DNA of 64,000 nt from Agarophyton chilense (taxonomy: Eukaryota > Rhodophyta > Florideophyceae > Gracilariales > Gracilariaceae). Each line of letters starts with the position of its first letter. The stretch's first letter is position 1. The stretch lies in assembly GCA_030374765.1 (NCBI GenBank), contig JARGXX010000106.1, positions 298,022-362,021 of the forward strand, given 5' to 3'. Below are positions 1-64,000 of the stretch, in pieces. A program made the position numbers and the translations under genes. The notes under the pieces were generated by a model. It did not search any database, was not told the origin of the DNA, and saw only the letters and a program-made list of their open reading frames with translations.

Positions 1-824
1 GAAACCCATCTATTATTATTAATACTCTCAACAAGATATGAAACTGTATCTTTTTGAAACAGAAAAAATCTAATTTATAAAATAAAAGCTCATATAATAA
101 TTTACTGTGGTTTCATTCCATTATTGTTCTCAAAATATTCTATTTTTTGTAATCCTAGAGCTGTGACTCGCTATCCCCGTCTCTAAACAGAGTGTTATTC
201 CGAAAGTACATTCACTAGGATATGTGAATTATGTAGAAAAGATAATTGTAACTGAAGACATGGATCTACTGATAGTAAAGGTATCGGTCTTGCCTCCATG
301 GGTGAATTGCTGTTTTTTGCTTCCTGAAAGGATTACACCAAACATTTTGTTCATAGAGAGTAAATAACCTTAGCAGTTGATAGTGTGCAGTATATAACGT
401 GCTTATCGAACTGCTGGGTAGTTGTGCCCAATGAACCACAACCTAGTGATGAAAGGCCCAACCCCCCATTTTTTCTGCGACTGCAATCCAAACAAAGAAT
501 GCATATTAATTTCTCTATTTCTATCCGAAGACCCTCTGCTGCCGTCACTGCCCTCCCACGACCCATTTGCAACGTCATTTTTGGAGTTCTGGAGGGGGGG
601 GGATGACCGGAGGCGATGCGAGCACAGAAAGTGAAGTGAGTTTCGAAACATATTCGGTGCATTGCTTCTGAGTACTTTGTGAATATGAATGACGGTCCAA
701 TTTTTTATATCACCAGAAATGAGTGTGATATCCGAGGACTACTCAGATATCAGCACTCCTGCAGTGCTAGTATTTTTTCTAATCACTTTTGGGTCACCTC
801 CAAGATATGTACTATTATGATAAT
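1..824. other. AT-rich stretch with no gene seen
   Basis: Only short overlapping open frames on both strands (about 70-100 codons), none with a recognisable motif. The sequence lies outside the LTR-like repeat that starts at 825. I see no RNA gene and no simple repeat array here. Confidence 0.5.
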
Positions 825-1275
825 TGTAAAAGACACATCCGTAAATTTTGGAAGGGGACGCAACACGGGTAGTTACATCCCAAGGAGAAACAAGTAGCAG
901 ATGTGCTCTTGAGAGTACCAGTCCAGAATAGGGCAAAGAAGCCAAAGAAAGCCCGCATAAAGAAGGATTGTAATCAGTTGAGAACTCGAATGACAAAGTG
1001 ATCAATATATGTGTGGCAGGCAGAGGCAAAGGTTAAAAGATGGGATGTAATATAATGAAATCAGTAAATGCCTATTCCACTAAGTAAAGACTGAGGGTAT
1101 GTATTGCAACTGTTCTAGAATATAGTATTGTTCTTTTTTTGACGACACCTCGATGACGACGACTTTTATAATCGTCTTGATGATCGGGAGTTACCGGAAA
1201 CTTCATATAGCATACGCTGCACCAGGCGTCGTTGTCTTTGTAATTAGCGCGTCATAACGCGTTGTAATGCTTACA
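825..1275 (-). repeat. LTR-like direct repeat, copy A (degenerate)
   Basis: This stretch aligns end to end by eye with 12167-12628 in the same orientation. Shared blocks include gtgatcaatatat, tgcaactgttctag, and a GCATACGC-GCACCAG block. Both copies start TG and end ACA on the plus strand, the usual LTR termini. With the gag relic lying just inside copy B, this copy would be the 3' LTR of a minus-strand element of about 11.8 kb. I found no matching target-site duplication, so two separate solo copies remain possible. Confidence 0.45.
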
Positions 1276-2842
1276 GCCGCTTCGATGAACCCCCAATTGC
1301 CGCTGACTCTGCACGTTGATGTTTCAGACGGTACAGCGCTTTAAGGAGACCTTAAGAGATGGAGGACGGCTGCGACGCTTCTCATGTTGAGTACCTACGA
1401 GAAGAATGTGCCAGACGCGGGTGTTGCTTTGCGGTTCGAAAGAGTTGTATAATTGGTGTTGGATGTTGCTTCTGTGGTGACGTTGCCGGCTTCCACTTGT
1501 GAATCAGAGCCTTGCACACTTGAGTATTCGCTCGATGGTGTCACAGACGTTGGTACTATATGCAAAACACACAAAAGTCAGTACTTTCACCCAATACCAA
1601 AAGATCAGTGAGAGTCCCTTACTTTTTTGAACGAATGAATACGGGGGTGTAGAGTGTGAGCCCTACACCATATCAAATGGGTCTTGATAACGACAGGAAA
1701 TGCCAAACAGTCCCACGTGAGTGAGAGGTTTGCAGAATGAATCGGAGCAGCTGCGGTGATAAGCGAATCCATCCCCCAAGAAAAGAAAGAGAACGGAGAA
1801 ATGATGGTGGCAAGACAGACAATAATTGTGCTAAGGGATGGGTTCGTTGCCATGGGAAGTAGAGGTCTGAGATACTTTAGTCAGTCTGACTTGACCAGAG
1901 TTGTTCGGACCAAACTGGACCTGGCCTAGTTTTGACAATTTGGAGGCAGACCGGCAGGAGAGTTCCTGCGGCTTCCGGTCCAATATCCTCCAGCCTTTTG
2001 CTAACCACGCGCCTTACTCGACGCAGAACAAATTTGCATTTAGTTCTGAATTTGTGATTCAAAAAACATATTTCGTTCTACAGCTCTAATTCCAAATAAT
2101 AATGTAGTTACTATATTAGTTGAGTCAAATAGTAGACCAATGTGGCTCGCTTACATTAGTATATATAATGCCGAGCGCGTTTTCCTCGTTCGTTTTACAC
2201 GCGTCACATAAACCTGCACTCAAAGATCGCTACACGGGGCGATCATCAATTTAGGGTAATGAAAATGAGTCATTTCTTTGTTTCCGGTCAAACAGGAAAG
2301 ATACAGTTAAATGGTCTCATAGGGGGAGATAACTGGTTCTTGAATTTTCAGAGTAACGCTCTAGAGAAACCTTTGATTCCTCCGTATAATGACCGGATCC
2401 GGGGAGATGTCCATAATGTCCCACTACGTAGTGTTAGAGAAACGCACTGTGTCGGATACCCACAAAGAGTTTTAAACTAGAGAAGACACTATCACCTATC
2501 GTGCGAGACTAGTGGGTACAATGACAGCCGAGAAATGGTCCATATATTTTGAACAAAGCAATGAAAAGATGTTAAAAGTTCAACACGACTACTTCCAACT
2601 GATTTTGTGTTAGCTGCAAAGGGACCATCTACTTAGAGGTAGTAGATCCAGAGACGGTATCGCCGCTTTGAATAAAACGTGATGTTATTCTATCATAGTT
2701 GACGCGTTCTAGGGGCAAAATGATTTCTCTGCGTTTTGATATCACATCGAAAGATTTTCCGGAGCATTCTTTGCCTTATGTTATGGTAACATCGTGCAGG
2801 TGTTTGAGTTTTCTCGTATAAACCATAACTCGTCGGGCGTGC
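1276..2842. other. No gene recognised; isolated TATA-like motif
   Basis: No long frame and no motif. A TATATAA at 2160-2166 is followed about 100 bases later by a 73-codon plus-strand frame (2259-2480) that resembles nothing I know. Given the surrounding wreckage I do not call it a gene. The TATA-like site may be a leftover LTR promoter or chance in AT-rich DNA. Confidence 0.4.
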
Positions 2843-3058
2843 TCACACTGTCGAGTGTATCCTTGATGTGGTGATACCTAGATCCGCGTGAACGAGATTC
2901 TTCCCAGAATAAAGTCCATCACGCAATTCTTCACATATCTGATTCTTGTGCGGGAGTGGCCAGCGGTCCGATCTCACGATCCTGTTTAAGGCACAGTAGT
3001 TAACGCAGAACCTTTGATTGCCATATTTTTGTGTATCTATCATGACTGGAAATGACAA
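2843..3058 (-). pseudogene. Ty3/gypsy-type reverse transcriptase fragment
   Basis: A 71-codon minus-strand frame contains RFCVNYCALNRIVRSDRWPLP followed by a HADL block. This matches the first conserved blocks of Ty3-type reverse transcriptase (typically RxCVDYRxLNxxTxxDxYPLP, then the motif A region). It lacks the fingers beyond this point, the catalytic YxDD block and RNase H, so it is a scrap. It abuts the solo LTR at 3077-3522; whether the two came from one element cannot be told from sequence alone. Confidence 0.6.
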
Positions 3059-3076
3059 AGCCGAAGAACAACAAGG

Positions 3077-3522
3077 TGTAACTCAATGACTGCTGGGTCA
3101 GCGTACGGGTCTCGACCGGTGGTAGCGTGGAAATGCGGATTCTAATGTTCAAATCTTTGACGGCTGCACTCCCAGAGTACTTAGTGCAAAGAACTGGTAT
3201 TTACTGCGCAGTCCTACAGGTTGGAGTTACGGAAACGATGGCTTGAAGACCAAAGGGTGGAACTTATATACAAAAGAGGGTTATTTAGTATCCTAACGGT
3301 GCCTACCTTCGTCTAAGGGAGAAGCTTCACTCGATCCAAGTAAATATCAATGGCCAGGCGCTGGGATCTCCCTGGCACTGTCATGCTAATCTATATCACA
3401 AATTAAAACAAAATAAAAATCTAAATAATCCTAGCTGAGATAGGCCAGTCCACGTGGCGTCTGTAAGATACCTCAGGTCCCGGCGGCTTACAAAGCTCCA
3501 CCTTTATCATCGCTCCTTCACA
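3077..3522. repeat. Solo LTR, 446 bp, copy 1
   Basis: Starts TGTAAC and ends CACA, flanked by a perfect 5-bp direct repeat CAAGG (3072-3076 and 3523-3527), as left by a retroviral-type integrase. A second copy of exactly the same length lies at 26275-26720 with its own duplication, GTAGG. The copies are roughly 80-85 % identical by eye. No internal element sequence adjoins either copy, so both look like products of LTR-LTR recombination. Copy 1 carries a TATATA-like stretch near 3268. Confidence 0.75.
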
Positions 3523-4624
3523 CAAGGGTGCATGACACCGGTTTATAACATGCGCTCCACTTTTTTTTGAACGACTTCGTTGGACTACGGTGGAAGAATT
3601 CGAACTTGGGACCTGATTCGTTTCCTTATTTTCAAATCAAATAAATGCATGTCTAATACATCAGCTGAGCATAACTCATGCAACGAACGGGCAATAACTC
3701 GTGCCTTTAAAAAAACTATCGCCTATTATATGTTCATTTTTTTTGAAGAAATGCTCTAGCTCTGAAAGGACTGTGTCCCACCAATCTTTGGGAGACCAAA
3801 TCAAATCCCAGCAAAGATTCACCCCTATGCTTTTTGGGGCCTTTCATCGTTTCAAGAAGAAGGCCTACTCCGATATGTCAGCTTTGAGGGTAGTGAAAAA
3901 CGACTCAACAGTTCTGACAGGATCTTGAGTGCCCCTGATAATTCGCTAGACCTCGGGATATTTCCTCTTCCCTTTTTGGTTAAATATGTCGTTTGTTGTT
4001 GTCGTGAGGTTGATACTAAATAATTGCAGTTGGCACTACAACTGTGACGCCCGGTGGTGGCTGAATCGTGTACTATTTGCCAGGTAGATCTTCTTTGAAT
4101 CCGAGAACAAAGTTTCTCTCATTGTTTTGCTGATGTCCACAGTGTACCCTAATGATAGGTGAGAAGAATCTTTACGGGTATGGTAGTCACACTGCCTTAT
4201 ATTTACTCGAATGTCGAAGTACTCGTTTGGATCGGCCCCATATTCAGTAGAGAGAACAAGTATGTCGTCAAGTTTCGGTATAATTAGAACTGAGTCCGGT
4301 AAGAAAGGTGAATTATTGTGACGAAACTCCAAGTGGTGCTAGAACAAAATATTTAGAACTCTATAAAGTGTGCTTTAGCGACGGATTCGGATGTGGATGC
4401 TTCCCCAGGCATAACTTCGCTGAGTTGGGGTAACGCTGGGAGACCTTAAAATCGAGAAGAAAAATCCTCGCTGGCCGAAAAGGAGTTAGACTCTTTTCGG
4501 TTGCCACCAGAGAATTCCGTTCATTCCATCCAACAGGTTGTATTTCTTTCAAACCAGTAGCCTACTTGTTTCTTCTAGCGTCAGACGGATGCTGCTTGCG
4601 AGCAGCGTAACGGTTAATACGTAC
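3523..4624. other. Degenerate sequence, probable recombinase-element 3' remnants
   Basis: The minus strand holds two short frames (4552-4361 and 4332-4036) directly after the recombinase relic. The second includes LIIPKLDDILVLS, vaguely like an RT palm block, but too weak to assign. Otherwise no gene is seen. Confidence 0.3.
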
Positions 4625-5110
4625 TTAGCTTGCTTCGCTGATTGTGTTTCTTTGAAAAAAGGACCTTCCCTTCCGCAAGCAATGAGACAGTGAATCTGAA
4701 CATCTCGAGCGTCCATCTGTAGCAATAGTTTGGGCTCGAACACGATGACAGAAGTCGTGAAGATCACCACAGATTGTGCCAGATTGCGGTGTGATTGGGC
4801 CAGGAATTCTGAGAGACATTGCGGCGTCTTTCATACTTGAAAGATATGAAGCGTATGAAAGTTGAGAAAAGCGCTGGTTAAAGTGGTTTAATACATAATT
4901 ATGGAAGAGTGTTTTGACATCCTGGTCACGAAGGATTGTAAATTGGCCCTTCCCTGTTTTTGCTTCCTTGATTGCTTTGCCGGCGATGAACGCTGGTTGG
5001 AGACCTCGTAGCCTAGAACCTCCTAATAGTGCAATATTTTCGTATTCCAGATTGATAGTTTCATCAGCTCTGCGATATCTTGCCCATGTTACAGCCAGTG
5101 CGACAAGCAT
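4625..5110 (-). pseudogene. Tyrosine-recombinase-like relic (DIRS-type retroelement)
   Basis: A 161-codon minus-strand frame. Near its start it reads TWARYRRADETINLEYENI, which resembles box I of tyrosine recombinases (small residues, catalytic Arg, then an acidic residue and a hydrophobic run). It is followed by a Lys-rich stretch, and further on by FCHRVRAQTIATDG, which resembles box II (HxxR followed by a Thr/Ala helix). The catalytic Tyr is not clear, because the frame breaks there. It lies downstream of RNase H (5587-6172) and RT (6930-7265) relics on the same strand, the RT-RNaseH-YR order of DIRS-like retroelements. Non-functional. Confidence 0.5.
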
Positions 5111-5586
5111 GAAGTGATGGTTTTACTCATTGATACGAAAAACAAGAGCTAACAAAAAATTTGAGAGTGAGTGGCGAAGAGTTAGAGTAAGGTACTTCTT
5201 TTTTTCAGAATTCTATTGCTCTTTTCGAAAGCGGAACTGTTGCCCAATGCAAAGGGACCTCGAACTCGAGGCGGCACAACATATTTGATATTTTTTGCCG
5301 TTTCCCTGGAGCAGGATCTTTGTGAAAAACTGACTCATGATGGAGAAGGTGTTGGTCCACCTGATACCTTTTTCTTGATAGGGAGGGTCGCCGTCGGCGG
5401 TAGAGGTTGTCTGCCTTCAAATACCGTTGTTGAGTTGACGGTTTGATGGGCGAAGCGAAAAATGAAAAGTTTTGAGACTAAATATATATTATGTGCTCTA
5501 GTGTTTCGATTTCAGGTTCACGGGCTAAATAAGAAGGTTCGTGAACCCCGGGAGAAAAATATGAGCGACTGCGAACACGATGATCA

Positions 5587-6172
5587 CTACGATGTGGTTT
5601 TTGCTTGCCAAGAGCTTGACGAAGGCGAAAGCAGTGGCACAACTAACGCCATATGCTCATTGGGAAGATCGCAGCCGGGAAGATGCATCACCTGGGTTGA
5701 GCTTTGAGAGGACAAATGGAATACGAAGGGTACGTTGTGTGCCAAGGTGAGGGCCGCGAAGCGGTGTGCAGGAAGCACAGGATTTCTGGATGCGGGACGC
5801 CCTTTTGATAATGCACCGATGACAGCAGTGCTATCTGAGAGTAGCAAGATGCGATGCCCAGAAACGCAATGAGAGACTATCCAGTCGGGCGCCAGAACTC
5901 CAGGAAATCCTTCAACTGCATCGATGTATTCTCGTCGTCGCCAGCGATGAGCAAAAGCTGTAAGCCATGAACAAGACCTGAATATAGAGTGGATTTTGGG
6001 AAATTCGAGAGGAGCAATTGTGAAACCCCTTGCTTCCCCGTCGTACAAGAAATACATCATAGCTGATATATATCTTTGCGTAGATAAAACCGCCCGCATC
6101 ATTACTAGCGTCGAAGGCGACTAACGTCGTCCAGATTGGGCTACCAAGTCGCAAATGTGCCAGTGGTATCAC
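5587..6172 (-). pseudogene. RNase H relic of a retroelement (two frames)
   Basis: Two overlapping minus-strand frames together resemble a retroelement RNase H. The upstream frame (6172-5912) has LVAFDASNDAGGFIYAK, matching the first catalytic Asp block. The downstream frame (6102-5587) has LLLSDSTAVIGALSKGR, like the Asp-containing block of DIRS/PAT RNase H (D-N/S-xxV--ALSKG). A frameshift near 6050-6100 separates them. Coding for an active enzyme is not possible as it stands. Confidence 0.5.
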
Positions 6173-6929
6173 GCCTGCAAGAGCCGAAATCTCTCTACGC
6201 GCTGCCAGCTGTAGTTCAAGGTTAGATTAATGTTCGCGACGGGTTGCGAAGAATGTCCAGAGCAGAAAGGCCAGAGGCGGTCGGATTGCGTGGGCCACCC
6301 ATATTAGTTTTCCAACGCTGGAACTGACTCGTACTTGATATTGCTGGGTGTATCCGTCAAGATCAGCGGACATGATTTGTAGCGTGCAGGCTTGGTTGGA
6401 TCATGATAGATTGTATTCTTTCTAATTTTTGAGACGCATTCACTTAAAGGCAGCTTTGTGGCAACTAATCTGTTTCTCGGGCTCGAATTGGGGGGTTTGC
6501 GTCATAACCCGTGCTGCAGGAAGGCTGCATTGCACTCGCAGTTGGAAAGTATGAGGTATTCTTGTGTTCAGATTATTTTAATTACATTGAAATCATCCTG
6601 AATGTGTAGAATGAGATTATCCTTTTAAATAAAGAAAACGGGAAAGTGTTGCCTCGAAAAGGTCTTTAATTTGATGAAGCTTTGTAAGGAGCGTGTTTTT
6701 GAGAGCAAGTCGATTGCTACACGTCAACGAGACAAGCTCGTGCCATGCTGTGGACCACGGTCATACTGCATTTAAACCCCATTGACATAGTCGTCTGAAG
6801 TGGGCGAAAAAGGTCTTCGGGAAGGATGTCACAACCGTAGGTGTTCCGTTTTGAATTTTGGGATGTCAGATCTAGAACTCTAAAGGGGATGGATTGTAGT
6901 GGAAGAAGATCTGAAAGGGAATCGTGGAT

Positions 6930-7265
6930 TTAGATGCTATGGAACATATCGCTAACGTCAAAGAAGAATCCAGCCTTCTGAATTGTGGATAGATCGCGTA
7001 TACTAGAGAATAAATTAGGTGTCAAAAGAATAATGTAAGGGTGATCGGGCATCAGATCGTTTTGTATTCGTCGCGAGGTTGTTAATATGTCAGAATATTT
7101 TCTTTCGGATATGGCGAACAATTCCACTGTCAACCAGTGTGCAAGCAAACAATAGGTGAGACATTCTTTTGAAATTGAAGACCAACGAAACATTCCAGCC
7201 TTCTGAAGCTTGTAGAGTACCGTTGGGTAATGACCATGCTTCGTGTGAGTTCGAGGTCTCAACAT
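6930..7265 (-). pseudogene. Reverse transcriptase relic
   Basis: The 111-codon minus-strand frame ends in KAGFFFDVSDMFHSI, which fits reverse transcriptase motif A (hydrophobic, D, then A/S-F-x-x-I). The downstream palm is lost. Position upstream of the RNase H and recombinase relics on the same strand supports one decayed DIRS-like element covering roughly 4.0-8.7 kb. Confidence 0.45.
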
Positions 7266-8716
7266 GCGGTATTATGTCTGCAAAAGTGCCTCAAGCGATT
7301 TTGTATGTGTAGAGAGGGAACATACAGCGAAAATTTCGTAAATTGGAGGTGGTAGCATGAAATCAAGTTGACTCCAGTGTATTCGGATACGCCGGCGCGT
7401 CAATTCGGTATGCATCTATGATTGAGAAAGCCGCACGTGGTTGTATTCCAAGATCGGGGTCTTTCAGATACTGATGGACTGTTCCATAGGCTTCCCATTC
7501 GAAAGAATCCGAAGATAAGTGAAGTGTAATGGCGCACGCTTCCATTTGCGCAAGAAGTGCGGGGTCAGTACATTCTTTTAAAGCCTGGACTCTCTCAGAG
7601 AGTGCTTTTGTCCCTAGTGCTTCTGTGGAGCTCAAAGAAGGAGAGGCGAAACTCAATTCTGGACCTGAGTATAGTACGTTGAGTGAAGTTTTGAAATATT
7701 GGAGCAGACTTTCACCAGTTTTTGAATCGGAGATAGAAATGGGACTTGTGCGAGGATATATAACTTATCCCTCCTCTGGTCCTTTTTGCTTTCTTTCTTC
7801 AAAAGTCTGGAGCTGTTCTTCTTTCCACTAGATCGGGCGTTTGCGTTCTTGGCCGCGAAACCCTTCGTGTCTTGTATGACTTCCCTTCTCACAAATTGGC
7901 TCATACATTTTCTGTTAAGATGTCTCGAGGTAGAGACTGCTAATATGTGTTCGTATATTTTTGAGTTTTGGGTGCGTGTAATGCTTGGGTTCGCTCGTAA
8001 GTGTTGTTATAATCGGATGAGGCAGTAAAGTATTCCAAATGAAATCTCTTTCCAAAGATTGTGATTGATTGAGAGACAACCACTGCCTTGATACTGCAGA
8101 ATTGTGAGATGGATGTAAAGTGCGTTGTATTGCCCTTTTTCTTGAGCTTGTGGTAGCTGCCGAGCATGACGCACGACATCAAAGCATTCTGAATATCGAT
8201 CTATAGTAAGCCTGCTTCCCATAAACGCGAGAAGGCTGGTAGGCCCGAATATGTGTTCGCAGTCCAAAAGAGGAGGTTCGGTATCACTCGGGTTTTACAA
8301 ACGCAAAAGGAAAGTGTGAAGAATACGCAGCTTCTCGGCATTGTTTGAAGTTTCGTAGCGATCTTCGCTAGCGGGTTTCGGAATCGGTACTCCACCAATT
8401 TCCGACACGACAGTTATTCGTGTCATCGAGGCTGACAAGAATATCTGTCCACGACCAGCTCGTGATGTTGTAAAGGTTGGTGTCATGGACGAAGGCCCAG
8501 CTTTAGGGCTTTTGTCGACTTCGACGTATTCATAAAGCCCTCCATAACACTGCGATTGCCAAACAAGGGCGACCAAAAGTAGTTCGTTTCAGGTTTCTTC
8601 GTCATAAGAGAGTTCCGGAAGCTCTTCTCAACCCTCCAGCGCTGCTTTGATAATCGAGACAAAGAGTAGAAGGTCAGTTTAAACCATTTAGACAGTCTGC
8701 TCGAGGAAAGAATCAT
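7266..8716 (-). other. Possible gag region of the DIRS-like relic
   Basis: Several minus-strand frames of 65-97 codons (7656-7363, 8576-8295, 8716-8483) lie upstream of the RT relic. They show no zinc knuckle or other diagnostic motif. Position alone suggests a gag or leader region; this is weak. Confidence 0.25.
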
Positions 8717-11349
8717 TTATTAAGCTCAAAGCATCATTTGGGGTAAGATCGGAAATGTCTTTTGGAGTTATTGCCTCTTTTGCCACAATATCTCGAAGGG
8801 CCAAAACATCTTCCAAAGAGGTTGAGTTGTCCAAAGGAATAGTTTTCTTCTTATTTGTAAACGCTGCTGTGAGAATGTGTCGAAGGTACTCTTCTGGAAA
8901 ACGAATTATGTCTCCGACAGAGTGTTATGCAAGATCTTTATGGTGAAGAGGCAATGATGGCTTTGTAAAAATAGAACGGGTAACATTTGGTGTGTGCAGC
9001 GGTGCGCACTTTGTCTTAGAAATACGAGCTGAGCTAACGGATTGCGTGACTCGAGAAGTACGTTTAGATCGCCTGACAGTTTGTACCGAAAGCGATGCAC
9101 TTTAACGATGGCGCAGTATTGGTGGTGGGTTGTATTGAAGCGATTGAGCTTCAAGGCGAGAAAAAGACTCTAGAATGTCCAAAGGGCTTTTCATCACAAT
9201 GGTATTCAATTAGAGGTGGGATTAAGCTTTATAGATACAAAACTTCACTGAGACAGAGACGGGATTCCTTTTACTCACCGTACAAAGATCTAGCTTCTTC
9301 TCACCCGCTCGTAGCGTCAGCGAGGGCATTGGATTCTGACAATTCGATGATCGTCACAGCTTTTCTATGCAATGAGAACTTGCTAAGTTGAACAAAATGT
9401 GTGAGCGGCGAGGTGCAAACGAGCAGGTTTTTCCCGAGCGTTTCAAAAGCCAAAAAGAGTTGACAAGACTGAGCTGCAAGCAACACTGTTGTTTCTCTGT
9501 AAAGATACTGGTCATGGCGAAAGCATAACAAGTGTTTCTGAAGTGGACACTTGGGATATCACAATTAAGTTACACCTGCGCCATTTGTTCTCTGTCATCA
9601 ATCAGGTACTCCCCCACACCGGTAACTCAGATAAACTCACTTCTTCTTACCTTGAGATACAATTATTTATCTATTTCTATCTCGGCGTTTCTTTCTTTTT
9701 CTAAACATTTTTTGTTCCTGTTCCGCACTATCCTGGTCTTCATATGTTCGAAAATGGTCTTCATGTTCATTTGCATCTTCCGGTAGCCGCCCGCTTGCGT
9801 CAGTTGAGACTCTTTGGAAGAACGAAGTATTGGAGCCAGTTCCTGCAGTTTCTAACGCTGGCATATCAAGGTTGGCAAATTCTCTGGTGATTTCTCCAGG
9901 ACGTGGCTAGTTTTTTCTGGAGCAGTCGTAGCCTATAGAACGCCTTGTGAACCGATCTTGAGTGTAGGTGATATAGTGGGACCATCTGGACCTACGATTT
10001 GGACATTGTCCGGGTGAGGGTCAACGTTTTTAGCCCTAAGGCAGTCATCAACGTGACCCTGGGTGGTAAAAGGTCTCCAGAAAAACGTCTTGGCATTCCA
10101 CGCAAGGGCCTATAATGGGTCTGCAGCTAAGTATCTCTTGATTGTTGGTCCAGATCCTTGCTTAAGCGGTTCAGCGTCTGCATCATCCACATATTCATTC
10201 GAATGACAGGCACGCCCTTGCGCAACGATTTACTTTCCTTTTTCCACTGCTACAAGGATAATATCTGTATCAAGAATAGGAAAATGGTCTGTGGTTGATT
10301 CTATAATGTGCCTGATCTCTTCTTCGTCCGAGTAAGATGAGATGGCGTCCGCATCATAGGTGTAGTGAATACTGTCAGTGTCGGAGGGCTATTTGTAGAT
10401 TCTAAGACCAGGTCGATACATGTTAAGGCCAAGAATGGTCCATTTCTTTTAGTACGTCACTGAGACGTCTTGTATGTCAAGGTCGATCCATTCCTGGATC
10501 TTTTCCAATTTCTGACAACCAATGATTACGCCAAAATGATGGCTTTTGAACGACGATTAATTCCGGTGAAACTATTATGTCTTCAAAGGGAACGGGCATA
10601 CTTGTCAACATGGCATTCACGACAGCTGTATTCCCGTTAGCTCCTTAAATCTGGCGATGATTTGAATTGGGTTCCAGCGCCTCTTTCTCCATCAATTCTG
10701 ATGACATGATATTAGGATGGCTCCACGATCTAAAAATGCTTTCGCCTTCGTCCCAAAAAACCAAATGAGCACCACCTTTATTCTCCTTCGATCATCGCGA
10801 TGTATTTTAGCTGCGTTGACTCTCCCGTACGAAATTTATCGGTTATTCTAAGACCCAGGTGCTTTTGCGACTTCGGCACCTACACTGATGGTCTGCATAT
10901 ACTCACGTCCTGGGGAGTCGTTAGCTAACTTTTACGTAACCTTATAATTTACTCTGTTTTCTTCAAGCAATGATTTACTCGAAGTTATCCTCGATGAAAA
11001 CTTTCTAGATTTTTCTGAGCGCTTGTTTTTTGAAAAAGTATCAGACTGAAGTTGTAAGCTCTTCAAAGGTGGTTCCAAACTCAACAGTGATCGTATGCCC
11101 ATCTGGTCTTAGGTCCAAATCTGCTTTGGCAACGGAGTTCCTTTTATGATGTCCTTCTTGGCTGCAACTAGCAGGTCTTCACTCAAATCGTCGGCAGAGA
11201 CTATTGAGACCTGGTTAAATTTCGAAGGTTTTGCTGCCACTCGATTATAACCACACTTTCTCCAACGATCTTCCTCGCGTGATGCGCTCCTCATCTATTC
11301 GAATTCAACTCTCTTTTCCAGGTTTGGGCCTCAGTTCCAACAGTTGTTC
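8717..11349. other. Degenerate sequence, no intact gene
   Basis: Short frames only. The minus strand around 10.9-9.9 kb keeps coding-like patches between many stops just downstream of the gag relic at 11350-12075, so this may be decayed protease and pol sequence of the same element. I could not place any catalytic motif. Confidence 0.35.
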
Positions 11350-12075
11350 ATTCATTGACCGTTATTATCGCATCGTCTGCAACGCGTGTCACCGTGTGCT
11401 TTTAGAGGACAAATCTTCGAGAAATGTCCTGGCATCTGACAATACGCACCGAATCACTGTTCTTCTAGTCCAGGCTCAGCACCAGGTCTCTGCGAATTTT
11501 CAACAAAAATTGCAAGTTTGAAGAACTGGGCGCCGAATTCCTCAAGTTTTCCTTCCTTCTGAGGAGCCCCTCTGGTTTCGTTCCTGGCAAACACGATCTT
11601 GGGGATGGGACTCATTTTGAAACGATGATGACTTCCCAGAATCTTCTTTTTTTTCGAAAGAAACTCTTTCACCAACAATATTGATGACTTGAAGTCTGAT
11701 GCCCCACGGAATACCAAAAACTGCGCCAGCTCAGCGTACCGCGTGATAGCATTGCAAAGAAATCTAAATTCGAAATATTCCGCTGAACCCAGCCCTCTCG
11801 AATGAAACTTCTCCATATCTCACGGATCCTAAGAAATTATTTTATTCAGTCTGGCGGTGAATTTCTTTTGGATGTGTTCCACATGCTCTTCTGCAATCCT
11901 AAATCAGTCTAAGAACACCTGCTTCACGATAGAGTAGTCTTTAGAGTTTCCTGTCAGGTCCCCTTCCGACGCAAACGTACCATAATGGAATTCGAAAGTC
12001 GATCGTTTTAAAACTCCGAGATATTCAAGGGCACGGTTTTCATCATCTTTTATACGAATAGAATTTTTTCGTAAT
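11350..12075 (-). pseudogene. Gag relic with a damaged CCHC zinc knuckle
   Basis: Reading the minus strand from 12075 gives a nearly continuous Gag-like protein across the frames 12167-11904 and 11816-11454 with only a few stops. It continues into GAYCQMPGHFSKICP (about 11470-11410). This is a retroviral-type zinc knuckle CX2CX4HX4C whose first Cys is now Gly (one-base TGT to GGT change). It starts less than 100 bases inside the LTR-like repeat at 12167-12628, just where gag should lie. Not functional. Confidence 0.5.
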
Positions 12076-12148
12076 AGAAAGGAAACATGCGTATTACAAC
12101 ACTGCACCCGTCGAAAACAGTTCACCCAGCTCCATTGGTGAATCTCGC

Positions 12149-12166
12149 GCATTCTCGGGAGTACCA
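12149..12166 (-). promoter_or_regulatory. Possible primer-binding site
   Basis: Directly after the TG/CA boundary of the LTR-like repeat, the minus strand reads TGGTACTCCCGAGAATGC. It begins TGG, as expected for complementarity to a tRNA CCA end. The matching tRNA was not identified. Confidence 0.3.
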
Positions 12167-12628
12167 TGTGAACGTTGTATCCTTAAAATGTAGAAAGGGA
12201 ACACAACGCGGATTGTTATAACCCATGGGGACCCAAGTAGTAGATTTGTTCTGGAGATTACTAGCCCAAAATACGACAAAGAAAAAAGGTAAAAAAAGGC
12301 CACGAAAAGAAGGAGTAGAATAGGTAATGAGCGGGAATGATATAGTGATCAATATATTTGTGGCAGCCAGAGGAAAAAGTTTTAATATGTAATGTGATAT
12401 AATGAAATGTGTAAAGGCCGAAACCACGATTTAAAGGCTAGGTTTATATGTTGCAACTGTTCTAGGAACTAGTTGTGTTCATCTTTCTGACACCGGCTCG
12501 ATGACCACTACTTTTATAGTGTTCTCGGAGAGCCTGAGCTTCAGGAAACCTGGTATCGCATACGCGGCACCAGACGCCTGTATCTTTGTAACAAGTGCGT
12601 CGTAACGCGTTTTGATTTTTAATTTACA
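12167..12628 (-). repeat. LTR-like direct repeat, copy B (degenerate)
   Basis: Homologous over its whole length to 825-1275, with TG...CA ends. A gag relic and a possible primer-binding site follow on the minus strand, so this would be the 5' LTR. An accidental 98-codon frame crosses the repeat (12775-12479), but the corresponding frame in copy A is full of stops. Confidence 0.45.
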
Positions 12629-15600
12629 GTACACACTAAAAACAAGCGTGGTTATGTCTTCTTGAAGCAGTTTATTATGGGCCTTTTTGGTTGCACGAAA
12701 GAGGCACAAATGTTGACAAAACTTTTGCTGTAGGTTTTCTGTAATAGGTTCTTTTGATAAGCCATAATCTTGCATGGGAAATACCCTAGCCCGTAGATGT
12801 AACTGACTAGTCGGCCAAGTTCGAATTCATTACGAACTGCACAAAAGAGCCTGTCAGTCACTTTAAGAATCATTATTCTCCCCGAAATATAGTTTATCAA
12901 TAATACGCTCATTCTTCTTAAACGTTCGACATATTGGGTGCAGTAAACCAGTGGGATGCTTCTCTTCACTCCAGTGGATTTAATTGAAAACGTAAATTAG
13001 AAAAAGCTCCGATATAGGAGGGGTGTCTTACAGAAAAGAATTTCAATTTGCACACTCTATACTTCCAAAATCACTAAACAATCGTTCTGCACCTGCAAAT
13101 GATGCATTTGCTTTCAAGAGGGCACGAGTTACTATGTTGAGCGGCAACCAATTATCTTACGCCGGGAGACTGATATCTTCTCTTAAGTAGTCCACCACAA
13201 ACCAAAAATCCTTTCGCCCATTATCTTACGATGTGATGCGCAGCTTTTTGCTAAAGATCTCAAACCCATTCGTCAATAAAGCCGACGGTTTGCAAACCTG
13301 ATTATCAGGCAGAGTAACTTCTTGAACAAGCGCAATATAGAATATGCGAATATGAATCTTTTTCACGCTCGTAGAAATTTCCATCAAATACTATTAGCAC
13401 TATTTGTAGCCAAGTATAAAGGACAGGTGCAACAAAAGAACGCTACGAGTTTCATTGCTTAGATAAATAGCTTTTTCTTTATCATTCACTGATAAGTCAT
13501 TCATACTAATTAAGACTGAATCAAGGGCGCAGTAACGATGTCCAGATCTTCTCTAGTCTATTTTTTTCCACGGAAAAGACAGAACCAGAGTCTTCGAAAG
13601 GTCTTTCGACTTATGCGAGGATTTCGTGCGATGTCTCTGACCTCTCCTGCATTTGCGCAACTTAAGATTGTAGAAAGCATAATTATGTCATTTAAACCGT
13701 TGGGAAACGGATTGTTGATACGCGTGTGAAGCAGTTGCCGTTGCAACGATAAAAGGTTTAAACAGAAGGTTTTGCACTTTTTAATTTTTGTAGAACTTCG
13801 TTCTAGCCAGGAACGGTAAAAAATTCTGTTTTCATTTGCTTAGAAAGCCATATGTTACAAGTTCGGCATGTGAGAACAATCTTGAAAGTTTAACAGCTCC
13901 GCTCAGCGACCAAACTATCACATGCTCTGTTTTTTCCGGATTATTGTGATTATGTCTGTTTAGAGTACGAGTATTTCGATACTGAAAATACACAAAACTC
14001 GTCTACGTATACCGTTCTTCATTTAACCGCATTCGATTCAAGAGTTTCTTGTGCAAAGAGGTCCGTGATCGATTTCCTTTATTCAGGTTTCTATGCACCA
14101 CAATTGTTATCATTATCTTCTGGCAAAGAATATTTTTCTTCTTATTGCGCTCTTTTGGCACACGATAAGTCATTTTCATAGTTCGTATATGCATCAGTAA
14201 GGTCACATTCATCGTCTCGAGCAATGATCTAAAATAAATAGATGTTTCTGGATTTACAGAGCAAGTGATTTAATAAAACGTATTATAGCGGAATTAAAAG
14301 ACTAATCGGTACAACTTGCTGCCGTATTTGAACTTTAATCTGCGACGTACGACCATCAGAACGGAGATTGCACCCAAGTTAATTCCTCTAAACCTTACAG
14401 CCCGGCTAGGGCATTTAGTCCGCGGTGAACATCCAAAAGCCGAATTGAACCAATCCGTTGCCATGCCCAAATATCTCGGTGTAGCCCCCTCCCCAGTACA
14501 AACGCCACGCCTGCCGCCGCAACCACCTCTGAGCCAGTCGGCGAACCAGTCACTGTGCTAGCACGGGCAAGTTGCCAGGCATGGCGTGTGCCCGCTAGTT
14601 GCCTGTGAATTCTATGACGGTGACGCCTACTGTCGTGCTGATTACACCCTTGACACCATGCACACATCTGCTAAACTCATCACGACCTTGATGCCCATCC
14701 CCGATGGATAGATCCACCTCTCAAGTGACTCTGATACGCACAGGCGCATTTGATAAGAGCTACTAAACCTCCACCAAGCTGCATCTGCTCCCAGCGAGCA
14801 TCAATCATAGCGAGGCTCATGGCCCTGCCGCGGTAGACTGAGGGCCGGCAAAAACCACACTGCCCCGTCCACGCTTTCCCTCGGCGTCAGAGGTTTCTAA
14901 TCCAGCAGCTTTTTGCGGTCACATAGAGACAATTAAAAGCTGAAACTAGACACACAAGCTGCACTAGTATATGTGCTACGCCCGTGGCCACGCCTATCTC
15001 TTTTACCTCGGCGTCCCTCAAACCCATCATTTATCATACTCTAAACGTCGCACTCGCTGGGCCTTGGCCGCGTTTGCTCCATGAATACTGCACTTGCCCC
15101 CGCAGCCCTCTAATTGTAACGCTCAAACAATGACAATTGCGCCGTTTGTCGTTGTCTAGTCGCCTTTCATCGATGGCACCCCTCCTCTTGCCGAAGTAGT
15201 TTCTAGAATCATGTAAATTAGAAAAGATAAGATGAGATTTATTGTTGTGTATAGCATATCGTCTTATTCCACTTCCAAGTCGAAAACTGAATTCGGGTGT
15301 CGACAAATTGTAGGCTCGCGCGTTGGATGCAAAAGGTTTCTTATTATTTACTATTACTGCAATGCACGGAATGCATATTAGACATTGCGTTCGAGTAAAT
15401 GAAATAACAATTCTATGAAAACCCAGCTTCTTTTGTTTTTGATCATTTGCAAGATTTCCAAATCAGACTGTAGATTACAAATTGTTTTAAAACGATCTAT
15501 AGAAATCTGATTTGATTTCGAATTGACGACGGCGCAAACGGCTCCAAATCAGAGAATTGTTTTCGAAATTGGAATAGTCAAACAATATTGTTTGAGACTG

Positions 15601-16519
15601 TAACAATTTATATAGAACGCCTACGACATATGAACCTCCGAACATCAGACACAAGGTTTGAAATAAATACTAAATTAAAAAGAGGGATTATAAGCAGTAG
15701 ATCTTAAATATTCATAAATCTGTACGTTTTTATTTTGTAAAACTTACACAACTATGAGAGAGCTATCAGCTTGAAAGGAATTAGTCATACTTTACAATGA
15801 ATAACATAAACGCGACTATTTCTGATTTATACAATCGAAAGAGGTCTGTTGCCTCTGTGTAACAGGTACAAAACACAACTGTATGTAGAAGACCTACAGT
15901 TCTTAGTTTTTTCTGTACTCACATGTAAAGTATCATGTATTTTGACATAATATGTAGTAGAGCGAACGCTGGACAAAAAGAGTCACCTACCCCATTTTTT
16001 TCGCTACTCTAGGTACCACTTGGTTATTTGGGGACTTCCTCCAACCTCTCGGCATATATCGTGAGTGATGATCCTAAACCAGGGTATGAAAGCCACAAAC
16101 CTAGACATGTTGGCTCTTTTAGCGATCCGTACTTCGCAGAGTCGGTTGCGTTACGTGTAACAGTCGACTTAGGGATTCTTGAAAAACTGCTGAGGTATCG
16201 AGTGCTTTGAAAAAAGCGCCACAAAAATTGGACACGATAATCACTGCACAACTTGTGAATAAATGCCAGGAAGCTTCACTATCTCAACAAACTGTATGTG
16301 GAGTTCCAGAATTTATCATGAATGTATGGCCACCGCAACAGAATGGTACTCGGGAGTCAGAAAAGATTCGACGAAGGGTTCAATTTGGAGTCTCGTTCCC
16401 ATTGAGATTCAAGAGCCGAAAAACATAGAACAGGAAGATTACTTATTTCTTCCAATCCGGTTTGCGTAGTTGTTGCAGTGAGTTTTCCGACATATTCTGG
16501 CACCTACTGTGAAAGCGGT
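12629..16519. other. No gene seen; GC-richer island at about 14.3-15.2 kb
   Basis: Only short frames. About 14340-15200 is visibly richer in G and C than its flanks, with proline-rich conceptual translations and no motif. It could be an inserted fragment. The 16.0-16.5 kb part carries short coding-like frames on both strands and is interrupted by the copia insertion at 16520. Confidence 0.4.
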
Positions 16520-16524
16520 ATCCG

Positions 16525-16792
16525 TGAAAGAGTTATGGACACTCTACTGTTCAGTGTCGACCTTATCGAAGAGGTAGAGCGTGCAAATTGCTAGAGTGTA
16601 GTCGTTGTACACTCTCGGTGTGAGTACCGTGGTTTACAATTCATAATCATGAAGGTCTAAATACACAAAGTCATAACATATAAACGGCCGTAATTAACAA
16701 CGAACATATTCATCAAACTGAATCAAAGATACAAATTCAAATACCAAGCGGGCGCATCCAAAAGCAACCAACCAGAACCGAATAGTTCTATA
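16525..16792 (-). repeat. Copia 3' LTR
   Basis: 268 bp, the left copy; identical to 21337-21604 except for one base. Because the element reads on the minus strand, this is the 3' LTR. In element orientation it begins TATAGAAC and ends CTTTCA. Confidence 0.95.
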
Positions 16793-16805
16793 CTCCTCCC
16801 TTTTC
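16793..16805 (-). promoter_or_regulatory. Polypurine tract
   Basis: On the minus strand this reads GAAAAGGGAGGAG directly against the 3' LTR. That is the expected place and composition for the plus-strand DNA primer. It overlaps the last two bases of the gag-pol stop codon (TGA, 16804-16806). Confidence 0.8.
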
Positions 16806-19800
16806 ACCCAAAGTTTTTCTCAGAGTGTTTTGTCTCCGAGATCTTGTAAAAGTCGAAACAAAGTTTTCCAGTAAACAAAGTTAACTGAAGTGCATCAGTC
16901 AGCGCGCTGTCCTTCTTCGTCAGAGGATCAGCCAGATTAGAATGTCCAGGAACCCAAGAGATCTTATCCACAGCACCAGTCTGAAATTCGTAGCGAACAC
17001 ATGCAACATCACCGCGGATAGACTTGTCGATGGAATTCTTTTGTGTGGATAGTGAAGTAAAGAGATCTTTGGAGTCAACAGCCAAACGCAACTTGATTTC
17101 CTTCCCAAGTAGCTCGGTGTAGGCGTTAGAAATAGTCTTACCTTCATCAATGCCCTCAGAAGCGGCGAGGATTTCCGCAGCTGGAACACTCTTAACAGGA
17201 CGCTTCGATTTGTGGGACATCCACGAGATGGCATGGTAGATGGACTGATTCTTCATTTCACCAACCAACAAACCAGTGAGCACACCAAGTTGTCCGCATT
17301 CGTCCGTCCTGGAAGCATCAGAAAAAACCAACACGCTCAGTTCGTGCTGTCTATTATCCGTCGGTATCGGATAAGCAATGGTTGTCCCAAGCTTCTTAAG
17401 CTTACGAACAATATTTATCTGTTCAACCAAATGACAAACCTTAAGTTCCGGTGCTTTCTGCTGCAAGTAGCTTGCATAGAATGAGCAGAATGGTGAAGCT
17501 GCAGTCCCAATCCAACCAAGCGAGCTGTTGGTTGAGGCAAACACGGATTTCTCGATCTTGTTCAGAGATTGATCGAACTGCTTGCGACGTTGCCTAGTGA
17601 ATGGATATTCTACGACTGCATCCAACTTGTCATCTGCATCCGTCTCAATTGTCATGTCACCATTTTGCACCGTGTTGATACCAAAGAACCGAAGCTTTCC
17701 TGGACCCTTCATGACATCGCCAAACTTGAAACGCTTGTCGAACTCTTTCATGAAATGATTCACCCGATCTCCTTTTCCGGCAGCTTTCAGGTCATCAACA
17801 ATTTTTGCCACAATTAACACCAATTTTCCGTTTTCTTTCTGAAAGAACAGCTGTGGCACATGCACTGATTGCGTGAGTCCAATGTCAAACATAACTTGAT
17901 CAGACTGACTCTGCCATTTGGCATTTGCATTGACGAGGCCATACGCAGCTGTGAGTAGTAACCAAAGATGAGTAGCCTTCATGTGACTTTCCTTCGGAGG
18001 GCGAACATATACATCCCTCTGAGCCTCCCCGGTCTGCAGGAATGCCGCTTTTACGTCAGCTCTATAGATGTTCCATTCGTATAGAGACGCAATTGACTCA
18101 AGGATACGTAGTCCTGTGGGCGGGCACGTTGTGCAATCTTTGCTCAAGGCATTCTTCAAGTCATCTTCATTACCATGTGGTGCTATGCGAGCTTTCAGCT
18201 TAAGCGAGCCATCATCATTGGTCTTAACCTTGTACAATGTGTGGCTGTTAATGATGTTGGCGTTAGGCGGGACTTGATTATGCGAAACAGGGCGCACAGT
18301 CTTGAGAAAAGTCTCCTCCTCCTTCTTGTAGGCGTTCACCAAGGGAAATTGGTCAAAACCCTGGGCATGATGTCTAAGGAACGGCTTGTTCCCAAAGTGA
18401 TCAAGCATCGATGAGAGAACAGAAGTCTCAGTGCTTGTTACCTGTAGCTCAGGTTGCGTAGAACTAGAACTGGCCGCGAATGTCTCATTGTTGAACTTCC
18501 ATACTTCGTTCGAAATATCCAAAGTTTCAGTGTCTCCGTCATCATAGTGAATGTTCAAACGTCCATCTTCCTCCTCAGAGTGAACAGTACCCGGATAGAA
18601 CTGATCTTCGAGAGGCCAGAACACTGAGATGTTGTCACCGACAGATGGTTCAACGTTTGCAGACTCAGTGGAAAAATCATCATCAACAGGTTTGATGTCT
18701 TCAGACGACGACACTGGAGTATCAGAGCCAGTTGCAGCATGTCCGGTGAGGTCAAATGAACTCTCCTCATTCGACTCATCAATAGAGTCGATACCTTCTT
18801 GCACTAGTTGTGCAAAGCTCTCTTGAGGTAGGGCTTTACGGGTGTCCTCGAAAGCAACTGTAACTTCTTTGCCTTTGCGTCCAGGTACAGTCACTGAGCG
18901 AGCACTGCGGTCAACGGAGAGAATTGGCTTGGCAATAGACCATTTTCCTCTCTTCTCGTGGTCTTTCTTATGATATACTTCGACCATGTCGCTGACAGCG
19001 ATAGGTGGTTCAGAGACCGCCTTCGAGCGCAAGATGAGCGCTAGCTTCCTGCGAGCGTGAAGTTGATCGCGAGCAGTGCGAACATCATCGGGTACAGTCG
19101 TATCAGTGGGCTTTGCCACAACGGGACATGTAAACCCTTTGGCCAGTTCGAATGCAGACATTGTGTCATTCCCGTACAAGTCATTCGAAATGGAGACAGA
19201 CTTGTATGCTCCAAGCATAGGATCAAAGTCCTGTCCAGCAGCTTCTTTCAAGCGGAGAAAGACACTGCGTATGATATTGTGCTTAGACTCGATGGCATTC
19301 TTAGAGTGCCTGCCAGGAGGCACTGGCTGAACTGGAATCCCAAGGTTGTCGATGTAGTCTTTAAACACACCGACTTGAAAGGCTTTGTCTGCCCGAATAG
19401 ACTCAGGATACCAGAAATGGGAAACCCAAGCTGCTTCGAATCCAACAATAGCTTCTTTGAGGTTTGTCGATGACACCGCATGAACACATGAGTACCTCGT
19501 GATTAGATCCATTAGATGCATAAGCAATATTTCATCCAAGTGCAAGTGGTCAACGCACAGAACCTCGTTGAAATTCTTGGATAGTGAGCTGATAGATACC
19601 TTGCGGCTCGGTTGCGGAACTGCTGTTGAACGACAAGCAGAACAACGATTGACCATTTGTGTAACATAAGATGCAACCGTGTCATTCCAAAATCCGTTTC
19701 TTTCTAGAAGAAGCTTGTAGTCGGTAAGGCTAGCATGTCCGCACACATGCTTGTGTACCTTGTCAATGATTCTCTTTACCTCAGGCCATGGTTTCGAATT

Positions 19801-21333
19801 GACAGTTACAGCTGAAAGGCATGAAAGCACAGAGCTCTTACTGCAGTTACCAGTAAAGCGATTGAGCTCGACGTAGCTCAAAAAATCACGGTTGACGAGA
19901 GAAATAGATTCCCTTGTACCATTTGCAAGAAAGACCAGAGCATTTATTCCAATATGCTCAATGTTGGCCTTGCTGGTCACATTCCTTCCTATGACCCACT
20001 GAGATGAACCGTCTAATACCAAATGCTTGATTTCGATCAGAGACCCTTGGTCTGATCTGGCTGTCAAAACAATGGAGCCTAAAATGCGGCGTGCTGGACT
20101 AGCATGATCTCCTGTCCCATACTGCCAATGGGTGTGTCCATTGAGCGTGTCGGGAATGGGCCCTAAGGTGGGGTTTGTTGGCATTCCAAGATGTTCACCC
20201 AACAGGCCAAGTTCAACTGAGCCAATTCCAGCATATTGCGCTCCATCATCAAGAAGAGGTCCTAGTTCAACAGTTGGCATATTTGTAGTAGCAGAGGAAC
20301 TGCAGAGACGGTTTGTGGTCACACTATAATGTGGAGCGGCTGGAGATGTTGCCGTGCTAGACGTAACAGGCTTTAGAGTCGTTGCCATATTGAATCGAAC
20401 CGTCTTTGTATGCGATTTGTCATCTGTGTCACGTCTTGAGCTTTCGTGATACCTAGATCGCGAGGAACTCAAGCCATTGGCTCCTGATCTTTGGGGTCTG
20501 TCAAAAGACTTGCAATGTGAGGGAAGTGATCCATCAGCATTGTGGTTGCGTTTCCAATGTCCGTACTTACCGCACAGATCACATGGATACTTCATTGTAG
20601 GAGATTGTCCCTTTTGATTGAACCGGTGTCGCTCATGACGAGTTGTACCACCAGAGCTGGCCGATAAGGTTCCATACTTTTGCGCTGGATGCGAAGTCTT
20701 GTCGCATTGCTTGATTACAGAGGCTACAGACTGATACGTGATGGCACTTAAAAACTGTTCGTTAGAAGACTGTGAATTTAGGTTTTCGTCCGACGGTGCA
20801 GCAGCAGCCATGACAGACACACGCTGAGAGTCATCAATTGCAGAATTAGACAGTAGCATCAAAGCTGTAATACATTCCGGTAGTTTAGTTGTCGTGGAAA
20901 TAGAGTTGAATCTTGCAACCTGTGCAGAAAAACGAGACTCAAAATTCTTCATGGTCTCGGTATTACCACGTCTTGTATTCCAGAGTTGGTTAAAGTCACG
21001 ATACGCCTCACTCACCACAGAAAGAGCGTCTTTCTGATAAATTTTGCCAACTATAACATTGACGGCACCTTCAGTAACCAACTCAGCCTCTGAAATTCTG
21101 GAGCAGAGGTCTTTAGCACGCCCGTACAGCTGGGACTTAAGACAAATTGCTTGCAGAGTAGCTGGGATCTTGTGACTGTTTGAGGCGGGCAGTGCGTTGT
21201 GAAATGTCTGCCAAAGATTGACAGCATCACGATATTCTTCTTGATCACCTTTGCCATCTGTCCATGGCGGGGACTTGGCATCCCAGGAGAACTTAGGCCT
21301 GGAAGGCAAATTGGAATTGGGCGCTGGGCCCAT
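16804..21333 (-). CDS. Copia Gag-Pol polyprotein with Tudor-like insert
   Basis: A 1509-residue polyprotein starting at the ATG at 21331-21333, three bases after the 5' LTR. Gag fills roughly residues 1-250. It ends with a zinc knuckle CDLCGKYGHWKRNH (about 251-264), where the final Cys of the usual CCHC is His. Protease carries LLDDGA (about 361-365). Integrase has the HHCC pair (CxxC at about 564-567) and the D, D, E triad at about 595, 649 and 682. About 896-946 (SVGDNISVFWPLEDQFYPGT onward) looks like a Tudor-type fold. RT has DVKAAF (about 1093) and IVDDL (about 1179), and RNase H starts at FSDAS (about 1339). There is no internal stop or frameshift, so all parts are made as one chain. 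Confidence 0.95.
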   Translation of the reverse strand: MGPAPNSNLPSRPKFSWDAKSPPWTDGKGDQEEYRDAVNLWQTFHNALPASNSHKIPATLQAICLKSQLYGRAKDLCSRISEAELVTEGAVNVIVGKIYQKDALSVVSEAYRDFNQLWNTRRGNTETMKNFESRFSAQVARFNSISTTTKLPECITALMLLSNSAIDDSQRVSVMAAAAPSDENLNSQSSNEQFLSAITYQSVASVIKQCDKTSHPAQKYGTLSASSGGTTRHERHRFNQKGQSPTMKYPCDLCGKYGHWKRNHNADGSLPSHCKSFDRPQRSGANGLSSSRSRYHESSRRDTDDKSHTKTVRFNMATTLKPVTSSTATSPAAPHYSVTTNRLCSSSATTNMPTVELGPLLDDGAQYAGIGSVELGLLGEHLGMPTNPTLGPIPDTLNGHTHWQYGTGDHASPARRILGSIVLTARSDQGSLIEIKHLVLDGSSQWVIGRNVTSKANIEHIGINALVFLANGTRESISLVNRDFLSYVELNRFTGNCSKSSVLSCLSAVTVNSKPWPEVKRIIDKVHKHVCGHASLTDYKLLLERNGFWNDTVASYVTQMVNRCSACRSTAVPQPSRKVSISSLSKNFNEVLCVDHLHLDEILLMHLMDLITRYSCVHAVSSTNLKEAIVGFEAAWVSHFWYPESIRADKAFQVGVFKDYIDNLGIPVQPVPPGRHSKNAIESKHNIIRSVFLRLKEAAGQDFDPMLGAYKSVSISNDLYGNDTMSAFELAKGFTCPVVAKPTDTTVPDDVRTARDQLHARRKLALILRSKAVSEPPIAVSDMVEVYHKKDHEKRGKWSIAKPILSVDRSARSVTVPGRKGKEVTVAFEDTRKALPQESFAQLVQEGIDSIDESNEESSFDLTGHAATGSDTPVSSSEDIKPVDDDFSTESANVEPSVGDNISVFWPLEDQFYPGTVHSEEEDGRLNIHYDDGDTETLDISNEVWKFNNETFAASSSSTQPELQVTSTETSVLSSMLDHFGNKPFLRHHAQGFDQFPLVNAYKKEEETFLKTVRPVSHNQVPPNANIINSHTLYKVKTNDDGSLKLKARIAPHGNEDDLKNALSKDCTTCPPTGLRILESIASLYEWNIYRADVKAAFLQTGEAQRDVYVRPPKESHMKATHLWLLLTAAYGLVNANAKWQSQSDQVMFDIGLTQSVHVPQLFFQKENGKLVLIVAKIVDDLKAAGKGDRVNHFMKEFDKRFKFGDVMKGPGKLRFFGINTVQNGDMTIETDADDKLDAVVEYPFTRQRRKQFDQSLNKIEKSVFASTNSSLGWIGTAASPFCSFYASYLQQKAPELKVCHLVEQINIVRKLKKLGTTIAYPIPTDNRQHELSVLVFSDASRTDECGQLGVLTGLLVGEMKNQSIYHAISWMSHKSKRPVKSVPAAEILAASEGIDEGKTISNAYTELLGKEIKLRLAVDSKDLFTSLSTQKNSIDKSIRGDVACVRYEFQTGAVDKISWVPGHSNLADPLTKKDSALTDALQLTLFTGKLCFDFYKISETKHSEKNFG

Positions 21334-21336
21334 AAC
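21323..21336 (-). promoter_or_regulatory. Primer-binding site for initiator tRNA anticodon arm
   Basis: The plus strand reads GCTGGGCCCATAAC, identical to the anticodon stem-loop of eukaryotic initiator methionine tRNA around its CAU anticodon. Priming from an internal, cleaved tRNA-iMet is known for Drosophila copia. The ATG that opens gag-pol is the complement of that anticodon, so the primer-binding site and the start codon coincide. Confidence 0.85.
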
Positions 21337-21604
21337 TGAAAGAGTTATGGACACTCTACTGTTCAGTGTCGACCTTGTCGAAGAGGTAGAGCGTGCAAAT
21401 TGCTAGAGTGTAGTCGTTGTACACTCTCGGTGTGAGTACCGTGGTTTACAATTCATAATCATGAAGGTCTAAATACACAAAGTCATAACATATAAACGGC
21501 CGTAATTAACAACGAACATATTCATCAAACTGAATCAAAGATACAAATTCAAATACCAAGCGGGCGCATCCAAAAGCAACCAACCAGAACCGAATAGTTC
21601 TATA
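21337..21604 (-). repeat. Copia 5' LTR
   Basis: 268 bp, the right copy and therefore the 5' LTR, carrying the element's promoter and RNA start. The repeat is followed on the plus strand by the second ATCCG target duplication. The gag-pol frame stays open about 17 bases into the LTR, but the first ATG is just outside it. Confidence 0.95.
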
Positions 21605-21879
21605 ATCCGGTTTATGTTATTTTTAATGCGAAAATCTCGGTGTATAACTTAGACAAGGATCTATAGGCATAGTAGTTCTGTTTTTAGGCCTGCAGACTGA
21701 TGGGACATGTGGTGGATGCAAGAGCTCAAATCTGTTGGGATTGACATTAAAGCCGGTTTATCTGATCTCAGCTGCTGAATTTGTGATTTTAAAACGTTCT
21801 TTTCAGATATGGTTCAGGTATTTAAATTTTCATTCTTTGTGCATTTGTACTTTCACTAACCTGTAGTAAGGACAGGATG

Positions 21880-22230
21880 TTGGTCCCATCACCTTTAGTC
21901 TCGAAGGAGATATTCATATTTCTACTCGTAACCGTGAGATGATTCAAAATTGTTTTTGCGGTGATGGGCCTCAAAGTCTTAATGATGCCTACTCGCCATC
22001 TTCATCAACGCGAAGAATCGTTTGCAAGCCAAATCTCCTATTTTGGTTCGGATGTTGTATGAATTGCTCAAGTCAAGACCAAAAATGGTTCCGTAATCGT
22101 ACCAAAATCTGTTCACTGCAGCAGTAGCAGCAAGCAGGTAGTATCAAAATTACGGCTTGGTGTTAAAAAAAGGCTGATGATCGGCAAGAAGGTCCTATGT
22201 CTTCAAAGTACCACGGATAACGGGAATCTA
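21880..22230. repeat. Degenerate dispersed repeat, copy 1
   Basis: Aligns by eye with 25170-25530 in the same orientation. Shared blocks include AGATATTCAT/AAATATTCAT, CCACGCGAAGA-like and GCAAGCAG-GTATCAAAAT stretches. Much diverged, no terminal features and no known family. Confidence 0.45.
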
Positions 22231-25169
22231 GGATTGAAGCTAGTACTGGGCTTTTGTCTCTACGAGAAATTAGATGAAGCCTACCTCTATCAGTGAGAAA
22301 TTCTGTGGGTGAACGGACAAAATTGTTTCAGTCTGAAGCGTTAGGTACTCAAATGGTAGGTGGAAAGGAGTCGAAATACATACCGAATGATAACCCTCGG
22401 CGTCGAATCCTAAATTATTGGACGCTGAAACCGGACTTTAGAGGTGCGGAACGCGGAATTTTTCCATTTCTTCTCATTGACTACAGTGACAGCTCGCTAC
22501 AGTCGTACTAAAAAGAGTCGAATTATAACGAAGTAATATTTACAGGGTAACTAAGACTGTTACCAAAACACCACGAGATGGTATCCGAGGGACTTAACCA
22601 AAATAATTGAGTCCCAGCTAGGTCACTCTCAGACTCCAAAAACCAATCCTAGACTAAAAACCCATTTGACTTCCAACAATCAGGTCCACTTATATATTCC
22701 AAACTAAATTTCATCTTCAGATATAGTTTCCGAGTTAACATTGCAGCTTCCTGGTGGTTCCGAATGCCTGTCAAGTGGCGAGATTCAACCCATGCAGAGA
22801 CGGTCGAATCATTTGTCGAGGCTTTGCAGAGCCTATCTTACCCTTCAAGAGTCTCAAGAGAAACATATTGTTTAGGAAACGGTTTGCAACCCAGCAGTTC
22901 TCGTTAGCCTTCTGCCGCTTTTAAATCAAAGCCCTCCTCCCGAGGCTCGAAATACCGTCGTCACCGCCGTCCGACCCGGAGTCAGAGTCATAGCCCGAAT
23001 CGACAACTAATTCTTCCATCGCCTGTATGATACCGACAAGAAAACACTAAATCTTTGGTTTTTTCTTTGACTTTGTTCCACGAATCCCTAAATACTTAAT
23101 GTCTTTGGTCATGCGCATTGGTAACTCCACCAAACCCTCCGTGAAAGCATAATTCTCTGCATTTCACTCTTGCTGGCAGTAGTTTCTTCCTCTGAGTCAG
23201 AATTTGAAGCGGACTCGGACTCGTACTCACTCGGGAATTCACCCCCTATACCGCACGGTAGCACTTAGAAGGCGTCGGGGTTTTTGATCTGGATCTGTTA
23301 ATACTTATGTACTTACAACTCTCATTGAAGATCCGGCCTTCGGTGCATCCCCTCCGACACTGATCGGGTGTGTTTTTATTCGCTGAAACGTGTTTAGGTG
23401 TCCATTTCACCCACTTCAAAGATCCTTGAATTCTCATTTCTGGTTGTACGAAGGAGAGTATTCTTGCACACCGACTTTTCTCAAAGATAATCTGAAATAT
23501 AACGCCGAAAAGATTCTTTAACGACGTCCAAGGCATCTTCCACCATGCCCTCGATGTTCCTGCTGAGAGGCCTGCAGTTTGATACCTTATTCATTGCAGG
23601 TCGACCACATCTGAGATCAGTCAACCCATTCCGTCCTCGAGTTCACTTTACCCCGTAATGCAGTCTTGCGCTTTCAAGAGGGCTACAACCGGTTGAGCGC
23701 GCGACCAAAAGAGGTCCAGTCGTCTTCCAAGCCACATACAAGTGGAACTAGGTCTCGGTCTCGTATCCGCCAGGTTCCTGAGTTCGTATCACAACAACAC
23801 TACCCACAGTTACTACTGGACAGAGCTTGGTGCTTTAAACACCCCAGCTTTGCGTCATTATGCAGAACGCATGGCACCGAAATTTAAACAACAGTTTTTC
23901 AGCAATTTCTTCAAAAGCTAATCACCAATATCACAAAAAACCGTTCATCTTGATATACAACTAAAAAACCTTATAAGACTTGAATAAATGACACTCCAAA
24001 CCCCCAATCAGAAACCATTTTTACGCAATCTCCCGGAATGCACTGAGAATAAATATGCACACGTGGGAAAATCCCTGATCACCCAATAAAGGAAAGACCT
24101 CCCAGAATTCCGTTTCGTTCTCTAACACAAGCAACGCCAGTAAAGCCTAATAAACAGAAAACCGTATGAGAACTTGCGGAAGCTCTGCATATCGTGGAGC
24201 CTAGCCTTAAAAACCAAAGTTCATTAGCATACCGTAATGCCATGACATGCAACACCGGTAATTAAATTTCTAAAAATATTGAAACAAGTCTCAAAAATTC
24301 TGAAAAAACACCAGCAAAAAAAGGATCACTGGCCTTCGGAGGCCTGATACTTTCCCCCTCCAAAAGGGTTCTTTCCATGACTTACTCCGTTGAACAGCCT
24401 ACGCTGCCCAGTTGACACCATGAGAAGGTGGAGTAAAGCTTTAGTCGAACAAACACAAATGCAACAATTCTTTGTAAAGTCTCCGGAAATAATAATACCT
24501 TAGCAAACTCGGTCTTAAAACATTGCATGTACCATAAGAGTAATTTTACACCCCTTATCAAACATGAGTTCATATTGTGCCAATGTATTAAAAAGCTACT
24601 AGGGTACTGTGAAACAGGGTGTAAGAGAAGAATTGCTTAAACTTGTGCAAAACATTCAGCGAGATGACTGATCAACCATGAGGGACAGCCTAACTCCAGA
24701 ACGCTTGTTGAAAGGTGGTTCCTTAGATCTAAAATATATTTCGAAGAAGATGTGCTGTGACAAGCATACACTGAAAAACTGAGGATAGTCGAAGAAAGGG
24801 AACAAATAGATTGGGTACGCACTGATACGCGTAAACTAGGGCCACCTAAAAAAAGTAGTTCGTCCAGCGAATCTTCCAAACTCTCCACCGTGCAATAAAA
24901 AAGCGTATGGGCGTGTGGGTTATAGTAGAAAGACTTGGAGTACTAATTATTCTTTACGATCACCGAAAAAGCTTGCAGTGAAGAATTGAAATCGCTAGAA
25001 TTAGATAACGAGAATACACCTTCATTTGCTCTTGAAGAATAAAGATTTCGTCCCTTCGACAGACCGGACTTAATTTCCAACGCAGGCAAAGACTATTCCA
25101 AATGCACCATAAAAGATTCGAATTGCTGCTGTGACTTGCATGGAAATGGAGTATAGGAGAGTAGAAGCT
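22231..25169. other. No gene recognised
   Basis: Short frames of at most 96 codons on either strand, with no motif. A Ser/Asp-rich scrap around 22.97-23.3 kb (repeated GAGTCAGAGTC-like bases) is the only compositional oddity. AT-rich beyond 23.9 kb. Confidence 0.45.
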
Positions 25170-25530
25170 CCATCTCTCCTTCATCTCCAAGGAAATATTC
25201 ATCCTTTTGGTTCCTGGGCGTAAGGGACGACACATTTTTTGGTAGCTCATTGGCCTTCAATTTCAAGGATAGGTGACGACTCGGCTTTGTCCACGCGAAG
25301 AGTAGTAGCCAACCCAAAAATTCGCAATTTAGTTCCAAAGTTGTATTATGTGCTAAGGAAGAGGTTAAAGAGGGTAAGGCAAAGGTATATAAACTTTTCA
25401 TAGTTGAAGCAGTGGCAAGCAGACAGTATCAAAATGACAGCTTATCTATAGACGCTACAGCAGCAGATGCAGCTGAAGAAGGTATCATTGCTTAGAACCA
25501 ACAAGGATCACGGGAAGCTCGTATAAAAGA
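25170..25530. repeat. Degenerate dispersed repeat, copy 2
   Basis: Second copy of the repeat at 21880-22230. Weak similarity continues beyond it on the plus strand, where conceptual translations read IKQKIDEADLLP here and LYEKLDEAYLYQ near 22270. The repeat may therefore include old coding sequence. Confidence 0.45.
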
Positions 25531-26274
25531 AGGTGATGTGTATCGGCATCAAACAGAAGATAGACGAGGCCGACCTCTTGCCATGAGAGCTTTTGTGATT
25601 GAGTCAACGAGATATAATCGATCTAGACCATTAGTTGCTCAAGTATTAGATAGAAAGTAGTCTCATCATACGTCAACTGGTATCAATTGAAATTGAGTCT
25701 GTCAGTATAGGAAGCTTAAAAGTGACTCCGAATATGCAGAACACTGAGGGTTTCTCTTGTCCTATCAAAACGGAGCTTATCACACTCCATATAATACGTC
25801 AATATACATCAACGCATGGAATTAAAATACTAGTAGAGATAATCGGAACAGAGTACACTCTCAGAGATGCTCAACTTGAACCGAACAAATAAAAAAGGAA
25901 CGAATTCTGATAAAATAGTATTCATCTCTTCTAAAGCAGTGGTTTCTTAGAACTTCCACGAATAATTAAGACTTGAAATTGCAATACATAGAGAAAGAAA
26001 AAATGAGAATTATCGAAGAAAGAGAACTTCGGGCTAGAACACAAACTGGTACGGATGAATTTGGGCCACATGAAAATATTTCACCTATGGGAAATCAACA
26101 AAAACTCTACCTGTTGTTCGGCGGACTAAAAATTCGTGAAAAGCAAGATGTTATTTCAAAATAAGAGGCAGGCTCAAATTGGAAGCTTACCGACTGTACA
26201 CATTTCTCTTTATTAAAAACGGCTCTCGTACCAATCATCTCTTAATTTAAAGATATCGACAGCCTTCCGGTAGG
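25531..26274. other. No gene recognised
   Basis: AT-rich DNA with many stops in all frames. A 63-codon plus-strand frame (25973-26164) has no recognisable feature. Confidence 0.45.
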
Positions 26275-26720
26275 TGTAACGCAATGACTGTTGGGTCAGT
26301 GTACGGGTCTCGACCGGTGGTAGCGTGGTAGAGCGGGTCCTAAGGTTCGAATCCTTGACGACGGCACTCCCAGAGTACTTGGTGCCATGGACTTGCGTTT
26401 ACTGCGTAGTCCTACAGGTTGGAGCTACGGAAACGATGGCTTGAAGACCAAAAAGTGAAACTAACATAACAAAGGGGGTTTTATAGTATCCTAACGGTGC
26501 CTACCGTACTCTAAGGGAGAAGCGTCACTCGAGCCAAGTAAATAGTACTGGCGAGGCGCTGAGATCTCCCTGGCACTGTAATGATAATCTATTACACTAA
26601 TTAAAATAAATTAATAATCTACATGAGTCCACTGGAGGTCGACCCGTCCACGTGTCATCTGCAAGATCCTTCAGGGCCCGGCGGCTTACAGGGCTCAGCC
26701 GCTATCACCGCTCCTTCAAA
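26275..26720. repeat. Solo LTR, 446 bp, copy 2
   Basis: Same family and same length as 3077-3522, flanked by its own perfect 5-bp duplication GTAGG (26270-26274 and 26721-26725). It starts TGTAAC; its terminal CA has become AA. No internal element remains. Confidence 0.75.
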
Positions 26721-28634
26721 GTAGGCTGCGGATCCTGGAATGTGTACCGTGTTCCAGAATTACTGCAACACATGCAGGGTCTGCACTTTCTATTCCATCA
26801 CTGGCGTCCAAAGCGATAATGGCGCATTAGGTGAACTTATCCAATTCTTATATATTTAGGTTAATGTGCTGTTTAACACGCTGATTGAAACGAATAGAGT
26901 AGCCTAAAAGTACATAATAGAAAAAAACGAGTACTTATGCGTTTCAGCTCCATTTTCGAGGTTCTAGATCTCTATAAAAGGGGCTTTTATGTCTTCAAGT
27001 TCTCATTTGGACGACCTCAAACAACAATTGAAACCCAAAAACATCTATTTTCTTGGGCTTCGCTCACTTAGACTTTATCAAAAAAGGTGAGGCATCTGCC
27101 ACACGAAGCCCAGTGCGGCGAGCGCCACCGGAAAAGCACCCCCCTACAAAACAAATATCTGTGAAGTGTCTGCTGCAGTACAGGAGACCAGTAACGCGTT
27201 AGCACATGGACGAAGCACCCATTTTCAACCCACGGTACCGGTTGAAGCGCCCTCGTTAAGGATGGGAGACGAGCTGTGTGTACCAATGGTGCTACGTTTG
27301 TCCAGAAAGCCCCCGCAAAGTGAGAAGCCTGTGACGGGGCAAAAGACGTGGTGGCGATCTGGGATCTAGAACTAAACGGGAAGCTGTCGCAAGTGGTGCC
27401 GCGTAACGTTTCCTGAAAAAGGGCGGCATTGGTATAAAGAGAAAGCGTATTCTTTTGTTATTTCCTCTTCTCGGGAAGCATTTTAAGGATTGTACGCGCC
27501 TGCCACGGGTTCACGCAGACGTAGGAAGGCTGAAAAAAAGTTACACATCCGGCGTGCCTGACCGAAAGCCAGGAATTCTGAGCCCCAGTGACTACTGACA
27601 TAATTCTTTTGTAGGATTGGGTTAAAAAAATCAAGTACAAGAGGTTTATGTCGAAATTATTACATCTTATTCATCTATCTGAGCCATTTAGTAACTGAAA
27701 AGACTCATTTTTGTCGAATTTTACTGTTAAGTACGGTCCAAAACGTCACACCCAAAGATGGAGCCCACCTTGAAGAAATGAAAAGTAACGCGATAGATGC
27801 CGTCCTCCGGACAGACCAGAATTGATTGCCAGAGTGTACAACCAGAATTCCAAATCCATCACGATGGAATGGTGAAACAATTCTGAACAGAGTTTTAGTT
27901 TAAAATGTGTAGGTACTGGCCGTAATACTGTATTTCAAGACAGAAATAAAGCACACCATCACAAACTAATATGTTTGAAGTATGGTGTGATGTAATATGC
28001 GAAGAATACTGATTGCTTACTATAAGCCGAAATTTAAGGTGCTGATAGCTCTGGAAATTTGGAGCTAAGGGAACTGGTAAATCGAATCAGAAAGTACAGA
28101 AACTCTCCATATTAACGTGTCTAGACTTTCAAATAAATAAGTACTTTAGAATCTGCTCACAGAGGAAGAGGTTTTGGGACATAAATCAACTAGTATAAAA
28201 AACCAAGTTACTTTCCGGCTAAGAAATGAAAAATACTAAAACTTTTTTAGTACATCTCTGACTTCATCAAGACGTAGAAGGCTCATTCTAACATCGAAGG
28301 TACTGGAAAAGGATCTGTAGTAGAATGCATGACACAAGATGTCTTAACAAGGGCCAAAGAAAAGAACACTCTCTATTAATGTGGGCTACAGGAAGGCAGA
28401 AAAAACGACTTGGAGAGAAAGGTCAAAGAATATATGAAGATAAGAGTTATAGGCGATGTAGCGGCTCCTGGAAGTCTATTTGGGATCAGTAACTTCCGTA
28501 TAAAACTAAGTTTACAGTATTATCAGATGCGATACCGGGGTCTGCAACCTTCACTCCGAAAAGTTGCACTACCAAGAATCTGAAAGGCTTCTTTTCTTGA
28601 AAGTTAGTTTTGATGTCCTTCTGAGTAAACTGAT
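26721..28634. other. No gene recognised
   Basis: Short frames only. Around 27.06-27.4 kb the sequence is somewhat GC-richer, with a 72-codon minus-strand frame and a 67-codon plus-strand frame, neither with a motif. Confidence 0.45.
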
Positions 28635-29075
28635 ATGGATCAAATGACATATTACGAAAAGGTTGGGAAACTCGGGAAGCATTTTTTTAAACAACTCCCA
28701 GAAGCAATGAGAGATACTACCAATCCATGGCTGGTTATTGGGGAGACATTGCAAGACGAAATAATTATCCCTCGAATAAGATATGCATCCCCCAATCATC
28801 TTAAAATGTTTGCCGTTCGCCCCATTTTTAGGAAAGCTGCATCGAAATGGTGGTAGGGCCCCAGCATATTTAGATATGAGAAACTATCATGGTATAGGGA
28901 AGCACCAATAGCTCGAAGACTTAAGTTTCATGTAGTTTTGTTCGGAACAGCTTTCACTATGGCCTTTAGAATGTACACTAATCCCTCTGAACTCATGTGC
29001 GTGGTCGATACTTGCGTAGAACAGGACGTTACTCCGCGTTATTTAGATAAAATGCTCGAAACCGTCATACTTTGA
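28635..29075 (+). pseudogene. 147-codon frame broken by one TAG; unknown protein
   Basis: From the ATG at 28635 a single frame runs to TGA at 29073-29075, interrupted only by TAG at 28854-28856. The two halves read naturally through it: ...FRKAASKWW, stop, GPSIFRYEKLSWYREAPIAR. The second half has a hydrophobic segment (KFHVVLFGTAFTMAFRMY) that could cross a membrane. This is far longer than expected by chance in the surrounding stop-rich DNA. I do not recognise the family. It may be a recently killed gene, a small gene with an intron at the stop, or chance. Confidence 0.4.
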
Positions 29076-30829
29076 AATAGTTGGCATAGAAACCTATCGT
29101 ACCAACACTATTAAATGCTAAAAAGAATAATGGAAACGATATGAATTAACGGCGAACGTTTCCTACGGAAACTACAATTCTTTGATGGGCTAGTATCTCA
29201 GCTCCAGATCAGAAAGAGTGAGCCGTACAAACAGTTATAGAAGTAGAAACAAGCAAAATAAAATATAATCTATCAAGAGAAGGGCTCTAGGATAGGTTAA
29301 GTTATTGTAATAGAGAGCCTGAACGAGTCTTCGACAAACAAAGGAGAGGAAAGTTCTCAAAAAATTAAAAAACATATGGAAAAACATGTCAAGAACACGG
29401 GGGACACGTTTTTTGCAGATGCTTGTCGGTACTAGAAAGACCTGTATCCTTTTGATTTCAGAGACGCAATGCAGCAGAAATCTGGTATTATTCAGTTAAC
29501 CGTAACAACCGGCATCCTTGATGCGCTTTAGGAAAAAAGAAGCATATCGCACTCTACTTGGCATTGATGGTGAAGCCGACAGAGACTCACAAAGCAGATA
29601 TCAAAGCATAAATTCATTGCAAAGACCACGATCGCAACTAGGTGAGCTACTTTGAAGAACCATTGTTTTCTGTAGTTTAAGAAACATCTATTTACCCAAA
29701 ATTTTCTTTAAAATCATTGAACTGTTTCAAAAGAGTTGAGATATTCAAAAATTGTTTATGGCGGAATGGTCTTCTTCATAGCAGGAGACCATATGTAGCT
29801 TCTTTGGTTGTTTAACGAAAATAAATCTTCCAGAAAGAGAAAAAACAGTTCCCGTTCCAAGTCTGACTCTCTAACGAGCGCTTCCTTGGGATTCTTGTGA
29901 TCTGTGGGACAGATTAGTTTCCGTTTAACTTTTAAGAGAGCAGTCACAGCATCAAAAAAGGCTCGTTTCTGCTGAAAAAAGTTTCAGTGTGTGGGCGTGA
30001 ATCATTTCGATCAAGTTACCGCCTATCAATTACGTCTACATGTACACATCCAGTATCAAGAAAGCGTACAAAGGTTTGTGGAAGTGGGCTACGGCAAATC
30101 GAAAAGAAGACGTTAGGATCGAAAGTTCATTTGTATCTCTAACGACAAAACTCGTTCATGAGCCCCACCAAAATGCTCGCAAAAACGTTTCGGGGAGAAG
30201 ACATTAGCCAAAATTGCGATAGATGCGATAGTTTCAATTTGTGGTCCAACCGAAGAACGTTTCCATGACAGAGGGGTTGGGGGGAAGGACAAAGATCCTC
30301 CACAATAATGCTCCATGAAGCGTTCTGCGATGTAAATTGAAACTCAAAGTTAAGGAACCTGTTCTAATACTCAGAAACGTATATCGTACACATCTTTTCA
30401 ACAGTAAGCTCTTTATTATTGATGGAATTCAGAACAGAATACTACGACTGTAATACGGGAGACCAAAGTTGTGAAAAATGTGTCGTCTAGGGTCTCTGTA
30501 CCTCCCTTTGTCAGGAGAGAGCAGAAGTCTCAGAGCTTTAAAGAGTGCCAAAGTCTAGGTTGAGGGTAGTCATAAGGGCTTGACGTACCTTAGATACGAT
30601 TAAGTATCACTATAGTACGTGTAAGTAAGCTTGTAGCCTTGACAAGACTTGGAGGCAGGTCACGTTATGTTGGATTATGCTTGCAGCTGTGATATAGCTC
30701 GCAAGCTTGTAGCTTTATGTAACATTCGCTCCTTCTTTGGCTTAAGATGTCCTCATCGAATCCTTTGTGAGGAGAGAGTCTAAAAGTTCCCTGCAGTTAC
30801 AAAGTGACGTTTGAGGTAGCCAGACGGCC
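29076..30829. other. No gene recognised
   Basis: AT-rich DNA with short frames. The part near 30.4-30.8 kb would be the 3' flank or LTR region of the Ty3 relic that follows, but I could not find a matching repeat at its other end. Confidence 0.4.
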
Positions 30830-31171
30830 TCATCGGGGGGTTTCGCCAACGAATTGAGAAAGATAGTATACTTTGCGGTTGAAACGCTTTTTTGACAAAA
30901 TGAGCGACTTTCCTTGGTCTACATTTCCATCTTTATCGATGACAATTTTCCATGGGCCCTTGTTGTCATTGTAAAACTGACGAAGCTTCGAAACGTGCAT
31001 GAAATCGTGTGCTCTCAGCATGGTAGGAGGCAACCCGATTCGATATATCACATGTGTGTCCTGGGAGGTTTGGCCTGGCGGATGGCAGTCATGGTCCGTG
31101 GGTCTACCTTTAGCGTTCCTGGGAGGACGACGTAACCGAGGTAGTCCACCGAGGCCTGGAAGAAGGCGCAT
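30830..31171 (-). pseudogene. Integrase C-terminus / chromodomain-like remnant
   Basis: Contains LRAHDFMHVSKLRQF, the conserved HDVFHVSxLKP block near the end of Ty3-type integrase. It is followed by WKIVIDKDGNVD and a basic stretch, resembling the start of a chromodomain. The frame overlaps the end of the RT frame in another phase, which marks the deletion junction. Confidence 0.6.
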
Positions 31172-31698
31172 TTGCGGAGTTTCAGTGTTACTCTAGCGTC
31201 CTGTAAGATTGATAGCACCTTCCTCACGTGGCAAAAGTTTTCCTCTACGGTTCGTGAGAAGTTTATCACGTCAGCTAAATAGACCAAGGCGAACTTCCAT
31301 TTAATTCTGGACAATATGATATCCATTACCCGTTGGAAGGTTGCTGGAGCATTCTTTAAACCAAAGGGCTTACAAGTAAATCTGAGCAGACTTTCATGGG
31401 TGGTGAAGGTTGTCATCGCTCTCGCATCTTCGGCCAAAAGGATTTTCCAATATCCGGAGTTAGCGTCCAGTGTGGTAAATAGGACAGCTTCGCCTAAGGA
31501 ATCCAGACAGTCGTCCATGTGGGGTATCGGGTATGGTTCACTCTTGGTTACTGCGTTCAGCCTCCTGTAGTCGACACAGAACCTGACGGAACCATCCTTC
31601 TTCGCCACGAGGACAAGGGGACTTGCCAATTCGAATTGGTTAGAAGGCGCCGGCTCTATGATGTGAGCTTTGCGCATTTTGTCCATCTGGTCGGCCAC
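31048..31698 (-). pseudogene. Ty3/gypsy reverse transcriptase, catalytic Asp lost
   Basis: A 216-codon open frame with the RT landmarks in order: SPLVLVAKKDGSVRFCVDYR, then a PYPIPHMDD block, motif A FTTLDANSGYWKI, KPFGLKNAPATFQRVMD, and motif C as YLADVINFS. Motif C should be Y-L-D-D; the third residue is Ala through a one-base change (codon at 31273-31275). With the missing RNase H and integrase core, this makes the element dead. The frame itself has remained open, so decay is fairly recent. Confidence 0.75.
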
Positions 31699-32351
31699 AA
31701 TTTTTCTACCCTCCAGGCCTGTACGATATGGGTGCTGTAACTGTGGTCTAACATCACCCTGAAGGTCAATGCGGTGCCTAGTGGCTCTGATTTAGCCCAA
31801 TCTACCTGACCACACGCCCTGGTATTCCCTAAGGAGATCAAGTATCTGGGGCCTATAGGATTCCAATTTTGTGCCGATAGCGACTATCTCCTCCCAAGAG
31901 TTAAAGTCCTAGTCGAGAGTTGGCGTTGAGAGGTTATCCATATGGGTCTCCATGAGGGCCACGGGCACAGGTAGATTAATGCCGATCATTGTACATTTAG
32001 GTAACTGCACGGGTTTATATCTAAAGTTGCTGGTTTTGACCAATAAGAGCCTGTTGGGGTAGATGTCCATTAATCCATTGGCCATTAGGGTAAGGTGCTT
32101 CAGAACCGTTTTCCAGGTGGTTCTTAATCATTACGTGACCTAAGGACTTGGAATGGCCCGATACGGTGACTTGGGGTCAATAGGGGTATCGTAATGGCCT
32201 TCGACAAGTGATCTTTATTTGACTTCGTGTTTTCGGAAATAATCGCTCGTTTGCGGTTAGCTTCTGGCCCTAGGGCGGCGCCAGTTATGGAGATGGAAGA
32301 TGCGCGGTTGGATGCGACTTTCCTAAGGCCTGGATACAAAGCCTTAATGTA

Positions 32352-32693
32352 TCAAGCGACAAAGGAGGTCCCTTGGATTGCCTCAGCGCCCAAGTTAAGA
32401 CATAAAAAGAACCACGGGCGGACTTTGAATAATTCTAATTGTAGGTAAAGCGGCACTATATTTTTAATATCCATTGGTCTACATGATTCATCGGTAATCC
32501 TGGGGATCTTTCTTGCCTGAACGAAAACTTTCCAACCAAATGGGAGTAGCTTAGAATGGACCAAGTTGGGACCAGCGCCTGTATCCAGTACGGCTTTGCT
32601 CACTCGAGAGTTGTTGGAACGAAGTCCCACGGTTACTTGAACTTTGCAATTCTCTTTCCTGAGGATACAGACAGGGTCTTCACTGTGTTCCAA
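32352..32693 (-). pseudogene. Retropepsin-like protease remnant
   Basis: A 113-codon frame with AVLDTGAGPNLVH, the D-T-G-A active-site loop of a retroviral-type aspartic protease, preceded by a beta-rich stretch. Placed between the Gag and RT remnants as expected. Confidence 0.65.
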
Positions 32694-33389
32694 TTCTGGT
32701 TCATCCTGAGTGGTTCATTCTGAGTGGTTTGTCTTGGGAGGTGAGTAGGAGTTTGCCTTCTGACCGTCCAAATGGTTGAGACAGGGGCGCAAAGAGGGAG
32801 GATTTGCCTCGTGTCGACCGTCTAAGGGTTTTTCGATGGGGTTTCCGTTTCTTCCTGAGCATAAGAATCCTCTTCGGGGTCGTCCATAGGGTCTACAATG
32901 GCGTGGATCTGTGGCGCTTTGATCGGAGTATCCGGAGGCGTGGCATAGCATGAGCTACCAGGGGTCACTGTGGCTCGTTCCTGTGCCCTGCTAAGCATTC
33001 CTTCGGATCGCCACACCAAGTAATTCTCTTCCTTTGAAGCTAGGAGGTCTTTGCGTGCGTCCTCAGGCAGATACTTCGTGCAGTCACGGGGTTGGACCCT
33101 TGAAAGGCAGAGGAAGCAGACCCTTGGCGAGCTAACAAAACCGTCATTGCGGGGCGGAAACGGGGACTACCTGGGAGTGGGTTGTCCAGTGATCGCTGTA
33201 GGTACCTGGGAGGTATATGATGGAGGCCCGGACGGAAGAACACTGAACTTAACAACGAGGACATCTCCCGAATCGGCACAATGGACTTATGCATCCATGT
33301 CCGACTCCGTGGAGCTAACCAAAAGGGCATAGTTGGATTTAAGCAATGGTGTTTCGTTTTTTCTGGATATATCAGGGTTGCGCCTGAAA

Positions 33390-33870
33390 ATCCTGTACAT
33401 TTTGCCATAATCTTTGGCGTAGGTGACGAGCGTTCGGAAGGAGTATCGTGTGGTTTCCGTGTTGTAGTTGCGGAGATATGATCAAATGGCAGGGAGCAAT
33501 CCCGGGATGAAGTGAAGTTTAAGCTGTTCTACGGAGAATACATTTCCACATTGGTAAGCCTTCTTCCATGGGTCTTCTGCGATAGCCGATTCGGTCATGT
33601 TGGAGCTCTGCCTAAAAGATTTCAGTTCCTGCTACGCATCCATCATAACGTCATCCGCGGCATAAGTTTCGAAGAGTTAATGAACAACCTGAGGGTATGG
33701 GCTGAGGAGCTAACGTTCTTGAGAATCCACGAGGTCATTTGCGCCAGATATCTTCCACACCACTCGGTCACGTGCTTGTCCTGTAAGGAAGAATTGGAAA
33801 AGGTACAGAGCGGCGCCCTTGTGGACACCGTTCTGATCGCAGGCCGTACGAAACAAAACTGAAATTTCTA
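33390..33870 (-). pseudogene. Gag capsid remnant
   Basis: Minus-strand translation with a few stops contains GAALYLFQFFLTGQARDR and, further on, ELKSFRQSSNMTESAIAEDP. These are typical of the capsid region of Ty3-type Gag (hydrophobic helix, then the MTExxF-like block). A CFLC...RDC remnant near 33.1 kb is probably the former zinc knuckle. Confidence 0.5.
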
Positions 33871-36571
33871 AGGACAGCGATGGGATTTCAACCCGAGAAC
33901 TTATCCGTAATGGTTAGTTGCATCCATTTGGCTCGTTTGGCGACTCTGCGAGCCACCAAACCAGAGTATTTCGATAACTCGTCGGCCAGCTGGTAATTCC
34001 CGTAGTCTAGAACGTTGATGAAAAGTTCAGGAGTTGTTTTCAGTTGTTTAGGGACTCGAACGGCGGTTTAATCCATTTCCCAGTCGGTCGTTTCGTTCGA
34101 GGCCGATTCGGAATCACTCGTTTCCAAATGGTATTTTCTTTTACTCTTTCTGTTTTTCTTTCTCCTGCAGTTACTATTTTTGTTTCAAGCGGAAAAGGGA
34201 CCTAATGGATCGATCTCTCTATCAGATTCGATGTAGCCATGAGGTCGCTGTACCTCATAATGTTTTTGGCGTAAAGCAATCTGTCCCTCTTCTAGACATG
34301 GAGCTACTCTGCAGCTTCTAGGTACTCCTTCCATTGGATTTCCTTGATGGTGTTTAGGGGTTTTAGACGAGAGTGTGAAAACCCCCGTTTTTAAAGCTGT
34401 AGAGAAGGTAGTAGAAACTTAGGCCCCTTTGAACAGGCGTCACGATTCGAGAACACTTATTTTTGTATCTTTTCGGCGAGAATACTCGGCTACGACTCGC
34501 AGTGTCTTTGATGGCTATAGGTCATGACTTCTTGTATTAAGTGAATATATTAAACGCTCAACACAAAAGATGATTGCTTTCGACAGAGGCTGAAGCATTT
34601 ATGGCATTGTGATAGATATGACTTCTTTCAACTTTGGTGCAAAACACAAAGAAGATACTGGAAATTGAAAGGTATTTGGGGAACCTAGAAGGGCGGCAGA
34701 AGGATACATATCACACATGAGTAAAAACAAACCCATAGAAACTGCATCACCAGCCAGGGCATAGTTATGGGGATGAACGCGTACAATATTTAAAACGAGA
34801 CGAGTTGATTCTCAGTATGCTGCTGATTTGAAGATGAAGATACGCGCATTTGCTCACCGAGTGTTCTTCGCAGGTTAACAAAGTTCTACAGAGTTGACAA
34901 GGGGCATTTGAACCTCATTCTGTGCATTGATGATGTGTTTTAGCATAAAACTTTTACTTCTTTCGACGCAATCATTGACAGCTTTTGTTGGCTAACTTTC
35001 TCATTCCATGATCAGATGTTTAGATTGGCCTGTCATGGTTTTTTCAGAGTAGCTATAGTACAGTCACAAATCTGTAGAATTGGGCTGAAGATATCTTGAA
35101 TGTTGAAAGATTTTGTAATATATACGAAATAATATATATTACATTTCACCCGCTTTGAAATTCGCAGTTTCAATGGTTTTAATTACAATGCAGATGGCAT
35201 CTGCAGTATATAAACAACGCCATGTTGGTAAGAATATTCATCTGCCTAGACGAGGCGAGCACGTGGGACGCTCAGCTGCGTCAGACTTCTATAAGTATTC
35301 GTCTTCTGTTCAGTACTAAGCGCGTTTTCAAAGTAGTTTTCATGCATTTACATAAAGAACGGACACAAAAAAACCCGATGATGCAAATGCATCCAGGCTT
35401 CAATGAGAACTTCAGAATTGATTTATGAGTTTTGCTTGTGTTTCTTTCATCTACAGATTTGTAGAAGTTGGCTGAAGATAGTCCGATTTCAATCTTCACA
35501 ACCAAGATTTGAGTAGCATTGAAATTGGTCTTCCGAGGCAATTTGTGACATTTCTAGGGTTGGAAAATGATCGTTTGAATTCCTTTTATTGATTTATATC
35601 AAGAGTTGAATGTCAATTTGGAACGGATGCATTGTAAATATCAAATAATACAGCATCTTCTCCGCTTAAGGTTTATATGTTTTCAAAGTGACGTATGTTC
35701 TAGTACAGCACGATACCGTACAAAGGCAAGACACTGGCTTTGGTTTTAATCTGTTTGTTTGAAAGCCGTCACTTATACTTCTTTTGTTACATCTTGCTGC
35801 ATTAATTGATGCATACGAATGGGAATTGTTTTTTTGGAAGTCTCAGAGACTCATCATTCGGTATATATTTCATAATCGCTACAACGATAATTTACACAAA
35901 GTTTGGAAACTTAGTTTTTCTGCTTCACAGACTTCTGATTTTTTTTTTGAAAATACGATGAACTGAAACAGTCTACAAGAAAGATGACGAAGAAAGTAAA
36001 CGTGTTTATAGTTTATGGAAACTATAAACAGAAGAGTCACCTCACCTACTTTTAATCTTCGAGCTTGGACATTGCCAGAATCTTATACGTCTGTTTTCTG
36101 CATCAGACTGTTTCCATCACAAGTTCTGCGGGCCACGTGGTTCCCATTACAACCATTCCTCGGGAAAATATTCGTTATGCCATCCGTTATTACTGCCTTT
36201 ATACCAAAACACAATCAAATGTTTAAACTAATTGTATGGAACAGTGGAGCATTTGCAAAGGCAAAACGTTAGTTGAACTGTTCAGGTTGTAATTAAATTT
36301 GGTCTGACGCAGTTATTTTGGAATAAAATCTTACCAATACCTTCCAGGGGCTTGAAAATATGATGAAAAGACCATTTCGGGGCTCTGTATGGAAATATAT
36401 TTTTATATATATTGTATATATCTTTTTAGACACCTACTTCTTTTGTGTAAGTAAAAAAGAAAACTCAGAAAAGCTATATGTATACAAATATGAATAATTT
36501 TCTTAATGAATTCGAATCAGAACTTTCTAAAAACAGTCTGCTGGCTGGAATGGATAAGACGGGGTCGCTCT
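33871..36571. other. No gene recognised
   Basis: Short frames. A TATATAA at about 35208-35214 precedes a 68-codon plus-strand frame with no motif. Two similar short stretches (TCTGTAGAATTGGGCTGAAG near 35071 and a diverged copy near 35459) hint at a small local duplication. Confidence 0.4.
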
Positions 36572-37693
36572 TTACCATGAACCATTCAATGAATTACATG
36601 TCATATTCTGGCTGAGGAGCCAAAGACCATTCTTTTTGAACTGCTTGCGTTTCTTTCTTGAGGAGCACCAGTTATTGTGCCAAATGGAAATCGTTTGGGA
36701 TTTGCACAAATTTTTAAGAGCACTGTTAGGAAGGTTTTGTACAGAACGCCCATCAAAAAAAGCCCCGCCATTTAAATACTCTCTAAATGGTAGAGAAACA
36801 ATAGTGACAGAATTATTCCATTTACATACTCTTCTAAAAGTATTATCGATCCCAACGTGGCTTCTGCTAGTTCCATGTGGACGTTTGCAAGCCTGAATTA
36901 TAAAGCTTTTCTGATCATTAATGTGTTTGTTTTCTTTCTTCGTAGAATTCCCGACAAGTGTGTCAAAAAAGCTTATCACCTCTATGGTCGACCTGGCGTA
37001 GTAAAACCCTGTATTCAAATTCAATGAACCTCTCTCTCGTCGTGAGTCACTTTGGATGACTATTTGGCCATGAATTTTCGCGTAACTTTCCAAACTTTCT
37101 AAAACATCTCTACACCATACAATGTCCACATCAGTGAAGACGACGTTGAAGCCTGCTCTTAGAACCTCTAGCGAAACTTTAAGTTTGAGTTTTGATACAA
37201 AATTGAAAGACTCGCTTCCAAACTTAGAGGAATCTAGGTTTTTATAACTGTTATATCCATGGAAAGAGGATAAATATGGAATCTTTTTTTGTATGAGACC
37301 ATTTACGACCGTTTCATCAAGAGCAGCCACTACCAGTTCTGCGCTTGTAGCAGACTTCATGCTGCATCTAAGATTTTGAAGATAGTCTATGTAATTTCCT
37401 GTTGAGGCCGTCAGTACAACTGTAGATGTGTTTGATGATTTTTGGAATTGGGAATACTTTTGAAGCACTTCCATATCTCTGTAGTTAATTTCAGTAGATT
37501 CAGAAAAGTCATTGCTTACTCTTGTGTTATTCAAAAACGTTTCAAAAGCTACGTCATCTCTGCTATGTGGAGGCAAAATTATATAAATAAAATTGTACGC
37601 AAAAAGAAGCAGAACAAATCCTAGCCCGAATAAAGGTTTTTGGGGAATAATATTCATTCTTGACAAAAATAGAAAATTCCGGGGTTTAGACAT
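36572..37693 (-). CDS. Type II membrane glycosyltransferase-like protein
   Basis: 373 residues from ATG at 37691-37693 to TAA. A short basic N-terminus is followed by one hydrophobic segment (about 20-42, GLGFVLLLFAYNFIYIILPP), the signal anchor of a Golgi or ER type II protein. The lumenal domain contains VVFTDVDIVWCRD (about 184-196), a DxD metal and nucleotide-sugar site, with NTGFYYARST about 40 residues later. Together these are the hallmark of the 'nucleotide-diphospho-sugar transferase' family related to GT77 and plant cell-wall transferases. N-glycosylation sequons (NTS, NNS) are present. Acceptor and sugar cannot be told. Single exon, intact, isolated among repeats. Confidence 0.85.
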   Translation of the reverse strand: MSKPRNFLFLSRMNIIPQKPLFGLGFVLLLFAYNFIYIILPPHSRDDVAFETFLNNTRVSNDFSESTEINYRDMEVLQKYSQFQKSSNTSTVVLTASTGNYIDYLQNLRCSMKSATSAELVVAALDETVVNGLIQKKIPYLSSFHGYNSYKNLDSSKFGSESFNFVSKLKLKVSLEVLRAGFNVVFTDVDIVWCRDVLESLESYAKIHGQIVIQSDSRRERGSLNLNTGFYYARSTIEVISFFDTLVGNSTKKENKHINDQKSFIIQACKRPHGTSRSHVGIDNTFRRVCKWNNSVTIVSLPFREYLNGGAFFDGRSVQNLPNSALKNLCKSQTISIWHNNWCSSRKKRKQFKKNGLWLLSQNMTCNSLNGSW

Positions 37694-38080
37694 TCCTACT
37701 AAACATTCCGTGACAAATTCAGGGCAATTCGCTCACGCTACTTTGTTTCAGAAAACTAAACTAGACAGAACAATTAAAATAATGTATTCTTAAAAGATTA
37801 TTTCTTATAATTTCTTTAATTGACGATTTTGGTACGAGATATACTACAGAAGAGATACATCAGGGCAATTAAAAAAAAAAACCCCAAACAAAATGCATTT
37901 CAAATTATATTTCCAGACTAAAACCTCGGCAAAACAGAATTTTATGTACTGTTGACCATATTGTTTCCCAAATAAAACCTTCAGGCCTAGAAGAGTGTTT
38001 TAAAGATGTTTCGTTTACAAAATATAGAACCCTATTTTGACTCTTGGATCCTCTCTATCTAACAACCAAGCGGTGAAAAT
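37694..38080. other. Upstream region of the glycosyltransferase, no gene seen
   Basis: AT-rich with an A-run near 37870. It would contain the promoter of the minus-strand gene ending at 37693; I see no clear TATA box at a fixed distance. Confidence 0.4.
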
Positions 38081-38439
38081 CTATATATATTACAGGTTGT
38101 AAGTGTGGGCTGGCGCTTGGTAAAACGCAGTTGTCAGTAGCGCTTGGTAATTACATACACCAAGCGCCACGCGCTGCATTCGACGTATATGCGATATTGA
38201 CCCCCTGAATATATTGGTGTTTTGGCATGCTGAAAAATCAATGAATTTTTTGATGTCTGTGTCTGAGTTGAAAACAGGGCCGGCCGGACAAAAAATTGTA
38301 AAAATTATGCTGTGGCGCAGGTCAAGCAGCCAGACATGTATTTTGATTAAATCTACCGAATAGCAGGCCTCAGTACACCGCAAATGCAAGTCTGATCGAG
38401 ACTAGAAAAGCGCAATAGAAGGTGCCAAAAATGGAGGTT

Positions 38440-38495
38440 GTCCGAGACAAAACGGGTGTCTGAGACAAAACGGGTGTCTGAGAAACCACGGGTGT
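38440..38495. repeat. 17-bp minisatellite, first array
   Basis: Unit GTCTGAGACAAAACGGG, about two full copies plus diverged ends (the last reads gagaaaccacggg). Lies in module R. Confidence 0.75.
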
Positions 38496-39279
38496 GTATG
38501 AACTTGTGACAGTTGCCATACCAAACTCATCTCTGGGCACTGTACTACACGTTGCACGGGCATGTAACGCGGCTAAACACGTAGGAAGACGTGTGAGGGA
38601 GGATCTTAGAGAAATCCAAAGTGTACAGTTGAACATGGTGGCCGCTAGATGATCTGATCTAATTTTCGAAAAGCTTCGGATTTGGGTGTGTTTGGGAGGG
38701 GTTTTACAATCTGAGAAAAGGTCTATATATATTACAGGTTGTAAGTGTGGGCTGGCGCTTGGTAAAACGAAGTTGTCAGTAGCGCTTGGTAATTACATAC
38801 ACCAAGCGCCACGCGCTGCATTCGACGTATGTGCGATTTTGACCCCCTGGATGGAAAACGTTGTGCTGGAGAGCGCGTATGACACATTGGCACGCGCAAA
38901 AAATCGTGGCTAATTGCGCTCAGGCGCTTCGTTCGGGTAACGTAGCGCGCGACTTGCCAGATGTTGGGACGCAGCACCCATTTTCGCAATATTTGCTTTT
39001 GAAAAAATCATAAATTTTACGCGCGCTGGGCTTTCTGCCAAATCCTGAATATATTGGTGTTTTGGCATGCTGAAAAATCAATGAATTTTTTGATGTCTGT
39101 GTCTGAGTTGAAAACAGGGCCGGCCAGACAAAAAATTGTAAAAATTATGCTGTGGCGCAGGTCAAGCAGCCAGACATGTATTTTGATTAAATCTACCGAA
39201 TAGCAGGCCTCAGTACACCGCAAATGCAAGTCTGATCGAGACTAGAAAAGCGCGATAGAAGGTGCCACAAATGGAGGTT

Positions 39280-39350
39280 GTCCGAGACAAAACGGGTGTC
39301 TGAGACAAAACGGGTGTCTGAGACAAAACGGGTGTCTGAGACACCACGGG
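39280..39350. repeat. 17-bp minisatellite, second array
   Basis: The same 17-bp unit as at 38440-38495 but with one extra copy. The array therefore changes length between otherwise nearly identical R modules. Confidence 0.75.
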
Positions 39351-40484
39351 TGTGTATGAACTTGTGACAGTTGCCATACCAAACTCATCTCTGGGCACTG
39401 GACTACACGTTGCACGGGCCTGTAACGCGGCTAAACACGTAGAAAGACGTGTGAGGGAGGATCTTAGAGAAATCCAAAGTGTACAGTTGAACATGGTGGC
39501 CGCTAGATGATCTGATCTAATTTTCGAAAAGCTTCGGATTTGGGTGTGTTTGGGAGGGGTTTTACAATCTGAGAAAAGGTCTATATATATTACAGGTTGT
39601 AAGTGTGGGCTGGCGCTTGGTAAAACGCAGTTGTCAGTAGCGCTTGGTAATTACATACACCAAGCGCCACGCGCTGCATTCGACGTATGTGCGATTTTGA
39701 CCCCCTGGATGGAAAACGTTGTGCTGGAGAGCGCGTATGACACATTGGCACGCTCAAAAAATCGTGGCTAATTGCGCTCAGGCGCTTCGTTGGGGTAACG
39801 TAGCGCGCGACTTGCCAGATGTTGGGGCGCAGCACCCATTTTCGCAATATTTGCTTTTGAAAAAATCATAAATTTTACGCGCGCTGGGCTTTCTGCCAAA
39901 TCCTGCGTTTGCACATGCTTTATTGTAACATTTTTGCTACACAACGTGGAGGCGTGCGTCGAGTGTGGCCCTCAAAGGCGCTTGGTTTCAGCCACATCTC
40001 CGCTGCACAGTCGAGCTGTGTTGTAAGCTGGATAATGTGCGAAAATTTTATCAAAAGAAAGGGTTAGGGTATGCGTTTGCGCTTGGTTCTGTGGCGATTT
40101 CGTGGAGGCAGTTGGCACATTGTCAGGCGTTTTGTATGTGCGTTTTTGGGGTCGTGGACGCGGCTAAAAAAGGTGCGTTTGCGCTTGGTTCTAGGATGGT
40201 TTTCATATCCGGCAACACTGGGGGCCGATATTCGTTGGTATTGTCAAGTTCAATGTAGGTTGAGTGTGGTGAGTAGTAGGTCAGGCGAGTGCTGGCGCCA
40301 CACTCTCAGGTAAAGAAGACGCGTGCAGTGCGTTCAGTGAGGTAGGGATGACGTATGCTTAACGATGCCAGGTAGGGTCTTATGACGTTAAGGTTTGTCC
40401 AACAGTGCCATCGCCACAAAGTAGCTATTGGTCAGGGCCTACGGGAGTTTACGTTTTCGTAGAGGAAACCATTGTGTACGGGCT

Positions 40485-40640
40485 TTTACAGGTTTCAGGG
40501 GTTTAGGAGTTTAGGGGTTTTAGGGGAAGCTTTACCTTTATGGGATTTTGAATTTACGGAGAGGAAAACATTGTGTAGGGGTTTTAGGGGTTTTACAGGT
40601 TCAGGGGTTCAGGGGTTCAGGGGGTTTAGGGGAAACTTTA
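40485..40640 (+). repeat. Telomere-like G-rich runs, first block
   Basis: Imperfect runs of GGTTTAGGGG and GGTTCAGGGG, some with an extra T or a C for A, at the end of module S. The G-rich strand is the plus strand. Confidence 0.6.
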
Positions 40641-41549
40641 CCTATATATATTACAGGTTGTAAGTGTGGGCTGGCGCTTGGTAAAACGCAGTTGTCAGTA
40701 GCGCTTGGTAATTACATACACCAAGCGCCACGCGCTGCATTCGACGTATGTGCGATTTTGACCCCCTGGATGGAAAACGTTGTGCTGGAGAGCGCGTATG
40801 ACACATTGGCACGCTCAAAAAATCGTGGCTAATTGCGCTCAGGCGCTTCGTTCGGGTAACGTAGCGCGCGAATTGCCAGATGTTGGCGCGCAGCACCCAT
40901 TTTCGCAATATTTGCATTTGAAAAAATCATAAATTTTAGGCGCGCTGGGCTTTCTGCCAAATCCTGCGTTTGCACATGTTTTATTGTAACATTTTTGCTG
41001 CACAACGTGGAGGCGTGCGTCGAGTGTGGCACTCAAAGGCGCTTGGTTTCAGCCACATCTCCGCTGCACAGTCGAGCTGTGTTGTAAGCTGGATAATGTG
41101 CGAAATTTTTATCAAAAGAAAGGGTTGTGTTATGCGTTTGCGCTTGGTTCTGTGGCTATTTCGTGGAGGCAGATGGCACATTGTCAGGCGTTTTGTATGT
41201 GCGTTTTTGGGGTCGTGTACGCGGCTGAAAAAGGTGCGTTTGCGCTTGGTTCTAGGATGGTTTTCATATCCGGCAACACTGGGGGTCGATATTCGATGGT
41301 ATTGCCAAGTTCAATGTAGGTTGAGTGTGGTGAGTAGTAGGTCACGCGAGTGCTGGCGCCACACTCTCAGCTAAAGAAGACGCGTGCAGTGCGTTTAGTG
41401 AGGTAGGGATGACGTATGCTTAACGATGACAGGTAGATTCTTATGACGTTAAGGTTTGTCCAACAGTGGCATCGCCACTAAGTAGCTATCGGTCAGGGCC
41501 TACGGGAGTTTACGTTTTCGTAGAGGAAACCATTGTGTACGGGCTTTTA

Positions 41550-41830
41550 CAGGTTTCAGGGGTTTAGGGGTTTAGGGGTTTAGGGGTTTAGGGGTTTTAG
41601 GAGAAGCTTTACCTTTATGGGATTTTGAAGTTACGGAGAGGAAAACATTGTGTAGGGGTTTTAGGGGTTTTAGAGGTTCAGGGGTTCAGGGGTTCAGGGG
41701 GTTTAGGGGAAACTTTACCTTTATGGGATTTTTTATTTACGGAGAGGAAAACATTGTTTAGGGGCTGGAGGGCTTTAGGGGTTTTAGGGGAAGCTTTTCG
41801 TTTATTGGATTTTAGGGGTTTTAGGAGTCT
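41550..41830 (+). repeat. Telomere-like G-rich runs, second block
   Basis: Contains four perfect tandem TTTAGGGG units (41563-41594), then degenerate TTTTAGGGG/TTCAGGGG runs separated by repeats of a gaagctttacctttatggga spacer. This resembles interstitial telomeric sequence. Whether the host's own telomere repeat is TTTAGGGG is unknown to me. Confidence 0.65.
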
Positions 41831-41840
41831 AGAGTCGAGA

Positions 41841-42213
41841 CGTCAAGTTCCATTATAGTACGAATGCGTGGTGAACAGATTGTTTGAGGGTGTACTCGAT
41901 ATCTGCGGTGGTTGGATAAAGTTCTGTGTTGAGCGACCTGCATTCGATAAGTGTACTGGGCTTTATGTGTAGGACTGATATAGAGTGTAGGTTGTTTCGT
42001 TACACTGTATTTTTGAGGCGGAGTTGGGGTATTTAGGGGCTGAGGTTGAGCTGGAGATAGAGTCGTTTGAATAACGCTTGTTGCTGGGTTGGGTGTAATG
42101 TAACGGTCGAATATGGGGTGTTTGGCGTTATACTTAAGTATAAAGAGTAGGAAATGTGGTTTTCTGTGGCAAGGAAGAGAGTTGAAAGCAAAATGGAGAA
42201 AGAAGAATGGGTG
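41841..42213. other. Spacer between repeats and helicase 3' end
   Basis: No gene recognised. It forms the downstream flank of the minus-strand helicase gene. Confidence 0.4.
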
Positions 42214-42219
42214 TTTATT
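42214..42219 (-). terminator. Polyadenylation signal of the helicase gene
   Basis: AATAAA on the minus strand, about 28 bases past the stop codon at 42247-42249. Confidence 0.5.
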
Positions 42220-42246
42220 GTACCGGGTTGGAATCTAAAATCGTGC

Positions 42247-45200
42247 TTAAATGAGTGTTGTGGTTGACTTCCACCAAGCTGCAAGGCGTAGAATGTTGGG
42301 TACGGCAAAGTGGTTGTTGTGTGTTAACCAATCATGAAACATGGCGTCTATTTCAAGGTGGAGGGGTGAGGAATCTTGGGAGGATTGGGAAATGGAGTTG
42401 AACTTGGATTGCATGCGGCCGTCAAAGAGGTGGAGTGCAATTTCGGAGCGAGTTTTGGAGCATGTTCGCCACAAGACCCATGCCAGTTGATAGAGCGAAA
42501 TGAAGATGCAGTGTCTTGTTCCAAAAGTGTGCGGTTGAGAATGAGTTTTGAGTCCCTTGCAGAATCCGAGATGGCAACGGTAGCAGGTTCCTTGAGGTGA
42601 TTTATCGAACCTGCAGTTGCGCGATATATGGTGCGGCGAAAAGCATCTGAAGCATCGTTGACGGGAATGGGGGCATGCATGAGTGTCCGTCAAGTGCACT
42701 TGCGTTTTTTCGTGCAGCAAGCATGGCACACAGAGAGGGGCAAGTCGGCGGGAGAGCTCCTCGAAGTGTGACACGATTTGTTGCGGTGTTTTTCGTTCCA
42801 AGGTGTAAAAGAAGGTGGCAGAGTGCGACTGAGATTGAGAATGAGCGACAGTGGGCGATTGGGTCGCTGCGGATGGATGCGTGGTTGTCAGCAACGGCGA
42901 TGGAGTGGAGGTGGGGGGTCGTGGTGGACGACTGGCGTGGGGTTTGGGGCTTTGTGTTGGGCCGCCGTTGGTGTTGGTGTTTTGGTTGTTTAAGGATGTT
43001 CTGTTTGATTGATTGGCACGGTTTTTTGGCGGCGTGGGCGTTTGTGGGGAAGCGCTGGGTGACGGTGAAATGGATTGGGCGTGCTGAGAGGCAGAAGGGG
43101 TAGCGGAAACGGAGCTTCGTTCCGGGGTGGGAGAGGGGGAGACAGCTGCGATGCTATTGCAAATATCGCAATTAAGAACCGAAGGAGAGAAGAGACAGAT
43201 GCCTGGTTCTTTTCCGTCCATGTGGAAATAGAGGGCGTTCCTTCGACAAACAGATTTGCATTCGACCCAATGCTGCGCTTCCAACCAACGCTCCGTGGAA
43301 AGTGCTTGGTTGTATATGCGATTGGGCTCCTCAAACGCATTTGTGTTGGATGAGGACGAAGAAAGAGTTTCCGTAACGAGTTTGAAGTAGGGCTGGAAAT
43401 AAATGGTGACGCAAGTGGATGGGTTTCCATCGCGGCCGGCCCTGCCGGCCTGTTGCGCGAGGTCGCAAAGACTCGCTACTCCACCAAAGTTGAAAACCAG
43501 GCGAACGTTGGGAACGTCGATGCCCGTACCAAAAGAAGAGGTGCAAACCATGAAGAGAATGTGGTTGGTTGTGGGTGCGCTGGAAGAAGGCGGAGAGTTC
43601 CAAAGGGTGTGAGCCCGGCGTTTACGAACATCGGAGAGACCAGAATGGTACAGGAGAACCGTGACAGTAGTGGATTGTTTAAGGGCACCAAAAGAAGAAC
43701 GCGAAGCGGCGAGAGCTTCATGGACAGCTTCGGCAGCCGGGCGTGTTAACGAGAATATAAGAACGCGAGCTAGGGTTGTGTCAGCCGACGAGTGAAGCAA
43801 TCGAGCCACATGCTCTTGCATGATTGAGACGCCCAGCTGAAGCAGGTATCCAAACACATCCTGAAAGTGGCCATGAGCGGCGCGAAAGCGTGTGGCACGC
43901 GAAGTGCTGGGGGCTGAGCTTAGCTGATACACGACAAAAGAAATGTTGTTTCTTGCAGTCGAAGAAGCGTACACATGCGCGTTCGGGATATGCAGCTGCG
44001 ACAGAAGAAGGGGGCGGTCGCGCGGCGGCACTGTCGCGCTTAAAAGCACGCGAGGGATCTTTGTGGGAATATGGCCGAAGCAGTTGTGGAGGTTGGCCAA
44101 GCACGGGCGAAAGTGTTGCCATAAAAGAAATAAGTGACATTCATCGATGGCAATGCGGGCGAGGCGGTCGGCGGCGATCAGTCGCGTGGTGAACTCTGTA
44201 AAAGAAGGAAGAGAAAGTCTTTCAGCGGAAAAGATGTAAATGTCGGCAAAGGAGTGCGATCCGGGAGGGGTGGGTGTACGAGAAGCACGAAGGCCGAAGA
44301 GCTGAGCGCGCAGTTCGTATTCACTGAGCAAGGCTGTGAGAGGGGTGATGAGAACGGTGGAGTATTTGCCCTTTTCCATGAAGACGGGGAGCAGAAGAGA
44401 TAGTGTTTTTCCAGATCCAGTCGGCTGGAGTAGTAGCATGTTGGACAGCCTGTTGTACACGGCCGCTGTGTTCACAAATTGTTGGTGGGACTTGAATAAA
44501 GCGGAGTCGTTGGAAAGTGCCTGTCTTAGTGCTCGGAGCATTTCTGATGTAATATGTTCGTAGGTCACAAGCGGTTGTTGTAAGAGAGAAGCTCCACCGC
44601 GCGGTATGGCGGCTGCCATAAAAGCAGGCGGATGTGGATTGAAAGGATGAGAGGCGGCCAGGTTTAGGTTGATTTGAGAATGGGGGATCGCAGAGCGGTC
44701 AGTGGGAGGGGACGGGGTTGGCTGCGATGTATGGATGGAGCGCTTTGGTTCAGGTGTAGGTAGAACTGTGTCAGTAACCGGACGTTTTCTGTGGTGTTGT
44801 TGTTGTTGTTGTTGTTGGGTGAGGGGAGCATTAAGAAGAAGACCGAGATACTGGTGCCATTTGCTGGACCACTCGCGATATTTGGAAAGTTGAGAGTGCT
44901 GCAAACCGGATATGTCATGTGGTGTACGAGCGTAAAGAAAAGCGGCGGTGTGCGCAGAGTGGCCCGCCTGGCCATGGGCAGTGGTCAATAGCTCTTCCAA
45001 GATGTGATCGGCTACAGAAGATGCGGTGACATTGGAAACTGTGTTGGTCATTCCCACGGTGAAGTTTCTATAGTCGTTGAAGGATATCGGGAAACCGCGT
45101 TTGCTCAAGTGAGAGCTGATTATCGAGCGGATGGTGTTTGCGGCATACGGAATTCCGCAGTTGGCGAACAGCATTTTCCAATGCATCTGGAAACAGTTTT

Positions 45201-47789
45201 CTCCGTGTAGGCAGCGGACGATATATGCTTCAAACGGACGTATCAGAGTCAAGTACATGAGCAGAAGACGGGATGTTTGGGCATCGGGAAAGCGAGCAAT
45301 CGGAGTGGCGGCCCCTTTGCTGTTTCGCGTTTTCATGTACCGGCAAATGAGGACAGGCGATTTGTCGATGAGCATGAGACAACGTTGAAAGTGTTGGTCG
45401 TTGTGGATACGGTATGTCTCAATCTCTGTGCCGCGCGCAGGAGAGCCCGACGAAAGGTGTAGCGCAACCAACAGGCGTTCTTGGATTTTCTGTGCACATG
45501 AGAGCCACCTCGACAACGCATGCGTGAACATATCGGTGCCCAAAATGTCGGTTGTGGGCAGTTGTGTGCGGGGAAAGGTACCGTTTTGCTTGCGTTGCGG
45601 AAGAAACGGAGTGTGGTCGGTGTTGGAGTTGTGGGGCATGGAAGACGTGAGACAAGTGAAAACGAAAGCCATGTTTTGTTCGATAAATGGGCGGTTGTTG
45701 AGGTTGGTAAGGAAAGAAAAGCCTGGGCTTTTGTTGAAGGAGTCGTCCTGAAGTGAGTGTAGCGCGTTTGTGAAACCGGTTGGCAGAGCGTGGCCAAGAA
45801 GCAGGTCGTTGTGAAGAGTATGTTGTATTTCTTTGTGTAGAGTTAAAACCAAAGAGCCGACTTCTGAGAGGGCGAGGTGAGTGTCACGCACTATGCCGCA
45901 GGACGGGTGAACATCACAATTGTGGAAAGAAACGAACATTTCCTCGCGAGAGGATATGGACATTGCAAGCGTGAGTGTCTTTCTGACAAACGAAAGGGCG
46001 TTGTTGGAATCAGCGTCGATTGCCGCGTCGATGGTACGCATGCGTTCTTGAACGTGAACTGGGCGTTCGGAAGCAGGGGTGGCAGGTTGCAACAGGGGAG
46101 AAGATTTGGAGAGCACGTGCAGTTCGTGTATGGCGCAGGCACAGATGCCATATTGAAGAGCGGCGAGGAGGTGCGTCACATCTGAGGCGGCTGCAAAACG
46201 AAAGGAGGTATTGTTGGGGTCGTGAGAAATGACCGTGTCGTAAGGCTCAGGCGTGCGGTCAGACGGCAAGGGGGCAGCGATAGGCGGGTTGGGGTCGGTG
46301 CTTATCACGCTTGCGCAAGCAATGAAGTTGCGAACGGAGAGGAGATCCAAAGAGTGGTATGGCGCTAAAGATTGAAGCAAGAAGGGCTTGAGCGCGCTAT
46401 GGACCGCTGGGCCATGTTGGGTTGGAGGAAAGGGAGCGGGGAGCTCACCAGAGGAAGACATGCGAATGGCATCCAACACGGAAGTAGTGTAGCAGTACAT
46501 GAGGTCTGAGTCGGGTACGAGATGAGGGAGGTTTGCCCTTGTCCTGTGAGTAAACACAAGCAAACGGGAAATGTGTGAAGCGTAACGCTTGAGGGTTTCA
46601 GTGGAGACAGTTTTAAAAGCTGTGTCGGTGCGCTTGTTGAGGCGGTCCAAGAAAGCCAGGGAGGTCTTACTAACCAAAATGTTCACCTGAGAGAGGTAGT
46701 CGAAGATGTGGTGGGTGATGGTGCTTTCAGCGGATGTGGGCGTTGTGCCAGTTCTGGATAGTTGAGCCGCCACATCCAGATGAACATGAAGCGAGTGAAG
46801 AACGATGTCAAACTTGGAAAAGGTGATGAAAGAATTCTTCTCCGAGTGGTGACGAAGCAAAGGGTCTGATTGCGAACAAGGAGCGCCGGTGTTGAACTTT
46901 TGTAAAAAGTGGTTAATGTGTTGAAGCGGGGGCTCGATGCCTTTGGCAGTCGTTGCCACTGGACGATGGGGTGGTTGGAGACAAACAGGCTGCGCCGGGG
47001 GGTATCAGGCCGTGCCGCAGGCGCCTGCGGAACCTGGAAAGTTTTGGACAAGCAGCCTATGGGTTGAGCATTGGTAACGGGGAATAAACGGCGACGAACG
47101 CCGCCGTACACTGTCTGCAAGGCAATACGGCCCGACGAGACGGTACGGTCAAGGTGTGGCTGGGCAACCGCAGGCGACATATTGTGGCATTCGATCAGAT
47201 GCGCTTGCAAACGAACGGGGTCGAGGTAGCAGAATTTGCAGAGCGGGCACTGATAGCCATTGTGAATGGCAATGTGTGCCAGGGGCGTGAGGAACGTAGA
47301 GGGCCCGGACACAAATTGAGCGTTGTGTTGGGGGCGATACTTTTGCCACACGGGGGCAACGTTAGAGTTGTTGCGCAAGGTGTGCACCTCGTGCAGGATT
47401 GCCATTGACATGGGACTTGCAATTTCCAAAGGGATGGAGTGCTGTTTGCGCAAGTGATGTTGGATTGCGCGGGCAGACGGCAGCCCACACTGGCAGTTGA
47501 CGCACAACGGAAAGAACCCAATAGAATGAATACCCATATTCACAATGGTACCGAGTGCCATGATAAAAGAGGAAGAATCGTCGGCTGCATTTGCGTCGGT
47601 AACGGGTAAGTCGGAATGGGGTTGAGCATGGGCGTCACGCGCCACGGGCGGAGGCGGTGGGGGGAGCAGGGGATTAGGGGGAGTGGGCGGTGAGATGTTC
47701 ACCGCAGCCCTCGGTGGGCTGTGCACCGAAGAGGGGATGAACACGGGCAAGCCATGTTCGCCGGCGGAGGATAAGCTGTTTTGCGACAT
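42247..47789 (-). CDS. C2H2/OrsD-like + tyrosine-recombinase-like + RecQ helicase (two frames)
   Basis: The first ATG is at 47787-47789. Frame 1 (to about 47003) holds a proline-rich start and two C2H2-type fingers, CVNCQCGLPSARAIQHHLRKQH and CPLCKFCYLDPVRLQAHLIECH, as in the OrsD domain. Frame 2 opens after TGA at 47005-47007 and runs to 42247. A -1 shift on the six-C run (46997-47002) would join them into about 1850 residues. Counting frame 2 from 46959: a recombinase-like region (490-690) with R509, K543, R631, H667 and Y676; polyQ at 715; and a RecQ-type helicase (830-1200) with QPTGSGKT, DECH, SAT and QQAGRAGRDG. A Cys cluster like the RecQ zinc site follows (about 1234-1267), then a Ser/Pro linker and a CCHC knuckle (1436-1449). 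Fungal telomere-linked helicases share the OrsD plus RecQ layout. Role inferred: DNA recombination or unwinding in the nucleus. Confidence 0.8.
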
Positions 47790-48758
47790 AACTGAACGTG
47801 TAAGAGAGAGAAGAAGACGCTTGGGAGGATTGTTTTTGAAGACGCAAAGAAAGACACACACAAACAAACACAATCGAGTTTGGGAGCATCAGCGAAATGG
47901 ACGGGTTCACTGCCGATATAGCAGTATAAGTAGTAAATAGGTGGGGCGAGGGTAATTGGAGAAAGGCGGTTTGGTGTTTTGGGGGAGGGCGCGTGTGGCT
48001 GGCTTGAGCAAATGGCATACTGTACAAGGGAACCTTCACGATACTATTTGGTATTGCAGGTCATTCATTCCCGGTGTATGACTGTGGGGTTGTGGGGAGG
48101 AGTGTGTCACAATAAAGCTCATTGGCCTCCGCCCCATTGAGGAGAGTGATTTTGTGTAAGGGGCGTGGTTTCCGTGCAGGGGGGGAGCGGGAAGGGGAAA
48201 AAGGGCAGCACAGAGAAGAGATGGGGCTGCGCGGTGGTGGAGTCGGGTTGGGGGAGGGCAGAAGTTTTCAGGGTGGGTTCGGACTTGTGTGTAAATGGAC
48301 GGAGGTTTAGAACGAGCTGGCGCGCGATCGGGTGCGCCAGCGGATGTTGTGCGGCAATGTGGCAACTTGTTGTGAAGCATGACGTTTTCAGAACGGCTAA
48401 CTAGTGGCGGTGGTGGCGTATCGTACACACGTATTAGTTTGAGCACAAGCGGTGCTGCACCGCGGTTGAGCTCATATATGCATATGCGACATGTTTGACC
48501 GTTGATTTTGGAAAAATGGTGCTACATGTGACGTGGGTAGGAGGGGTGCTATGTGTTACAGTATGCGCACTGTGTAACGTTATGATGGTGTTTGGCAAAA
48601 GAAGTGAGATGTTGCGGGGCGTGGCAGTGGGGGCCGAAGAAGAAGGTTATAGGTTTTCTGTTTTTAAAACGAATGAAGGAAGAGAGTTTGCGCGTGGTTG
48701 TTCTTAGGAGAGAAGGTTTAGTTTTTAGTTGTGTTCTACTGAGAAAGAAAAGAAACAA
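47790..48758. other. Intergenic region between two minus-strand genes
   Basis: About 970 bases. It contains the helicase 5' flank (a CA-rich run near 47855-47872 and a TATAAG-like stretch near 47927) and the 3' flank of the methyltransferase gene. Proline-rich minus-strand frames (48446-48036) look like shadow frames in GC-skewed DNA. Confidence 0.45.
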
Positions 48759-51700
48759 CTAATCTACAAGATCCACATGAAAGGTGTGTGTTTGTGGTTT
48801 TGGAACCCTGGGCCAATGAGCGTAGTCGTTTCCATAGTCTATTAGCACTTCTTCTTCTCGCTCGATGGTTCGGGTGGCTACTATTGTGATAAGGTGGTAG
48901 TCTTGGATTCCTGACTTTGAGTTTTTCAAAGTAGACGAAAGGCGCGCTACTACATTTGGTGTGCGAGGGTTGGGGAGTACCTTGTCCCGTAAGGCCTGAA
49001 TGTCGAGGTCCTCTGGGCGGTATTGGGCATCATTGATGATTCCGCCAACACAGAACGGGGCAGGCGTGATCCACATGGAGTGGGTTCCACGGTCTCCCGG
49101 GGTGGGCAGTCTGACAAAGTCCGGACCTGTCACTCGGATTTCCATGGAAGTGGAGTTGAAGCGCTCCACGGTGACGGCGAGCAAACCGTTGGCATACGAA
49201 GACTGTGTGGCGGAGCGTTTGGAGAGGTCGTGGTAGACGAGAGTTCCATAAAAGTAGCACACGGTGTCGCCTTCATTAAACTGGCGTGCGGCAAAGACCC
49301 CGTCTCCCGCCAAGGGGTGTCGGATGTCGGACTTTTTGGTATACACTCCATGGGCATACCCTTCTATGGCAAGTAACGTAGCCGGATCAATCTGAGTGAG
49401 AAGGCCCTGTTTCTCTCGCGGCCATTCATGCACCGGTTTAGTGCGGCAAACGGCTGCAAACTCACGGTCTTTCCACAAGTTGCAGAGAAAGGAAGCGAGC
49501 GGCGCAGGAAAAATTTGGTACTGTGGCAGACCGGGAGGCGCGGTCCAAAGGTATTTCGATCGCAGGTCCGTGTTCGGTAGTGAGCGAACTAGGCGACTGA
49601 ACTTGGCGATGAGATGGTGCGGCACTTCAATGTCGGTGCTGTTCTGTAAAACGGTTTTGATAAAGTGAACGACAGCATTGTGTTTTGCGTGAGCGTAACA
49701 CACTGCGTCTTTCTCGCACCCCAAAAAGCGTCTGTGACCTGGGAGCTCCATGCACGCCAAAGCGGTGGAACCCGTTCCGGCAAATAAATCCACCACCATG
49801 TCGCCAGGCTGAGAATAGCGGCTTATGAGTTCCTTGAGTAGAGCACGACTCTTCTGCTCCGGGCGTACTTTTTCAGTGACGGCGTTGTGATTGTTGGTGA
49901 CAGAATGCAGGCGATTCCAACGCAGGGTCTCGCCAGCGGCTAGTCCCGGCACGTTATCAATCACGTTCTTGTAAGCCGGGTAGCGAGAAGGAACGTAGTT
50001 GTAGTTGACGAGGTTTACGCGAGCCAGGTTTTCATCGTGAGTGAGCCCCGTTTTGATGCCGTGAATGGCGTACTCGGTGATGGGCAACGGCGACGTTCGC
50101 AGCCCGCGGTGGCTCCCAGTAGGATGGGAGGCGGCGCGGACGAAAACCAACGGCACAGGGTCCACCTTGAACAGCGCAGTATGGGACTCGGAAATGCTCT
50201 TGAAGCACGACAACCACGGCCTGAACTGGCGAATGGAGCAAAAGAGAATAAAGTGGCCGCCAGGGCACATCAGCTCGCCAATAACCTGCGCCGTGCGCTT
50301 CATATCGTCTTGGGAAATGGCGTCGTGGTTGCTGTTGTGGCGGCCAGCTAAGGACCGAATGTTGTAAGGCGGGTCGGTGAGGACCAGTTGCACTGCTCCG
50401 ACTGGAGATGAGGCGGTAGTTCGTTTGATAATATCCACCTGTACGAATTCTTTGAAATCGACACCGTAGAGGCGAATATGCTTTTCCATTTCGTCCTCCG
50501 CCTCTTGTAGAGCGTTGAGAGTAGTAGTTTGGGTGAAGGAGTGCGGCGGGAGGACGCGAGTTTCGTTGACGTTGTAGGGAAGATTTGGGGGTTGGGGAGG
50601 AGGTGAGGGACCAGCGGCGTTGGCGCGTTCCGACGACGACGGTAGTGGCGCTCCTGGATCAGGCGGAAGTTGCTGCTGTGACTCGTTCATAATGATGTCC
50701 ACCAACTCGGCTTCTTTTTTGGCTATCTCCACGGCCGGGTTGAGGGGTTGGCCTGGAATAGGACCGACCATGGCCATTCGAATCGGGGTCCAAAGTGGCA
50801 GACCGAACGTCGTGAAGCGGTGAGGGTACACGTCGACGGTCGAGTTATACTCGAATTGCGTCAAAGATTGCCAGCGAGCGGTTTCATCCATTTCGTATAG
50901 GAAGTCGTTGAAAAGCAGGCGGTGAAGGTCGTTCAAAAATTCGGAAGCTAGCACGCGTAGATTGCGGTCAACCTCGTCGGTGTGGGACCAGGCGACGCTG
51001 TCCACTTCAGATTGGACTTTGGAAGGCTGTGCGTTCTTGGCAAATGTGGTAGTTTGCGATAAAGGGGCGTAGCCTTCGCCGCGGCGTTCGAGAGCGTGGT
51101 AGGTTAGGGTGTTGCTGTCGAACAAGATGTACGGAGCGAGCATGTGCTCCAGTGAGTCATACCCAAGATGGCGGCAGAACACATTCCAAGAGGTCACAAG
51201 CTTGTGCACGACAAATGAAATTCGCTCGCACGTTTCGTGCTTAAAGTTTTGCAACGAAGGCAACATAGAGGTCGCGGTTGCAACGCCGGTATTGAGGCGT
51301 TGTTTCTTGGTCTGGCGCGATTTGAGTTTCTCGCGTTTGAGAGTGTAGATCATCGACAGATACAAAACCATTTCAAAACGAGATGCCTCAACGGTAGTGG
51401 AGAATCGTGAGCGACTGTCCTTGGAAGTTTGCGACTGTGGAGGCAGAATGCGCGATTTGAGGAAGGACGACAAGAGAGCCGTTTTCGGAATGAGCAAGTC
51501 GACTTGACGGCTGGGGCGGCGGCGATTTGTAGGCGCATTGGAAGAACGAGCACTTGCACGGGTGGTACCATTACCAGCAGCAGAAGACGGTTGCTGCTCA
51601 GAAGTATTGCTTGAAGCTTGGATTTGGAGGTAGAGCTGGTACAAGTCCCTGAGACGCCGGTCGTTGCTACCATCGTCGAGGTCCACACATCTGGCCATGA

Positions 51701-51956
51701 GGTACACCTGAGAAAAGTAGTTGTTTTTGAGGAGGCTGTGTTGTATCTCCGTGTTGGTGTACTTGCCGTGCTTTTCAGATGGCACGACCAAGGAGCAAAC
51801 TTCCTCTGCAGCTGGCACAGAGCCTCGGTTCTGAACTGCGAAGTAGACCAAGTCCAGGTACTGGAGCGCGCGGGCGTTGGGATCATCGGGGCGCATGCGG
51901 GCGTACGCGTCGCGCAGCGGCAAGAACAAACCAATGAGACCTTCGGTGGTGACCAT
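48759..51956 (-). CDS. DNA amino-methyltransferase fused to a SET domain
   Basis: 1065 residues from ATG at 51954-51956; upstream in-frame codons lack an ATG. Residues 1-480 are a helical region I do not recognise. About 500-780 is a beta-class adenine-N6/cytosine-N4 methyltransferase: catalytic motif IV LVLTDPPYN (about 525-532), then SAM-binding motif I VVDLFAGTGS (about 721-730). The order IV before I defines the beta class. About 883-1045 is a SET domain: GDGVFAARQFNEGDTV, GGIINDAQ in place of the canonical NHS block, and EEEVLIDYGNDYAHW. The protein would methylate DNA bases and, if the SET domain is active, protein lysines. The NH-to-ND change could weaken it. Single exon and intact. 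It lies 970 bases behind the helicase on the same strand. Confidence 0.85.
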   Translation of the reverse strand: MVTTEGLIGLFLPLRDAYARMRPDDPNARALQYLDLVYFAVQNRGSVPAAEEVCSLVVPSEKHGKYTNTEIQHSLLKNNYFSQVYLMARCVDLDDGSNDRRLRDLYQLYLQIQASSNTSEQQPSSAAGNGTTRASARSSNAPTNRRRPSRQVDLLIPKTALLSSFLKSRILPPQSQTSKDSRSRFSTTVEASRFEMVLYLSMIYTLKREKLKSRQTKKQRLNTGVATATSMLPSLQNFKHETCERISFVVHKLVTSWNVFCRHLGYDSLEHMLAPYILFDSNTLTYHALERRGEGYAPLSQTTTFAKNAQPSKVQSEVDSVAWSHTDEVDRNLRVLASEFLNDLHRLLFNDFLYEMDETARWQSLTQFEYNSTVDVYPHRFTTFGLPLWTPIRMAMVGPIPGQPLNPAVEIAKKEAELVDIIMNESQQQLPPDPGAPLPSSSERANAAGPSPPPQPPNLPYNVNETRVLPPHSFTQTTTLNALQEAEDEMEKHIRLYGVDFKEFVQVDIIKRTTASSPVGAVQLVLTDPPYNIRSLAGRHNSNHDAISQDDMKRTAQVIGELMCPGGHFILFCSIRQFRPWLSCFKSISESHTALFKVDPVPLVFVRAASHPTGSHRGLRTSPLPITEYAIHGIKTGLTHDENLARVNLVNYNYVPSRYPAYKNVIDNVPGLAAGETLRWNRLHSVTNNHNAVTEKVRPEQKSRALLKELISRYSQPGDMVVDLFAGTGSTALACMELPGHRRFLGCEKDAVCYAHAKHNAVVHFIKTVLQNSTDIEVPHHLIAKFSRLVRSLPNTDLRSKYLWTAPPGLPQYQIFPAPLASFLCNLWKDREFAAVCRTKPVHEWPREKQGLLTQIDPATLLAIEGYAHGVYTKKSDIRHPLAGDGVFAARQFNEGDTVCYFYGTLVYHDLSKRSATQSSYANGLLAVTVERFNSTSMEIRVTGPDFVRLPTPGDRGTHSMWITPAPFCVGGIINDAQYRPEDLDIQALRDKVLPNPRTPNVVARLSSTLKNSKSGIQDYHLITIVATRTIEREEEVLIDYGNDYAHWPRVPKPQTHTFHVDLVD

Positions 51957-52389
51957 CTTGTAAGACGGAACTTGGAGAGATATTCGAAGTGTCGGTGGAG
52001 AAGGCTGGGGGCGGAGATAGAGAGATAGAAGGGGGGGTGATTGAACGAAGAGAGACTTGTTCTTTTGAAGGGGAATTCGGGGGCTGAAGTTGTGCAAGGG
52101 CGTCTTGATTGAAGGGGTCGTGGGGTTTAGGGGTTCAAAGAGCGGGGCCGTGTAGGGGTTTGCGCAATGGTGAGGTCTTGGGCTTTAGCGGGTGCGTGTA
52201 CGTCAAAGCCGTTCTTGATCGTAACTCGATACCGCAGCGGGCGCAAGAATCCAAAACAAGCAACACCGCTGAAACAACGACAAAGTTTCGAAAGGCGAAC
52301 GTTGCCAAGCGGAGAGGACTGCAGAAGAGCGATAGCCGACAGCTCAAATACGGTCGGGGTCGGTTAACGTGAGATGCAGTTTGAGGGAG
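51957..52389. other. 5' flank of the methyltransferase gene with a telomere-like motif
   Basis: No gene. GTGGGGTTTAGGGGTTC at about 52121-52137 resembles the telomere-like runs at 40.5-41.8 kb. The 773-bp array starts directly after this stretch. Confidence 0.45.
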
Positions 52390-55300
52390 CAAAAGGGGGA
52401 TTGCCTGCAGGCAATAAATTTCAACTGCGAATTACGGCTCATAATTTGCACCCCGATTGTTGATTTGCATTATTATTTCGCACTTTCGGGGTGCAAATTA
52501 TGAGCCGTAATTCGCAGTTGACCAAAAGTGCCCGCAGGCAATTTCACTCAATGTGAGCAAACTCGTTTCTCTTCTACCAGGCGCCGTACCAAGGCCATAG
52601 ACGCTGTATAGAGCCGATTCCCATGCCTGTGTCTCCCTCTCACGGCTTTATACCGGCGGAAACGAAGGTTATTGAACCTGTTGGGGCTGAACGCCTTTTC
52701 TAGCGTCGCCCAACCTTACACTACCACAGGCGAATACTGTGGAATTTGAAAGGTGAACGAGCTTGCGTAAAGGGTGCCGACAGACATGTTTGTGGAAAGA
52801 CATGTTTTGGTGCACTTCCGAGAATTAGTAGCATCTGTATAGAAAGGAGAGTGGTGAGAAAGTTTGGTTTTTTAGAGTACTTGGTTGAAATTGAAAAGTT
52901 GAATGTACATGAGTTGTGACACGGTGCAGTGAAGAAGAAGCGTTGTGGGCGAGTGAAGGTGTTTAGTGAAACATCATTAGGCTTTCGGTTTTGCAATGAC
53001 GCTTGATATGGGTTTAAGCAGGCGTATGCGAGATATGAGGGGTGTGGTGAGAGTTTACGAGTGTGGCGCAAATGTAGGGAGGGGCGTGTGGGCGAAGGCG
53101 AAAAACGGGGTGTTGGGGGCCCAGGGGGGTGTTTTTGGATGTGGGCAGACGTAGTCAAAAAGGGGGATTGGGATTGCCTGCAGGCAATAAATTTCAACTG
53201 CGAATTACGGCTCATAATTTGCACCCCGATTGTTGATTTGCATTATTATTTCGCACTTTCGGGGTGCAAATTATGAGCCGTAATTCGCAGTTGACCAAAA
53301 GTGCCCGCAGGCAATTTCACTCAATGTGAGCAAACTCGTTTCTCTTCTACCAGGCGCCGTACCAAGGCCATAGACGCTGTATAGAGCCGATTCCCATGCC
53401 TGTGTCTCCCTCTCACGGCTTTATACCGGCGGAAACGAAGGTTATTGAACCTGTTGGGGCTGAACGCCTTTTCTAGCGTCGCCCAACCTTACACTACCAC
53501 AGGCGAATACTGTCGAATTTGAATGGTGAACGAGCTCGCGTAAAGGGTGCCGACAGACATGTTTGTGGAAAGACATGTTTTGGTGCACTTCCGAGAATTA
53601 GTAGCATCTGTATAGAAAGGAGAGTGGTGAGAAAGTTTGGTTTTTTAGAGTACTTGGTTGAAATTGAAAAGTTGAATGTACATGAGTTGTGACACGGTGC
53701 AGTGAAGAAGAAGCGTTGTGGGCGAGTGAAGGTGTTTAGTGAAACATCATTAGGCTTTCGGTTTTGCAATGACGCTTGATATGGGTTTAAGCAGGCGTAT
53801 GCGAGATATGAGGGGTGTGGTGAGAGTTTACGAGTGTGGCGCAAATGTAGGGAGGGGCGTGTGGGCGAAGGCAAAAAACGGGGTGTTGGGGGCCCAGGGG
53901 GGTGTTTTTGGATGTGGGCAGACGTAGTCAAAAAGAGCGATTGGGATTGCCTGCAGGCAATAAATTTCAACTGCGAATTACGGCTCATAATTTGCACCCC
54001 GATTGTTGATTTGCATTATTATTTCGCACTTTCGGGGTGCAAATTATGAGCCGTAATTCGCAGTTGACCAAAAGTGCCCGCAGGCAATTTCACTCAATGT
54101 GAGCAAACTCGTTTCTCTTCTACCAGGCGCCGTACCAAGGCCATAGCTGCTCTATAGAGCCGATTCCCATGCCTGTGTCTCCCTCTCACGGCTTTATACC
54201 GGCGGTAACGACGGTTATTGAACCGGTTGGGGCTGAACGTCTTTTCTAGCGGCGCCCAACCTTAGACTACCACAGGCGAATACTGTCGAATGTGAATGGT
54301 GAACGAGCTCGCGTAAAGGGTGCCGACAGACATGTTTGTGGAAAGACATGTTTTGGTGCACTTCCGAGAATTAGTAGCATCTGTATAGAAAGGAGAGTGG
54401 TGAGAAAGTTTGGTTTTTTAGAGTACTTGGTTGAAATTGAAAAGTTGAATGTACATGAGTTGTGACACGGTGCAGTGGAGAAGAAGCGTTGTGGGCGAGT
54501 GAAGGGGTTTTGTGAAACATCATTAGGCTTTCGGTTTTGCAATGACGCTTGAAATGGGTCTACAGAGGCGTATGCGAGAGACGAGGGGTGTGGTGAGAGT
54601 TTAGGAATGTGGCACAAATGTAGGGAGAGGCGTGTGGGCGAAGGCGAAAAACAGGGTGTGGGGGGCCCAGGGGGATGTTTTTGGATGTGGGCAGACGTAG
54701 TCAAAAAGAGCGATTGGGATTGCCTGCAGGCAATAAATTTCAACTGCGAATTACGGCTCATAATTTGCACCCCGATTGTTGATTTGCATTATTATTTCGC
54801 ACTTTCGGGGTGCAAATTATGAGCCGTAATTCGCAGTTGACCAAAAGTGCCCGCAGGCAATTTCACTCAATGTGAGCAAACTCGTTTCTCTTCTACCAGG
54901 CGCCGTACCAAGGCCATAGACGCTGTATAGAGCCGATTCCCATGCCTGTGTCTCCCTCTCACGGCTTTATACCGGCGGAAACGAAGGTTATTGAACCTGT
55001 TGGGGCTGAACGCCTTTTCTAGCGTCGCCCAACCTTACACTACCACAGGCGAATACTGTGGAATTTGAATGGTGAACGAGCTCGCGTAAAGGGTGCCGAC
55101 AGACATGTTTGTGGAAAGACATGTTTTGGTGCACTTCCGAGAATTAGTAGCATCTGTATAGAAAGGAGAGTGGTGAGAAAGTTTGGTTTTTTAGAGTACT
55201 TGGTTGAAATTGAAAAGTTGAATGTACATGAGTTGTGACACGGTGCAGTGAAGAAGAAGCGTTGTGGGCGAGTGAAGGTGTTTAGTGAAACATCATTAGG

Positions 55301-57180
55301 CTTTCGGTTTTGCAATGACGCTTGATATGGGTTTAAGCAGGCGTATGCGAGATATGAGGGGTGTGGTGAGAGTTTACGAGTGTGGCGCAAATGTAGGGAG
55401 GGGCGTGTGGGCGAAGGCGAAAAACGGGGTGTTGGGGGCCCAGGGGGGTGTTTTTGGATGTGGGCAGACGTAGTCAAAAAGGGGGATTGGGATTGCCTGC
55501 AGGCAATAAATTTCAACTGCGAATTACGGCTCATAATTTGCACCCCGATTGTTGATTTGCATTATTATTTCGCACTTTCGGGGTGCAAATTATGAGCCGT
55601 AATTCGCAGTTGACCAAAAGTGCCCGCAGGCAATTTCACTCAATGTGAGCAAACTCGTTTCTCTTCTACCAGGCGCCGTACCAAGGCCATAGACGCTGTA
55701 TAGAGCCGATTCCCATGCCTGTGTCTCCCTCTCACGGCTTTATACCGGCGGAAACGAAGGTTATTGAACCTGTTGGGGCTGAACGCCTTTTCTAGCGTCG
55801 CCCAACCTTACACTACCACAGGCGAATACTGTGGAATTTGAATGGTGAACGAGCTCGCGTAAAGGGTGCCGACAGACATGTTTGTGGAAAGACATGTTTT
55901 GGTGCACTTCCGAGAATTAGTAGCATCTGTATAGAGAGGAGAGTGGTGAGGAAGTTTGGTTTTTTGGAGTACTTGGTTGAAATTGAAAAGTTGAATGTAC
56001 ATGAGTTGTGACACGGTGCAGTGGAGAAGAAGCGTTGTGGGCGAGTGAAGGGGTTTTGTGAAACATCATTAGGCTTTCGGTTTTGCAATGGGGCTGGAAA
56101 TGGGTCTACAGAGGCGTATGCGAGAGACGAGGGGTGTGGTGAGAGTTTAGGAATGTGGCACAAATGTAGGGAGAGGCGTGTGGGCGAAGGCGAAAAACAG
56201 GGTGGTGGGGGGCCCAGGGGGATGTTTTTGGATGTGGGCAGACGTAGTCAAAAAGGGGGATTGGGATTGCCTGCAGGCAATAAATTTCAACTGCGAATTA
56301 CGGCTCATAATTTGCACCCCGATTGTTGATTTGCATTATTATTTCGCACTTTCGGGGTGCAAATTATGAGCCGTAATTCGCAGTTGACCAAAAGTGCCCG
56401 CAGGCAATTTCACTCAATGTGAGCAAACTCGTTTCTCTTCTACCAGGCGCCGTACCAAGGCCATAGACGCTGTATAGAGCCGATTCCCATGCCTGTGTCT
56501 CCCTCTCACGGCTTTATACCGGCGGAAACGAAGGTTATTGAACCTGTTGGGGCTGAACGCCTTTTCTAGCGTCGCCCAACCTTACACTACCACAGGCGAA
56601 TACTGTGGAATTTGAATGGTGAACGAGCTCGCGTAAAGGGTGCCGACAGACATGTTTGTGGAAAGACATGTTTTGGTGCACTTCCGAGAATTAGTAGCAT
56701 CTGTATAGAGAGGAGAGTGGTGAGAAAGTTTGGTTTTTTAGAGTACTTGGTTGAAATTGAAAAGTTGAATGTACATGAGTTGTGACACGGTGCAGTGAAG
56801 AAGAAGCGTTGTGGGCGAGTGAAGAGACGCAGTGAAACATCATTAGGTTTCGGTTTTGCAATGACGCTTGATATGGGTCTAAGCAGGCGTATGCGAGATA
56901 TGAGGGGTGTGGTGAGAGTTTACGAGTGTGGCGCAAATGTAGGGAGGGGCGTGTGGGCGAAGGCAAAAAACGGGGTGTTGGGGGCCCAGGGGGGTGTTTT
57001 TGGATGTGGGCAGACGTAGTCAAAAAGAGCGATTGGGATTGCCTGCAGGCAATAAATTTCAACTGCGAATTACGGCTCATAATTTGCACCCCGATTGTTG
57101 ATTTGCATTATTATTTCGCACTTTCGGGGTGCAAATTATGAGCCGTAATTCGCAGTTGACCAAAAGTGCCCGCAGGCAAT
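52390..57180. repeat. Tandem array of a ~773-bp unit, six units plus a partial
   Basis: The landmark TTGCCTGCAGGCAA recurs at 52401, 53174, 53947, 54720, 55493, 56267 and 57039, spacings of 773, 773, 773, 773, 774 and 772. Each unit carries a perfect long inverted repeat, then about 630 bp of near-identical sequence. Two sequence types alternate: for example 54.1-54.3 kb has ggcggtaacgacgg and gcggcgccc, where the neighbours have ggcggaaacgaagg and gcgtcgccc. A 167-codon minus-strand frame is open in four units, but it has no motif and is probably not a gene. Confidence 0.95.
52422..52520. repeat. 33-bp perfect inverted repeat with 33-nt loop (first of ten)
   Basis: Left arm 52422-52454, right arm 52488-52520, perfectly complementary over 33 bp. 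Arms begin CAACTGCGAATTACGG and end TTTGCACCCC; the loop is 52455-52487. The same structure starts at 53195, 53968, 54741, 55514, 56288, 57060, 62270, 63045 and 63822. The copy near 63.1 kb has lost one G of an arm. It would form a strong cruciform or hairpin. Confidence 0.95.
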
Positions 57181-57616
57181 TTGCCACACACAACCCCCCT
57201 AAAACTTATAAAATTTGGTGTCTGTGCAGCGGTTTTTTTGGAACGGATCGCGATTGCTGTGACGCGTGTCACGCGTCGTTGGGGTTCAGGTTGCCACTAC
57301 ACAACCACTAGGAGCCCTTTTTAGTTTTTCGCGGAAAGGACGGAGTCGAAGTACACCCGTTTACACCCGTTTTCCCCGCCGTCACATTCCTTCCCTTTCC
57401 CGAACTGCAGCCTCTGTCTTGTTTTGTAAACGGATCAAGCGGGCGCCATCAAAGTTCGCATCAAGTCTGCACTTTTACTTGAATCATCTCCCCGCGGGCC
57501 TGAGTTTCGGATCTGCCGTATTTGGCTTTGTGTTCCGCCTTCATTCGCCCGTGTCATAGTTTTTTTTGTCACGCTCTTCTGCGCGCATCTCCCCGGTTCA
57601 TATTGTGTGTATTGCA
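57181..57616 (+). other. 5' flank of the ParB/dioxygenase gene
   Basis: The array ends abruptly within its unit, and unique sequence follows. It holds a C-strand telomere-like motif AACCCCCCTAAAAC (about 57191-57204) and a TATAAAA at 57207-57213, a possible promoter about 400 bases before the ATG. Confidence 0.4.
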
Positions 57617-60600
57617 ATGCCATCGCGTGGAAAACATCAAAACATGAAAGCAGCCGACGTCGTGTTTCTTTTGGCGAAAGGCGAAGGGGGAAACCGCCGG
57701 CGCGTCGGAACGGCTGTGTTGATGCCTGGTAGGAAGGAGGGGGAATTGTCCAGGGATATGCATGGATCTAGCCTAAAGAGCTTTGAGGCGGAAGGTGAGG
57801 ATTTGGTGAAAGTTCGCAGTGTTAAGATCCTGCCGGGGTTTGACGACATTAGGTACCCGTACCGATTTGGTGGTGTGGAAGAACCGCCTGCAACACTGGG
57901 TGGGGTGTTACCGAATTCTTTTTATTCGTGGGACCTCGGTATGATGGAGGCGATGGAAACAACAGGGGAGGTGGTTGAGGTGGATTCAGATGAATCCGCT
58001 GATGCGGTCGGAAAGAGGAGGAGAAAGTCCCCACCCCCGTCGAAGGGTACTCCCGACGTACAACGGCGTCCACCTACGACGCCCCGAACGGGAAGTCGTA
58101 AGACGAGGTCCCAGAGCCGCCAAGGGCGCGCATCGCAGCGCTCGAATGCATCTGGTTCGACTGCAACTGGTGCTGGGGCAACTGTTGCCACCGTTTCTCC
58201 TGGTACAATTCGACGCACTGGGCGACCTCGTCTGAGGTCTCAACCAACGCCGCGCAGGGGCACATCCGTTTCACGCGCAGTAACGCCACGCCCTCGTACG
58301 CCACCGGGCGGAACGATTGAAGTGGGTACTTCGGCCGCCAAGGCAGTGGAGGTGGATGAGGACGTCATTTTCACGGGTATGAGGTCGGGCCCGTCGAACA
58401 CCCGGTCATTGTCACAAGCGGTGGAGCCTCCGAAACAGGCTGTTGCGATCCCCACCGATAGCAAGATTGAGCTGAACCACTATAGGCAGGTGAATGCTAC
58501 GGTGGATATCGGCAGAATTCGCTACGGGGAGCATCAAGTGCGGGCATTGAATGGGCAGCACAGGGAGAATTTGAAGGTTATGATGGAGCAGCAAGGTGTT
58601 TTGGGAGCGGTTGGGCGGGTGAGCGTTGCAATCGTGCTCGGCGGCAGATCAGTGGATGAGGTTCTTCAAGGCAATTCAATTACCTGTGAGTGTCTGTTGG
58701 TGGATGGGCTTCATCGTTTGGTGGTGTACCAAGACCTGAGGAACACGTCCCAGAGGTGGAAAAGCATGACCCAAGTGCTGGACGTCGTTCTGTGGTTGCG
58801 ACCGGACGGGAAGGACCTCACAAGGAAGGAGCGGTTGAGCATCGGTTGTAAGCTGAACATCATGGCAAGCAACGTGTTGGCGATGTCGTTTGCAGACCGC
58901 GTGCACACCACCGTGTCGTTCATAATGGCGTCAGTGTTGGATGACAAAGTGAAGGTCAAGTCACTGACGTCATATGCGGTGGCAGTAGCGATGCAAGAGT
59001 TTATGCTACTCGGCACATTGGAAACGACGCAACTTCGGCGCTACGCCGACATTGCCCTTGCTCTTGTAAGGAGCCCGGAGTTGCTGAGCAACTTTGAGAA
59101 GGTGTGCAAAGAGGCGCCGAAGTTGGGTCTGTCGCATTTGTCGGACGACCGGTTGTACACACTCGATGAAGGCGGTTTTTTGTTTTGCGTGGAGTGTGTG
59201 AAGGCTTTACTGGGTACCCGCGGGGGTTTCGAAGGGGGGAGAAGGGGCCGTTTCGAGGATATGCGGTATTACTTTTTCAAGTTTGCGCTGCAGGTGTACT
59301 TCTTTTGCCGACAAGTGGCAGAGAAGAAGGACGTGACGGTTGCCGCCGTGCTCGACACCCAAATGAGCATTGGCGGAGTGGAAACGTCCACCGTGCGGAA
59401 CTTCCTCGTTATGATTGTGTCGAAGATGGAGAACTCCGGGAGCGACCGGCAGTGGGAAAGGAAGCTGGAGCGCAAAATGAAGGAAGTGACGGACAGGATG
59501 GAGGGGTTGTTTGAAGTAGGGAGTGAGGAGAGGAGTAGGGACAGGGTCTCCAGCGAGCCCTCGGGGCAGCATCAAAGTCGGAGCGCTCCGGGACGGGCGA
59601 AGGTGAAGACTGTGGCGCCGTCGCCGGAGGTGGCTGTGTTGGACTTGGACGACGACATGAACTACAACGAGTCGCGTCCAAGGGTGAGCACGCGTAAGGG
59701 GAAAGGAAAAAGAACTGTTCCAAGGGTGGAAGAGGTGCCGGTTGGGCGTGCAAGGGGTGTGAAGCGAAAAGCTCCTGACACGAGACTGTCTCCACCCAGT
59801 CGCCGGTCGAAGAGAACCCAACTGGCACAGGAAAGGGAGTTGTTGCAGCGGATGAAGCAGTTGCGGAGAGATACTCTGTTTGAACTGTTGGGGAACCTGG
59901 GAATCCGCGCCGAGAACTTCTCAGACGGCGAGGGTAATGAGGCATTCGTGACAGACGATGCAGTGGGTGAAGGTGTGCAGCAGGGTGGGGAGGGGTCGAT
60001 GAGAGATGCTGACATTGAGCGCCCATTTGACGACTCTAACCCTCCCGATGGACCGCCGCAATGGATGAGGCTGCCAGAAACTTACAAAGGGGCTTCATCG
60101 CCGGCATGGTGTAATTGGGCAAATGTGCCGCCGAGCATGTTGCCAAAGGATGTTAACGTGATTGAACACGTGCATCCTTGGCTGGACACCATCCATATGG
60201 CGTCCAAGCACCGAGCTGAATGCCTGACGGCGGAAGAGCTGAAGCTGGTCCACCATCTGGTGTTTTGGCACGCCGCGAAGGAGAAGCATGCGGCGCTGGA
60301 ATCTACCAAGGTTCCGGTGTTTGGACAAGTGCTACCGACGAGCGGCAATCCGAAAAGTGAAGAGGAGCGCCTGTGGATGGCAGCGATGGAGCGGGATGAG
60401 TTGGCGTTGGAGTTCTTCGGTGAAAAGCGCAGGGAGCTGCAACACCAAGGGTTCTGCATTTTGGAATCGTTTGCAACCGATGAGGGTGCGCCGAAATGTT
60501 TGAATGGTGGGGATGTGTCTGGGAAAATGCTGCAATGGTTTGAAGACAACTTCAAGCAGCAGCCCGACTTGCGGATTGAATCGAACCGCATAAGATGGAA

Positions 60601-61510
60601 CCCGATTATCAACGCCGGATCGGCGGTGGATGGGAAGGATCGGAATGTAGGAGTTGGAAGGTTTATGACGACCCGAGCCGGGATGGTGGATGCAGTAGAA
60701 CGCGACCCGCAATTGGAGTGGCTTGTTCGGCGTCGGGCATTGTTGGATGCGCGGCTGGGCCAGATCTTGTGTGCGTTGCGATTGAACAACAACCTCAGCA
60801 ACAGCATCAAGATGCATGGGCCGGTGACGGGAGGCAGAGTTTTGTGCACGAGCTTGGAATGCCGGCGGCAAGCTCTTCACACCGACTTTCGAGGGCTGAC
60901 GCACGAAGAAAGGGAGGCCGGAGGGAACCCGGGGTACTTTATGATGGTTTCTGGGCAGTTTTCGTTCCCCATATGGGTGTGCGAAGATTCGCACCGCACG
61001 GTATTCGGAAGCTTGCAGCGCCTGAAGCAGCTTTCGAAGAGCATGGAGGTGAAAAAGTTGCGAGTGCCGCCGTTCTCTGTTTTCATTGGCAGGGGAGACG
61101 TGTTCCACGCTGGAGCTTCTTACGAAGACGGGTACATGGAGCGTGAGCTGGTCCGCTACCACATGTACATGGTGCCTGACGGATATCAGCTCCCTGATGC
61201 AGTTCACCGGCAACAGGGATTCACTCCGCGGTTTGTGTCCAATGATGACGTGGACCTACAAGCCGAAGAGGAATATGAAGGACTGGGGGAACAAGGGACC
61301 AAGAATAACTCCGGAGAGGACGATGAGCAGTCGCCGATAGAAGCAGACGAGATAGAAGCGATGGAGGTGGCCAACGACGAATCGGATTTAGACGCGGAGA
61401 TTTTGCAATTGGTGGGAGGGGACAACAACGGCTATGCAGGGGCTGATAGCGATGGCATTCATGAGTCTGACTGGGTCGTCAGTGATGAATCTGAAGCCAA
61501 TAACGCATGA
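57617..61510 (+). CDS. ParB-like domain protein with Fe(II)/2OG dioxygenase-like C-terminus
   Basis: 1297 residues from the first ATG (57617-57619) to TGA. About 120-270 is a basic, Pro/Arg/Ser-rich linker with nuclear-localisation-like clusters. About 290-400 is a ParB/sulfiredoxin-type domain: IRYGEHQVR, then LLVDGLHRLVVY (about 360-371), matching the DGxHR signature. About 630-760 is charged and may be coiled. About 940-1190 looks like a double-stranded beta-helix dioxygenase: LHTDF (H and D about 1088 and 1090), distal His in GDVFHAGASY (about 1164), then a conserved Arg in a RELVRYHMY block for 2-oxoglutarate. The C-terminus is acidic. Substrate unknown; a DNA-base oxidase is an inference from its methyltransferase neighbour. 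Flanked on both sides by the 773-bp array. Confidence 0.75.
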   Translation: MPSRGKHQNMKAADVVFLLAKGEGGNRRRVGTAVLMPGRKEGELSRDMHGSSLKSFEAEGEDLVKVRSVKILPGFDDIRYPYRFGGVEEPPATLGGVLPNSFYSWDLGMMEAMETTGEVVEVDSDESADAVGKRRRKSPPPSKGTPDVQRRPPTTPRTGSRKTRSQSRQGRASQRSNASGSTATGAGATVATVSPGTIRRTGRPRLRSQPTPRRGTSVSRAVTPRPRTPPGGTIEVGTSAAKAVEVDEDVIFTGMRSGPSNTRSLSQAVEPPKQAVAIPTDSKIELNHYRQVNATVDIGRIRYGEHQVRALNGQHRENLKVMMEQQGVLGAVGRVSVAIVLGGRSVDEVLQGNSITCECLLVDGLHRLVVYQDLRNTSQRWKSMTQVLDVVLWLRPDGKDLTRKERLSIGCKLNIMASNVLAMSFADRVHTTVSFIMASVLDDKVKVKSLTSYAVAVAMQEFMLLGTLETTQLRRYADIALALVRSPELLSNFEKVCKEAPKLGLSHLSDDRLYTLDEGGFLFCVECVKALLGTRGGFEGGRRGRFEDMRYYFFKFALQVYFFCRQVAEKKDVTVAAVLDTQMSIGGVETSTVRNFLVMIVSKMENSGSDRQWERKLERKMKEVTDRMEGLFEVGSEERSRDRVSSEPSGQHQSRSAPGRAKVKTVAPSPEVAVLDLDDDMNYNESRPRVSTRKGKGKRTVPRVEEVPVGRARGVKRKAPDTRLSPPSRRSKRTQLAQERELLQRMKQLRRDTLFELLGNLGIRAENFSDGEGNEAFVTDDAVGEGVQQGGEGSMRDADIERPFDDSNPPDGPPQWMRLPETYKGASSPAWCNWANVPPSMLPKDVNVIEHVHPWLDTIHMASKHRAECLTAEELKLVHHLVFWHAAKEKHAALESTKVPVFGQVLPTSGNPKSEEERLWMAAMERDELALEFFGEKRRELQHQGFCILESFATDEGAPKCLNGGDVSGKMLQWFEDNFKQQPDLRIESNRIRWNPIINAGSAVDGKDRNVGVGRFMTTRAGMVDAVERDPQLEWLVRRRALLDARLGQILCALRLNNNLSNSIKMHGPVTGGRVLCTSLECRRQALHTDFRGLTHEEREAGGNPGYFMMVSGQFSFPIWVCEDSHRTVFGSLQRLKQLSKSMEVKKLRVPPFSVFIGRGDVFHAGASYEDGYMERELVRYHMYMVPDGYQLPDAVHRQQGFTPRFVSNDDVDLQAEEEYEGLGEQGTKNNSGEDDEQSPIEADEIEAMEVANDESDLDAEILQLVGGDNNGYAGADSDGIHESDWVVSDESEANNA

Positions 61511-61557
61511 TGCACCGATGCGGTCTGTTGTAACAGTAGCATATCTAGATACCTTGG

Positions 61558-61563
61558 AATAAA
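61558..61563 (+). terminator. Polyadenylation signal
   Basis: AATAAA about 48 bases past the stop codon of the ParB/dioxygenase gene. Confidence 0.6.
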
Positions 61564-61576
61564 GTACTCGTTTCTA

Positions 61577-61592
61577 TCCTAAAACCTAACCT
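61577..61592. repeat. Telomere-like C-strand motif
   Basis: TATCCTAAAACCTAACC lies just after the polyadenylation signal. It is one or two degenerate units only. Confidence 0.3.
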
Positions 61593-61611
61593 TTCATCGT
61601 GCTTCTTCCTC

Positions 61612-61643
61612 TACTTGTACTAGTAATTCTGGTAGTACAAGTA
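61612..61643. repeat. 11-bp perfect inverted repeat
   Basis: TACTTGTACTA (61612-61622) pairs with TAGTACAAGTA (61633-61643) across a 10-nt loop. It may be a transcript-end hairpin or chance in a stretch rich in TACTA words. Confidence 0.5.
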
Positions 61644-61810
61644 TATGTGCTACTAATACTATTGGTAATCAGCATAAGTAAGAGGTAGTAACACACATAG
61701 TACTACATCAGTGGTTGTTTTAGTCATACGTAGAACATTTTCTGAATACGGTATTCCAAGTAGATGTGGCGCTTGCAACGGCGCCACTGTATGCAGTATA
61801 AAACCGTACG

Positions 61811-62080
61811 ATGAGTACACGCGATTGCAACGGGGGGGGACCAGTCAAGGAGGCGGTTTTGTGTTGTGAGGAATATAGAAGTGTTACGAAATGGGGCCAT
61901 TTGACGATTGCAGGCGTAAATGTGGTTTTCAAAAAGGTATCTTATATCGAAAGTTACCCGTACTTTTCCGTGATGATTGTATTAAACGGTAAAGTCATCA
62001 CAGCGTACACGCGTATTGAGGTAAGTCGACGTACTGCAGCTCCGCGTAAAAGTAATGGAAGCACGTGCGTGCATATGTAA
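61811..62080 (+). CDS. Hypothetical small protein, 89 residues
   Basis: An open frame from ATG to TAA with a plausible beta-rich core (GVNVVFKKVSYIESYPYFSV) and no known family. A TATAAAA sits at 61797-61803, only 8 bases before the ATG, too close for a normal transcription start feeding this codon. Either the TATA or the start is not real. It lies between the ParB/dioxygenase gene and the second array. Confidence 0.3.
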   Translation: MSTRDCNGGGPVKEAVLCCEEYRSVTKWGHLTIAGVNVVFKKVSYIESYPYFSVMIVLNGKVITAYTRIEVSRRTAAPRKSNGSTCVHM

Positions 62081-62159
62081 AGCAATGGCCACTTGAATGC
62101 GCGGTGGCACCCTAGCGCGTGATGTTTACCATGTGCTGTGGAGGCTATGTGTTTTAGAA

Positions 62160-64000
62160 TACTTGGTTGAAGACGTAATATGGCGTGTGGGGGGCCCAGG
62201 GGGGTGTTTTAGGATGTGGGCAGACGTAGTCAAAAAGAGCGATTGGGATTGCCTGCAGGCAATAAATTTCAACTGCGAATTACGGCTCATAATTTGCACC
62301 CCGATTGTTGATTTGCATTATTATTTCGCACTTTCGGGGTGCAAATTATGAGCCGTAATTCGCAGTTGACCAAAAGTGCCCGCAGGCAATTTCACTCAAT
62401 GTGAGCAAACTCGTTTCTCTTCTACCAGGCGCCGTACCAAGGCCGTAGACGCTGTATAGAGCCGATTCCCATGCCTGTGTCTCCCTCTCACGGCTTTATA
62501 CCGGCGGAAACGACGGTTATTGAACCGGTTGGGGCTGAACGTCTTTTCTAGCGGCGCCCAACCTTAGACTACCACAGGCGAATACTGTCGAATGTGAAAG
62601 GTGAACGAGCTTGCGTAAAGGGTGCCGACAGACATGTTTGTGGAAAAACATGTTTTGGTGCACTTCCGAGAATTAGTAGCATCTGTATAGAGAGGAGAGT
62701 GGTGAGAAAGTTTGGTTTTTTACAGTACTTGGTTGAAATTGAAAAGTTGAATGTACATTAGTTGTGACACGGTGCAGTGAAGAAGAAGCGTTGTGGGCGA
62801 GTGAAGGGTTTAGTGAAACATCATTAGGCTTTCGGTTTTGCAATGACGCTTGATATGGGTCTACAGAGGCGTATGTGAGAGATGAGGGGTGTGGTGAGAG
62901 TTTAGGAGTGTGGCGCAAATGTAGGGAGCGGGCGTGTGGGCGAAGGCGAAAAACGGGGGTGTGGGGGGCCCAAGGGGGTGTTTTTTGGATGTGGGCAGAC
63001 GTAGTCAAAAAGGCGGATTGGGATTGCCTGCAGGCAATAAATTTCAACTGCGAATTACGGCTCATAATTTGCACCCCGATTGTTGATTTGCATTATTATT
63101 TCGCACTTTCGGGTGCAAATTATGAGCCGTAATTCGCAGTTGACCAAAAGTGCCCGCAGGCAATTTCACTCAATGTGAGCAAACTCGTTTCCCTTCTACC
63201 AGGCCCGTACCAAGGCCATAGCTGCTCTATAGAGCCGATTCCCATGCCTGTGTCTCCCTCTAACGGCTTTATACCGGCGGTAACGACGGTTATTGAACCG
63301 GTTGGGGCTGAACGTCTTTTCTAGCGGCGCCCAACCTTAGACTACCACAGGCGAATACTGTCGAAGCTGTGAAAGTGGTGAACGAGCTTCGCGTAAAGGG
63401 TATCGACAGACATGTTTGTGGAAAAGACATGTTTTGGTGCACTTCCGAGAATTAGTAGCATCTGTATAGAAAGGAGAGTGGTGAGAAAGTTTGGTTTTTA
63501 GAGTACTTGGTTGAAATTGAAAAGTTGAATGTATATTAGTGTGTGACACGGTGCAGTGGAGAAGAAGCGTTGTGGGCGAGTGAAGGGTTTAGTGAAACAT
63601 CATTAGGCTTTCGGTTTTGCAATGACGCTTGTAATGGTTTCTAAACAAGCGTATGCGAGATATGAGGGGTGTGGTGAGAGTTTAGGAGTGTGGCGCAAAT
63701 GTAGGGAGCGGCGTGTGGGCGAAGGCGAAAAACGGGGTGTGGGGGGGCCCAGGGGGTGTTTTTGGATGTGGGCAGACGTAGTCAAAAAGAGCGATTGGGA
63801 TTGCCTGCAGGCAATAAATTTCAACTGCGAATTACGGCTCATAATTTGCACCCCGATTGTTGATTTGCATTATTATTTCGCACTTTCGGGGTGCAAATTA
63901 TGAGCCGTAATTCGCAGTTGACCAAAAGTGCCCGCAGGCAATTTCACTCAATGTGAGCAAACTCGTTTCCCTTCTACCAGGCGCCGTACCAAGGCCGTAG
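62160..64000. repeat. Second block of the 773-bp tandem array, runs off the window
   Basis: Starts within a unit near 62160 (gtggggggcccaggggggtg) and has the TTGCCTGCAGGCAA landmark at 62249, 63024 and 63801, spacings 775 and 777. Units are of the type seen at 54.1-54.3 kb (ggcggtaacgacgg), with more small indels than the first block. The array continues past the window edge. Confidence 0.95.

Follow-up and report, generated by a model that had tools for sequence, protein, structure and literature searches.

A repeated subtelomeric block in the red alga Agarophyton chilense and a related methyltransferase-SET gene pair on a Plavaka transposon

Gene content and copies of the block

The window, a stretch of 64,000 nucleotides of Agarophyton chilense (assembly GCA_030374765.1, contig JARGXX010000106.1), contains three large open reading frames in its ORF list, here called A, B and C. 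Read toward the chromosome end their order is A(-) B(-) C(+), and searches of the same genome revealed this arrangement as a repeated block. Gene content, order and orientation were read directly from the sequence:

40510..41790, + strand: degenerate telomere-like tract (TTTAGGGG/TTTTAGGGG), seen as motif runs, its G-strand facing the contig end; it forms the proximal border of the block
42247..46959, - strand: gene A, tyrosine recombinase and RecQ part, ORF of 1570 aa (DEAD ~44020-44448, Helicase_C ~43426-43770)
44836..45942, - strand: predicted tyrosine-recombinase-fold domain of A (alignment A2; structure model and VIA search)
46683..47873, - strand: N-terminal OrsD finger part of gene A, in a separate frame (OrsD match ~47184-47507)
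48759..52097, - strand: gene B, predicted beta-class DNA amino-methyltransferase and SET (MTase ~49695-50393, DPPY ... FAGTGS; SET ~48831-49307)
52242..57334, no strand: tandem satellite with 773-bp units, lying between B and C (repeat analysis and DNA fold)
57566..61510, + strand: gene C (ParB-like DGLHR ~58703-58717; HTD near 60878, then H and R, dioxygenase-like motifs)
62090..64000, no strand: the 773-bp satellite, resuming distal to C and running to the contig end, which is also the window end

The contig breaks off inside the satellite. The telomere-like tract forms part of the block and consists of the same irregular repeat as the telomere repeats at contig ends of this genome. The 900 bp adjoining the 3′ end of A (window 41350-42249) were compared with four other copies, of which three are 99.9-100% identical and one 95.6%.

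Copies were located by own-genome searches with A (P0001), B (P0002) and C (P0003) as queries. All 30 listed copies of A, 37 of the 38 listed pieces of B and all 34 listed pieces of C were at most 75 kb from a contig end; a B piece of 95% (C4:1098464) lies 664 kb inside a contig. The B tally leaves out seven of 45 rows (six belonging to B′, the relative described below, and a 71% piece at C88:3114967), the C tally 11 of 45 (ten C′, five of which form the C′ set counted apart, and a 24-residue C116 piece). Among the matches listed, A faces inward in 27/30 and C outward in 30/34. A and B are separated by 1803-1804 bp at no fewer than 23 loci, and A-B-C follow in constant order at at least 13, the window counted; of the 30 A copies listed, five lack a B within 9 kb among the matches listed. 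The right end of C95 runs back, at 92% identity, into the tract located before A, and the block is therefore tandem; blocks recur head-to-tail. Copy number and tandem layout are direct observations.

Contig ends can also be assembly breaks in repeats, and several contigs end within satellite, B or C; telomere repeats were demonstrated at only four block-bearing ends. Of 20 sampled contig ends six are capped by telomere repeats, and four of the six (C95 left, C22 right, C21 right, C68 left) have block genes some 4-12 kb away from the tip; A itself is 4.5 kb from the tip at C68 left and 16.9 kb at C95 left. The other two (C1 left, C88 left) have no block gene among the matches listed. An earlier note, made from the window alone, had supposed that the three genes could form a selfish or subtelomeric system. 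In this genome the trio recurs near contig ends with fixed A-B gap and order, and is not independently scattered; as to a subtelomeric system the supposition was therefore right.

The 773-bp units contain an inverted repeat of 64 nt whose loop measures 29 nt. The DNA fold z value for window 53170-53318 is -14. Some B-C gaps step by one satellite unit (1604, 2379, 3923, 4702, 5469), others are not multiples of 773 bp (e.g. 3293, 4867, 7321).

The proteins encoded by A, B and C

We infer the biochemistry of the three proteins. The domain order of A is OrsD finger, Xer/Cre-fold tyrosine recombinase and RecQ helicase. Pfam scanning detected the helicase core (PF00270, 4.9e-12; PF00271, 3.4e-10), and the protein has a QAGRAGRDG motif followed by a cysteine cluster, which we take to be RecQ features. 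Tyrosine recombinases (Xer/Cre/Crypton-like) have the catalytic signature R...[H]xxR...H...Y. Residues R509, R631, H667 and Y676 (ORF numbering) were invariant in all six sequences of alignment A2, with the first H of HxxR replaced by N, and structure modelling predicts a tyrosine recombinase fold for the domain. Pfam matches, conserved R/R/H/Y and the fold model agree with the domain set first read from the ORF translations. Three large ORFs were confirmed, but the window copy of A is frame-broken: it has a single 1-nt gap when compared with the C76 copy, in which A is a single ORF, and the break sits in the overlap of the two A ORFs (46683-46959). Contrary to the earlier note, not every gene of the block is therefore intact in the window.

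The best named relative of A is annotated in Gracilariopsis chorda as 'ATP-dependent DNA helicase tlh2' (31%), and the named relatives come from one red alga and one basidiomycete. S. pombe tlh1/2, Ustilago UTASa and Magnaporthe TLH are members of the TLH family. A is a TLH-like subtelomeric helicase: it has a RecQ-type helicase core and many near-identical copies at chromosome ends among the matches listed. It differs by adding a predicted tyrosine recombinase fold with catalytic residues, and by its fixed distance to B, with C beyond; in the six aligned sequences R, R, H and Y are likewise kept. The Y′ elements of Saccharomyces are subtelomeric and helicase-bearing, in tandem copies beside telomere-like tracts. 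The block resembles them in all these respects; Y′ elements are not known to carry a methylase or oxygenase.

The earlier reading of B as a beta-class amino-methyltransferase joined to SET was upheld by PF01555 (61 bits, cut-off 26.7) and PF00856 (26.0 bits, cut-off 22.4). DPPY precedes the FxGxG motif, both regions being conserved (alignment A3, 20 sequences), and this motif order is that of the beta class. Adenine is the most likely target because of the DPPY motif. The nearest solved relatives by sequence profile are DpnA, CcrM, MboIIA and RsrI. B shares profile similarity and motif order with these bacterial beta-class N6-adenine methyltransferases, but is fused to SET and borne by eukaryotic elements. 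SET lysine methyltransferases usually have NH and pseudoknot Tyr motifs. In B the terminal DYG is present, with IND where NH is expected; given this replacement, the SET domain may be inactive. B is full length at 97-100% in at least 21 copies, 20 of the 21 stop-free.

The best phage family of B is phrog_67, a DNA methyltransferase family of 743 positions, with the matched part beginning near position 139. P0025, a relative of B, has an N-terminal RDGAHR, which resembles DGxHR of C. The ParB-like segment of C is co-linear with the N-terminus of the B relatives P0025 and P0021, but profile comparison was non-significant (P = 0.076). A viral or giant-virus origin of B and C was rejected: single-protein scans, which detect close relatives only, revealed no relative in viral contigs.

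C had been read as ParB-like plus an HxD...H dioxygenase. The motifs are present, HxD...H...R in all four aligned sequences together with DGxHR, a ParB/Srx-like motif. Searches for a dioxygenase, with a TET/JBP profile sought, gave no match in Pfam, NCBIfam or PDB sequences, and no ParB profile matched in Pfam, PHROGs or NCBIfam, DGxHR being the one motif in common. Placing C in a known family yielded nothing usable from Pfam at E 10, PHROGs, NCBIfam or PDB sequences. Both labels rest on motifs, and C is a probable oxygenase with a ParB-like part.

Change in C was mostly silent by direct count. Five full-ORF copies (L014-L018), pooled, had 29 synonymous changes in 922 sites and 19 nonsynonymous in 3020, a rate ratio of ~0.2 (0.08-0.31 across the five), from counts that are small and copies that may share changes. 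L010-L012, identical to the reference, were left out, as were the broken or incomplete L019 (7 synonymous/3 nonsynonymous; omitted because of an insertion and a stop), L022 (15/5) and L029 (5/1), and the badly aligned L036 (68/626). Numerous C copies in the genome are broken pieces.

A related gene pair on a Plavaka transposon

The same searches detected diverged genes B′ and C′ (36-41% identity to B and C), observed directly as a divergent pair adjoining a Plavaka transposase (PF18759, 80.9 bits, cut-off 26.3, 1.3e-22). The carrier is a dispersed high-copy DNA transposon. In the 24 transposase-B′ pairs listed the two genes are always on opposite strands, 20 of them with a gap of 3050-3095 bp; the B′-C′ gap is 1.73-1.89 kb for all five listed C′. 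A 27-mer from the left end of the transposon gave 97 forward and 97 reverse matches (at most 3 mismatches; control 0). The 17.5 kb read at the B′-C′ locus did not contain an A-like gene. A Plavaka insertion as the source of the window block was rejected: the 27-mer is absent from the window, and none of six scanned window ORFs matches PF18759.

Fourteen TGTCGGCCGACA boxes occur in 10 kb of the B′-C′ element (0.05 expected), all 14 inside the B′-C′ gap. An array of strong hairpins, with DNA fold z values of -13, -14 and -15, fills the spacer in both the subtelomeric block and the Plavaka element. Homology of the two arrays was rejected, matches being no longer than 10-18 nt. Rather than being targets of C, these structures may act as promoters, replication blocks or transposase sites.

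Since the pair is found in the block and in the Plavaka element, with a hairpin spacer in both, the two genes B-C form a portable module that is carried by two kinds of selfish DNA. The single three-gene set of the earlier note therefore needs amending in part: the trio is co-localised, but B and C also make up a separate pair, which has a counterpart beside a transposase. Together, the block and the Plavaka pair suggest a portable set of genes by which selfish DNA is marked and unmarked.

Fungal TET+ DNA transposons, Plavaka included, carry a DNA-modifying dioxygenase, and escape from methylation silencing has been proposed for them (Kojima 2025, PMC12730594). The likeness is a Plavaka carrier with DNA-modification genes; the Plavaka described here differs in bearing an amino-methyltransferase-SET and a ParB-like/dioxygenase-like protein, C matching no Pfam model. 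The left end of our transposon, set from two copies, begins with neither Plavaka terminus named in section 3.2 of that paper, and Crypton, RecQ and tyrosine recombinase do not occur in its main text (PMC12730594). The SET-carrying HarbingerS and MuDR of Phytophthora, named in the same paper, likewise are mobile elements encoding a SET histone methylase, but SET of B is fused to a DNA amino-methyltransferase.

Proposed function and alternatives

Our favoured reading, to which we give an even chance, is that of a subtelomeric block in which A promotes recombination or copying and B-C act as an anti-silencing module. The OrsD finger of A would locate DNA, the tyrosine recombinase would cut and join it and RecQ would unwind it; A would thereby help the block to recombine or be copied from one chromosome end to another, as has been proposed for Y′ elements and telomere-linked helicases. 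B-C would be a two-gene module captured by, or common to, Plavaka DNA transposons. B would put amino-methyl groups on DNA and methyl groups on histones; C would bind the palindrome array by its ParB-like part and oxidise a base mark. The block may thus both write and erase base marks, as the earlier note had also supposed, and these marks would keep its own repeats expressed and recombinogenic. A bolder version, possible but doubtful, is a writer-eraser cassette with an address: methyltransferase-SET and ParB-like/dioxygenase, transcribed divergently across parS-like palindromes, would have been adopted by two unrelated replicators of this genome, a Plavaka transposon and a telomere-end block driven by the recombinase-helicase, each rewriting its own base and histone marks.

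The tie of B-C to A could be passive hitch-hiking. A would then be an ordinary telomere-linked RecQ repeat that caught B, C and the satellite (e.g. by a Plavaka-type landing) and co-amplified them without joint function. The A copies lacking a listed B within 9 kb and the many broken C copies fit this; subtelomeres homogenise any content, and TLH repeats are not known to need a partner. B, however, stays full length in at least 21 copies, 20 of the 21 being stop-free, the rate ratio of C is low in all five full copies, and at 36-41% protein identity the Plavaka pair retains pairing, divergence and hairpin spacer. We hold passive co-amplification unlikely, though it is the most serious alternative.

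It is improbable that B-C are a modification-based addiction or self/non-self module derived from prokaryotes, with phage-type ParB-methyltransferase ancestry, which marks the element that bears it, unmarked DNA being harmed or silenced and loss of the element punished. The phrog_67 match and the RDGAHR of P0025 point that way, but Pfam scans found no nuclease domain, the ParB link is non-significant by profile, and an oxygenase is no known component of such modules. Nor do we give much chance to a domesticated block, a host device for chromosome-end maintenance and heterochromatin in which B and C determine the state of subtelomeric chromatin: the near-identity of copies from many ends, the predominance of silent changes in C and the proximity to telomere-capped ends would suit it, against which stand the like pair riding an evidently mobile Plavaka element, the many decayed copies and the two telomere-capped ends with no block gene among the matches listed. 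An assembly artefact, with repeats piled at contig ends and their order produced by collapsed reads, is very improbable and already mostly excluded, for despite contigs ending in satellite, B or C, the equally repeated Plavaka copies lie mostly away from ends (13 of 41 listed transposase copies, from 42 rows less a 52% piece at C135, and 13 of 44 listed B′ are at most 75 kb from one), orientation is consistent, and telomere-capped ends hold block genes.

To our knowledge, the known cases of selfish DNA with its own epigenetic enzymes chiefly involve TET/JBP or SET by itself, and our search of open papers found none describing the B-C pair by title or abstract. If the favoured reading is true, this would be mobile DNA with both a writer and an eraser, kept in two unrelated selfish kinds, and amino-methylation as a eukaryotic anti-silencing device would become testable. 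The recombinase-helicase fusion offers a concrete candidate enzyme for the spread of helicase repeats between chromosome ends.

Anatomy of the block

The earlier note had described three large ORFs, and all three are present where it placed them. The window (298022-362021 of 362021) is the right-hand end of contig C106 and has the following block features:

42247-46959, minus strand: A, with a DEAD/Helicase_C core
46683-47873, minus strand, in a frame other than that of A: OrsD-bearing ORF directly upstream of A
48759-52097, minus strand: B, N6_N4 methyltransferase and SET
57566-61510, plus strand: C, a large ORF
B-C interval, and again distal to C as far as the contig end: 773-bp satellite with a 64-nt inverted repeat in its units
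Proximal to A: telomere-like tract

C had no usable family match in Pfam, PHROGs or NCBIfam. Throughout the block the G-rich strand is directed endward across genes and spacers alike, independent of gene direction. The G-over-C skew of the plus strand is +0.19 to +0.44 at 40000-64000 and 0.03 in the first 36 kb; the strong skew starts near the block edge and affects both coding and non-coding DNA.

Just proximal to the block lies an open ORF for a nucleotide-diphospho-sugar transferase (36572-37693, minus strand; PF03407, 2.5e-23). Direct repeats of 131-300 nt, 97-100% alike and spaced 642, 858 and 1061 bp, occupy 38080-40941, just proximal to the telomere-like tract. A further minus-strand ORF (16804-21354) encodes a Copia-type polyprotein (RVT_2, 1.5e-18), whose second match, the Tudor domain PF18115 (9.2e-6), is barely above the cut-off.

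Repetition and tandem growth at chromosome ends

A-B-C is a repeated subtelomeric block. Searches of the 79.8-Mb assembly, judged eukaryotic by its genes and telomere repeats, yielded at least 30 matches to A, at least 38 pieces of B and at least 34 of C, mostly 95-100% identical (diverged relatives and two small pieces left out). Among the matches listed, 30/30 A, 37/38 B and 34/34 C are no farther than 75 kb from the nearest end of their contig; on contigs longer than 400 kb the figures are 24/24, 30/31 and 24/24, with about 10% expected. To control for assemblies breaking off in repeats, we counted the dispersed Plavaka transposase and B', the diverged counterpart of B beside it. Among the matches listed, these were near ends in 13/41 and 13/44 cases (9/37 and 9/40 on large contigs).

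Among the matches listed, 27 of 30 A copies are directed inward, 30 of 34 C pieces are directed outward, and B lies within 9 kb of 25 of the 30 A copies, 23 of them with an A-B gap of 1803-1804 bp. A, B and at least one C piece occur in the same order at no fewer than 13 loci: C32 and C76 (short contigs), C95 left, C95 right, C96, C98, C103, C106, C107, C116, C117, C92 and C33.

The tract adjoining A is common to four other fetched copies (99.9-100% identity in three, 95.6% in one). It recurs (92%) beyond the C gene at the right end of contig C95, so the blocks are arranged head to tail. C103 and C10 each carry two A-B pairs among the matches listed. Near the telomere-capped end of C21 (638523-667259), C copies form a tandem array at intervals of about 5 kb, and several of them contain stops.

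Six of 20 sampled contig ends terminate in an irregular TTTAGGGG telomere repeat; the others end in satellite (4), telomere-like tract (1), B (1), C (1) or other sequence (7). The window's own end is inside satellite. The telomere-capped tips of C95 left, C22 right, C21 right and C68 left have block genes at a distance of about 4-12 kb; the capped C1 left and C88 left have no block gene among the matches listed. The ends of C92 and C99 (L046, L058) are formed by another repeat with GGTACTTGGTTGGCGACGGC or its complement.

Two settings of the B-C pair

The B-C pair is also resident in a transposon. With own-genome queries, interstitial relatives of C (41%) and B (39%) were found adjoining each other at C117:1470-1478 kb, in the order Plavaka transposase (PF18759, 1.3e-22), then divergent B' and C'. 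From at least 41 transposase and at least 44 B' matches in this genome we obtained at least 24 transposase-B' pairs on opposite strands, 20 of the 24 spaced 3050-3095 bp; all five C' among the matches listed lie 1.73-1.89 kb from B'. The left end of the element was defined from two copies. Its 27-mer has 97 matches per strand (control, 0), and this left end was not found in the window.

In block and transposon alike, B and C are divergently transcribed; in the window and in one transposon copy, a hairpin array lies between them:

L061:3678-4523 (C117), B'-C' interval of the Plavaka element: seven long palindromes, perfect or near-perfect

The transposon spacer comprises seven modules delimited by 14 TGTCGGCCGACA boxes (0.05 expected), and each satellite unit of the block spacer has one long inverted repeat. 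Single-strand folds of three hairpin examples gave z of -13 to -15, far under shuffles. Compared between one transposon copy and the window, the two arrays are unrelated in sequence.

Conservation and proposed mechanism

From 5.8 billion proteins, we found three relatives of C (52, 32 and 31%) among 7999 candidates scored and 20 of B (27-59%) among 8000. The best relatives of C (P0005) and B (P0009) share contig count (4) and longest contig (20528), consistent with one source. The methyltransferase motifs of B are kept in the alignment of B with its relatives, and the nearest solved structures are adenine methyltransferases. Five C copies with full frame differ by 29 synonymous and 19 nonsynonymous changes (922 and 3020 sites); since change is mostly silent, selection has probably preserved the C protein. 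In the B relative P0025 the methyltransferase is preceded by an N-terminus with an RDGAHR motif, possibly a ParB-like fusion.

C is a putative ParB-like protein and oxygenase; both labels are motif-based and form the main weak point of our reading. Anatomy, repetition, tandem growth, the two settings and conservation are demonstrated. On the likeliest reading of how the block works, A would drive recombination of chromosome ends, and the hairpins could serve as address or promoter. The published proposal that comes closest for the B-C module is that of PMC12730594, in which TET+ DNA transposons of fungi escape methylation. Here B and C would place marks on the element's own DNA and histones, so that it remains expressed.
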